Source: Lentisphaeria bacterium
GTDB lineage: Bacteria; Verrucomicrobiota; Lentisphaeria; Victivallales; Victivallaceae
Assembly (NCBI GenBank): GCA_017456285.1
Contig: JAFTJQ010000014.1
Coordinates: 1-41,868 of the forward strand
DNA length: 41,868 nt
Direction: 5' to 3'
The notes below the pieces were generated by a model that had not been told where the DNA came from, did not search any database, and worked only from the letters and a program-made list of their open reading frames with translations. The position numbers and the translations under genes were made by a program. Shown in pieces: positions 1 to 41,868 of the stretch (position 1 is the first letter of the stretch; every line of letters begins with the position of its first letter).

Positions 1-763
1 AACTGAATCGCTTATTACGGAGCATATCCCCCTGAATACGCAATAATTCAGCAATACTTACACCCAACTCCTCTGCTTGAATAATCGCATTCAAAACTGA
101 AGTTAAGTCCGCCTGCCCGACCCTTTTTGCCATATCACGCAGAGACTCTGCCCGATTACGCCCCAACTGAATCTCCTGAAAAGCCTGTGAAAACTCTTCA
201 GTCAATGCGTCAGGACGGCGTTTTGCCAGAATATCACGCAACGCACTTACAAAATCTTTTCCCGCCTCAACTGACAGAGTTAAAAGGTCAAGCATATTCG
301 GGAGTGCCTTCATTATTTCCAAGTGCCGTTTTTTGATAATCGCATTCAGATAGACACCGGGATAGATCATCAGCAATACGTCCAAAATCAATCCAAGCAG
401 ACCGTGTCCGCCCAGAGAAGCGAGGAGAAATATCACGATTCCGATAAAGTAAAAATTAAATTTTAACGCCAGAAAATCACTTGCTTCTATCACAAATGAC
501 AATCCTGCCATATTCAATTTTTGCAGCAAAATTGCTTGTTGTTCGGCGAAAAGTCCCTTTTTTCTGATATAATAGCGGAATATTTTTGACCCCGGCAAGC
601 CGAGTTTAAGCAGCAGTGATAACTCCTGATGATTGAAATTATCCGCTTCGCCGTTTAAGTCGAGTTCATTAAGTTTTTTAATCCCGTCAAAAATCGCCTT
701 GAATAGACAAAATACCATCGCCCCGAAACAAATCGATGAAATCAAAATTACTACATTACCCAA
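1..763 (-). CDS. tadC: TadC-like type II secretion F domain protein (partial)
   Basis: Inner-membrane platform protein of a Tad/Flp pilus machine, partner of TadB and the CpaF/TadA ATPase. The frame is open from 763 down to the window edge, giving about 254 residues; the C-terminus lies outside. Visible features are hydrophobic N-terminal and middle segments (near VVILISSICFGAMVF and FYFIGIVIFLLASLGG), followed by a cytoplasmic T2SSF-like region with MLDLLTLSVEAGKDF and a late GQADLTSVLNAIIQAEELG, both typical of TadC. I chose the TTG at 761-763 because a strong AGGGGGG ribosome site lies just upstream and overlaps the tadB stop region; no ATG fits equally well. It is the last visible gene of the cpaB-cpaF-tadB-tadC operon. 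The start codon is the least certain point. Confidence 0.85.
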   Translation of the reverse strand, partial: MGNVVILISSICFGAMVFCLFKAIFDGIKKLNELDLNGEADNFNHQELSLLLKLGLPGSKIFRYYIRKKGLFAEQQAILLQKLNMAGLSFVIEASDFLALKFNFYFIGIVIFLLASLGGHGLLGLILDVLLMIYPGVYLNAIIKKRHLEIMKALPNMLDLLTLSVEAGKDFVSALRDILAKRRPDALTEEFSQAFQEIQLGRNRAESLRDMAKRVGQADLTSVLNAIIQAEELGVSIAELLRIQGDMLRNKRFS

Positions 764-778
764 TTTCAATCCCCCCTC

Positions 779-1660
779 TTAAATGTCGATGGTCGTTATC
801 TTTTTAATAACTAAAAAACCGATAATATCCAATACTATCGCCACTCCGAGAGCAATAAAACCGAATGTCGTATCGAAAAATGCCGTTACCATGTGCGGAC
901 TGACATAATACATCCCCCACAACAGCATAAATGGCATAAGCCCAATCAAAGTTGCCTGCAATCTGCCCATTGATGTCATCGCCTCAAGTTTGCGAGTTAT
1001 TCGCATTCTCTCTCTAATAAGTCCTGCCAATCGCTCCAGCGTAGAGGTCAATTCACCACCTGTCTGGCGAGCGGTAATAACCGCGGTTACCACCAAATCG
1101 AAGTCACTGCTTTGCAAGCGATTCTGCATATTTGCCAGAGCCTCTTCCATATTGACTCCGAGTCGAATCTCCTGGGTAAGCAATCGAAATTCGACCGAAA
1201 TCGGCGACTTATGCTGTTCGGCAATTTCATCAAATGCCTGATTAATGCTGAATCCTGCCTTCAAACTGCCTGAAATATTCCCCAAAGCCTCCTCAAGCTG
1301 TTCATTGAATTTATTAATTCTCCTTTTTTTGAGGAAACGGAATATCAATTTCGGAATCGGGAAAGTTACCACAAAACCCACAAATCCCAGAAAAAGTACC
1401 ATCAAAATTGAAACTTCTTTAATTCTGATTGCGTACAAACTCGCTAAAAGTCCGCCACCGATTACACTGAAAAGAATATTCATATCCAATATTTTCTGCG
1501 ATGGCAAAAGCAGAAAAATATCCCCTAATTCAAGCTCGGTTTCCTCCAAATAACGCTCCTTGTACCGCTTGTAAATATCCATAACAATATCGAATATCAA
1601 ATAAGCCAAACAAGAGACCGCCGCCATTGCCGATAAGGAGATTATCAGAATATTACCCAT
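779..1660 (-). CDS. tadB: TadB-like type II secretion F family protein
   Basis: Inner-membrane component of the Tad/Flp pilus export platform. The 293-residue protein starts with a membrane helix (residues 3-25), has another pair around 60-105, then a cytoplasmic T2SSF domain (about 115-230, with EALGNISGSLKAGFSINQAF and VVTAVITARQTGGELTSTL), and ends with two helices. This is the usual TadB layout and length. It begins 3 bp after the cpaF stop and its own stop adjoins the ribosome site of tadC, so the genes are probably translationally coupled. It is distinguished from TadC by order and by the ARQTGGEL motif; the family call is firm, the exact paralogue a little less so. Confidence 0.88.
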   Translation of the reverse strand: MGNILIISLSAMAAVSCLAYLIFDIVMDIYKRYKERYLEETELELGDIFLLLPSQKILDMNILFSVIGGGLLASLYAIRIKEVSILMVLFLGFVGFVVTFPIPKLIFRFLKKRRINKFNEQLEEALGNISGSLKAGFSINQAFDEIAEQHKSPISVEFRLLTQEIRLGVNMEEALANMQNRLQSSDFDLVVTAVITARQTGGELTSTLERLAGLIRERMRITRKLEAMTSMGRLQATLIGLMPFMLLWGMYYVSPHMVTAFFDTTFGFIALGVAIVLDIIGFLVIKKITTIDI

Positions 1661-1663
1661 AAA

Positions 1664-3382
1664 CTATTTTCTCCCTCGTTTATCAGGGTTAAACATATCA
1701 ATATCAAGTTTCAATTTCGCACGCTCAACATCTTCCATGAAACTCGGCACACTTCCCGTCGGCACATGTTCGCCAAGCATTTTACCGTCTTCACTCCACC
1801 CGTCGTGGCGGAAAAGGAAAATATCCTGCATAGTGATTACTTCCCCCTCCATTTTGGTAATTTCACTCACATGGGTAACTTTTCTCGAACCGTCACGCTC
1901 ACGGCTGATTTGCACGATAATGTGTATCGCCGAAGCAATCTGCTCCCGAATCGCTTTCAACGGCAAGTCAAATCCTGCCATCATCACCAGAGTTTCCAAC
2001 CTCGCTAAAGCATCTCTCGGCGAATTTGCATGCACCGTCGTCAATGAACCGTCATGCCCGGTATTCATCGCCTGAAGCATATCCAAAGCCTCTCCGCCAC
2101 GGCACTCACCTACCACAATTCTATCAGGCCGCATACGCAAAGAGTTTCTGACCAAATCACGAATAGAAATTTCACCCCTGCCCTCAACATTGGCAGGACG
2201 GGATTCCAATCGCACCAAATGCTCCTGATGCAGCTGCAATTCTGCCGCATCTTCAATAGTGATAATTCGCTCTCGATTCGGCAAAAATGAACTCAAAACA
2301 TTCAATAAAGTCGTTTTACCCGAACCAGTTCCACCTGAAATAATGATGTTTTTGCGAAGTTTAATACAGGTTGCTAAAAAATCAACCACATCCTGCGAAA
2401 TCGAACCGAATCTAATCAAATCCGACGCTTCCAGCGGTTTTTTGGAGAATTTACGAATTGTGATACTCGGCCCCACCAGCGACAAGGGCGGAATTACGGC
2501 ATTCACACGGGAACCATCCGCCAATCTGGCATCAACCATCGGAGAACTCTCATCAATACGACGCCCCAAAGGTGACACAATTCGCTCAATTGCGGCAAGC
2601 ACTTGATAGTTATCAGCAAAAGCCGTATCAGTACGGTAAAGCACTCCGCCACGCTCCACATAGACATTATCGGGACCATTTACCATAATTTCAGTAATAT
2701 CATCTTCTTTGAGCAAATACTCCAACGGTCCCAACCCGATAGCCTCATGCAATAACTCCTGCTCAATTGTACCTTTGGGCAAACTATTGGGCAAGTCGAC
2801 ATTTAATTCCTTCATAATTTCCGCAATCGTCTTTTTTGCCTGTGCTTCCAAATCGGCAACGGCAACTCCGGTAACTGCCATTTTTTTGAGATTGAGTCTG
2901 GAGAGCAGTTCCTTATGGGCAAGTTTTTTAATCTCCTGAATAATCGGTCGATCCTTATCGGAAACGTTAGAAATTTTAAGCACGGGAATTTTTTCTTTGC
3001 CGAAAGCGTCAAGTTCAGGTGTATCAGCGTTTTTCGGCGACGAATTACCGGTTCGGACGGATTTTTTTGCATCTCCGAAACTATTATCCTTTAATTTAAA
3101 GGCGATTGACACTGTCCCAATCTCAATATCCGCATCACTGTCTAATTGATACAACTCATTGGGCGTAATCAAATTGCCGTTAATGCGAGTTCCATTCACA
3201 CTCTGCAAATCAGCAACAAAAAGTTGATGATTCTCCACCACAAATCGGCAATGCACCGGCGAAACTCCGGGGAAATTCAAACGAATCTGACAAGTCGATG
3301 CCGACCCAACTAAATACTCTCCTGCCGGCAATTTAGCGTGAATTTTTTTATTATTCGGTTGATAAATCAGTAATTGAATCAT
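1664..3382 (-). CDS. cpaF: FHA domain-CpaF/TadA pilus secretion ATPase
   Basis: Hexameric ATPase that powers assembly or secretion by the Tad/Flp system. The 572 residues show an N-terminal forkhead-associated domain at about 20-96 (GEYLVGSAST, VSPVHCRF, SVNGTRING), a linker, then the CpaF N-domain and motor. The Walker A motif GGTGSGKT is at 350-357, a Walker B-like RIVVGE at 421-426, and the His box TGHDGSLTTVHA at 441-452. CpaF without an FHA domain is usually about 450-480 residues; the extra length is the FHA domain, which in other proteins binds phosphothreonine peptides. That suggests (inference) phospho-dependent control of the motor. It lies between cpaB and tadB with very short gaps, so it is operonic. 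Confidence 0.93.
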   Translation of the reverse strand: MIQLLIYQPNNKKIHAKLPAGEYLVGSASTCQIRLNFPGVSPVHCRFVVENHQLFVADLQSVNGTRINGNLITPNELYQLDSDADIEIGTVSIAFKLKDNSFGDAKKSVRTGNSSPKNADTPELDAFGKEKIPVLKISNVSDKDRPIIQEIKKLAHKELLSRLNLKKMAVTGVAVADLEAQAKKTIAEIMKELNVDLPNSLPKGTIEQELLHEAIGLGPLEYLLKEDDITEIMVNGPDNVYVERGGVLYRTDTAFADNYQVLAAIERIVSPLGRRIDESSPMVDARLADGSRVNAVIPPLSLVGPSITIRKFSKKPLEASDLIRFGSISQDVVDFLATCIKLRKNIIISGGTGSGKTTLLNVLSSFLPNRERIITIEDAAELQLHQEHLVRLESRPANVEGRGEISIRDLVRNSLRMRPDRIVVGECRGGEALDMLQAMNTGHDGSLTTVHANSPRDALARLETLVMMAGFDLPLKAIREQIASAIHIIVQISRERDGSRKVTHVSEITKMEGEVITMQDIFLFRHDGWSEDGKMLGEHVPTGSVPSFMEDVERAKLKLDIDMFNPDKRGRK

Positions 3383-3394
3383 TTTATTTCAAGT

Positions 3395-4189
3395 TCAATA
3401 TCTCTTTTGATTTTGTTCACGGATGCGGTTATAATTCGGCAATTGCTTCTCAAGTTTGCGGAAGTCCACGCTCGGAGTTTCACTGATAATCTCGGTTTCG
3501 CCGTAGTTACGCAAACTCAAGGACAATCTTCCCTTTTGGCTGGCAAAAACCACCATTTCAACCTCATGCGGCAACAGCATAAGTGTCACAGTACCGTAAC
3601 TATTTCTAACTCCGCCCTCGGGGTCGGCTTGATACCCTGAATAACGGCTTCCGACTGCCAGAACTTTTACATTCTGCAAAATAGTCATAGTGACAGTATC
3701 AAGCGCACTATCGCCTTTTAAATCAGGGAATCTGAATGTACCGATGACATCGACATTGTCCTGCGGCTGAATTAAATTATTAACTGATGATGTAGTATCG
3801 ACCGGAATTGAAACGGCACGATAGCCCTTTCTTACCACCGAAGTAAAGCCGCCGTTGCGTTGGCTTATAAGCTGCAAATCATTATCCTGCAAGGTTTTAC
3901 CTGCAACGATTGAATTCTCCAATTTTCTGCCGATAACATTATTTACCGAACTCCACGGAATCTCGCGACTGCTCTCCATATCACGACGGGTGCGTTTTAT
4001 GGCGATTTTTCGCACGTCTTCCTTTAATAACTCCTCACCTGCGGACTTATTTTTGGTCATCTGAATCAGGTAAAAAGTCTCTGTTTCACTATAAATTTTT
4101 TTCCTCTCGGCTTTCAAATAGGAGTAACTCATTACAAAAGCGACAAAGCCGAAAAGCACTGCCAGAAGCAACAACATTTTTTGTTTCAT
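3395..4189 (-). CDS. cpaB: Flp pilus assembly protein CpaB/RcpC
   Basis: Periplasmic/inner-membrane assembly factor of Tad pili. The 264-residue protein has an N-terminal membrane helix at about 4-23 (LLLLAVLFGFVAFVM), then an SAF-like region (about 45-110, with KSAGEELLKEDV and VIGRKLENSIVAGKTLQ) and the RcpC domain (VSIPVDTTSSVNNLIQPQDNVDVIGTF) characteristic of CpaB, followed by a conserved TVTLMLLPHEVEMVVFA stretch. It is the first gene of the operon. Its ATG follows a GGATTG ribosome site and a clear promoter upstream. No pilin or CpaC secretin gene is visible next to it, so other parts of the system must be encoded elsewhere. Confidence 0.9.
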   Translation of the reverse strand: MKQKMLLLLAVLFGFVAFVMSYSYLKAERKKIYSETETFYLIQMTKNKSAGEELLKEDVRKIAIKRTRRDMESSREIPWSSVNNVIGRKLENSIVAGKTLQDNDLQLISQRNGGFTSVVRKGYRAVSIPVDTTSSVNNLIQPQDNVDVIGTFRFPDLKGDSALDTVTMTILQNVKVLAVGSRYSGYQADPEGGVRNSYGTVTLMLLPHEVEMVVFASQKGRLSLSLRNYGETEIISETPSVDFRKLEKQLPNYNRIREQNQKRY

Positions 4190-4229
4190 ATTTTCAATCC
4201 TTTGTTATCAAAAAAATATCAGTTACATT

Positions 4230-4257
4230 ATTATAATATGTCTTTAAAAAATTACAA
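4230..4257 (-). promoter_or_regulatory. Sigma70-type promoter of the tad operon
   Basis: On the minus strand TTGTAA (plus 4252-4257) and TATAAT (plus 4230-4235) are separated by 16 bp and lie about 40 bp upstream of the cpaB ATG. The perfect -10 box and the position make this the likely operon promoter. Confidence 0.6.
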
Positions 4258-4272
4258 CTATTTAAATCATAT

Positions 4273-5685
4273 TTAAGCAATTTTTTTAATTAATTGACGT
4301 AAATAATCGTAAAAATATTTTAAACTGTCAATTTCCAAATATTCTGACGGCGAATGCGGCGACTTAATAGTCGGCCCGAATGAAAGCATCTCCAACTGCG
4401 GATTTTTGCCGTTAAAAATTCCGCACTCAAGTCCGGCATGAATCACCTTTATTGTCGCTTCCTGCTTAAACATTTGCCGATAAAGTTCCTGTGCCTGACT
4501 GCTCAAAATAGAATTTTCTTTCATCTCCCAAGCAGGATAAGCCGATCTTGCAACCGATACACCGCTAATTAACTTCAAGTGTTCAGCAATTTTACTTTGG
4601 AGTGCATCTCTCTCGGAATTATAAAGACTTCGCTGTGAAGAATTTACATTAAGCACATCACCGTCACTATTGATAATTGCGAAATTTGAGGAACTAACAA
4701 CCACGCCCAACTCATCAGATTTTTTCAACACCCCATTAGGTACACTTATTAAATTCTCAATAATTTGCGCAGAATTTTCCCAAACAAGTTCATTCCTGAC
4801 CTCACTTGGAGCAATTGATAAATCCATCTCGTAATCTTCAGAAAATTTTTTCAAAAAATCTGATTTGAATTGAGCCGAAATTTGCTCAAAATAGTTTATA
4901 TCGTAATTACTGCTGCCTACTATCACACACTCTCTCGGAATGGCATTATCAAGCGTACCACCTTGAATATCAGCAATTTCCAAATCGCACAGTTTTGCAA
5001 ATTTCAATACTTCAATAATCGCATTTGCCCGTGGCAGGTGAATATCACACCCCGAATGTCCGCCCTTTAAGTTTGAGAGAGTTATTTTGTAATCAAATTT
5101 ATTCTCATTCTTCTTCCGCTTAATCGGAATTGTGCTGTCAGTACGCACTCCGCCAGCACAACCGACAAATAATTCGCCCCAATCTTCCGAATCCAAATTG
5201 AGCAGATAATCTGCATTTGCTAAAAATTCCTGACTTAAATTCACTGCACCGTTAAGCCCAATCTCCTCCTCAACAGTGAAAATCAACGTTAAATCATAAT
5301 TTTTTAACTCCTCATCCAATAAGGCAATTACCCCTGCGGCAACTCCGATACCATTATCCGCCCCGAGCGTCGTTCCCGAAACCGATTTAAGTTTATTCCC
5401 CTGTATTTCCGTTTTGATTCCCTGCTTATAAAAATCAAAATCCTTATCCAATGCCTGCGGCACCATATCCAAATGGGCTTGCAGAATGATTTTTTTGCTG
5501 TCAGGAGATGAATTGCGGCGAGAAACTTTCAAATTACCGTATCCGTCAACTTCGCTTCGAAATCCCCCCTGCTCTTCAAAAAAATCTATTAAAAATTTGC
5601 GAAGTTCTCCCTCGTTGCCTGAAGTATGAGGAATTGCACAAATTCGCTCAAAAAAGTTTAAAATTTCATCAGATTTACTCTTCAC
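4273..5685 (-). CDS. pepD: PepD-like aminoacyl-histidine dipeptidase (M20)
   Basis: Cytosolic zinc dipeptidase of the M20 family, which cleaves small peptides of broad specificity. The 470 residues match the usual length (about 480). The metal and catalytic motifs are visible: AHLDMVPQ (H71, D73), LGADNGIG (D110), TVEEEIG (E139-E141), LNLDSED (D165) and HAGLECG near residue 416. The C-terminus has the typical IKSPHSPSEYLEI. There is no signal peptide. Its start overlaps the end of the branching enzyme by 11 bp, so it is translated from the same message as the glycogen genes, although no functional link is obvious. The family assignment is firm. Confidence 0.93.
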   Translation of the reverse strand: MKSKSDEILNFFERICAIPHTSGNEGELRKFLIDFFEEQGGFRSEVDGYGNLKVSRRNSSPDSKKIILQAHLDMVPQALDKDFDFYKQGIKTEIQGNKLKSVSGTTLGADNGIGVAAGVIALLDEELKNYDLTLIFTVEEEIGLNGAVNLSQEFLANADYLLNLDSEDWGELFVGCAGGVRTDSTIPIKRKKNENKFDYKITLSNLKGGHSGCDIHLPRANAIIEVLKFAKLCDLEIADIQGGTLDNAIPRECVIVGSSNYDINYFEQISAQFKSDFLKKFSEDYEMDLSIAPSEVRNELVWENSAQIIENLISVPNGVLKKSDELGVVVSSSNFAIINSDGDVLNVNSSQRSLYNSERDALQSKIAEHLKLISGVSVARSAYPAWEMKENSILSSQAQELYRQMFKQEATIKVIHAGLECGIFNGKNPQLEMLSFGPTIKSPHSPSEYLEIDSLKYFYDYLRQLIKKIA

Positions 5686-7693
5686 GCTCCGCTCTCCTTA
5701 AAACAATTGCACAGCGGCTCGGAATGTAAAGACGAATCAAATTTACTGCCTGATTACCTCGAATCTCCTCGCAAGTATAGTATCTTTGCGGAAAAGCAAT
5801 CTGGTCATGTCCGCCGAATGCACTGAAATCGGTACTTAAAACTAAATCATATTCGCCTTTTAAGACCTCAAATTCCTTGTCAATCATCGCTCTATGAGGA
5901 TTAAAATTAAAGAAAAACCACAAATTCCCACGCTCAAAAGCAAAAAGTTTGTCATCATCGAGGATTTTAAGCAAATTAATTTTGTAATCCATGAATTTAT
6001 AATCTTTTTCCAAACTCAACATCGCATTATCAAATGCCTGTAAATCTCCGTAATACAAATTCTCATCTTCGGTAAGACTCCACTGGCGTCTCGCATACTT
6101 GTATGACCAATTATTTCCCTCTCTCGGAAAATCAATCCATTCCGGGTGTCCGAACTCATTGCCCATGAAATTCAAATATCCGCTATCCGCACAAGCCAAA
6201 GTCGCCAAGCGAGCCATTTTGTGCAGAGCTAACCCCCGCCCGACATTGAAAGTTGAAAATAGTTTGCTCATTGCCGTGTACATGTCACGCCCGATCAAGC
6301 GAAAAATCGCTGTCTGTCCGCCGACGATTGCCTGGTCATGACACTCAACATAACTGATGGTTTTCTCATCACGTCGGCGATTAGTAAGTTCGTGATAGAG
6401 ATAAAACATATTCCAGTTCTCGTCAGGAATATCAAAAAGTTTGAACCACATATCAGTTACTCCCATTGCCAGACGGTAATCAAATCCGATTCCGCCCTTA
6501 TCCACCGGCACCGCCAAACCGATCATGCCTGAAACATCTTCGGCGACAGTGATTGCCTGCGGTTTAATTTCGTGAATCAAATCATTGGCAAGGGTCAAGT
6601 AAGTAATTGCCTGCGTATCGACATCGGCTGAAAAATAATCATCATACGAGGTAAAAACTTTATTCAGCCCGTGGTGATTATAAAGCATACTCGTAACTCC
6701 GTCGAAACGGAAACCATCGACATGATACTCCTCAAGATAGTAACGGCAATTTGATAATAGAAAATGCAATACCGCATCTTTGCCGTAATCAAAGCACAAT
6801 GAATCCCATGCACTATGCTCCCCTCTTGGTCCCTCATGGAAGTATTGGTAACGAGTTCCGTCAAATTTGGCAATCCCCTCAACTTCATTTTTGACCGCAT
6901 GCGAGTGAACGAGGTCGATAATCACCCGAAGTCCGAGCCGATGGGCTTCGTCAATAAGTTCTTTCAATTCCTCCGGAGTTCCGAAATTGCTTGAAATTGA
7001 GAAAAAATTTGCCACATGATAACCGAATGAGCCGTAATACGGGTGACTCATGACCGCCATAATCTGAATTGTATTGTAGTTGCCATCGGCGATTTTCGGG
7101 AGGACATACTTTCGGAAATCCGAGTACGAAGCAATCGCCTCACGTTCACCCGACATTCCGACGTGACACTCATAAATTAAAACATTATCATCGGCAATTT
7201 TGAAGTCATCGTGCTTAAAAACGTATTTTTCTTCAACATCCCAAACTCTGGAAGTAAATTTAAGCGTATCTTTGTCCTGACAAACATAATTAGAGTAGGC
7301 ACTCAAGCGGTCATGCAGTTCGCCGTCAAACTTGACGACTAATTTATAATACATGCCGTGTGAAATTTTTTTAAGCGGCACTTTAATTTCCCAATCGCCG
7401 TGTGCATTGATTTTTTTGAGTTTGAAATCGTCAGACAACTGCCAATTAGAGAAATCTCCGACCAGATAAATTTCTTCTGCATTAGGCGCCCATTCCCGAA
7501 AAAGCCAAAATCTTTTTTGCCGATGCAGTCCGTAATAATAATGCCCCATGGCAAAATCGCTCAATTTTCTTCGATTATTTGAGGTCAAGCGTTTTTTTAC
7601 CGCCAAATAATCATCATGCCTTTTTTTCAAAGCATCAGAAAAGTGCTGCAAAAAAACATCATCTTTCAAATCGGCAAGTCTTTTTTTTATCAT
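5675..7693 (-). CDS. glgB: 1,4-alpha-glucan branching enzyme (GH13, eukaryote-like type)
   Basis: Introduces alpha-1,6 branches into glycogen in the cytoplasm. The 672-residue protein has a CBM48-like N-terminal domain (about 60-150, REWAPNAEEIYLVGDFSNW) and a GH13 barrel. Catalytic residues can be placed: DGFRFDGVTSMLYNHHG with nucleophile D331, ITVAEDVSG with acid/base E385, and VECHDQ with H452-D453. The TSMLYNHHG signature resembles the eukaryotic and Bacteroidetes-type branching enzymes rather than the E. coli GlgB type (inference from memory of the families). It follows glgA by 56 bp and overlaps the PepD gene. The residue spacing supports a complete and active enzyme. Confidence 0.92.
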   Translation of the reverse strand: MIKKRLADLKDDVFLQHFSDALKKRHDDYLAVKKRLTSNNRRKLSDFAMGHYYYGLHRQKRFWLFREWAPNAEEIYLVGDFSNWQLSDDFKLKKINAHGDWEIKVPLKKISHGMYYKLVVKFDGELHDRLSAYSNYVCQDKDTLKFTSRVWDVEEKYVFKHDDFKIADDNVLIYECHVGMSGEREAIASYSDFRKYVLPKIADGNYNTIQIMAVMSHPYYGSFGYHVANFFSISSNFGTPEELKELIDEAHRLGLRVIIDLVHSHAVKNEVEGIAKFDGTRYQYFHEGPRGEHSAWDSLCFDYGKDAVLHFLLSNCRYYLEEYHVDGFRFDGVTSMLYNHHGLNKVFTSYDDYFSADVDTQAITYLTLANDLIHEIKPQAITVAEDVSGMIGLAVPVDKGGIGFDYRLAMGVTDMWFKLFDIPDENWNMFYLYHELTNRRRDEKTISYVECHDQAIVGGQTAIFRLIGRDMYTAMSKLFSTFNVGRGLALHKMARLATLACADSGYLNFMGNEFGHPEWIDFPREGNNWSYKYARRQWSLTEDENLYYGDLQAFDNAMLSLEKDYKFMDYKINLLKILDDDKLFAFERGNLWFFFNFNPHRAMIDKEFEVLKGEYDLVLSTDFSAFGGHDQIAFPQRYYTCEEIRGNQAVNLIRLYIPSRCAIVLRRAEREE

Positions 7694-7749
7694 CGGTTAT
7701 TTCCCTCTCCGCAAGATAATTCTAAATATTAAAGGTTTGTCAAATCGAA

Positions 7750-9279
7750 TCAGAAGTTATTAATCAACGGCTTTTTCAGCATATCTTCATAAATTTTGAT
7801 ATACTCACCTGCGGTGCGGTCGTGATTGAAGCGATCTCGTGCCTCACGCATGACACGGCTGATAAGCTGATTTTTGACCGCTCTCGGCTGTTGATAGAAT
7901 TTAACCGCCTGATCAATAGCCCAAGATAAACCGTAGGAATCATAGTTATCAAAAACAAAACCATTTCCGGTATTTGCTTCAGCATTCAAATGAGTTACCG
8001 TATCGTGGAGACCGCCGGTATTCATCACAATCGGCAGAGTTCCGTAGAATTGCGAGGTCATCTGCGGCAGTCCGCACGGTTCGAATTTACTCGGCATGAG
8101 AATAAAATCACTGGCGGCAAAGCCGATGCGAGAGAGTTTCTCTGCGAAGTTGCAAACTGCCACATTTTCATACATTCCGTGGAAATTCACAATATCTCGG
8201 AAAATATTCTGGTACGGGCCGTTTGCCACAATGGCGATCTGCAAATTCAAGTGGCGATAACGCTCAACCGTCTTGTAAAGAATATCCGCCAGCAATTGAC
8301 AACCTTTCTGAATGGGGTCGAGTCGTGACGGCCAGAAAAGAATCGGAGCATTGGGATCCTCAATCAAACCTAACTGGCGTTGGAAGTTAAGTTTATTAAT
8401 TCTTTTGCCGGTCTCAAAGGTCTCATAGTTGTAATTTTCAATCAAAAACTCATCCGTTTCAGGGCGTTCTGCCTCATCGGGAGCATTGAGAATACCTCTC
8501 GCACAATTTGCATAGAATTTACCTGCAATCTCATTATTGATGTAATCAGGCACGAAGTCGTGACGGTACTCCACAATCTCTTTCAAAAAGGTCGGACTTA
8601 CCGTATTGATGTAGTGAGCAGCGAAAATTCCGCTGGTAAGCATATCCACCCGATTGCTGTCACGAGACTCCTCATAATTGTACGGCGGACGTTCAAAATA
8701 TAGGTGCTTCCAGAAACTTGCAACGTCAATTCCTCGATCTTCAAGTGCCGCCATGGAATACTTCTGGGTGTGAATATTGTGTACGGTAAAAAGGCATGGA
8801 ATCCCAAGTCGTCTGGCGTAAGCAGGAATCAAACCCGTCATCCAGTCATTACAGTGAATCAAATCAGGTTTCACGGCAGGGATAATGTTATTAATCACTT
8901 CTCGTTGAAAGGCAACCGCCTGCATGAAACTGTCACGCTCATAACTGCTGTAAACCGAGTCACGGTAATAAAAAATCCGATCCTCCGCCAAGTGAATACG
9001 GTTACTGGTCAGATGTCGGGTATAGAGCCGCAACGATTCACTGTCTAAATTAAAAGTATCAACTTGAAACATTTTGCGGTAATGCGGCAAAGCGACATGC
9101 ACATCGGCATTCTGACGGAATAATGCACCGACGAGAGATGCGGACACATCAGCCAAACCGCCTGCTTTCGCACTCATTTTGTTGTACATATTTCCCATGC
9201 CGTGCGGCAAATAGGTAATTTCCGGGGTAACGATTAAAATTCTTGGATTCTTTTTTTTCCGAGTTGTTGTATTTTTCAT
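7750..9279 (-). CDS. glgA: Glycogen synthase, GT5
   Basis: Transfers glucose from a nucleotide sugar to growing alpha-1,4-glucan. The 509-residue protein has the N-terminal KAGGLADV donor-binding motif (residues 38-45), LIHCNDWMTGLIP, VHNIHTQKY, and the C-terminal PSKFEPCGLPQM and NTGGLHDTV motifs of GT5 starch/glycogen synthases. It is soluble, with no signal peptide. It is the first gene of the glg unit, transcribed away from cassette A. Its ATG follows a GAAAGGCGG ribosome site, and a TATAAT box is seen on the minus strand (plus 9306-9311) without a convincing -35 element. Confidence 0.93.
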   Translation of the reverse strand: MKNTTTRKKKNPRILIVTPEITYLPHGMGNMYNKMSAKAGGLADVSASLVGALFRQNADVHVALPHYRKMFQVDTFNLDSESLRLYTRHLTSNRIHLAEDRIFYYRDSVYSSYERDSFMQAVAFQREVINNIIPAVKPDLIHCNDWMTGLIPAYARRLGIPCLFTVHNIHTQKYSMAALEDRGIDVASFWKHLYFERPPYNYEESRDSNRVDMLTSGIFAAHYINTVSPTFLKEIVEYRHDFVPDYINNEIAGKFYANCARGILNAPDEAERPETDEFLIENYNYETFETGKRINKLNFQRQLGLIEDPNAPILFWPSRLDPIQKGCQLLADILYKTVERYRHLNLQIAIVANGPYQNIFRDIVNFHGMYENVAVCNFAEKLSRIGFAASDFILMPSKFEPCGLPQMTSQFYGTLPIVMNTGGLHDTVTHLNAEANTGNGFVFDNYDSYGLSWAIDQAVKFYQQPRAVKNQLISRVMREARDRFNHDRTAGEYIKIYEDMLKKPLINNF

Positions 9280-9391
9280 AACATTCCGCCTTTCAAGAAA
9301 ATATTATTATACTACATATTAATACCATAAAAAAGCCAACTTTCAAGCCCGAAGTATAAAAAAAGTCAAAAAAAAGCTAAAAATCGCTAAA

Positions 9392-9540
9392 AATATTCAA
9401 TAATTTTGAAAAAAATCACTGAAAATATACTTTTTGTAATAAATTATATCTTTTTTGAGACCCGAAAAGTATTAAACCATACACGCTTTTTGACAAAACG
9501 CTAATTAAACCATACTTTTGCAAAAAAATTTTAAAAAAAA
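9392..9540. repeat. 149-bp direct repeat, copy A, with tandem operator-like boxes
   Basis: Nearly identical to 17127-17275: I count two mismatches and no gaps. It lies upstream of the promoter of cassette A. Inside are two exact direct copies of ATTAAACCATAC (9471-9482 and 9504-9515) spaced 33 bp, about three helical turns, a layout usual for binding by a dimeric or AraC-type regulator. The copy ends in an A-rich stretch. No reading frame is present. It is probably a shared control region of the two pilin/enzyme cassettes; the regulator is not in the window. Confidence 0.85.
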
Positions 9541-9732
9541 TCGCATTTTTTTTTAATGTAGTCGGAGAATTTTTTTCAATCTGCTATTTTTAGTCTTTTA
9601 TCCATAAAACGTTATTTTTATTGTACAAAACAATGTCTATCTTGTTTTTAATTAATTTCTGGGAATATATACTCAAAGAAAAATTCTCTCTTTCCTTATC
9701 GTTTGACGGGGATATTGCCGCTCAAAAAACTA
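9541..9732. other. AT-rich gene-free region before promoter A
   Basis: No supported gene on either strand. The one notable element is the imperfect dyad ATTGTACAAAACAAT (9620-9634), which could be an operator or chance in AT-rich DNA. Confidence 0.4.
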
Positions 9733-9760
9733 TTGACATTTCAAAATATTGTGCTATAAT
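9733..9760 (+). promoter_or_regulatory. Sigma70-type promoter of cassette A
   Basis: TTGACA (9733-9738) and TATAAT (9755-9760) with a 16-bp spacer: perfect hexamers. The core aligns with the promoter of cassette B (TTTCAAAAT...GCTATAATAT in both). It lies outside the proposed invertible segment and points into it. Confidence 0.8.
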
Positions 9761-9779
9761 ATATAGTGCGAATGAAAAA

Positions 9780-9881
9780 ATGCAGAAACTAAGCCGCTGA
9801 GAAGTATGGATACGCGAGTACCTTTGGGACGTTGCGTTTTGTTACACTCTGCATGACGAGTGATAGTCCGACAAGTTCGGA
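9780..9881 (+). promoter_or_regulatory. Structured leader region of cassette A
   Basis: The RNA from the promoter would form a domain closed by ATGCAG (9780-9785) and CTGCAT (9849-9854), with an inner ACGC/GCGT helix, followed by a TCCGA/TCGGA hairpin (9867-9881). It is absent from cassette B. I compared it by eye with the TPP and c-di-GMP riboswitch consensus sequences and did not find a match. It may be a leader RNA of unknown function. Confidence 0.35.
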
Positions 9882-9946
9882 TAAACAAACTTACTTGAAG
9901 TAACCACCAACAACTCAATGAGGGTAAAATACATTGATTTTTTCAT
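9842..9946 (-). other. Inverted 5' end of prepilin gene A
   Basis: The minus strand reads a ribosome site (GAAAGGAAAGAG), ATG at 9946-9944 and MKKSMYFTLIELLVV, a textbook class III prepilin start, then TSSK and a stop at 9842 after only 34 codons. The part through 9902 is exactly what the prepilin body on the plus strand (10112-10780) lacks. Read after inversion of about 9902-10123, it joins in frame to [10 protein letters not shown] to give an intact 233-residue prepilin whose ATG would fall at about 10079. The last residues (TSSK...) are non-pilin sequence. As a free peptide it is unlikely to be functional. See the matching arrangement at 17336-17401. Confidence 0.85.
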
Positions 9947-10123
9947 TTTCTCTTTCCTTTCATGTTAGAGATTTTTGTTAAATATTAATGGGAATACCGT
10001 CCTCATTAATAGTGCTTTTGAGGTTAATTTTCTTATCCCTCAACCTTATTTATTTAATAACGCCCCATGCGTTACTAAATTCAACAATTCCATTTTTTTG
10101 CAATTATTGAAGTGATAGTTGTC
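9902..10123. repeat. Proposed invertible segment A, flanked by FTLIELLV-coding half-sites
   Basis: The left half-site (9902-9928, minus-strand coding) and the right half-site (10097-10123, plus-strand coding) are imperfect inverted repeats, identical at 17 of 27 positions when aligned by codon. Between them lies the leader and RBS of the inverted pilin start. Three hairpins are visible within: 9983-10011, 10018-10043 (TTGAGG/CCTCAA) and 10058-10074 (TAACGC/GCGTTA). The present orientation separates the start from the body. Inversion itself is inferred, not observed. Confidence 0.6.
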
Positions 10124-10780
10124 ATTGCAATCATTGCGATTCTTGCAGGAATGTTGCTTCCGGCACTCAACAAAGCCCGTGAAAAAGCTCGTGCAATCAC
10201 ATGTACAAACAATCTAAAAACCATTGGTACTGCGGTATTTATGTACTGTGATGATTGTAATGGACAACTTCCAAACACAGATATTGATTGGAAACCCGGA
10301 TATTATGGGAAATTGGCCAGTTACTTGGGAATCAATGTATCATGGGACGGTATTGCCAAAGATATGAAAAAAACAGGTCCTCAGTTCTGTCCGTCTGCAC
10401 CTCCGCAAGGAGACGCAGCAACAAAAACAGAAACCACAGGATATACTTCTAATTATCTGCCTACCGGAGCAACAAATGCTAATGCAGATGCCAAAGGGAA
10501 AGTATGGGCAGATGCTCAAAATCGTTGTAGTTCAGTTCGTTTAGCCAGTATTGTTCCTGGTGCTGCTCTTATGAGTGAAGAAAGTTTTATCAATGCAAAT
10601 CCCAATAGACCAGATACTTTGATATGTCATCCTCATAAAAGCAATGAAGATAATTATAGTGGAGGTAATATTCACTGGATTCATAACAAAGCCAGTAATT
10701 TTTTATTTGTTGACGGTCATGTTGAAGCAATTAAATATACCGGCAGTGTGATTTTCAATAACGACTGGACTCTCAAATAA
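10112..10780 (+). CDS. Prepilin-like protein A body, lacking its normal start
   Basis: Type IV/type II pseudopilin-like protein: hydrophobic [20 protein letters not shown] helix, [10 protein letters not shown], then a variable globular part with the C-terminal H-x-DGHVE ending seen in PVC prepilin-like proteins (NFLFVDGHVEAI). The frame is open from 10079 (after a TAA) but has no ATG. It reads FFAIIEVIVV, a degenerate version of FTLIELLVV, and lacks the basic leader peptide. GTG at 10112 is only the first usable codon and has no ribosome site. The true start appears to be the inverted fragment at 9842-9946. In this orientation it should give no processed pilin. The body itself is undamaged, with no frameshift or stop, which argues that it is still used. 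Confidence 0.8.
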   Translation: MIVVIAIIAILAGMLLPALNKAREKARAITCTNNLKTIGTAVFMYCDDCNGQLPNTDIDWKPGYYGKLASYLGINVSWDGIAKDMKKTGPQFCPSAPPQGDAATKTETTGYTSNYLPTGATNANADAKGKVWADAQNRCSSVRLASIVPGAALMSEESFINANPNRPDTLICHPHKSNEDNYSGGNIHWIHNKASNFLFVDGHVEAIKYTGSVIFNNDWTLK

Positions 10781-10791
10781 TTAGTAATTTC

Positions 10792-10835
10792 AAAATACAA
10801 AAAGCAAGTTTTTTATGCTTGCTTTTTGTATTTTT
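10792..10835 (+). terminator. Rho-independent terminator after prepilin A
   Basis: A long stem of AAATACAAAAAGCAAG with CTTGCTTTTTGTATTT, loop TTTTTTATG, ending in T residues. It sits between the prepilin and the large enzyme gene, so it would terminate or attenuate transcription and make enzyme levels lower than pilin levels. Confidence 0.8.
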
Positions 10836-10865
10836 AAGATTTAATGTATTCAGAAAGATCTATCT

Positions 10866-13800
10866 ATGAAACAATTTAAAATATATTTTGCATTAATATT
10901 ATTGTTCATTTGCTCGGTAATTCACAGTGCTGCTTTAGAGATAAAAACTGACAAAGTAATGTCAGTAAAAGTTAATGATTATACTGTTTTGCGTGCCAAT
11001 GCCATAACTTCGGGTGGAATTGATTTGCTTGCCGGAGAAGGAAACTTGATTTCTGACACAAAACAAAATAGCGTATGGACTAATGTCCGTGAATGGAAAA
11101 ATAACCATGGAAAGATTACACGGACAATGATTATTAAAGATAATTCTGTAAAATATATTTTTGATTATATTTCAAATACCAGAAAACCTATTGATTTTTT
11201 TATACACATGCCGGCAATGGCGATGGATATACCAAGAGATAAAGTTCCTGTCGGTGTGTTTAAAAATTATTTAACTCTCAATACTATCGGGGGAAAAATG
11301 GTGTTAAATACGACTGAATCAGACGGAAACTGGATTTTTGAAGATTTTCGTCATGCCGTCTGGTGCAATTCTTTCCGAATTCATTGTATTAGTACAGCTC
11401 AGAAAGGAAAAATTGTGATAACTGCTGCTTTTTCACCGGAAAAACCCGATATTTTTGTTACTTTTCCGTTGCTGAATGCCAATACCCGTCCCTATGCAGA
11501 TGATAAAAATGGAAGTGGTTGGACAGGACAAGGTCCTGCTAATGATATGAGTAATTTGTTAAAAGGTGATCTTTATTGTGCAGGAATACCTTTTTCATTG
11601 CCGGGAAGAGCAGTTTTGCTTAATGCCATACCTGTGAATCATTTTCCCGAAACGAGCGGAGTAATGAAACTTTCAAAACCGGAAAAACTTGAGATGTTCT
11701 ACTTTTTGCAAACTGCTGCTTGGAGTGCTCCTAATGGAACAGTTATTGCAAAATATATTATCAATTATGCAGACGGAAGTAATGCGGTTATTCCTGTTCG
11801 TTACCTGTATGATGTTGCGGACTGGTGGCAGAATTTAGATGTGGTAAATGCTAAAGTTGCTTGGCAGGGGACTAATCGTAGTGGACAGCCCATTTGTATT
11901 TATATGAGTCGTGCAGTTAATCCAAATCCGGACAAGGCAGTGATTTCAGTTGAGTTGGTATCAACCAAGAGCCCATGTATTTTGGCAATGCTCGGAGTTA
12001 CCGCTCTTAAAAAAGATGCAGCTTCTGCTAAGGTAAAGCAATATTTAGATGAAAGTTTTAAATTTAATAAAAATCAAACTCAAAATACTCAAAATTATGT
12101 AGAATGTCCTTTAGCTTGGAATGGTACAATTGAAGAGGGTTCTGCATTGGATTTCAGTTCTTTAAACCACAAACCCGCCGGAAAGTACGGTTATTTAAAA
12201 CGAGTTGGAGACCATTTCGAATTTGAAAAACGCCCCGGAGAAAAAGTAAGATTTTGGGGAACAAACTTTGCAATCGAAGGCCCTTTCCCTGATAAGGATT
12301 TAGCTCCGGGAATTGCCAAAACTATGGCTGCGCAAGGCGTAAATATGGTAAGATTTCATCTTTATGCGGCAAGAGAATGTTTGCTCCAAGCACCTAATGG
12401 AAAAATGAATCCCGAAATGCTTGATAAGATGTTTTTCCTTTTTGCAGAACTCAAAAAGAATGGCATTTATGTTTATATGGATATAAATGACGGTATTTGT
12501 TATGACTGGATGTTGCAAAGAGAAAAAGTATTAGGCACTCAGGAACGCTTAAAAGAATACAGTATGTTTGCTGATGATTTAATTGAGGCAACCAAACTTT
12601 TTGCTCGCACACTTTTTACAACTAAAAATCCATATACCGGAATGTCTTTCGCGGAAGATCCTGCCGTTGCGGCTTATGAAATTATTAATGAATACAGTTT
12701 CCTCAAAGAATCTTCTTTAAGTTGGGATGAGCGATTCAGCGATAAAGTTAGATTCTTACAACCTCAATTTAAAGAAAAATACAAAAAAAACTTAACAGAC
12801 CTTTGGAATAATTGGCTTAAAGACAACAATCTTTCTGCAAGACCATTACCAAAAACATTTAATGTCGATCCCATAAGCCGCAAGTTCGCAATTGAAATGG
12901 ATAGGCGTTATAACAGAATTTTCATTGAAGAATTACGCAATATGGGAGTTAAAGTTCCGATTTGCGGCATGAATTGGATGATCACCAATTCCAATTTGGC
13001 AGTTGCGGAACAAGATACTGACTTCATCGGCAACCACGACTATTGGACACTTCCAATTTTTGGGAATCCGTTAAGATACAGTAACAATATTTCATTAAGC
13101 ACATCTGCTTGGAAAAGCCCTTTAGTGTCTAATGGCTGGCTCGGCACTGCATCATTGAAAAATTTACCGGTAATTCATGGTGAATGGAATTTTTGCTATC
13201 CTAATGCAAATCGTTGCGAAGCCATGCCGACCACTGCGGCAATTGCGGCTTATCAAGATTGGGACGGCATGATTTTTTATGGAGCAACAGGGTCTTGTGA
13301 TGACGGCAAATGGAATCGTTTCAGAGAAAATCCAGCTATTATGGTGCATTCGCAACAAACAGATCCGTCGACTTGGGGAGCAGGTTATTTCGGAGTATCG
13401 ATGTTCCGTCGTGGTGATGTAGCAACAGCTAAAAAAGAGATTTCGCTCGTAATGCCTAACTCTGCCAGATATGAAAAAGATATGCCTTTATTATCCGCAC
13501 CGTATTTATTAGAATTGGGAAAAGTTTCTCTTGAATTTAATGGTAATGGAAATAAACTTTTTGAACTTATTTCCTGCAAAAATCTACCTGATCAGCAATT
13601 TGAAAGCGTTATTGCTTATTTAAAAGCACAAAATACTAATCAAAAACAAGTTGTATCTGATACCAAAGAATTAATAAGATTGCCGGAACATCCATTATTT
13701 ATTGTTAATACTCCGCTCACTCAATGTGTAACAGGGAGACTTTGCAACCTTACTCAAGCAAAATTTCAGATGTCAAATTTTCATGTAATTTCTCCAATGG

Positions 13801-16181
13801 ATTGGGCAACTTTCGGGGCGATTTCTCTTGACGGAAAAAATCTCGAAAAATCCGAAAGAATTTTGTTGATCGCAGTTGGAAATTCAGCTAATACTGATGA
13901 AAAACTTGAAAATAGTCAAGTCATTTCAATGGGAAAAGCTCCCGTAAAAACAGAACCTTTTCTTGCGGATGTAACTTATTTGACTGATAGTTCCGACATC
14001 AGTGTGTATGCTCTTGACCCATTAACAGGTAAAAGAGAATATAAATTAGATATTGTTGCAGTCAAAAATGGTATAACTTTCAATTTGGACGGTACCAATG
14101 CAACTATTTATTATGAGTTGGTGAGAGAAAAACAGTCTACCGGTGTCAATGTGAGTTTGGAGGAGAGCTCCTTAAATGAACTTTTCTCCTCTTTTGACAC
14201 AACTGCAAATCCGTTATTGCAACAAAGTGTTGAATTATGGAATAATGGAAAAAAAGATGAGGCAATTAAAGTTGCCGCAGATTATTTCAGAAATAGGAAC
14301 AAAACTGTTGATATTGAGGAACATGAATTTTATGCAAAAGTCGGAAATGCTGATGATATTGTAGATGGTAAAGTAATAGTTGTTGATAGACCATATCATT
14401 TTAAAGATGGAAAAATCGACTTTCATTTTAATCCCACTGTGGAAAACAAACCATTTAATCCCGAATGGACTTGGCAATTTAATCGTCATCATATTTGGGA
14501 TATTTTAGCAGACAAATATTTAGAAACCTTTAATAGTCGTTATGCGAAGTGTTTTACCAGTCAATTCCTTGATTGGTTTAATCAATGTCCACCTCCAAAG
14601 CGGTTAAAAGTCGACACTAATACTGTCGGCTCTGCATGGCGTACTATTGATACCGGAATCAGACTTGGTGCGACTTGGCCCAAAGCATGGAATACCTTTA
14701 TAAAATCACCTGAATTTACCGATCGCACAATGATGCTTTTCCTTGCGTCTGCATTGCGACAGGCAAAACACTTATACGCAAACAAAACCGGCGGCAATTG
14801 GGTTACTTATGAGATGAAAGGCCTTTACTGTTTTTCTGTGTTATTCCCTGAGTTTAAAGAAAGCAAAACATTTAGAAGCGATGCAATTAATGCAGTTTAC
14901 AATTTGGTAAATGCGCGTGTCCTTCCTGACGGAGCTCATGATGAATTAACTACCAGTTATCATTGTGGTGTAATATATAATTTATTAAAATTAATTCAAA
15001 TAGGAGAACAAGTGGGGTTGCAGGATGAATTCCCTCAAAAATATTTAGATTTAGCGGAAAAAGGACTGGAATATGCGTTGAGCATGATGACTCCCGATGG
15101 ATATATTCCGTTAGTTAATGATTCGGGAAAAGATAATGTAGAAAAAATGGTTGCAGAGTTTGCCTATTTATTCCCGAATAATAAAAATTTTGCCTTTATT
15201 GCTGAAAATAGGCCTCAGGATAAAAGACCGGAATATACTTCTATTTTTCATCCTTATGCCGGTTATGCAGTTATGCGTTCAAGCTGGGGAAAAGATGCAA
15301 ATTATCTTTGTTTTGATGTCGGCCCATTGGGGATGAGCCATTATCACCATGATAAATTGAACATTTCAATTAATGCAGGTGACGAAGAGCTCCTTTTTGA
15401 CGGCAATGCTTCTTATGAAAATTCTGCTTATCGTAATTATTCTGTTGAAGCGAAAGGACATAATCTTCCGATCGTTGACGGAAAAGGGCAATTCCGCTCT
15501 CCGGAAGAGCCGCTTAACCGGAAAACTTTAGAGAAAATAAAGAAAATTATGCCTAATGACTGGCATTGGTTTACTCTGGCAGAGAACCGCAGAGTTTTTG
15601 AACCGATTGACGGCTCCTTTATCAGTAATGACACAATTGACTTTGCACAAGGATATTTTTCTGATAACGGAAAGCATTTCCCGGCAAAACATCACCGACA
15701 GGTTCTTTTTGTTAAGCCTGATTGTTTTTTGGTTGTTGACCGTTTAACTCCATACGACAACCAAGAACATTTATTCCAACTTCGTTGGCATGTAGATACG
15801 ATAAATGAAGAGATTGATTCATCAAAAATATGGCAGTCAAATCGAGGGAAAACTTATGATTTGGTTATAGCTCCTCTTTTCGCTTCCGAAACAGAAGTAA
15901 GAAGTATTCACAATCAACATAATCCTGAAATTTTAGGATATAGGGTTTGTTATCCCGCTCCCGGACATCCTGCAACAACAGTTTTGCATGAACGAAAAGG
16001 CAAAGGTGAGCAAACATTTTTTACTTTGCTTATGCCATTTAAAAGTGCGGAAAAAAATCCTGTTAAAAAGATTCAGAGGATAGGGAAAAACGCTGTCGAA
16101 ATTGTTTTTGATAATGGTAAAATATTAAATTTGCAATTACAGGAACAAGTCAACTTGCCACCGATTATTAGTGGAAATTAA
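10866..16181 (+). CDS. Secreted clan GH-A glycosidase fused to heparinase II/III-like lyase
   Basis: A very large exported enzyme (1771 residues) with a signal peptide (IYFALILLFICSVIHSAA). Residues about 25-440 are beta-rich. From about 460 a TIM-barrel glycosidase is visible: VRFWGTNFAIEG, MAAQGVNMVRFHLY, the acid/base motif IINE (E609) and a probable nucleophile in VIHGEWNF (E773), as in clan GH-A (GH5-like). From about 1170 on, FNRHHIW, an alpha-helical toroid with NWVTYEMKGLYCF, and GYAVMRSSWG...SHYHHDKLN (about 1461-1498) identify a heparinase II/III-type polysaccharide lyase. The two activities suggest uronic-acid-containing host or algal glycans (inference). The 19-bp gap to the nucleoside hydrolase suggests co-transcription. 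Exact CAZy families cannot be given from sight. Confidence 0.8.
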   Translation: MKQFKIYFALILLFICSVIHSAALEIKTDKVMSVKVNDYTVLRANAITSGGIDLLAGEGNLISDTKQNSVWTNVREWKNNHGKITRTMIIKDNSVKYIFDYISNTRKPIDFFIHMPAMAMDIPRDKVPVGVFKNYLTLNTIGGKMVLNTTESDGNWIFEDFRHAVWCNSFRIHCISTAQKGKIVITAAFSPEKPDIFVTFPLLNANTRPYADDKNGSGWTGQGPANDMSNLLKGDLYCAGIPFSLPGRAVLLNAIPVNHFPETSGVMKLSKPEKLEMFYFLQTAAWSAPNGTVIAKYIINYADGSNAVIPVRYLYDVADWWQNLDVVNAKVAWQGTNRSGQPICIYMSRAVNPNPDKAVISVELVSTKSPCILAMLGVTALKKDAASAKVKQYLDESFKFNKNQTQNTQNYVECPLAWNGTIEEGSALDFSSLNHKPAGKYGYLKRVGDHFEFEKRPGEKVRFWGTNFAIEGPFPDKDLAPGIAKTMAAQGVNMVRFHLYAARECLLQAPNGKMNPEMLDKMFFLFAELKKNGIYVYMDINDGICYDWMLQREKVLGTQERLKEYSMFADDLIEATKLFARTLFTTKNPYTGMSFAEDPAVAAYEIINEYSFLKESSLSWDERFSDKVRFLQPQFKEKYKKNLTDLWNNWLKDNNLSARPLPKTFNVDPISRKFAIEMDRRYNRIFIEELRNMGVKVPICGMNWMITNSNLAVAEQDTDFIGNHDYWTLPIFGNPLRYSNNISLSTSAWKSPLVSNGWLGTASLKNLPVIHGEWNFCYPNANRCEAMPTTAAIAAYQDWDGMIFYGATGSCDDGKWNRFRENPAIMVHSQQTDPSTWGAGYFGVSMFRRGDVATAKKEISLVMPNSARYEKDMPLLSAPYLLELGKVSLEFNGNGNKLFELISCKNLPDQQFESVIAYLKAQNTNQKQVVSDTKELIRLPEHPLFIVNTPLTQCVTGRLCNLTQAKFQMSNFHVISPMDWATFGAISLDGKNLEKSERILLIAVGNSANTDEKLENSQVISMGKAPVKTEPFLADVTYLTDSSDISVYALDPLTGKREYKLDIVAVKNGITFNLDGTNATIYYELVREKQSTGVNVSLEESSLNELFSSFDTTANPLLQQSVELWNNGKKDEAIKVAADYFRNRNKTVDIEEHEFYAKVGNADDIVDGKVIVVDRPYHFKDGKIDFHFNPTVENKPFNPEWTWQFNRHHIWDILADKYLETFNSRYAKCFTSQFLDWFNQCPPPKRLKVDTNTVGSAWRTIDTGIRLGATWPKAWNTFIKSPEFTDRTMMLFLASALRQAKHLYANKTGGNWVTYEMKGLYCFSVLFPEFKESKTFRSDAINAVYNLVNARVLPDGAHDELTTSYHCGVIYNLLKLIQIGEQVGLQDEFPQKYLDLAEKGLEYALSMMTPDGYIPLVNDSGKDNVEKMVAEFAYLFPNNKNFAFIAENRPQDKRPEYTSIFHPYAGYAVMRSSWGKDANYLCFDVGPLGMSHYHHDKLNISINAGDEELLFDGNASYENSAYRNYSVEAKGHNLPIVDGKGQFRSPEEPLNRKTLEKIKKIMPNDWHWFTLAENRRVFEPIDGSFISNDTIDFAQGYFSDNGKHFPAKHHRQVLFVKPDCFLVVDRLTPYDNQEHLFQLRWHVDTINEEIDSSKIWQSNRGKTYDLVIAPLFASETEVRSIHNQHNPEILGYRVCYPAPGHPATTVLHERKGKGEQTFFTLLMPFKSAEKNPVKKIQRIGKNAVEIVFDNGKILNLQLQEQVNLPPIISGN

Positions 16182-16199
16182 TAAAAATAGGAAATTAAA

Positions 16200-17144
16200 A
16201 TGAATATTCAAACAAAGAAAATTCCGGTAATTTTGGATACTGATCCTGGAACAGACATTGATGATTCTTATGCAATTGCTTATTTATTGAATTGTCCGGA
16301 ACTCGATATTAAATTAATTACTTGTGCTACCGGTGATACAACAATGAGAGGCGATATTGTCAAAAGAATTTTAATTGCTGCAAATCGAACAAATATTCCA
16401 ATTGCCGTTGGTAGAAATTTTAAAGAAAATAAAATTTTAAATCACTTAAAACAGTATTTAAAATATAATGAAACTGCAGTTGGTAAGTATCCTGATGCTG
16501 CAACAGAAATTGTAAAAACTATTAATAATTCCGATGAAATTATTACAATTATATCTATCGCGCCATTAACTAATATTGCAGATGCGTTAAAATTAGATTC
16601 GTCGATTGCCTCAAAGGCAAATTTTGTCGGCATGTGCGGTTCGGTTTATAAGGGCTATGAAGGAAAAGATGGTAGATGTGCTGAATGGAATATTTTTTGT
16701 GACAACGAAGCCTCAAAGCTGGTTTTTAATAAATATCCATGGCACTCAATGATGATTGCCCCTCTTGATACTTGTGGAGATTTAACTTTTGATAGAGAAT
16801 TTTTATTAGAACTTCAGAATTTAAATAATCCCATTTTAATAGAATGTTTAAATTCTCATTTGTGGTGGAACGCAAGTATTAAGTCAGGAGAAGATAATGG
16901 AGTGCCTTATCCGTCAGAAAAATTTCCTGAAAAAACATCTCCTTTTTATGATTTAATGGCAATTTATTTAACATATTCACAAGAATATTTAGAGTTAGAA
17001 GAGTTAGCGTTAATAGTTGAAAATGGTACTTTTGTTGATGCAGAAGAACCTGTTAATAAAGTAAAAGCCGCAGTTCGTTATCAAAATAGAACTGCTTTCG
17101 TAAATCATCTAAAAAATCGATTGTGCAATATTCAATATTTTTGA
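16200..17144 (+). CDS. Inosine-uridine preferring nucleoside hydrolase family protein
   Basis: Cytosolic hydrolase of the IUNH fold that cleaves the N-glycosidic bond of nucleosides. The 314-residue length is typical. The calcium-binding signature DTDPGTDIDDSYAIAY lies at residues 13-28, and later family features are ISIAPLTNIADAL, EWNIFCDNEA and a C-terminal NGTFVDAE. There is no signal peptide. It follows the large enzyme by 18 bp with a weak AGGAAA ribosome site. The last 18 bases and the stop lie inside the copy B repeat. The gene looks more AT-rich than its neighbours by eye. Its substrate in this cluster is unclear; some family members act on non-nucleoside ribosides. Confidence 0.88.
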   Translation: MNIQTKKIPVILDTDPGTDIDDSYAIAYLLNCPELDIKLITCATGDTTMRGDIVKRILIAANRTNIPIAVGRNFKENKILNHLKQYLKYNETAVGKYPDAATEIVKTINNSDEIITIISIAPLTNIADALKLDSSIASKANFVGMCGSVYKGYEGKDGRCAEWNIFCDNEASKLVFNKYPWHSMMIAPLDTCGDLTFDREFLLELQNLNNPILIECLNSHLWWNASIKSGEDNGVPYPSEKFPEKTSPFYDLMAIYLTYSQEYLELEELALIVENGTFVDAEEPVNKVKAAVRYQNRTAFVNHLKNRLCNIQYF

Positions 17145-17275
17145 AAAAAATCACTGAAAATATACTTTTTGTGATAAATTATATCTTTTTTGAGACCCGA
17201 AAAGTATTAAACCATACACGCTTTTTGACAAAACGCTAATTAAACCATACTTTTGCAAAAAAATTTTAAAAAAAA
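17127..17275. repeat. 149-bp direct repeat, copy B, with tandem operator-like boxes
   Basis: Matches 9392-9540 with two mismatches by my count. The ATTAAACCATAC boxes are at 17206-17217 and 17239-17250, again 33 bp apart. The left end overlaps the 3' end of the nucleoside hydrolase gene. It stands immediately before the promoter of cassette B, whereas in cassette A about 190 bp intervene. Confidence 0.85.
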
Positions 17276-17278
17276 CAG

Positions 17279-17307
17279 TTGCATTTTTCAAAATTGTTTG
17301 CTATAAT
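17279..17307 (+). promoter_or_regulatory. Sigma70-type promoter of cassette B
   Basis: TTGCAT (17279-17284) and TATAAT (17302-17307) with a 17-bp spacer. The surrounding bases match the promoter of cassette A. It points into the second proposed invertible segment. Confidence 0.7.
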
Positions 17308-17335
17308 ATAATTGACAGCGAAAAATTAACACCGA

Positions 17336-17401
17336 TTAGATTAATTCTCCTGAAGTGTTAACCAACAGCTCAATAAGGGTGAATTTTAATAATTTTTTCA
17401 T
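17336..17401 (-). other. Inverted 5' end of prepilin gene B
   Basis: The minus strand shows a ribosome site (GAAAGGAACGG), ATG at 17401-17399 and MKKLLKFTLIELLV, then NTSGELI and a stop (21 codons). Inverted and joined at the codon after V it continues into [11 protein letters not shown] of the plus-strand body to give a 233-residue prepilin, the same length as the rebuilt prepilin A. The sequence just past the break, TS(S/G)(K/E), is shared with fragment A, so the two loci broke at equivalent points or derive from one ancestor. Confidence 0.85.
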
Positions 17402-17504
17402 TTTTCCGTTCCTTTCTAAGGTTTGTGTTTGCTTGATATAAGCTCAAAATCGCCAATATCAAAAATTTAGTTAATAATTTTTTACCGTTATTGCAGTGAT
17501 AGTT
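17360..17504. repeat. Proposed invertible segment B, flanked by FTLIELLV-coding half-sites
   Basis: Left half-site 17360-17383 (coding on minus) and right half-site 17481-17504 (coding on plus) are inverted copies matching at 17 of 24 positions. The inner spacer of about 97 bp holds the RBS and leader of the inverted start and a TTGATAT/ATATCAA hairpin (17433-17462). After inversion the ATG would lie at about 17463, some 150 bp after the promoter. Confidence 0.6.
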
Positions 17505-18164
17505 GTTATTGCAATCATTGCGATTCTTGCAGGAATGTTGCTTCCCGCATTAAACAAAGCCAGAGAGAAAGCCCGTGCTATCGCTTGCATCAACAACTTG
17601 AAACAACTCGGTACTATGTTTATGATCTACGCCGACGACAACAATGCAACTCTTTTTGCCGCAGGCGAAAATCAGAATGCCAAAGGTTCTTCTGCCGCAT
17701 GGCGTCACCATATCGGCGTTTGCGGTTATCTGCCTGACGTTAATGACACTGCGGCAACCAAACGCATTGCCGATGCGACTTGTCCTGCCTCTTCAGCGCT
17801 TCCCGGCTTAAATTATACCTACGGTATGCCGACCCACTTTACCAGAGAATCTATCCCGACCGGCAAAACTTACGGATACGCCAAAGTTGAAGTGCTTGAA
17901 CAGGAGGAAATTCTTCTCGGCGACTCTTGCCGTGCAGAGGCTAATGCTGACGGTTCTTGGGGCGAATCACACATTATTGAAGTTAAAGATGCAAACTTAT
18001 CTGCTTACGGCACCATGGAGCAAACCGGAAGTAAAAAAGTTTTGAGTATGCGTCACAAAAAAGATTCATTCAATATTCTTCACATTGACGGCTCTGCGGC
18101 AAGCGAAGATTTGTCATGGTTTGAAGAAAAACGCTACTATCCGATCAGTGCTAAAGATTTATAA
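17496..18164 (+). CDS. Prepilin-like protein B body, lacking its normal start
   Basis: Pseudopilin-like: [31 protein letters not shown] followed by [17 protein letters not shown], a globular part, and a C-terminal H-x-DG-like ending ([11 protein letters not shown]). Upstream the frame runs FFTVIA from a TAA at 17475 with no start codon; GTG at 17496 is nominal. The residue matching the conserved Glu+5 of pilins is Ala here, so the right half-site does not encode a working pilin start by itself. The inverted fragment at 17336-17401 supplies both start and Glu. The body has no disabling mutation. It ends 15 bp before the phosphoesterase gene with no terminator between them. Confidence 0.8.
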
Positions 18165-18179
18165 TTTTTCCAGTTAACC

Positions 18180-19703
18180 ATGAAAAAAATTCATCTCTTA
18201 TTTACAATTCTTTGCTGCAGTATTTTATTTACTGCGGCAAAGGGGGAGGATTACTGTCAAATTAACTTCGCAGAAACTCCGACTTATTGGGTAAAAAATG
18301 CACCGGAAAACTGGAGCGAAGTTATTGCCGGAAATGCGGAAAAAGTTCAAATTGATGTTGTTAAAGGTTTGAATTTAGATCGCATAGTCGGCAAAAGCGG
18401 TAATTCCCGTGATACCGGAGTGCTTTATTTTGAAATTATCGCTGAAAAAACCGCAAATGCGTTATTAGGAATTGGTTGCGACTGGTATTTCGAAGCCGCA
18501 ATTAATGGACAAACTTGTTACTCCACCTACGACAAGGGTAATTTTTATGATAAAATGGGATTTTGGAATCACACATTCAAAGTTCCATTGAAAAAGGGTA
18601 AAAATCTGCTTGCCGTCAAAGTCAAGCGAGGCGTAAACAGTTGGTTTTTCTGTATTAATAACAGCAAAAGCGATTACCTGCTTGACTATAATCACCCGTT
18701 AACTCCGGTCGCTGATTTCCCTGAATATGCCAAAAGAAACGGCGGTTCGTATGAGATTATTTTATTGGGCGATGTTCATTATGACGGCGAGGAGTATCAC
18801 GTCGGAGTGGATAAGAAAAAATTAAATGATGTTCCCCGCAATCTTTGGGCTTGGAAAAACACCATGCCCCGTTTAATCAATGCGGCGGTTGCCCGAAAAA
18901 CTGCCGATACCAAAGCAATTATTCAAGTCGGCGACTTGGTGCAAGGCGATTGCAACAGCGGTTCTATGCACCGAAAAATGCTTAAAGATGCTTTAAATTA
19001 TTTTGAAAGTAAATTCGATTCAACTCTTTTTTTGAGCGTAATCGGCAACCATGACTGGCGGAGTATTGACGGACACAAGGCATACGATAAAGTGATGTTT
19101 CCATATTACAGCAAAAAATTAGGCAAAAAAATCAACAATCGCAACTTCTATTTTTTAATGGATCAAGATCTCTATATTTTTGCCGATTTTGCCCGTCCTG
19201 ACGTCAAAATTATCGAGGAGGCATTAGAAAAAAATCCCGATGCACGTTACAAATTTCTGGTAACTCACGGGAGTGTCCTGCCTACTGATAATGATAAATT
19301 TGATTGGTACATGTTCGGGCGTGATGATAAATTCAGAAATTACATGCGAAATCTTTTCTTAAAAAATGATTTAATTGTGCTTTCAGGGCACAGCCATACA
19401 GTGGAGGTTATTGATTGCGTTGCCGCCGAGGGGCGGATAAGCCAGTTGATTTGTTCAAGCATTTGGAACCCTGAATCGCTAATCAAAAGTAAATTACTTT
19501 TTAATGACGGCAACTTGTACGGCAGTCGCCAGAGTACGGAGAGGATGCAAAAACGATATGCTGAATTCAAGGGTACGATCAAAAATTATTGGAGAGTCGA
19601 AAGTGCCGGATACTTCGTACTCAAAATTTCCCCTGACGGCGTAACTGCCGATTACTATGCAGGTGATAACAACCAAATTATTTACTCATATAAATTAAGA
19701 TAA
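18180..19703 (+). CDS. Secreted calcineurin-like metallophosphoesterase
   Basis: Exported phosphoesterase with a signal peptide (LLFTILCCSILFTAAKG), an N-terminal beta-sandwich resembling a galactose-binding module (about 25-165: TGVLYFEIIAEKTANALLGIG, GKNLLAVKVKRG), and a calcineurin-like domain with all metal motifs: LLGDVHYDG (about 196), QVGDLVQGD (about 250), IGNHDW (about 286), VTHGS (about 360) and SGHSHTVEV (about 401). The substrate cannot be told; it could be a phosphodiester or sugar phosphate released outside the cell. It lies directly behind prepilin B and is probably driven by the same promoter. No good ribosome site precedes the ATG, which suggests coupling to pilin translation. 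Confidence 0.87.
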   Translation: MKKIHLLFTILCCSILFTAAKGEDYCQINFAETPTYWVKNAPENWSEVIAGNAEKVQIDVVKGLNLDRIVGKSGNSRDTGVLYFEIIAEKTANALLGIGCDWYFEAAINGQTCYSTYDKGNFYDKMGFWNHTFKVPLKKGKNLLAVKVKRGVNSWFFCINNSKSDYLLDYNHPLTPVADFPEYAKRNGGSYEIILLGDVHYDGEEYHVGVDKKKLNDVPRNLWAWKNTMPRLINAAVARKTADTKAIIQVGDLVQGDCNSGSMHRKMLKDALNYFESKFDSTLFLSVIGNHDWRSIDGHKAYDKVMFPYYSKKLGKKINNRNFYFLMDQDLYIFADFARPDVKIIEEALEKNPDARYKFLVTHGSVLPTDNDKFDWYMFGRDDKFRNYMRNLFLKNDLIVLSGHSHTVEVIDCVAAEGRISQLICSSIWNPESLIKSKLLFNDGNLYGSRQSTERMQKRYAEFKGTIKNYWRVESAGYFVLKISPDGVTADYYAGDNNQIIYSYKLR

Positions 19704-19727
19704 ACTAAAACCAACAAGGAGAAAAAC

Positions 19728-20378
19728 ATGAAAAAATTAATTCTTTTAACTTTGGCGCTTATCAGTGCAACTTTGTCCGCTGATCCCTTATGCGTAATTA
19801 AGGACGGTAAATTTACCCAAAAAGGTTATTGGCTGCGTGAGGTAAAAAATACCGTTGACTCTGCTGACGGAGTAGTTTTTAATGGTCAGGATGCGGCGGC
19901 TTGGATTAAACTAAATAAATTCAATGCAGAGATGAAAGAATTTTCAATTGTCGCAGATGTAATTGTAGATAAACTGCCGGAGAAGGGCAATATGTCAATT
20001 GCCTGCCGCAGAGGGTATCACAATATTTTAGGAATTGACAATTTGGGCAGAGTTAATTATTCAATCTATGCGGCAGACAAGACAACTCGTCTCTTGTTGT
20101 ACTCAAAAACAAAATGCAAGGTCGGCGAAAAAATTCAAATTGCCGCAGTTATCGAGAATATTGATGAGAGCGAATACGACGTAATTCTTTATGTCAACGG
20201 AATTGAAGAAAACCGCAAAACTTTGTATCGTCAGATTTATCCCTACAATCGTGATTACTTCTATGTCGGAGCAATCGGATTAAAAGCGGAAGAGGGGTTT
20301 CTTTTTAACGGCAAAATTTTGAATATGTATGTTGCAGAAGAAGCACTTGATGAAGAGACTATTACTGAATTAAAATAA
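19728..20378 (+). CDS. Secreted concanavalin A/LamG-like domain protein
   Basis: 216 residues with a signal peptide (ILLTLALISATLSA). The remainder is a beta-rich jelly roll: AWIKLNKFNAEMKEFSIVADV, RRGYHNILGIDNLGRVNYSIY, DVILYVNGIEENRKTLY and YVGAIGLKAEEGFLFNGKILNMYVAEEAL match the pattern of LamG/concanavalin A-like sandwich domains. No catalytic acids of a GH16 type are seen, so it is more likely a binding module than an enzyme. It has a good AGGAG ribosome site and lies between the phosphoesterase and the GH13-like gene in one transcription unit. Confidence 0.7.
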   Translation: MKKLILLTLALISATLSADPLCVIKDGKFTQKGYWLREVKNTVDSADGVVFNGQDAAAWIKLNKFNAEMKEFSIVADVIVDKLPEKGNMSIACRRGYHNILGIDNLGRVNYSIYAADKTTRLLLYSKTKCKVGEKIQIAAVIENIDESEYDVILYVNGIEENRKTLYRQIYPYNRDYFYVGAIGLKAEEGFLFNGKILNMYVAEEALDEETITELK

Positions 20379-20399
20379 AAAACAAAGAATTATTATCAA

Positions 20400-23300
20400 A
20401 TGAAATACCTTAAATTAGTTGTATTGTGGTTTTTTTGTCTCTTTTTGCCGCTGATAAGCGAGGGCAAAATCAGCAAAAACAATAAAGAAATTATTTTTGA
20501 AACCGATGGCTTCGGGATAGTTTTGGATGCTAAAAGCGGTGCATGGAAAAAAACTCTCTCCGATATGCAAGTTGTCATGTCCACCAATCGAACAAAAGTA
20601 CCCTTTGATTTGGCTCTCTCAAAAGATGGCAAAATGCTCTCTCAAGGGGGGACGAAATACAAATTATCGGAAGTTAAGGAATTAGATAAAAATACTTTGG
20701 AATTGACCATTGAAGCAAATCAATTTATTTGCAAGGTAATTTATCAACTTTTCCCTGATGAAAAAATGATCAAAACTTCTTGCCGACTTGGCAATACAAC
20801 TAATTTAGAAGCAACTATTTATCGCTTTCACTTGAATCTGCCGAGAGTGAAATTTAATGAAAAAAGTTCTTACTCACTTCCGGGAATGTTTCCTCAAATT
20901 AAGGAGAGAAAATTAAAGGATTTTATTGACGGCAGAGTTGTTCAAGCTTGGCGAGATCCCTGTGCAGTAATTATTGAAATTAATCCTGATCTTACCATTT
21001 TCAGTGCCATTGACCGCACCGAATTTTATGGTGATATAAGCCGCACTGCTATTACTGAAATGCCGAGCGGTATCGGGTTATCGCATACGGTCGAATCTTC
21101 AGGTTATCTTAAAAATGGCGATCCTTGGCAAATCGGAGATTTTTATTGCATGATTCAAAAAAACAATGGCGAAACCGCTTTGAAAAATATCCACAATTGG
21201 ATGGCAAAATTGAATATGCAAGTGCCGTCTGACCGCCATAAAGATTGTTTGAAGCCGATTATTTACTCTTTTCATCCGGGGCAGCCGGGACACCCGTTTC
21301 AGGATTGGGGAGGATTTGTTCCCAGCACCAGGCAGCTGCCGAGAATCAGCAATCTGAATATCAACACGGTTTGGATTCTGCCGATTGAATCGGAATGCCC
21401 CTACATCCCTGATGATTTTTACCGCATGGCAAATGGGATCGGAACGCCGAAAGAGTACAAGCAATTAGTAAATACAGCCCATAAACTCGGAATGAGTGTT
21501 TGGCAGGATGTTGTTCCGCACGGCGGCAGAAATCGTTGTCAGAGGGCAAAAGATCACCCCGACTGGCTGTTGCGTAATGAAGCACAAATTGTACCTGCAA
21601 ATCGAGCATTTGATTATAACAACCAAGATTGGCAGAAGTATTTGGGCGATGTCGTTAAGTTCTATACTCAAAACTATTCGCTTGACGGCTGGCGAATTGA
21701 TACCAGCGGTTTTTCAGCACAGCCTAATTGGAGCAAAAAAATTCCTTATCAACGTGGAAGCTGGGCGATGGGTCAAGGCGGACTTAATATGATGAAAATG
21801 ATTCGCAACAGTGCTTTAGCAATTAATTCAAACGCTATGACTTTAGCTGAATGCGACGGCAGTTTATACGGCACTCAAGCGGATATCGTCTATGATTTTC
21901 CATTGTGCCGACAAGTTTTCCGCTCAATGCAGACAAAATCTCCTGCGGATTTTGTCAAGTCTTTACAGAATTATTTTTATGAACAGCAATTTGCTGAATT
22001 AAAAGACCTCGTGCGTTTACGCTACGTCGAAAGCCACGATGAACCAAAAGCAGAGTTGCTTTACGGGCCGGAACCAATGCGGGCAGCCATTGCGGTTACT
22101 GCTTGGGTTTACGGTGTCCCGATGATTTACAAGGAAGTTGAGGATGGACATAGTGAAATTATCAGCAAAATTCTGAAAATCCGTTCAATTGTTCCTGAAT
22201 TATCGACAGGTAAAGCTGATTACCAAATTATTAAATCAAGCGATGGCGTTTTCACTTGTTTACGTTACGACAAAGAAAACTTTGCCATTCCGCTGGTCAA
22301 TTTTAACCCCGAAAAAGTAACTGCTCAAATCGAATTTCCGATTACTGTTTTCGGGCAAAAAAGCAATACGGAACTTTTTGATTTATGGAACAACAAAATA
22401 ATTAAATACTCTCTCGATAAACAAACTGCAAAGTTTGAAATTGAAATTCCTGCTTACTCATTTACCGTAGTAACAAATAGGAAATTTGAAGTTGACACAA
22501 ATAAAAATTTCGAAGTCGGCAATGCTCAATTGCCTTACAGTGCTTTCATTTTGGATAATAACGGATTGACTCCGATTAAACTTAATTCTGAATCTGACGT
22601 TTCACAGAAATTAGATAAAAATCAATCATTAGTTATTCGAATTGACGAAAATAGTGATGAGTTATTCTATCAAGTTTCTTCAATATACGGCACCGTCGGC
22701 GATAAATTCAGAACTCGACACCCATTCTATAATTCAATGTGCAACAATATGTACAGTTTACCGTCAGGTCATAATGTTTTGTGGAGTTCAGTTACCCAGC
22801 CATTCGGCTTTGCGACAGAGAATAGCAAAATAAGTTTTTACTCTGCCAAAGGTTCAGTAAGTTTCGCTTTTACCGATCAAAATCGTCCTGCCGGAGTATT
22901 TTTGCTTGACAGAATCGGCAAAGACCATGCGCCTTTTTTAGTAATTGCCAAGGAAATTCCTGATTCGCCGTTAAAAATTGCAGGTGAATCGGTTGAATTT
23001 AAAATTTCTGCGGATAAAAAATATTTAATTCCCGAAGCAGTTGAAACAACTGATAAATTATTAAAACGATTCCCCGGCGGCTGGATTTTTGATAATGGCA
23101 AACTCAAACTTCGAATCGGGTCGAATGGCAATTTGATTGAGGCGTGGCAAAAAAACGGCAATGCGTATAATTCAATTTTGAAAGATTGGAAATTGGATAT
23201 GCGAGGTGGATTCATTCGTGAAAATGAATATTTTACTTCAAGTTATGAACTTGAAACTTACTGCCTTTTTGATAAACAAGCAAACGGCAATCTGAAATTA

Positions 23301-24134
23301 CAATTTTTCGGTCGTCCGAGAGGACACCACTATTACCAGATTTTAGCCCCGAATAAATTCAACTATTTAATAACCTACTCTCTGGATAAAAATTCTGATA
23401 ATTTTGAACTGTCATGTGCGGTCAGAGCCAATACTCTAATGCCGAATAAAAATATGAGTTTGAGCTTCGGGGGAAGAGTTTTTGCTAAAGAAAAATGTTT
23501 TACTTTCGGAGCGGGAACTGTAAACTATGAAAATGATAATCTAATTTATAAATTCCCCGATTTAACTGACAAAATCGGAGAGTTTGAGGAGTTTAAGTTT
23601 GCTTTCAACAAAAATATTTTTTCAAAAACACACCCCGAACTTCCTAAACGCAATTCATTGGTTTTTAATGGGTTATTCGATGGTTCATTTGAGTTTGATT
23701 ACTTCGGCAACTTCGTTGATACAGTGCAAAGTTACTGCTACGCCACCCCATGGTTTATGCCATTTAATGCAAGAATTATCACGGATAAAGTTTTCTGCGG
23801 CAATCGGGCGGTAATGCTTGAAATGAATGGTCAGGACGAGATGATTCTCAAACAAAGCGGAGTCGCTGAAAATATGAAAAAAAACGAGAAGTGGCGTTTC
23901 TCCGCACAAGTTGCAACCAGTGATTTGCGAGCGTACCGAATGCACTTGAAATTGATAATGCCGAATATGCAAACTATTTCAATTTCAATCCCCGACGGAA
24001 CGGCTGATTATAAAAAATTTGAGGCGGAATTTATTGCACCGTCGGACAATTCAACTTTTGAAATTCGCATGGGCGGCAAGGGACCAAAGGGCAAAGTATA
24101 TTTCGATGATGTCAAATTGGAAAGAGTAGAATAA
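20400..24134 (+). CDS. Secreted GH13-like alpha-glycosidase, multidomain
   Basis: A 1244-residue exported enzyme with a signal peptide (LVVLWFFCLFLPLISEG). Residues 25-270 form an N-terminal beta domain; about 290-620 is an alpha-amylase-like barrel with LNINTVWILPIESE, HKLGMSVWQDVVPHGG, the nucleophile motif DGWRIDTSG (D434), acid/base AECDG (E484) and ESHDEP (H546-D547). This triad order is that of clan GH-H. A C-terminal amylase-like sheet follows, then about 550 residues of beta-rich modules ending in a carbohydrate-binding-like FDGSFEFDYFGNF...GKVYFDDVKLERVE domain. The barrel is divergent from standard amylases (SHDEP instead of NHD), so the substrate may be another alpha-glucoside. It ends 1 bp before the next start. 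Confidence 0.8.
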   Translation: MKYLKLVVLWFFCLFLPLISEGKISKNNKEIIFETDGFGIVLDAKSGAWKKTLSDMQVVMSTNRTKVPFDLALSKDGKMLSQGGTKYKLSEVKELDKNTLELTIEANQFICKVIYQLFPDEKMIKTSCRLGNTTNLEATIYRFHLNLPRVKFNEKSSYSLPGMFPQIKERKLKDFIDGRVVQAWRDPCAVIIEINPDLTIFSAIDRTEFYGDISRTAITEMPSGIGLSHTVESSGYLKNGDPWQIGDFYCMIQKNNGETALKNIHNWMAKLNMQVPSDRHKDCLKPIIYSFHPGQPGHPFQDWGGFVPSTRQLPRISNLNINTVWILPIESECPYIPDDFYRMANGIGTPKEYKQLVNTAHKLGMSVWQDVVPHGGRNRCQRAKDHPDWLLRNEAQIVPANRAFDYNNQDWQKYLGDVVKFYTQNYSLDGWRIDTSGFSAQPNWSKKIPYQRGSWAMGQGGLNMMKMIRNSALAINSNAMTLAECDGSLYGTQADIVYDFPLCRQVFRSMQTKSPADFVKSLQNYFYEQQFAELKDLVRLRYVESHDEPKAELLYGPEPMRAAIAVTAWVYGVPMIYKEVEDGHSEIISKILKIRSIVPELSTGKADYQIIKSSDGVFTCLRYDKENFAIPLVNFNPEKVTAQIEFPITVFGQKSNTELFDLWNNKIIKYSLDKQTAKFEIEIPAYSFTVVTNRKFEVDTNKNFEVGNAQLPYSAFILDNNGLTPIKLNSESDVSQKLDKNQSLVIRIDENSDELFYQVSSIYGTVGDKFRTRHPFYNSMCNNMYSLPSGHNVLWSSVTQPFGFATENSKISFYSAKGSVSFAFTDQNRPAGVFLLDRIGKDHAPFLVIAKEIPDSPLKIAGESVEFKISADKKYLIPEAVETTDKLLKRFPGGWIFDNGKLKLRIGSNGNLIEAWQKNGNAYNSILKDWKLDMRGGFIRENEYFTSSYELETYCLFDKQANGNLKLQFFGRPRGHHYYQILAPNKFNYLITYSLDKNSDNFELSCAVRANTLMPNKNMSLSFGGRVFAKEKCFTFGAGTVNYENDNLIYKFPDLTDKIGEFEEFKFAFNKNIFSKTHPELPKRNSLVFNGLFDGSFEFDYFGNFVDTVQSYCYATPWFMPFNARIITDKVFCGNRAVMLEMNGQDEMILKQSGVAENMKKNEKWRFSAQVATSDLRAYRMHLKLIMPNMQTISISIPDGTADYKKFEAEFIAPSDNSTFEIRMGGKGPKGKVYFDDVKLERVE

Positions 24135-24135
24135 A

Positions 24136-25065
24136 ATGAAGCGACTATTTTTATTGTTAGGGATAATTTGCAGTTTTGCAGTATGGGGAGAATCCTACAG
24201 TATTGAAGATGAGAAATTGGCATTGTCAATCGCCTTTGATAATGAAATCGACCCTTATATGCAAGGTAAAAATACTCCGTCAGAGTTTATAACCAATCGA
24301 TTTTACAATTTAAAAAATGCCCGTTGGACAGTGCGTTCCAAAGAGCGGCACGGCATGAGTTATGAGCAGGCGGTAAAACAACTTGCCGATTTTATCCGGG
24401 AATGGGAAAAAGGTAAAAACTGGCAATGCAAAATTGAGCATAGACAAATCCCTTTTATGTCGATTGTTCCCATACTTGACGGCAAAATCAATTCCATTGA
24501 GTGGAGCAATGCATTAAAGTTTGGACAAGTTTACAAAATCGGTTCGGCAAAAAGTTTGGATAGTAAAGAAAAAAGTTGCTTTTTTATCGCCTGCGATGAT
24601 CAGAATTTCTATATCGCCGCCGAATTTATTGATAATTCAATTCATAGTTACAGCGACCGTGGTTTTATAAATGCCCCCAAACCGCTTTATATGGGTGATG
24701 CTTTAGAGTTTTTTATTCGACCCGATGTAAATAAACCTTATTATTGTGAAATTTTAGTCAATCCGCAAGCTCTGGTTTGGGGGTTAAGACACAAAATTAA
24801 TCCCGTCGGCTCATGGGATATGCTTGAATCCTGTACGGAACACGAGATTGAAGCAAAAACTTCAATTGCGAATAATGTAATTACTTTTGAAGTTAAAGTT
24901 CCATTTAAGTTTATTAGTAAATACACCAAACTGAAAGATTTTTCATTTATGCTGATTAGAACTAATCGCAGTAATAGCAGTTATTTCGGAGCAAGTGCCG
25001 TTCCTCTGCTCTACGATGCACATAATATTTTCGGCTATATCCGCGGCAGCATTGATAAAAAATAA
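24136..25065 (+). CDS. Secreted CBM9-like carbohydrate-binding protein
   Basis: 309 residues with a signal peptide (LFLLLGIICSFAVWG). From about 110 the sequence fits the family 9 carbohydrate-binding fold: IPFMSIVPILDGKINSIEWSN, SCFFIACDDQNFYIAAEFID, YMGDALEFFIRPD, EILVNPQALVWGLR and FEVKVPFKFI. Residues 20-105 form a helical N-terminal part. There are no catalytic motifs. The start codon is 1 bp after the stop of the GH13-like gene, so translation is coupled and the two proteins may act together on the same glycan. It is the last plus-strand gene of cassette B. Confidence 0.75.
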   Translation: MKRLFLLLGIICSFAVWGESYSIEDEKLALSIAFDNEIDPYMQGKNTPSEFITNRFYNLKNARWTVRSKERHGMSYEQAVKQLADFIREWEKGKNWQCKIEHRQIPFMSIVPILDGKINSIEWSNALKFGQVYKIGSAKSLDSKEKSCFFIACDDQNFYIAAEFIDNSIHSYSDRGFINAPKPLYMGDALEFFIRPDVNKPYYCEILVNPQALVWGLRHKINPVGSWDMLESCTEHEIEAKTSIANNVITFEVKVPFKFISKYTKLKDFSFMLIRTNRSNSSYFGASAVPLLYDAHNIFGYIRGSIDKK

Positions 25066-25067
25066 AC

Positions 25068-26156
25068 TTAAAAATTTCTTAAAGCTTTTTTCAGTATCGG
25101 GAGAATTGCTTTATACATTCGGTAAAAACCAAGATCATTAGGATGACAGCCATCGACAGTACAACAATCTGAATGGTCTTTGCCGAACAGGGTTTCGCCG
25201 TCAATAAAATATACATTTTTATCACCGTTTTTCACTGCGTTTTCATAGGTTGCTTGAATTATTTCACGACGGTGTGCATTTGACATCATCTCTTTGCCAT
25301 CAGTCTTGTAAAAATCGCATTTACTCATAAAAATCACCGGTAAATTCGGCTGTGCCTGACGAACAATTTGAAAAAATGGTTCATGGGTTGCTTGTAAATG
25401 TTTTTCATTCGGTGCATTATGGTCATAATCAAAGATAAATGCTGATAATTTCAAGTCGGCAATAGCTTTGGCAACTGCAATTTCTCCTTTGCCGCAACCG
25501 GAAAAACCTAAATTAATTTGTTCGGCATCGACCTCACGACAAAGCATTGAACTGTAACAATTAGCAGGGCGAGAGGCACAGCCGCCTTGAGTTATCGAAG
25601 AACCATAAAATAAAATCGGATATGGGGTTTTATGTTTTTTAGGAGCTAATAATTTACTGTCGGCTTTAATGCCGATTTCTACTTTTTCTACGCCGCCGTA
25701 CAAGGGAAAATTTATCACCCAATCACACAATTTACCTTCCGGATTATCGCCTATATCGGCTAATATATCCGTTTCCCCTAAATTAGGTTGGACAGTGCGG
25801 TTATAACGTAATTTTTTCCCGGGCATTTTATAAAGAGAGTCGAATCCGGAAGCACCGGTTCTGGGCATATGATTCATCTCGTTAGTGTACGCAAGTTTAG
25901 CACGAATCATGAGTGCCGTTGAGTCAGAACGGAAGCGAACGCAAACCCCGGAAGTATTATGTGCAAGTTCAATTGCTCCGGGATTTATCTCTTTATCTGT
26001 CATAGTTTTAGGCAGACGATAATATGCTTGATTGTTATCTTCAAACCAAGCTAATCCCTCAATGGCAAACGGAGATTCCTTAATATCATAAAAAATAAAT
26101 CCATTTTCATCCACAACTTTCGCTGCAAAATTTTTATCAATCCGACTAATATCCAT
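25068..26156 (-). CDS. SGNH/GDSL hydrolase, probable carbohydrate esterase
   Basis: 362 residues without a signal peptide. An N-terminal beta-sandwich (about 1-165) is followed by an SGNH hydrolase domain: LFYGSSITQGG (nucleophile Ser about 187), INLGFSGCGKG (Gly), DYDHNAPNE (block III Asn) and VDGCHPNDLGF (Asp and His dyad near 338-341). This two-domain layout is common in deacetylases associated with polysaccharide use. It is convergent with cassette B, with 2 bp between the stops, so it is separately transcribed. The apparent cytosolic location suggests it acts on imported oligosaccharides. Confidence 0.85.
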   Translation of the reverse strand: MDISRIDKNFAAKVVDENGFIFYDIKESPFAIEGLAWFEDNNQAYYRLPKTMTDKEINPGAIELAHNTSGVCVRFRSDSTALMIRAKLAYTNEMNHMPRTGASGFDSLYKMPGKKLRYNRTVQPNLGETDILADIGDNPEGKLCDWVINFPLYGGVEKVEIGIKADSKLLAPKKHKTPYPILFYGSSITQGGCASRPANCYSSMLCREVDAEQINLGFSGCGKGEIAVAKAIADLKLSAFIFDYDHNAPNEKHLQATHEPFFQIVRQAQPNLPVIFMSKCDFYKTDGKEMMSNAHRREIIQATYENAVKNGDKNVYFIDGETLFGKDHSDCCTVDGCHPNDLGFYRMYKAILPILKKALRNF

Positions 26157-26356
26157 ACATCACCTTTTTATTAATTGAATCTTTTGCTTATTGCAAATGA
26201 TCGTTTTTCTATTTAATATAACTTCGCTGAAGCAATATTGCAAATAGATAAAATTTCATTTTATAATTTTTTGTCGGAGCAAATTTGCTTTTTATAAAAA
26301 ATAATTTATATTATTGTAACAGTTTAATAATGCAATTATAATACAAGGAGCAGGGT
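26157..26356. other. Intergenic region between divergent genes
   Basis: About 200 bp of AT-rich DNA holding the control regions of the SGNH hydrolase (minus) and the zinc-ribbon protein (plus). The GAGCAAATTTGCTTTT dyad near 26277 is the only palindrome I noted; an AAGGAG ribosome site precedes the ATG at 26357. Confidence 0.35.
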
Positions 26357-27067
26357 ATGTCTTTTTTATTTAAATGTCCGGAATGCCAGATTGAACTTGA
26401 GGCGGAGGAAGATTGGATAGGTCAAATTGCCGAGTGCCCATCATGCGGCAAAGAAATCACCATTTCATCAGCAACAGAAACCTTTGATAATAAAGAAGTT
26501 AAGCCTGTAAGAAAACGAAAAAGCGTCAAGAAAACTCCCACCACCACAGAAGATAAAGGCAAAAAAACAACTGCCGGCAGTAAGACAAAACCTAAAAAAA
26601 ACACCTCCGGAACGACTGCCAAATCCACCAAAAAGAGAACACCCGGAAAAAAAGTCCACCAAATTCCTGAACCGGCTAAAAAGTCCGCTTGGGATAAATT
26701 CTGTACCGTATGGTATTGTGTAATTGGAGTAGTTGGAATTTTTATTTTTATTGTGTCGACATGTAAATCCGGGTGCAGTTGCAAATATCAGAGCAAACAT
26801 GCTCAAAAAGTGCGTGCGGAGAGAGCGGCTCACGAATATTTTGAGGGAGACTTGATACAACGTGCAATAAACGAGGTGTCATTTTATGATCGAGATTATT
26901 ATAAAATATATCCTTATGGCAATGCTGCGGGGACAATTACAGACAGCAGTTCCAAATACATTACAATCGAAGTAAAAACCGAAGGTGTGATGACTCTATA
27001 TTACAAGGTGATTTTTGAAAAACAGATTGATGGTTATTGGAAAGCAGTTACTGTCAGCAGAAAATAA
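26357..27067 (+). CDS. Zinc-ribbon single-pass membrane protein of unknown function
   Basis: 236 residues. The N-terminus holds a zinc-ribbon (CPECQIELEAEEDWIG...CPSCGKE: two CxxC knuckles at about 8-11 and 28-31). A Lys/Thr/Pro-rich basic linker (about 50-110) and a membrane helix (about 120-140, VWYCVIGVVGIFIFIVSTC) follow, with a Cys-rich GCSC after the helix and a C-terminal alpha/beta domain of about 80 residues. This layout is common in uncharacterised PVC proteins. I do not recognise a specific function. It has a good ribosome site (AAGGAGCAG) and stands alone. Confidence 0.75.
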   Translation: MSFLFKCPECQIELEAEEDWIGQIAECPSCGKEITISSATETFDNKEVKPVRKRKSVKKTPTTTEDKGKKTTAGSKTKPKKNTSGTTAKSTKKRTPGKKVHQIPEPAKKSAWDKFCTVWYCVIGVVGIFIFIVSTCKSGCSCKYQSKHAQKVRAERAAHEYFEGDLIQRAINEVSFYDRDYYKIYPYGNAAGTITDSSSKYITIEVKTEGVMTLYYKVIFEKQIDGYWKAVTVSRK

Positions 27068-27098
27068 ATTATAAAAAAATAAAAACTAAATTGTGGTC

Positions 27099-27198
27099 TT
27101 TTTTTTGCTTTGAAAAAATGTGAGAGGCGAAGTCATAAATTGGTCGAAGTGTACTAACCGTACACGAGTAACCAATTTTGACAAGCCTATCCTTTTTT
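27099..27198. repeat. Palindromic repeat element, copy 1
   Basis: About 100 bp, related to 27295-27406. Hairpin: AAATTGGT (27137-27144) with ACCAATTT (27171-27178), inner GTGTAC/GTACAC (27149-27154, 27160-27165). The outer arm TTGCTTTGAAAAAA is kept on the left but not on the right. It could also serve as a terminator-like structure for the preceding gene. Confidence 0.75.
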
Positions 27199-27294
27199 AA
27201 TAATCACTAAACCTTGTATGCCGATAAGAAATTTTTGAGCGGAAGCGAACACAGGAAAAAATTATTAAAAAGAAATTAAAAATAATTCGTAGTA

Positions 27295-27406
27295 TTTTTT
27301 TGCTTTGAAAAAAGTGAGAGGCGAAGTTACAAATTGACCGAAGTGTACTTGAGGTACACGAGATGTCAATTTTAACAAGCCTATCCTTTTTTCAAAGCAA
27401 AAAAAA
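27295..27406. repeat. Palindromic repeat element, copy 2
   Basis: Complete copy with outer arms TTTTTTTGCTTTGAAAAAAG and its complement ending at 27406, a GAGGC/GCCT segment, AAATTGAC (27331-27338) with GTCAATTT (27365-27372), and GTGTAC/GTACAC (27343-27348, 27354-27359). Compared with copy 1 the third helix has two compensated base-pair changes (GT/AC to AC/GT), so pairing is preserved. It abuts the 3' end of tRNA-Asn, where it may also act as its terminator. Confidence 0.8.
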
Positions 27407-27481
27407 TGGCTCCAGCACCTGGATTCGAACCAGGGACCAAGTGGTTAACAGCCACCTACTCTACCGCTGAGCTATGCTGGA
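27407..27481 (-). tRNA. tRNA-Asn (GUU)
   Basis: On the minus strand the acceptor arm TCCAGCA pairs with TGCTGGA, the anticodon loop is CTGTTAA with anticodon GTT, the T loop is GGTTCGAATCC, and CCA is encoded. All arms fold. Confidence 0.97.
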
Positions 27482-27567
27482 ACATTTTTCGTTCATGTCT
27501 CTTAATATATATCGTTATTTCGATTTTGCAAGTTAATTTTGAAAGAATTTTGATTTTTTTTCAATTT

Positions 27568-28797
27568 TTAAGGCTTTTTTAATTTCTCAAGGTAATTTTG
27601 AGCATGCTGATAACCATTTTCCGCACTGATTTCAAGATATTTGATCGCCAATGTAAGATTTTTTTCTGTTCCGATTCCCTCTGCAAGCATATAACCGACA
27701 CTGAACTGGGCGGAACTATTATTTTTAGTTGCCGCCTTGAAAAAATAATCAAACGCTTTATAGTAATTCTGCTCCAACCCGACTCCGTCAAAATACATCT
27801 GACCAATATACTCCTGTGATTCAGAATTGCCATTTTTTGCACTCAATTGAAAATATTTAATCGCCTCTTCATAGTTTCGTTCAACTGCCAATCCGTAATA
27901 GTACATTCTACCCAAAGCAAAAAGTGCCGCATCATTTTTCAATTCCGCCGCCTGCTTGAAATAAGCGATTGATTTCGCATAATCCTGCTCTACCACATCG
28001 CCCCTGAAATAGATTCGTCCAAGCTGATACATTGCCTCTGCATCCCCTTTTTCAGCAAGTTTAATCAATTTATCAAGCGGATGTTCTGCTTTTATTTCCT
28101 CTTTTTCCTCTGCTTTTGCCTCTTCGGCTGTCGACGGAGTTTCTGTAACTTTTTCTGCTTCGATTTTTTGAGAAAGTTCAGCACGAGTTTTCGTTATTTT
28201 ACAATTAGTTATAACAATACTGATAATCGGAAATACTACCAGAAATAAAAACAGCAATACAGCAATTATATTTGCCAAAATCGGCGGCATTTTCTTCCCT
28301 TTCGGCAATGTTTCATCAGCAAAATTTTCACCTTTTTTTGCCAAATTATAGGCTTCGGAGATTTCTTTATATGTATGGTGATCATTTCCCCTCCAGTTTT
28401 TATTAAAAGTGGTATGGGCAATACTACATGGAATCAGAACAAAAAATGCCGTTACTCCAAGATACATTATCAAAGCCCCCACATACTTCCATGTCCAATC
28501 TTCACTGCTATTACTGCAAATATCATAAAAAACTTTGCAAAGCAAAAGCAAAATCCCTACCGCCAGAAATATTGAAACTATTCTTACAAAGTGCTTTACC
28601 AAATGAGTTCTTCCATAATTGCAAAGCACTCCAATCAAAATGAAAATTATAATTGTAAAGACAAAAAATGGGATTCCGCCACACAATAAAGCCAATATAG
28701 ATGGAATTAAAAATAATACCGGCACTGTCCGCAAAGTACGTTCACCATAATAGAGTTTTTTCAACTCTTTCAAGTTCATCTCGTCCAATCTTTTCAT
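27568..28797 (-). CDS. Membrane protein with C-terminal Sel1-like repeats
   Basis: 409 residues from the ATG at 28797, chosen because GGAAAGGAAATAAAATT precedes it and an upstream start would run into miaA. The N-terminal half carries four or more membrane segments (VPVLFLIPSILALLCGGIPFF, FVRIVSIFLAVGILLLLCKVF, MYLGVTAFFVLIPCSIA, ANIIAVLLFLFLVVFPIISIV), followed by a Glu/Lys-rich linker (TPSTAEEAKAEEKEEIK). The C-terminal 145 residues hold about five Sel1 repeats (AMYQLGRIYFRGDVVEQDY and similar), which mediate protein-protein contacts. The partners are unknown. It lies 4 bp after miaA in the aroA-GT-miaA unit. Confidence 0.8.
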   Translation of the reverse strand: MKRLDEMNLKELKKLYYGERTLRTVPVLFLIPSILALLCGGIPFFVFTIIIFILIGVLCNYGRTHLVKHFVRIVSIFLAVGILLLLCKVFYDICSNSSEDWTWKYVGALIMYLGVTAFFVLIPCSIAHTTFNKNWRGNDHHTYKEISEAYNLAKKGENFADETLPKGKKMPPILANIIAVLLFLFLVVFPIISIVITNCKITKTRAELSQKIEAEKVTETPSTAEEAKAEEKEEIKAEHPLDKLIKLAEKGDAEAMYQLGRIYFRGDVVEQDYAKSIAYFKQAAELKNDAALFALGRMYYYGLAVERNYEEAIKYFQLSAKNGNSESQEYIGQMYFDGVGLEQNYYKAFDYFFKAATKNNSSAQFSVGYMLAEGIGTEKNLTLAIKYLEISAENGYQHAQNYLEKLKKP

Positions 28798-28801
28798 AAT
28801 T

Positions 28802-29713
28802 TTATTTCCTTTCCAAAATTTTACGGTAATCGGCAACTTCGATTCTGCTTGATTCGGGGTGCTGGTATCTAAACCAAGTAAGCTGACGTCTCGCAAACTG
28901 CCAAGTCGCAGTTGAAATTTTTTCAATCAATTCCGCATAATCAAACTCATTTTTTAGATAGCGGTCAATCAAACTGTACCCCAAAGCCTGCCAAGCACTC
29001 GGAGTTTGCAGTAACCCATTTTTAATCAACTCGTCTGCTTCCTCAATCCAGCCTGCTTCAAGCATAACTTCCGCCCGTTTGCGGATTCGGCTTTTCAGAA
29101 TTTCTCTATCATGCTCAATCCAGAAACTTTTCACATTCGGATAAAGAAGTTGATTATTCGACTCGCTCTGAAGTTTGGAAAATGGTTCACCCGTAAGTCT
29201 GTAAACCTCCATTGCCCGAATGAGTTTGCGGTGATAATTCTGATATTTCTCCAAAATTTCAGGGTCAATTTCAGCCATAACTTTTTTGAGTTCCAGAAAT
29301 CCTGATTCGCCTGCAAATTCCGCTTCTATTTCCGCTCTTAATTTATCATCTCCCGGCAAATTATCAAGTCCGTAAAGCAAAGATTTTATATAAAAACCCG
29401 TCCCCCCCGCAATAATCGGTGTTTTGCCGCGACTTCGAATTTCTCTGATTGCCGCTCGTGCCATCTCCACAAACTTAAAAACATCTGACTTAACCGTAAT
29501 GTCATAAACATCTATCAAATAATGCCTTACAAGTTCCTGTTCCGCTTTAGTTACTTTGGCGGTTCCGATATCCAAACCCTTGTATAACTGCATGGAATCA
29601 GCAGAGATGATTTCTCCATTAATCACTTGTGCCAAGTCGAGAGCGGTTTGACTTTTGCCGCTCCCCGTCGGGCCTGCAATCACATAAATTTCGCCATTAT
29701 CTAATAAAGTCAT
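28802..29713 (-). CDS. miaA: tRNA dimethylallyltransferase
   Basis: Adds the dimethylallyl group to A37 of tRNAs reading UNN codons. I start it at MTLLDNGEIYVIAGPTG (303 residues), since the family begins just before the P-loop; an upstream start at 29812 would add 33 unrelated residues. Motifs: GPTGSGKS (about 13), SADSMQLYKGLDIGTAK, AGGTGFYIKSLL and the C-terminal FARRQLTWFR, complete for the family. The start overlaps the end of the glycosyltransferase gene by 17 bp. Confidence 0.94.
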   Translation of the reverse strand: MTLLDNGEIYVIAGPTGSGKSQTALDLAQVINGEIISADSMQLYKGLDIGTAKVTKAEQELVRHYLIDVYDITVKSDVFKFVEMARAAIREIRSRGKTPIIAGGTGFYIKSLLYGLDNLPGDDKLRAEIEAEFAGESGFLELKKVMAEIDPEILEKYQNYHRKLIRAMEVYRLTGEPFSKLQSESNNQLLYPNVKSFWIEHDREILKSRIRKRAEVMLEAGWIEEADELIKNGLLQTPSAWQALGYSLIDRYLKNEFDYAELIEKISTATWQFARRQLTWFRYQHPESSRIEVADYRKILERK

Positions 29714-31145
29714 CGATGTACTCCTCGCATTTATAAATATCATGGAATGGAAATTCGGCAATTTTCGTAACTTTCCGATTTGAATTGGCAACCGGAGCAT
29801 TTTTCCGCACAATCACCAAGTCATTGGGCTTCAATCGCTTAATTTGCATATTGCCGACATTGTATTTGAACTTTCGCAAATAAACTTCATCATTGTAGGT
29901 CAAATAAAACATAAACGCCAGCGGATCACTGTCAAAACTGCAATATATTGTTTCTGATCGCAAATGATTTTCACGCAAAAACTGCATAACTCCTGATAAC
30001 TCAAAATCATCTCGGACATAGTACGGCATAAATAAATCGTCTTGATGCGGATTGCATTGCCAACTAAAAATTTCACCCAAAAGAACATTCTGCCAAGCTG
30101 ATACTGCAACCCAAAGCGTAACGACAACCCCTAATGCCAAACGCACTGCTTTTTTCTTAATACTACGCATTAACCGCAAGGCAAAAAAGTGTTTCAGTCC
30201 AATTCCCAAAAGGATATACCAGACAATAAAAGTCGGATAAAAAACCCGATAATATGGAGCAATATGCAAGCACAAGCAGGGAATTAATGGGGCAATTATC
30301 AAAAAAATCCACCATAAATAACGAAGTTTGCGATTTTTCTTTGATTTGAAGTAACGGACAAAACCGATTAAAGCTGCAACTAATACCACAAAAGCCGAAC
30401 TTGCAAAACTTAAAAGAACGATTTTATAAACATGCCACCTATCAGGAATCCCCTCGCCCAACTTGCAGACATTGATAAACTTATCCGCAATCGGCAAATA
30501 AAAAATCAGCAAGCCTAAAAATGGGATTCCACCCAAAATTATTAATTTTTTAAGCCAATTTTTTGAAGCAAAAACTATTGGTAAACTCAAAATTACCCCC
30601 ATTCCCAAACCCAAAAGATTAGTCGGAATTGTGCCAACTGCCAGAGTAGAAATAATCAGATATAAAATCACTTTTTGCCAACTGATTTTTCTTGCAATTT
30701 CAAGCGATAAATCCGCAGCAATCAAAATTAAAAGCATGCTTAATTGATACCCCCGCAGTGCCGTCGAATAAATTTGAAACGGCGGAGAAAAAAGCAAGGT
30801 CAATCCCACACAAAAACAGACCGTTTTTGAACCGAAACGACTCTTAAAACGCTTATAGAGATACCCCAAAATCACCAAAGAAATCAAGTAATTAAGCAAT
30901 CGCAAATAGACATCGTACGACAGTCCAAGCAAATTCCAATCCGACCACAGTCGCAATAAACAAGTATAGACAATCTGGTTATTAGGAATAATATAATTTT
31001 GATAAATTTCAGTCAAATTTTTTGCCTGTATCATTGAAAAAACAGTCAAACTCTCATCAAACCAAACCACCCGAAAGAGATTATTCAGCAAAAACACTCC
31101 TGCCGCAATGATAAATAAGTAAATTGTCGCACTCGCCTTTTTCAT
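29697..31145 (-). CDS. GT39-like membrane glycosyltransferase
   Basis: 482 residues with about ten membrane helices. Directly after the first helix comes FRVVWFDESLTVFSM, whose Asp-Glu pair is the catalytic motif of the ArnT/PMT-like (GT39/GT83) families that use polyprenyl-linked sugars on the outer face of the membrane. The C-terminus is a soluble alpha/beta domain. I use the ATG at 31145, which overlaps the aroA stop as TGATG; a GTG one codon earlier is possible. The acceptor is unknown. The family is likely by topology and motif, not by close sequence identity. Confidence 0.7.
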   Translation of the reverse strand: MKKASATIYLFIIAAGVFLLNNLFRVVWFDESLTVFSMIQAKNLTEIYQNYIIPNNQIVYTCLLRLWSDWNLLGLSYDVYLRLLNYLISLVILGYLYKRFKSRFGSKTVCFCVGLTLLFSPPFQIYSTALRGYQLSMLLILIAADLSLEIARKISWQKVILYLIISTLAVGTIPTNLLGLGMGVILSLPIVFASKNWLKKLIILGGIPFLGLLIFYLPIADKFINVCKLGEGIPDRWHVYKIVLLSFASSAFVVLVAALIGFVRYFKSKKNRKLRYLWWIFLIIAPLIPCLCLHIAPYYRVFYPTFIVWYILLGIGLKHFFALRLMRSIKKKAVRLALGVVVTLWVAVSAWQNVLLGEIFSWQCNPHQDDLFMPYYVRDDFELSGVMQFLRENHLRSETIYCSFDSDPLAFMFYLTYNDEVYLRKFKYNVGNMQIKRLKPNDLVIVRKNAPVANSNRKVTKIAEFPFHDIYKCEEYIDDFIR

Positions 31146-32467
31146 CACTTATTTCCCAATCTGAAATTTGCCCCCATAGCAATAAAATCTGCGACAAAAT
31201 CAGGATAAGTTACTGCCGCACACTCGATATTTTTGACCATACTTTCTTCATCACAAGTCATTGCTGCAATCGCCAATGCCATACCGATACGGTGGTCATC
31301 ATAACTCTCTAAATCCATACAGCCATGGAGTTTAGTTCCTTTGATAATCATACCGTCTGACAATTCAGTAATTTCCGCACCCATTTTGCGGAGTTCAGCG
31401 GTCATGCAGGCAATGCGGTCAGTCTCCTTTAGTCTCGCTTGAGCGACATTTACGAGTTCGGTTGTCTCGCCCTCAAGGGTTGCCGCAAGCACACTCAAAA
31501 TCGGCAAGGCATCAGGTACTTTATTTATATCAAAAACTCCGCCATGCAGTTTTTGACCGCCCAAAATTCGGACATTTTGACCATATTCAATTTTTGCCCC
31601 CATTGCTTCAAGAATTTTGAAAACCTCTTTATCGCCCTGCAAGTCATTGAAATCCAAGTTTTTAATTGTTACACCATTTTGTTCATCGCCAAGCATAAGT
31701 GCCGCAACCGCAGGAAAAAGCGAAGTAGAGAAATCAGCAGGAATAACCTTATGAAATGGCTCAATTTTTTGATTCCCCGGAACTTCAAAGTGAAGCAAAT
31801 TATCAGCCGACTTGACCTTCAAGCCCAAATCTTCCAACCACCCAAGGGTAATTCCGACATAAGGGGCTTCATTGAGAAACTCCAAATCAATAACAGACTT
31901 GTTTGAAGCCAAAGGAGTTGCAAAAAGCAACGCACTTAAAAACTGACTGGTTACTCCCGATGTAGTGCATTTGCCCCCCTGTAATTTTCCTTTTACACTC
32001 AAGGGAGCATAAGAGTTTCCGGTTGAAGTCGTTACAGCTCCAAGTTCATTCAAACTATCCAGCAAGGGTCCCATAACTCTCGTCCTTAATGAAGAATCTC
32101 CGTCAATAGTAAATTCTCCGTCAAGCAGACTCAAACTCGCAGTTAAAAGTCGCATCCCCGTACCTGAATTGCCTAAATCAAGTTCAATTTTTCCATATTT
32201 ACGACTTTTATCCGCTCCTTGAATATAGAAACTGTCTTTGGTCTCTCTGACCTGACAACCAAGTTTCTCTACGGCATGAAGCACACTTAAAGTATCCGCA
32301 GACTTCAAAACCCCTTCCAAATGGGTAAATTTATCACTTTTTTCCGCATTCATCGCCGCCACAATACCTCTGATTGTGTGGGATTTAGAACCGGGAACAG
32401 CAACGATTCCCATTATTTTTGATTTTTTTATAAATAAATTCACTTTTTTCACCTTTTCAATTTGCAA
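31145..32467 (-). CDS. aroA: 3-phosphoshikimate 1-carboxyvinyltransferase (EPSP synthase)
   Basis: Sixth step of the shikimate pathway, joining PEP and shikimate 3-phosphate. 440 residues with VPGSKSHTIR near the N-terminus, LGNSGTGMRLL, TTSGVTSQFLSALL, PADFSTSLFPAVAALML, VAQARLKETDRIACM and DDHRIGMALAIAAM: all conserved blocks are present. The first gene of a minus-strand unit. It complements aroK and aroC encoded at 37.8-39.4 kb, so the window holds three shikimate genes in two units. Confidence 0.95.
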   Translation of the reverse strand: MQIEKVKKVNLFIKKSKIMGIVAVPGSKSHTIRGIVAAMNAEKSDKFTHLEGVLKSADTLSVLHAVEKLGCQVRETKDSFYIQGADKSRKYGKIELDLGNSGTGMRLLTASLSLLDGEFTIDGDSSLRTRVMGPLLDSLNELGAVTTSTGNSYAPLSVKGKLQGGKCTTSGVTSQFLSALLFATPLASNKSVIDLEFLNEAPYVGITLGWLEDLGLKVKSADNLLHFEVPGNQKIEPFHKVIPADFSTSLFPAVAALMLGDEQNGVTIKNLDFNDLQGDKEVFKILEAMGAKIEYGQNVRILGGQKLHGGVFDINKVPDALPILSVLAATLEGETTELVNVAQARLKETDRIACMTAELRKMGAEITELSDGMIIKGTKLHGCMDLESYDDHRIGMALAIAAMTCDEESMVKNIECAAVTYPDFVADFIAMGANFRLGNK

Positions 32468-32517
32468 TTATTTTGTTTATGTAGTAATTTAACACCAAAA
32501 CAGCGTGGAGGCAAATC

Positions 32518-33000
32518 ATGATTTACAAAAAAGCAAAAGAACTTTTAAAAAAATTGGCAGACAGAGGAGAAATTCTGGCAATTGCAGAGTCCTGCACCGG
32601 CGGTTTAATGGCAAGTGCCATTACCTGTCACCCCGGCGCATCCCAAGTATTTTTAGGCGGATTGGTCGCTTACAGTAACTCAACCAAACACAAACTTCTC
32701 GGTGTGAATATGAGTACGCTTGAGGAGTTCGGGGCTGTAAGCAGCAATTGTGCCAGCGAAATGGCACAGGGTGTCTTTAATATTTTTGCCAGCGATTACT
32801 CTGTAGCAATCACCGGTATTGCAGGTCCCGACGGCGGATCAGCAAGTAAACCTGTCGGATTGGTTTTTATCAGTGTCGGCAATCAGGAAACCATTGATGT
32901 TTTTGAGTACCACTTTTACGGAGATCGCGAAACAATTCAGCATCAAGCAGTTATGATGGCTTTTGATCTCCTTGCCAAAAAAATCGACGGTGTTGAATAG
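32518..33000 (+). CDS. pncC: CinA C-terminal family amidase (PncC-like)
   Basis: Nicotinamide-nucleotide amidohydrolase family, which deamidates NMN in the pyridine nucleotide cycle. 160 residues, the stand-alone C-terminal CinA form. Motifs: IAESCTGGLMASAIT, GGLVAYSNSTK, GAVSSNCASEMAQG, and ITGIAGPDGGSASKPVG. A GGAGG ribosome site precedes the ATG. It is divergent from aroA and 39 bp upstream of the permease gene. Confidence 0.88.
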   Translation: MIYKKAKELLKKLADRGEILAIAESCTGGLMASAITCHPGASQVFLGGLVAYSNSTKHKLLGVNMSTLEEFGAVSSNCASEMAQGVFNIFASDYSVAITGIAGPDGGSASKPVGLVFISVGNQETIDVFEYHFYGDRETIQHQAVMMAFDLLAKKIDGVE

Positions 33001-33039
33001 AGCTAAAACTACCAAACTACCGATAAGGTAAAAAAAATT

Positions 33040-34053
33040 ATGTGGCACTACCTTCTGAAACGGTTAATTCTGGGAATAATAACCCTTTTTGTCATTCTGG
33101 CAATAAGTTATTTTTTGTTGCGATTGGCACCGGGAGACCCGACGAGAAGTAATATGTTCTCCATGGATAGCAGTGTCGGAACTGTCAATAGTGAAAAAGG
33201 CGAATTCAGCAACGCTAACTCTATTCGAAAAGAACTCTATTTGGATAAACCGATTTTATATGGATTTGTCATGTGGTTCGGCAAAGTCGTTACTCAATGC
33301 GACTTCGGGCGAAGTGTTACAGTTGACCCGGGGAGACCGGTAATGCAGCTCATTATGGATAAACTACCAGTCACATTGTATCTAAATTTACTGGCAATCA
33401 TTTTGACTTATATGATTGCCATTCCGTCAGGCATAATCAGCGGCAGTCGAATTAATGGATTTTTTGATAAAAGTTCGAGTTTAATCTACTTCATACTCTA
33501 TTCATTGCCGGGGATATGGATTGCAATTTTGCTGCAAGTATTTTTCTGCGAAGGCGGCAAGTTCCCGATTTTCCCCTTGAGCGGAATCGCAGTGGAAAAC
33601 AGTGAGAGTTTAAGCACCTGGGAGATCATGGGGAGAGCGCTTTTTAATTCAGTTCTGCCGGTTATCTGCTTGTCATACGGGGCAATAGCATCACTCTCCA
33701 GATACGCCAGAAGTTCTATGGCGGAAGTGATGAATCAGGAGTATATCCGCACCGCCAGAGCAAAAGGAGCAAGCGAGTTTACCGTAGTTACCCATCATGC
33801 ATTCCGAAATAGCGTAATTAGTTTAATTACCTTGTTTTCTGGGATATTGCCGTCTCTAATCGCAGGCAGCGTGATAGTGGAATATGTCTTTAATATCCAA
33901 GGGATGGGCAATCTATCACTTCTGGCATTATCAAGTCGAGATTATCCATTGCAAATGGCATTATTTTTCATGACAACTTTTTTGAGTTTGCTGGGGTTGC
34001 TGATAGCAGATATATTGTATATGCTGGCAGACCCGAGAATAAAATTAAATTAA
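33040..34053 (+). CDS. OppB/DppB-type ABC transporter permease
   Basis: 337 residues with six membrane helices. N-terminal LLKRLILGIITLFVILAISYFLLRLAPGDPT is the hallmark of peptide ABC permeases of the OppB/DppB type, and the EAA-like loop YIRTARAKGASEFTVVTHHAFRN is complete. The usual partners (binding protein, second permease, ATPases) are not next to it; tRNA-Ser follows. It is either an orphan that works with components encoded elsewhere, or the remaining part of a dispersed operon. Confidence 0.88.
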   Translation: MWHYLLKRLILGIITLFVILAISYFLLRLAPGDPTRSNMFSMDSSVGTVNSEKGEFSNANSIRKELYLDKPILYGFVMWFGKVVTQCDFGRSVTVDPGRPVMQLIMDKLPVTLYLNLLAIILTYMIAIPSGIISGSRINGFFDKSSSLIYFILYSLPGIWIAILLQVFFCEGGKFPIFPLSGIAVENSESLSTWEIMGRALFNSVLPVICLSYGAIASLSRYARSSMAEVMNQEYIRTARAKGASEFTVVTHHAFRNSVISLITLFSGILPSLIAGSVIVEYVFNIQGMGNLSLLALSSRDYPLQMALFFMTTFLSLLGLLIADILYMLADPRIKLN

Positions 34054-34068
34054 AATTACAAAAATTGC

Positions 34069-34096
34069 TTGATAAAAATTTAATTTGTGATATATT
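34069..34096 (+). promoter_or_regulatory. Promoter of tRNA-Ser
   Basis: TTGATA (34069-34074), 16 bp, TATATT (34091-34096), ending 13 bp before the tRNA 5' end. Position and boxes fit a tRNA promoter. Confidence 0.6.
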
Positions 34097-34109
34097 ATGT
34101 TAATATCAT

Positions 34110-34199
34110 GGAAGAGTGGTCGAGTGGTCGAAGGCGCAACATTGGAAATGTTGTGTGTGGGCAACTGCACCGTGGGTTCAAATCCCACCTCTTCCGCCA
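34110..34199 (+). tRNA. tRNA-Ser (GGA)
   Basis: Acceptor GGAAGAG pairs with CTCTTCC; anticodon stem CAACA/TGTTG encloses loop TTGGAAA (anticodon GGA); a long variable arm follows; T arm GGGTTCAAATCCC; encoded CCA at 34197-34199. Type II class as expected for serine. Confidence 0.97.
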
Positions 34200-34475
34200 T
34201 TTTTTTGCTTTGAAAGGCAAAAAACATGAAGTCGGTCAAATCTCGCTTTTCGTCGCTCCCCAAAAAGCGACACCTTATTTCGCTATGGTTCTATACATCC
34301 ATGCATCCACTGATAATTCTTAATTTTGTGGAATGTCCATGAAATTTTCTCACTTATCTATCAGTTTTTTCCAAAAAAAATTTGTAATTTTGAAAAATGG
34401 TGATATATTAATAAATTAGAATATTCTTTGATAGTGAATTTAGATAAAAATTGAAATATTGAAAGGGATTGAAAA
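34200..34475. other. Gene-free AT-rich region before rpmF
   Basis: Contains an imperfect hairpin TCGCTTTT/AAAAAGCGA (about 34243-34271), followed by AT-rich DNA which probably carries the rpmF promoter (TTGAAA near 34392), with no coding frame I can support. Confidence 0.35.
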
Positions 34476-34655
34476 ATGGCAGTACCAAAGAGAAAAACTT
34501 CTAAAATGAAAAAACGCCAGCGTAAAGCGGCTAACCGTTATGAGGGCGTTCAGGCAACTTTCTGCCCCAATTGTCAAGCTCCTGCAGCTCCGCACCAAGT
34601 TTGTCCGAGTTGCGGCATGTACAAAGGCAAGCAGGTTGTTACCGTAGAAGCTTAA
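34476..34655 (+). CDS. rpmF: 50S ribosomal protein L32
   Basis: 59 residues: MAVPKRKTSKMKKRQRKA start and a four-cysteine zinc-ribbon (CPNC...CPSC), as expected for L32. GAAAGGG is the ribosome site. It is followed by plsX and fabH, the classical rpmF-plsX-fabH order that links ribosome and lipid synthesis. Confidence 0.96.
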   Translation: MAVPKRKTSKMKKRQRKAANRYEGVQATFCPNCQAPAAPHQVCPSCGMYKGKQVVTVEA

Positions 34656-34791
34656 GTAAAGTGTTTGGGGCTAATTTTGAATTAAAAATTTAGAATTAGC
34701 TCTAATTTTCTTTTGCAGAAATTTTATTTTTTATTATTAAATAAAAAATTTTCAAAAAAAATAAGTTTCGATATTGTTTTGAGGTAAAATT

Positions 34792-35859
34792 ATGAAAATT
34801 GCTGTTGATGCTATGGGCGGAGATTATGCTCCCGGCGTTGTGGTCGAGGGCGTAGCAAATTCTTTGTTTGAATTTCCTGAATTTGAGATTGTTTTAGTCG
34901 GACACTCAAAAAAAATAGCTTATTACCTCGAAAAATACGGAATTGCGAATCATCCGCGTCTGCAAGTCGTTCATGCCGATACAGTTATCGAAATGAGTGA
35001 ACCATCAACTTCCAGTATCAGAAACAAAAAAGATTCTTCAATTACCGTCGCAGCAAAGTTGCTTAAAGAGAAAAAAGTCGATGCTTTCGTTACTCCCGGA
35101 CACACCGGAGCTACTTTAGCGGCGACTAAAGTACTGGTAAGAACTCTTCCCGGTGTAAATCGCCCCGCTCTGGCGGCAAATATGCCGTCGCAAACAAGTC
35201 GTTTCATTGTGATTGATGCAGGAGCAAATACTGAAGTTTCTGCGCTTAATTTGGCGGAATTTGCCATTATGGGAAGTATTTATGCGGAATTTATGTACGG
35301 AATTGAAAATCCTCCGGTCGGACTTTTGAGTGTCGGCGGCGAAGATTCCAAAGGGAATGATTTAACCAAAGAGGCTTTCAGCATGCTGGAGCATGCACCG
35401 ATCAATTTTATGGGCAATATTGAAGCGAATACCGTTTTTGAGGGAGTTTGCAAAGTTTTGGTTGCCGACGGCTTTACCGGAAATGTCTTCTTGAAATGCA
35501 GTGAAGGCTTGGCAAAAAGCGTAAGTTGTTGGCTCAAAGCGGTTTTCACCAAAAATCCTCTCCGCATGGCAGGCGGATATTTAAATAAAACAGCATTCAG
35601 AGAGTTAAAGGATTACGGCAATCCAGAATTACAGGGCGGAGCTCCGCTTTTGGGATTAAATGGAGTTTGTATTATCGGTCACGGCTCTTCAACTCCGCTG
35701 GCGGTTAAAAATGCAATTAAACTTGCAGGTGAGTGCATTAAATTCGGAATCAATCAGAAAATTACTGACAAAATTCGAATTTTTCACGAAACTATGGAGC
35801 AATTAAAAAATAATAACAGCGAAACCGTCGAGGGTTCTTCGCAAAACATACAGGGATAA
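34792..35859 (+). CDS. plsX: Phosphate acyltransferase PlsX
   Basis: Makes acyl-phosphate from acyl-ACP for phospholipid synthesis. 355 residues, with MKIAVDAMGGDYAPG, FVTPGHTGATLAA, VIDAGANTEVSALNLAEFA and GVCIIGHGSSTPLAVKNAI blocks characteristic of the family. Ribosome site GAGG before the ATG. It is preceded by rpmF (136 bp) and followed by fabH after 6 bp. Confidence 0.96.
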   Translation: MKIAVDAMGGDYAPGVVVEGVANSLFEFPEFEIVLVGHSKKIAYYLEKYGIANHPRLQVVHADTVIEMSEPSTSSIRNKKDSSITVAAKLLKEKKVDAFVTPGHTGATLAATKVLVRTLPGVNRPALAANMPSQTSRFIVIDAGANTEVSALNLAEFAIMGSIYAEFMYGIENPPVGLLSVGGEDSKGNDLTKEAFSMLEHAPINFMGNIEANTVFEGVCKVLVADGFTGNVFLKCSEGLAKSVSCWLKAVFTKNPLRMAGGYLNKTAFRELKDYGNPELQGGAPLLGLNGVCIIGHGSSTPLAVKNAIKLAGECIKFGINQKITDKIRIFHETMEQLKNNNSETVEGSSQNIQG

Positions 35860-35865
35860 AAATTT

Positions 35866-36852
35866 ATGGGTATTATTATTAAAGGCACCGGCTCTTATGT
35901 ACCGGAAAAAATTTTGACAAATAAAGACTTGGAGGCAATGGTAGATACCAATGATGAGTGGATTACTACTCGTACTGGTATCAAGGAACGCCATATTGCT
36001 TCTGCGGAGCAGGCAACCAGTGACTTGGCATATCAGGCGGCGTTGAAAGCTTTAGCCGCGGCAAACATTACTGCTGAAGATTTGGATGTAATCATCATTG
36101 CAACTGTTACTCCTGATAAATTTTTCCCGAATACTGCCTGCTTTTTGCAGCAGAAATTAGGTGCTAAAAATGCTTTCTGCTTCGACATTGAGGCAGCATG
36201 TTCAGGTTTGCTCTACTCTCTTGAGGTAGCAAATTCACTTTTGAGTGCCAATAAGAAGTACAAAAATGCTCTGGTCATCGGTGCAGAGAAGCTCTCCTGC
36301 ATTACCAACTGGGAAGACAGAAATACCTGCGTGCTTTTCGGTGACGGTGCAGGTGCAGTAGTTTTGGGCAAAGATGATAATTTTGATTACAACAGCGTCG
36401 TTGCAACTGATTTGCATGCTGACGGAACTTATACTGACTTGCTTCAGATTCCGGCAGGCGGCAGCAGAACCCCGCAAACTGCTGAAACTTTGGCTCAAGG
36501 CATGCAATATACCCACATGCAGGGCAGAGAAGTTTTCAAACTTGCAGTCGGCGGCATGGTCGGAGCGTCTAAAAAGGTTTTGGAAGATGCGAACTTGGAA
36601 GCAAGTCAACTCAAAAAATTCATTCCGCATCAGGCAAACTTGCGAATTATTGAAGCAGTTGCCCAGCGTTTGGATGTGGACGATGATCTGGTCTATAAGA
36701 ATGTTTTCCGCTACGGCAACACCTCTGCTTCATCGATCGGACTTTGCTTGGATGAACTCAATAGTGCCGGTGAATTAAAGCGTGGAGATTATGTTCTTTT
36801 AACTGCCTTTGGAAGCGGTTTAACTTGGGGAGCAGTTTTGCTCAAGTGGTAA
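35866..36852 (+). CDS. fabH: 3-oxoacyl-ACP synthase III (KAS III)
   Basis: Starts fatty acid synthesis by condensing acetyl-CoA with malonyl-ACP. 328 residues, as usual. Catalytic triad seen: Cys in FDIEAACSGLLYSLE, His in IPHQANLRII and Asn in YGNTSASSIG. It closely follows plsX. Confidence 0.96.
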   Translation: MGIIIKGTGSYVPEKILTNKDLEAMVDTNDEWITTRTGIKERHIASAEQATSDLAYQAALKALAAANITAEDLDVIIIATVTPDKFFPNTACFLQQKLGAKNAFCFDIEAACSGLLYSLEVANSLLSANKKYKNALVIGAEKLSCITNWEDRNTCVLFGDGAGAVVLGKDDNFDYNSVVATDLHADGTYTDLLQIPAGGSRTPQTAETLAQGMQYTHMQGREVFKLAVGGMVGASKKVLEDANLEASQLKKFIPHQANLRIIEAVAQRLDVDDDLVYKNVFRYGNTSASSIGLCLDELNSAGELKRGDYVLLTAFGSGLTWGAVLLKW

Positions 36853-36885
36853 CTACACAACCGGGCAAATATTTCAGGTTTGATT

Positions 36886-37791
36886 ATGAATAAAGAAGAA
36901 AAAATGCAAGATACTATTAACAAGGCTTCGATTCTCGTCGAAGCTCTTCCCTATATTCAGAAATTTCGCAAGGCTCTGATTGCGGTAAAATTCGGCGGCA
37001 GTTCAATGGAAGATCCCGAATTGGTCAAAAACACCATGCGTGATATTGTCCTTATGGAGTGCATCGGCTTCTGCCCCGTAGTTATTCACGGCGGCGGCAA
37101 AGCGATTTCCGCTGAACTCAAAAAGCAGAATATTCCCGTAAAATTCGTTAATGGTTTGCGTCATACTTGCGAAAAAACTATTAAAATCGTTGACGATGTA
37201 CTTCATAATCAGGTAAATGCTGAATTAGTCAAACTCGCAGTCGCCGCAGGTGGAAATGCAGTAAGTTTGAGCGGCAAAGAGATATTCAAAGCTAAACGCA
37301 CCTTTTCGGTTGACCCGATCACAGGTGAAAAGCAGGATATTGGGTTCGTCGGAGAGATTACCGAAGTTGACGGAGACAAAATTATGAATCTCATCAATCA
37401 GGGCAAAGTACCGGTGATTACACCTTTGGCACTCGGCGAAAACGGCGAAGTCTATAACATCAATGCGGATGTTGCTGCCTGCAAAGTTGCACAGGCTATT
37501 AAGGCAAGAAAATTGGTTTTCTTGAGCGATGTACCGGGAGTTTTGAGAGACCCTGCTGATGAATCAAGCGTAATCGGAACAATTTGTACCGACGAGGTAG
37601 ATCAGTTGATTCAGGATAAAATTCTCTCAGGCGGCATGTTGCCGAAAATCAAAAGCAGTATGGAAGCTCTGGCAAGCGGAACTAATAAAGTTCACATGAT
37701 TGACGGCAGAGTCCTGCACTCATTATTACTTGAAATTTTTACCGATAAAGGTATTGGAACTGAAATCATAAAACCGGATTCGATATTATGA
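36886..37791 (+). CDS. argB: Acetylglutamate kinase
   Basis: Second step of arginine synthesis, phosphorylating N-acetylglutamate. VKFGGSSMEDPEL, VVIHGGGKAISAEL, GLRHTCEKTIKIV, YNINADVAACKVAQAI, FLSDVPGVLRDP and SGGMLPKIKSS are conserved for the family. About 301 residues from the ATG at 36886; a TTG two codons earlier and an ATG at 36904 are alternatives. Its stop overlaps the aroK start by 4 bp. No other arg genes are nearby. Confidence 0.94.
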   Translation: MNKEEKMQDTINKASILVEALPYIQKFRKALIAVKFGGSSMEDPELVKNTMRDIVLMECIGFCPVVIHGGGKAISAELKKQNIPVKFVNGLRHTCEKTIKIVDDVLHNQVNAELVKLAVAAGGNAVSLSGKEIFKAKRTFSVDPITGEKQDIGFVGEITEVDGDKIMNLINQGKVPVITPLALGENGEVYNINADVAACKVAQAIKARKLVFLSDVPGVLRDPADESSVIGTICTDEVDQLIQDKILSGGMLPKIKSSMEALASGTNKVHMIDGRVLHSLLLEIFTDKGIGTEIIKPDSIL

Positions 37792-38348
37792 ACATAGTAT
37801 TAGTTGGAATAAAGCACGCAGGCAAAAGTGCTTTAGGTAAAGCCCTGGCAGAAATGCGAGATACTTTATTTGTGGATTCTGATGAGTTAATTGAAGCAAA
37901 TTACTTGCTCAGTAACGGCGAGAAACTCTCATGCCGTGAAATTTTCCTGAAACTCGGACGTCAGGAGTTCCGTAAATTGGAAGCCGCCGCAATCGCTCAA
38001 TTGAATGAAAGCAGCGAAGAAGACGATCAGGAGAGAGTTATTGCTTTGGGCGGCGGAGTTGCCGATAATCCCGATGTCAGTGATGAACAGCTCAAAAATT
38101 TGGGTTTATTGGTCTATATCGCAATTCCCCGTGATGTTGCTTGGGAGCGAATCATCGCAGGCGGGATGCCGGGATACTTGCAGAATGAAGCAAATCCGAG
38201 AGCGGTTTTTGATGAATTATCCGAGGAACGTGAAAACTTTTATGAAAAATATGCCGATGTTATCGTTCACTTGGAGGACGGCGATTTAGAAAATAATTTA
38301 GCGATTTTGGAGGAGAAACTTGCGGGTTATCTCTCTGAATGTTGCTGA
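37788..38348 (+). CDS. aroK: Shikimate kinase
   Basis: Phosphorylates shikimate. 186 residues with P-loop GIKHAGKSALGKAL, FVDSDELIE (shikimate-binding Asp), FLKLGRQEFRKLE and ALGGGVADNPDV. The P-loop and Asp-rich region are intact. It overlaps argB (ATGA) and lies 36 bp before aroC. Confidence 0.9.
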   Translation: MNIVLVGIKHAGKSALGKALAEMRDTLFVDSDELIEANYLLSNGEKLSCREIFLKLGRQEFRKLEAAAIAQLNESSEEDDQERVIALGGGVADNPDVSDEQLKNLGLLVYIAIPRDVAWERIIAGGMPGYLQNEANPRAVFDELSEERENFYEKYADVIVHLEDGDLENNLAILEEKLAGYLSECC

Positions 38349-38384
38349 ATTATGAATCATTGATTCAGAAATTGAGAGGAATTT

Positions 38385-39446
38385 ATGGCTGGTAATAGTT
38401 TCGGAAATTTATTCAAAATAACTACTTTCGGGGAATCTCACGGAGTGGCTTTGGGAGTAGTAATTGACGGAGTACCGCCGAATTTATCACTCACCGAAGA
38501 TGACATTCAAAAAGAACTTAACCGCCGAATGCCGGGTCAGTCCAAAGTTACTACTCAACGCAAAGAAAACGACTCCTGTCAAATTCTCTCCGGCGTTTTT
38601 GAGGGCAAAACAAGTGGAACACCTTTAACAATCGTAGTTTTTAATCAAGACCAGCGGAGCAAAGATTACTCTAATATCAAGGATATTTTCCGCCCCGGAC
38701 ATGCAGATTTGGGATTTTTCGCAAAATACGGCATTCGTGATTATCGCGGTGGCGGCAGAAGTTCAGGGAGAGAAACTCTCGCACGAGTAGCCGCAGGTGC
38801 GGTTGCGAAAAAAATTCTTAAAGAGTATTACAATATCTCAATTGTTGCCTATACCAAAGGAGTCGGCGGTATTGAATCCGATGAGTTCGTAGAAGATTTT
38901 ATTGAAGAAAATATCGTCCGTTCCGCATCGCCAGCAAAAGCGAAGTTAATGGAGGATTTAATTATCGATGTCGCCCAAGACGGCGATAGTATCGGAGGAT
39001 TGGTCGAGTGTCGAATCCGCAACTTAATGGCTGGAGTCGGCAATGAAGTTTTTGACAAACTTGACGCTGAACTTGCAAAAGCAATGTTATCTATCGGCGG
39101 AGTCAAAGGAATTGAATTCGGCGATGGCTTCAATGTTCGCTGCATGCGTGGTTCTTTGAATAATGACCCGATGCGTGACGGCAAAATGCTCTCTAACCAT
39201 GCAGGCGGAATTTTAGGCGGACACTCAACAGGAGCGGAGGTGATTTTCCGTCTGCCGATCAAGCCGACACCGTCAATTTCATTGAAACAGGAGACCTGCG
39301 ATGTCGAAAATAATAACGTCATCTGCGAAGTCAAAGGTCGCCATGACCCATGCTTATGCCCCAGAGTTGTGGTAGTGGTTGAAGCAATGGCGGCGATTAC
39401 CGTACTTGATCAAATTTTGTTTTTGAATAGTCTGAAACTGAAATAG
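38385..39446 (+). CDS. aroC: Chorismate synthase
   Basis: Last step to chorismate, FMN dependent. 353 residues: FGESHGVALGVVIDG, RRMPGQSKVTTQRKE, RPGHADLGFFAKYG, RGGGRSSGRETLARVAAGA and GGHSTGAEVIFRLPIKPTPSI, all family blocks. AGAGGAA ribosome site. The last gene of the rpmF-to-aroC unit. Confidence 0.96.
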   Translation: MAGNSFGNLFKITTFGESHGVALGVVIDGVPPNLSLTEDDIQKELNRRMPGQSKVTTQRKENDSCQILSGVFEGKTSGTPLTIVVFNQDQRSKDYSNIKDIFRPGHADLGFFAKYGIRDYRGGGRSSGRETLARVAAGAVAKKILKEYYNISIVAYTKGVGGIESDEFVEDFIEENIVRSASPAKAKLMEDLIIDVAQDGDSIGGLVECRIRNLMAGVGNEVFDKLDAELAKAMLSIGGVKGIEFGDGFNVRCMRGSLNNDPMRDGKMLSNHAGGILGGHSTGAEVIFRLPIKPTPSISLKQETCDVENNNVICEVKGRHDPCLCPRVVVVVEAMAAITVLDQILFLNSLKLK

Positions 39447-39539
39447 TTGTTATCAGCAATCCACGACATCAAAAATTACATCATTATACAATAAAATGTA
39501 ATTTATCAATATAAAAACAGCCTTTTCGTATTTTCACAG

Positions 39540-39567
39540 TTGCAAAACAATAAATATATGCTATAGT
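39540..39567 (+). promoter_or_regulatory. Promoter of the intact prepilin gene
   Basis: TTGCAA (39540-39545), 16 bp, TATAGT (39562-39567), about 60 bp before the prepilin ATG. Its GCTATA context resembles the promoters of cassettes A and B, but the 149-bp repeat is absent. Confidence 0.5.
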
Positions 39568-39629
39568 ACTTGTATCGTCGTATAAAAATTTTAGAAATAT
39601 TAAACTATTTTTTGGGAAAGGATAATGTT

Positions 39630-40208
39630 ATGAAAAAAAGTTGTTTTACATTGATTGAATTACTGATAGTTATTGCTATTATTGCTATTTTAGCAGGACT
39701 GCTTATGCCGGCACTTAATCAGGCAAGAGCCAGAGCCAGAAGCACCGCCTGCAAGAACAATTTAAAGCAAATCGGAACTTTTGTACACATGTATTATGAA
39801 GACCAAAAAGTCTATCCGTCAATTAATACCATGCCAAGTCTCGGCGGGGATGAAATTCTCCCCTCAATGCCCGAAGCATTAATCGCTTATATTGATAAGA
39901 AAAACAAAGTTTACCGCTGTCCGAGCGACAGTTTGCCTGAAAAAAATTATAATGATTACATCTTTGACCCCGAAACCGAAACCTACAAAGAAGCTTCAAC
40001 TTCCAGTTTGACCAATGACAAAACTTTCTATGAAGCAGAGGGAACGAGTTATGATTATTTTGAACCGCTTGTCGATGAAATTCCTGGGAAATACACCGTC
40101 AATGATATGCCGTTAGTTTACGATTTCCGCTGGTTTCACGGTCCGGCGGGGAAACCCGGTTCCGTCAATGTCTATTGGGGTGACGGACATGTGGCTGATC
40201 ACAAATAA
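39630..40208 (+). CDS. Prepilin-like protein, intact
   Basis: 192 residues from the ATG at 39630 (ribosome site GGGAAAGGAT); a longer frame upstream has no supporting site. A basic MKKSC leader, the processing site before FTLIELL, a hydrophobic helix [18 protein letters not shown], then a globular part with [10 protein letters not shown] and a terminal H-x-DGHV motif ([14 protein letters not shown]). It is the conventional form of the gene type that is split at 9.8-10.8 and 17.3-18.2 kb, and serves as the internal control: here start and body are continuous on the same strand. Confidence 0.9.
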
Positions 40209-40230
40209 TTAAAGAGCGGAGCAACAAAAA

Positions 40231-40797
40231 ATGGACACTAAATTAAAGAAAAAAATAGTTAAAATCATTGTTTTGATAATCCTCATTATCATCGCGGCAT
40301 TAATTTTCATCTATAAACCGACCGAAATCAAGCCGACTGCTCCCGACCCATTGGATATGCAAGCAGGAGAAGTTGGAAAATTCCTTGAGTCTAAAGACTT
40401 TACAGAGCTATCAGTTGAAGAAAAACTGAAGTTTATGGATCAGATTCCCGCCAATCAAAAAGCAAATATCCTCAATAAGCACCTAATTACCATTAATCAG
40501 GAAAAATCTCGCCGCCAGATGCGTAACATGATGAATAGTTATGTCGCAGGCAGAGTTGATAAATTTTTTGAACTCTCCGAGGAAGAACAAAATCAAATGC
40601 TCGATGTCGATATTGACCGCTTTGAAAAGGCACACCGAATGATTCAAATTCAAACCAGAATGACGGGAAGCAAGCAGATTATTCCGCAAGGCGGTGCCGA
40701 AAGAGCAGAGTTTGATGCCTCAATCAGTCCTGCCACCAAAGCAAAAATGCGAATCTATCTGGAAAGAATGAGACAACGCAAAAAATCTCGCCGCTAA
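40231..40797 (+). CDS. Small membrane-anchored protein of unknown function
   Basis: 188 residues with one N-terminal helix (about 8-28, IVKIIVLIILIIIAALIFIY) and a charged, helical C-terminal part rich in Glu, Lys, Gln and Met (FFELSEEEQNQMLDVDID, KMRIYLERMRQRKKSRR). It lies 22 bp after the prepilin with a GAGCGGAG ribosome site, so it may be an accessory for pilin handling or a Tad-type partner, but no family is recognised. Confidence 0.7.
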   Translation: MDTKLKKKIVKIIVLIILIIIAALIFIYKPTEIKPTAPDPLDMQAGEVGKFLESKDFTELSVEEKLKFMDQIPANQKANILNKHLITINQEKSRRQMRNMMNSYVAGRVDKFFELSEEEQNQMLDVDIDRFEKAHRMIQIQTRMTGSKQIIPQGGAERAEFDASISPATKAKMRIYLERMRQRKKSRR

Positions 40798-41510
40798 TTA
40801 TTTTTTTTGTGGGGACTAACGCCGTTCTCCGAAGACGCATGGAGGCATGGAGTTGCCGTAGACAGATCATGATTGCGTTGGTAGATTGTTTTTTTGTGGG
40901 GAGTTGATTGCACTCCCCACACCCCAGCAACCAGCCATCAGGCTGGACAATTGTAATTTGAGTGGGTGTAATATGGCGGTTTGGTGATTGCTTCAATGTG
41001 GCAAAATTTTCAAGTTGTCCTCCCGCTTTTTTGCGGAATGACACCTTAAATCTTTTGCCACGAGTTGCCACACAACGGGGGAGATTGCCACTTGTCACTA
41101 AATCGCTCCAAGTTACTCTCCCCCTTTGTATTCCCCCTCTTCCTTGCCGTTGACAGGACAAAAGTACGAATGTCCTCATAATCAACACGATTATTTTTTT
41201 CTGGATTCTTCGCTTCGCTCTGAATGACGAGTTTGGTTTGTCTTTGTCTCCGAGGCACAATACATAGCCGTCATGCAGAGGAGCAAAAGCGACGAAGCAT
41301 CCAGCATTTTATTAGTCGTGCCACAAGCACGACACCTACCGTAATTCATAATTCTTAATTCATAATTCTTAATTTTTTTAATTGTAGTATTTGCATTTTA
41401 CAACTACTGCGGTTATATTATGTCAAAATTTGTATTGTTTAACAACAAAAGGAAAAATTTATAAGAAAAACAAACAAAGATAAAATTAAAGATATAAACT
41501 GATTGTAATT
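40798..41510. other. Gene-free region with repeats and hairpins
   Basis: About 710 bp with no supported gene. Contents: a TTTTTTTGTGGGGA motif twice (near 40803 and 40888); a perfect hairpin GTGGGGAGT/ACTCCCCAC (40896-40920); an inverted pair of GTCATTCAGAGCGAAGCGAAG-like sequences (41201-41229 and 41269-41304), related to repeats common in many bacterial intergenic regions; a GTCGTGC/GCACGAC hairpin (41315-41333); and two tandem AATTCATAATTCTT units (41343-41370). A promoter-like TTGCAT-17 bp-TATATT is at 41391-41419. Confidence 0.6.
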
Positions 41511-41643
41511 GTCAAACTCTGAATTAGGACCTTAGATAAAACATTACAAGAAAAACATTCACATCAGTGTGTCCGCATGTGACAATGCGGCACATTTCGG
41601 GATTGTGTTTTCTTGTACGTATGTCCTAAACGTAGAGTTTGGC
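41511..41643 (+). ncRNA. ssrS: Long irregular hairpin RNA, 6S RNA-like
   Basis: GTCAAACTCT (41511-41520) pairs with AGAGTTTGGC (41634-41643), TTAGGAC (41524-41530) with GTCCTAA (41623-41629), ACAAGAAAA (41546-41554) with TTTTCTTGT (41608-41616), and TGTGTCCGCA (41568-41577) with TGCGGCACA (41586-41594). A large asymmetric bubble (15 against 6 nt) lies between the second and third helices. Closing stem, central bubble and terminal stem are the layout of 6S RNA, which binds sigma70 RNA polymerase. It is shorter than the E. coli RNA, and the assignment is by shape only. A terminator follows directly. Confidence 0.45.
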
Positions 41644-41668
41644 ACTTCTTCGGGATGTGCCTTTTTTT
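41641..41668 (+). terminator. Rho-independent terminator of the hairpin RNA
   Basis: GGCAC (41641-41645) with GTGCC (41657-41661) around a TTCG-containing loop, followed by seven T residues (41662-41668). The first bases overlap the last helix of the RNA. Confidence 0.8.
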
Positions 41669-41697
41669 ATCGCAAAAAAGCAAGGAGTTTATCATAG

Positions 41698-41868
41698 ATG
41701 GCAAAGTACAATAAACACGATTTCCCTGAACTTGAGGGGGACGAAAAATTTTACGCTCAAGGACTTACTAATTTAGAAGAGATGAGAGAAGCTTACAAAG
41801 GAAAGACTATAGTTTTTGATTGCCGTAATCATGAGGAAGTATTGGCATTTAAATTAATTTCGGCAAAT
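41698..41868 (+). CDS. Unrecognised protein, 5' part only
   Basis: The first 57 codons are visible (MAKYNKHDFPELEGDEKF...). The ATG has an AAGGAG site 10 bp upstream. The sequence is acidic and charged, with LTNLEEMREAYKGKTIVFDC; it faintly recalls the N-terminus of some S1-like proteins but not enough to name it. The gene continues past the window edge. Confidence 0.6.
   Translation, partial: MAKYNKHDFPELEGDEKFYAQGLTNLEEMREAYKGKTIVFDCRNHEEVLAFKLISAN

Follow-up and report, generated by a model that had tools for sequence, protein, structure and literature searches.

Short, probably invertible segments carrying prepilin starts in a Lentisphaeria genome, and a candidate large serine recombinase

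Inversion of the prepilin head is well supported for the genome studied here, which seems to possess 36 or more switches of this kind. We interpret them as phase variation of prepilins across the whole genome, brought about by one recombinase acting in trans and presumably reversible. The source genome (G000) is a 2.42 Mb draft of 92 contigs, which are written C25, C42, C71 and so on. "The window" stands for the whole stretch of 41,868 nucleotides in which two of these loci lie.

Two split prepilins and the repeat ahead of them

In both cassettes of the window a prepilin body without a start is found on the plus strand, and a complete start, comprising ribosome site, ATG and the codons for MKK..FTLIELLV, lies just upstream on the minus strand (Table 1). 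The left junction has the layout arm.AC.reverse-complement head and the right one arm.GT.body. Both bodies match PF07596, that of cassette 2 slightly below the curated cut-off. The type III signal FTLIE and the hydrophobic helix, which characterize an N_methyl/DUF1559 prepilin, stand in one frame only after the flip.

Table 1. Positions of the features of the two cassettes in the window.
Feature	Position	Strand	Remarks
149-bp repeat copy 1, operator/upstream promoter region	9392..9540	+	sequence comparison
Box pair ATTAAACCATAC at 9471 and 9504	9471..9515	+	exact match, spacing 33 bp
Promoter-like TTGACA-16-TATAAT, cassette 1	9733..9760	+	sigma-70-like, outside invertible segment, upstream of site
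Left recombination site, cassette 1	9893..9920	+	outside arm ACTTGAAGTAACC, core AC 9906-9907, then reverse-complement head half
Invertible segment 1, 214 bp, OFF here	9906..10119		in-silico flip gives a 233-aa prepilin
Inverted prepilin head MKKSMYFTLIELLV	9908..9946	-	Shine-Dalgarno-like AAAGGA before head
Right recombination site, cassette 1	10105..10132	+	inside arm TATTGAAGTGATA, core GT 10118-10119, then body half
Prepilin body, cassette 1 (DUF1559/SBP_bac_10), without start	10120..10780	+	domain match
Cassette 1 enzyme, heparinase II/III domains	10866..16181	+	domain matches
Cassette 1 nucleoside hydrolase family (IU_nuc_hydro)	16200..17144	+	domain match
149-bp repeat copy 2	17127..17275	+	first 18 bp overlap end of ORF 16200-17144
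Box pair ATTAAACCATAC at 17206 and 17239	17206..17250	+	exact match, spacing 33 bp
Promoter-like TTGCAT-17-TATAAT, cassette 2	17279..17307	+	sigma-70-like, upstream of recombination site
Left recombination site, cassette 2	17348..17375	+	core AC 17361-17362
Invertible segment 2, 143 bp, OFF here	17361..17503		in-silico flip gives a 233-aa prepilin
Inverted prepilin head MKKLLKFTLIELLV	17363..17401	-	start with ribosome site and ATG
Right recombination site, cassette 2	17489..17516	+	core GT 17502-17503
Prepilin body, cassette 2, without start	17504..18164	+	domain match
Cassette 2 enzymes: metallophosphoesterase, LamG-like, alpha-amylase-like	18180..24134	+	domain matches

Each cassette is headed by a near-identical repeat of 149 bp, for which the original prediction had offered three readings, namely a shared operator, a recent duplication, or a recombination or attachment site that moves cassettes. 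Its description of the repeat is accurate: the two copies are identical but for two positions (9403/17138 and 9438/17173), each contains two exact boxes, and an A-rich tract, a related sigma-70-like promoter and a split prepilin, whose start is on the opposite strand, follow in both cassettes. Copy 2 begins within the final codons of the preceding ORF. Further ATTAAACCATAC boxes could not be identified in the window at one mismatch (0.25 expected), and none of 100 shuffled windows reached four of them.

Genome-wide, the full 149-bp unit is present in two copies only, both in the window, followed by shorter matches of 72 bp (97%) and 83 bp (77%). The genome has just four sites with paired TAAACCATAC boxes, and a control with the reversed pattern gave none. 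Besides the two pairs of the window, one is located on C25 directly 5' of a promoter-like pair and a gene for a GH38 alpha-mannosidase, and one on C42 between diverging genes for a GntR/LacI-type regulator and a Zn-dehydrogenase. Because the box pairs are found at four places, each preceding a catabolic-type gene, the repeat is a duplicated module of operator and promoter that belongs to carbohydrate-type operons and is not tied to prepilins. The ideas of a shared operator and of a recent duplication are both borne out, and a regulator gene with the box in its own promoter, which had been named as a thing to look for, is found in the GntR/LacI-type gene adjoining the C42 pair. Judged from the sequence, its product is the best candidate for the partner of the boxes and most likely that partner. 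Neither the C25 nor the C42 pair heads a prepilin.

The same two pairs, together with the absence of the repeat from most invertible prepilins of the genome, led us to reject the 149-bp unit as a recombination site, and the actual recombination sites lie downstream of it. Nor are cassettes moved by recombination; the system flips the prepilin start instead. The copies sit before promoters of unrelated catabolic genes, and terminal inverted repeats, a transposase gene or a junction role, which would characterize an insertion-sequence end or an attachment site, were not found for the repeat. We also looked for known structured RNAs in the leader, and no Rfam match was obtained across 9300-17600.

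Elsewhere in the window a third prepilin (39630-40208) is intact, has no recombination site upstream, and carries ATA and not GTN as crossover codon. The genes on the minus strand at 2-4189 resemble by eye those of Tad/Flp-type pilus assembly (FHA-ATPase, two membrane platform proteins, CpaB-like). A 141-nt direct repeat is present at 27058-27392 in two copies of 73% identity, with starts 194 bp apart.

ON and OFF prepilins and their recombination sites

The prepilin query gave 75 rows in the source genome, of which 67 distinct bodies passed a strict body motif and the weaker or deviant rest were dropped. Eleven of the 67 are split and have an inverted head (OFF). Another 25 are intact with an AC-centred site upstream that scores 18-25 of 26 (ON), the threshold of 18 having been chosen after the distribution was seen. 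For 30 further intact bodies the upstream site scores at most 16, and the remaining one, on C59, is truncated where the contig ends, at the crossover. As a control served the region 150-850 bp downstream of 66 bodies. No score there exceeds 16 except in two cases, a 17 and a 20, and the 20 stems from the site of an adjacent OFF gene.

At all 11 split loci the in-silico flip of segments of 107-214 bp restores a prepilin of 230-254 aa led by a ribosome site. It could be argued that the repeat alone explains the finding, as a shared operator or a recent duplication, and that the split prepilins are merely broken genes; the operator-like module is indeed real, with its four paired-box sites and one of them at a regulator gene. 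However, random breakage would not leave flippable intact heads, and an intact inverted head with ribosome site is present at 11 of 11 loci. That explanation stands for the repeat itself, is contradicted as a complete account, and is as such very improbable.

When flipped, the OFF segments reach a best identity of 70-96% to the 25 ON segments (five at 95-96%), in contrast to 42-63% unflipped, whereby the 11 OFF and 25 ON forms are different paralogous loci of one assembly and never one locus in both orientations. In the five best OFF/ON pairs the 60 bp on the promoter side match at 78-90% in unchanged orientation, and for the C76/C20 pair a match of 93% is seen also over about 300 bp of the body. 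In a 92-contig draft with many near-identical heads, in which C59 moreover ends at the crossover, conserved heads might have been misjoined during assembly. Yet at eleven loci the two junctions fall on one and the same dinucleotide and carry specific arms that are absent from the coding site, and the genome of a relative (G023) shows the same form independently, which makes an assembly artefact very improbable.

The crossover in the gene is the GT of the valine codon in FTLIELL/V (the slash marks the crossover); the noncoding site, (A)TTGAAGTRAYR.AC.YRTYACTTCAAGT, is almost palindromic. When the six bases at the centre are not constrained, all of the 25 top-ranking upstream sites among the 55 intact genes are AC-centred; the 26th-ranked, tied at the lowest score, has an AA centre. 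Since AC upstream faces GT in the gene, the cores lie in opposite orientation, as inversion demands. A fixed central dinucleotide, inverted arms and a non-palindromic core that gives orientation, the traits of serine-recombinase sites, are all present. The outside arm is mostly NATTGARGTAACM and the inside arm mostly ACTTGAAGTGAYR, in ON and OFF loci alike, and beyond the GT the cores match only partially. Folded as RNA, the ON palindrome gives a modest hairpin (-7.1 kcal/mol, z -2.06), to which we assign no role.

The codons around the crossover are nearly invariant in ON genes (ATT 25/25, ATT 24/25, GCA 24/25) and occur in about half of the site-less genes. Synonymous-codon fixation at the crossover of site-bearing genes exceeds that of site-less genes and of their own downstream codons and was equalled in 0 of 300 label permutations, although many site-bearing genes are paralogues, so that neither the counts nor this test are fully independent.

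Promoters and arms were tabulated for 35 loci, a set which leaves out the 11th OFF locus (L046, site score 17). In 24 of the 35, a promoter-like pair scoring at least 11 of 12 precedes the noncoding site by 22-61 bp. On the outside arm, C is the base adjoining the core in 6 of 10 OFF loci versus 1 of 25 ON loci. As an exact exchange of 2 bp would not change this base, it does not explain the difference; either loci with C at this position preferentially remain OFF, or more than two bases are exchanged. The same difference could be taken to mean that the inversions are real but old and one-way, with the OFF genes as dead relics, and large serine recombinases, to which our candidate belongs, usually act one-way without a partner factor. 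Against this, the heads and bodies of all 11 OFF loci retain open frames and ribosome sites, and the OFF coding halves are conserved as well as the ON ones. We therefore consider relics unlikely and keep to switches that would still be in use.

Outside the prepilin loci, similar palindromes with other central bases and no prepilin beside them were noticed at L125 near 2140 (G000:C43:49642) and at L127 near 2105 and 2225 (G000:C32:8603, 8721), the C32 pair being 118 bp apart and upstream of a gene. The site pattern itself is found 27 times forward and 29 times reverse in the source genome and at most three times in each of the 77 other genomes of the family, where the matches listed are nearly all look-alikes of the coding site. 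GTDB contigs gave one match (Clostridium akagii), which has an intact prepilin reading frame close by, and viral contigs gave three, near which no prepilin heads were found; all four were rejected as true sites and taken as chance.

Candidate recombinase and prepilin loci of relatives

Three family searches of the source genome yielded XerC and XerD and two serine recombinases, on C50 and C71, as the sole site-specific recombinases. XerC and XerD were named from their sequences, and no DEDD-type invertase of the IS110/Piv kind (PF01548) was found in this genome. The C50 serine recombinase comprises 425 aa and adjoins genes which by eye are phage-like. The C71 protein is a large serine recombinase of 589 aa, encoded stand-alone between housekeeping-type genes, with the domains PF00239 (Resolvase N-terminal), PF07508 (Recombinase) and PF13408 (Zn-ribbon; exactly at the cut-off) and, by eye, an IYCRQS motif. 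Its gene adjoins no recombination site in the source genome.

A scan of the whole collection revealed no relatives of the C71 protein. Within the family, homologues at E 1e-10 or better are encoded by 14 of 78 genomes (the source genome included), with 26-35% identity outside the source genome; to the larger homologues the identity is at most 33%, and the 35% belongs to one short fragment. Fifteen homologue loci in 13 relatives were inspected, and in 12 of them a split body or orphan head lies within about 1.2 kb, that is a headless prepilin body in ten and an orphan head in two; the loci of G020, G067 and G062 have neither. A prepilin of any kind that close would be expected in under a tenth of loci, given 78-113 per roughly 3 Mb in four relatives. 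Because its homologues adjoin split prepilins, the C71 large serine recombinase is the best candidate enzyme, and it is probably the one that acts, in trans, on the prepilin sites.

XerC/XerD or the phage-type enzyme of C50 might perform the inversion instead, being the only other site-specific recombinases obtained. The two-fold symmetry around AC/GT, however, suits a serine recombinase; every family homologue for which a match is detectable scores higher to C71 than to C50; and homologues of C71 adjoin split prepilins. We regard another enzyme as distinctly unlikely and retain C71. A recombinase tree was not used, as it included a wrongly picked frame from G075 and its branches were mostly weak.

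The relatives show several arrangements. In G023 the head is inverted as in the window, with 152 bp between the cores, and a flip restores the gene. In G022 (contig C6; L218, 5320-7310) the recombinase gene is flanked by an intact head-body gene and by a related body that has no head and is encoded on the other strand, and a flip would exchange the bodies. One intact prepilin and three headless bodies surround the recombinase gene on contig C89 of G024 (L222), a possible pilin body array. GT is found at the junction core in 18 of 19 cases in relatives; this adds no independent support, as GT is dictated by the valine codon. The prepilin bodies of four relatives are intact in 31 of 31 cases, a count biased towards intact genes as these were the best matches to a full-length query. 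The number of prepilin-like genes is about 75-113 in the five genomes counted (75 in the source genome, 78-113 in the four relatives).

A conserved in-frame insertion of 231 bp (TSQLCRDFFKRFICTD...CFIRSA) was observed in prepilin heads at FTLIELL/V of relatives of the same order (L187, L191, L192, L196, L197, L199, L206, L210, L214 and others). It supplies a second FTLIELL, the body usually stays in frame, and the insertion resembles a small mobile element with the same target. Contig ends by orphan heads were considered as signs of mixed orientations and rejected, as in relatives they sit at this repeated insertion.

Known inversion systems and the proposed switch

Inversion-based phase variation as such is already known. 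In the type IV pilin inversion of Moraxella (Piv; tfpQ/tfpI) a crossover near the conserved pilin N-terminus decides which body is made, and Piv is a DEDD/IS110-type enzyme. The G022 locus, with head and recombinase between two bodies, resembles this layout. In contrast to Moraxella, however, a large serine recombinase is implicated here and no IS110-type enzyme was found in the source genome, and each locus of the window is an ON/OFF switch for a single body, of a kind that recurs across the genome. Hin/Gin-type invertases are serine recombinases that invert DNA at a 2-bp core; our candidate differs from them in being a serine recombinase of the large type, with Recombinase and Zn-ribbon domains, and the prepilin sites differ in that one of the pair is degenerate and lies in coding sequence. 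The intragenic invertons of Chanin et al. 2024 and the invertible promoters of Jiang et al. 2019 are reportedly short, reversible inversions within genes or immediately upstream of them. Unlike these, one dedicated site pair recurs here at dozens of paralogous genes, and a conserved signal-peptide sequence serves as site.

RecV, the recombinase of the cwpV switch of Clostridioides difficile, is a tyrosine recombinase. The cwpV report describes a promoter outside the inverted segment, repeats 195 bp apart, a recombinase gene elsewhere in the genome and a segment without ORF, with OFF proposed to arise via a terminator (PMC2784873). Compared with cwpV, the prepilin loci are alike in the promoter outside the segment, the comparable distance between the sites and the distant gene of the candidate recombinase, and unlike in that their segment carries the ribosome site, the ATG and the first codons and that one site is coding sequence. 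Within the open-access literature searched, we found neither invertible prepilin heads nor their inversion by a large serine recombinase described, and nothing of the kind for Lentisphaerae.

We consider it likely that two independent layers exist, the box operator module and the short invertible prepilin-head segment flipped by the C71 enzyme. In the first, a GntR/LacI-type regulator would bind the box pairs and co-control a few polysaccharide/sugar operons. In the second, a segment of about 105-216 bp between promoter and prepilin contains only the leader, the ribosome site, the ATG and the codons to FTLIELL. One of its sites is coding sequence at the valine GT, the other an inverted near-palindrome near the 5' end of the transcript, and recombination at the GT/AC dinucleotide would flip the head. 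In the ON form the head is fused in frame to the body, with the palindrome upstream; in the OFF form the head is antisense to the transcript, the two sites are hybrids and the body lacks a start. The promoters, some with box operator, would fire constantly or by a sugar signal. As the promoter stays put, the downstream enzyme genes should remain transcribed and the prepilin alone would switch. The C71 recombinase would act in trans on at least 36 loci. The DUF1559-type prepilins may be minor pilins or secretion pseudopilins, and a bet-hedging of the surface or secretion repertoire is the use that we propose.

With less assurance we lean towards a wider picture, in which one domesticated large serine recombinase, from a family that adjoins or is inserted in prepilins, flips at least 36 start-codon cassettes via FTLIELL/V. 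Each cell would thereby obtain a combinatorial pseudopilin repertoire over sugar-responsive promoters that stay on, and relatives would swap bodies or build arrays with the same enzyme family.

In a genome annotation, the OFF genes would appear as fragments without a head. If the proposed switch is true, large serine recombinases gain a role as multi-locus invertases, and a recombination site is embedded in a widely conserved protein motif, which would be a possible reason for the invariant DNA of that motif. If a third or more of the prepilins are phase-variable in one species, these proteins are probably outward-facing or form a variable secretion or adhesion repertoire.
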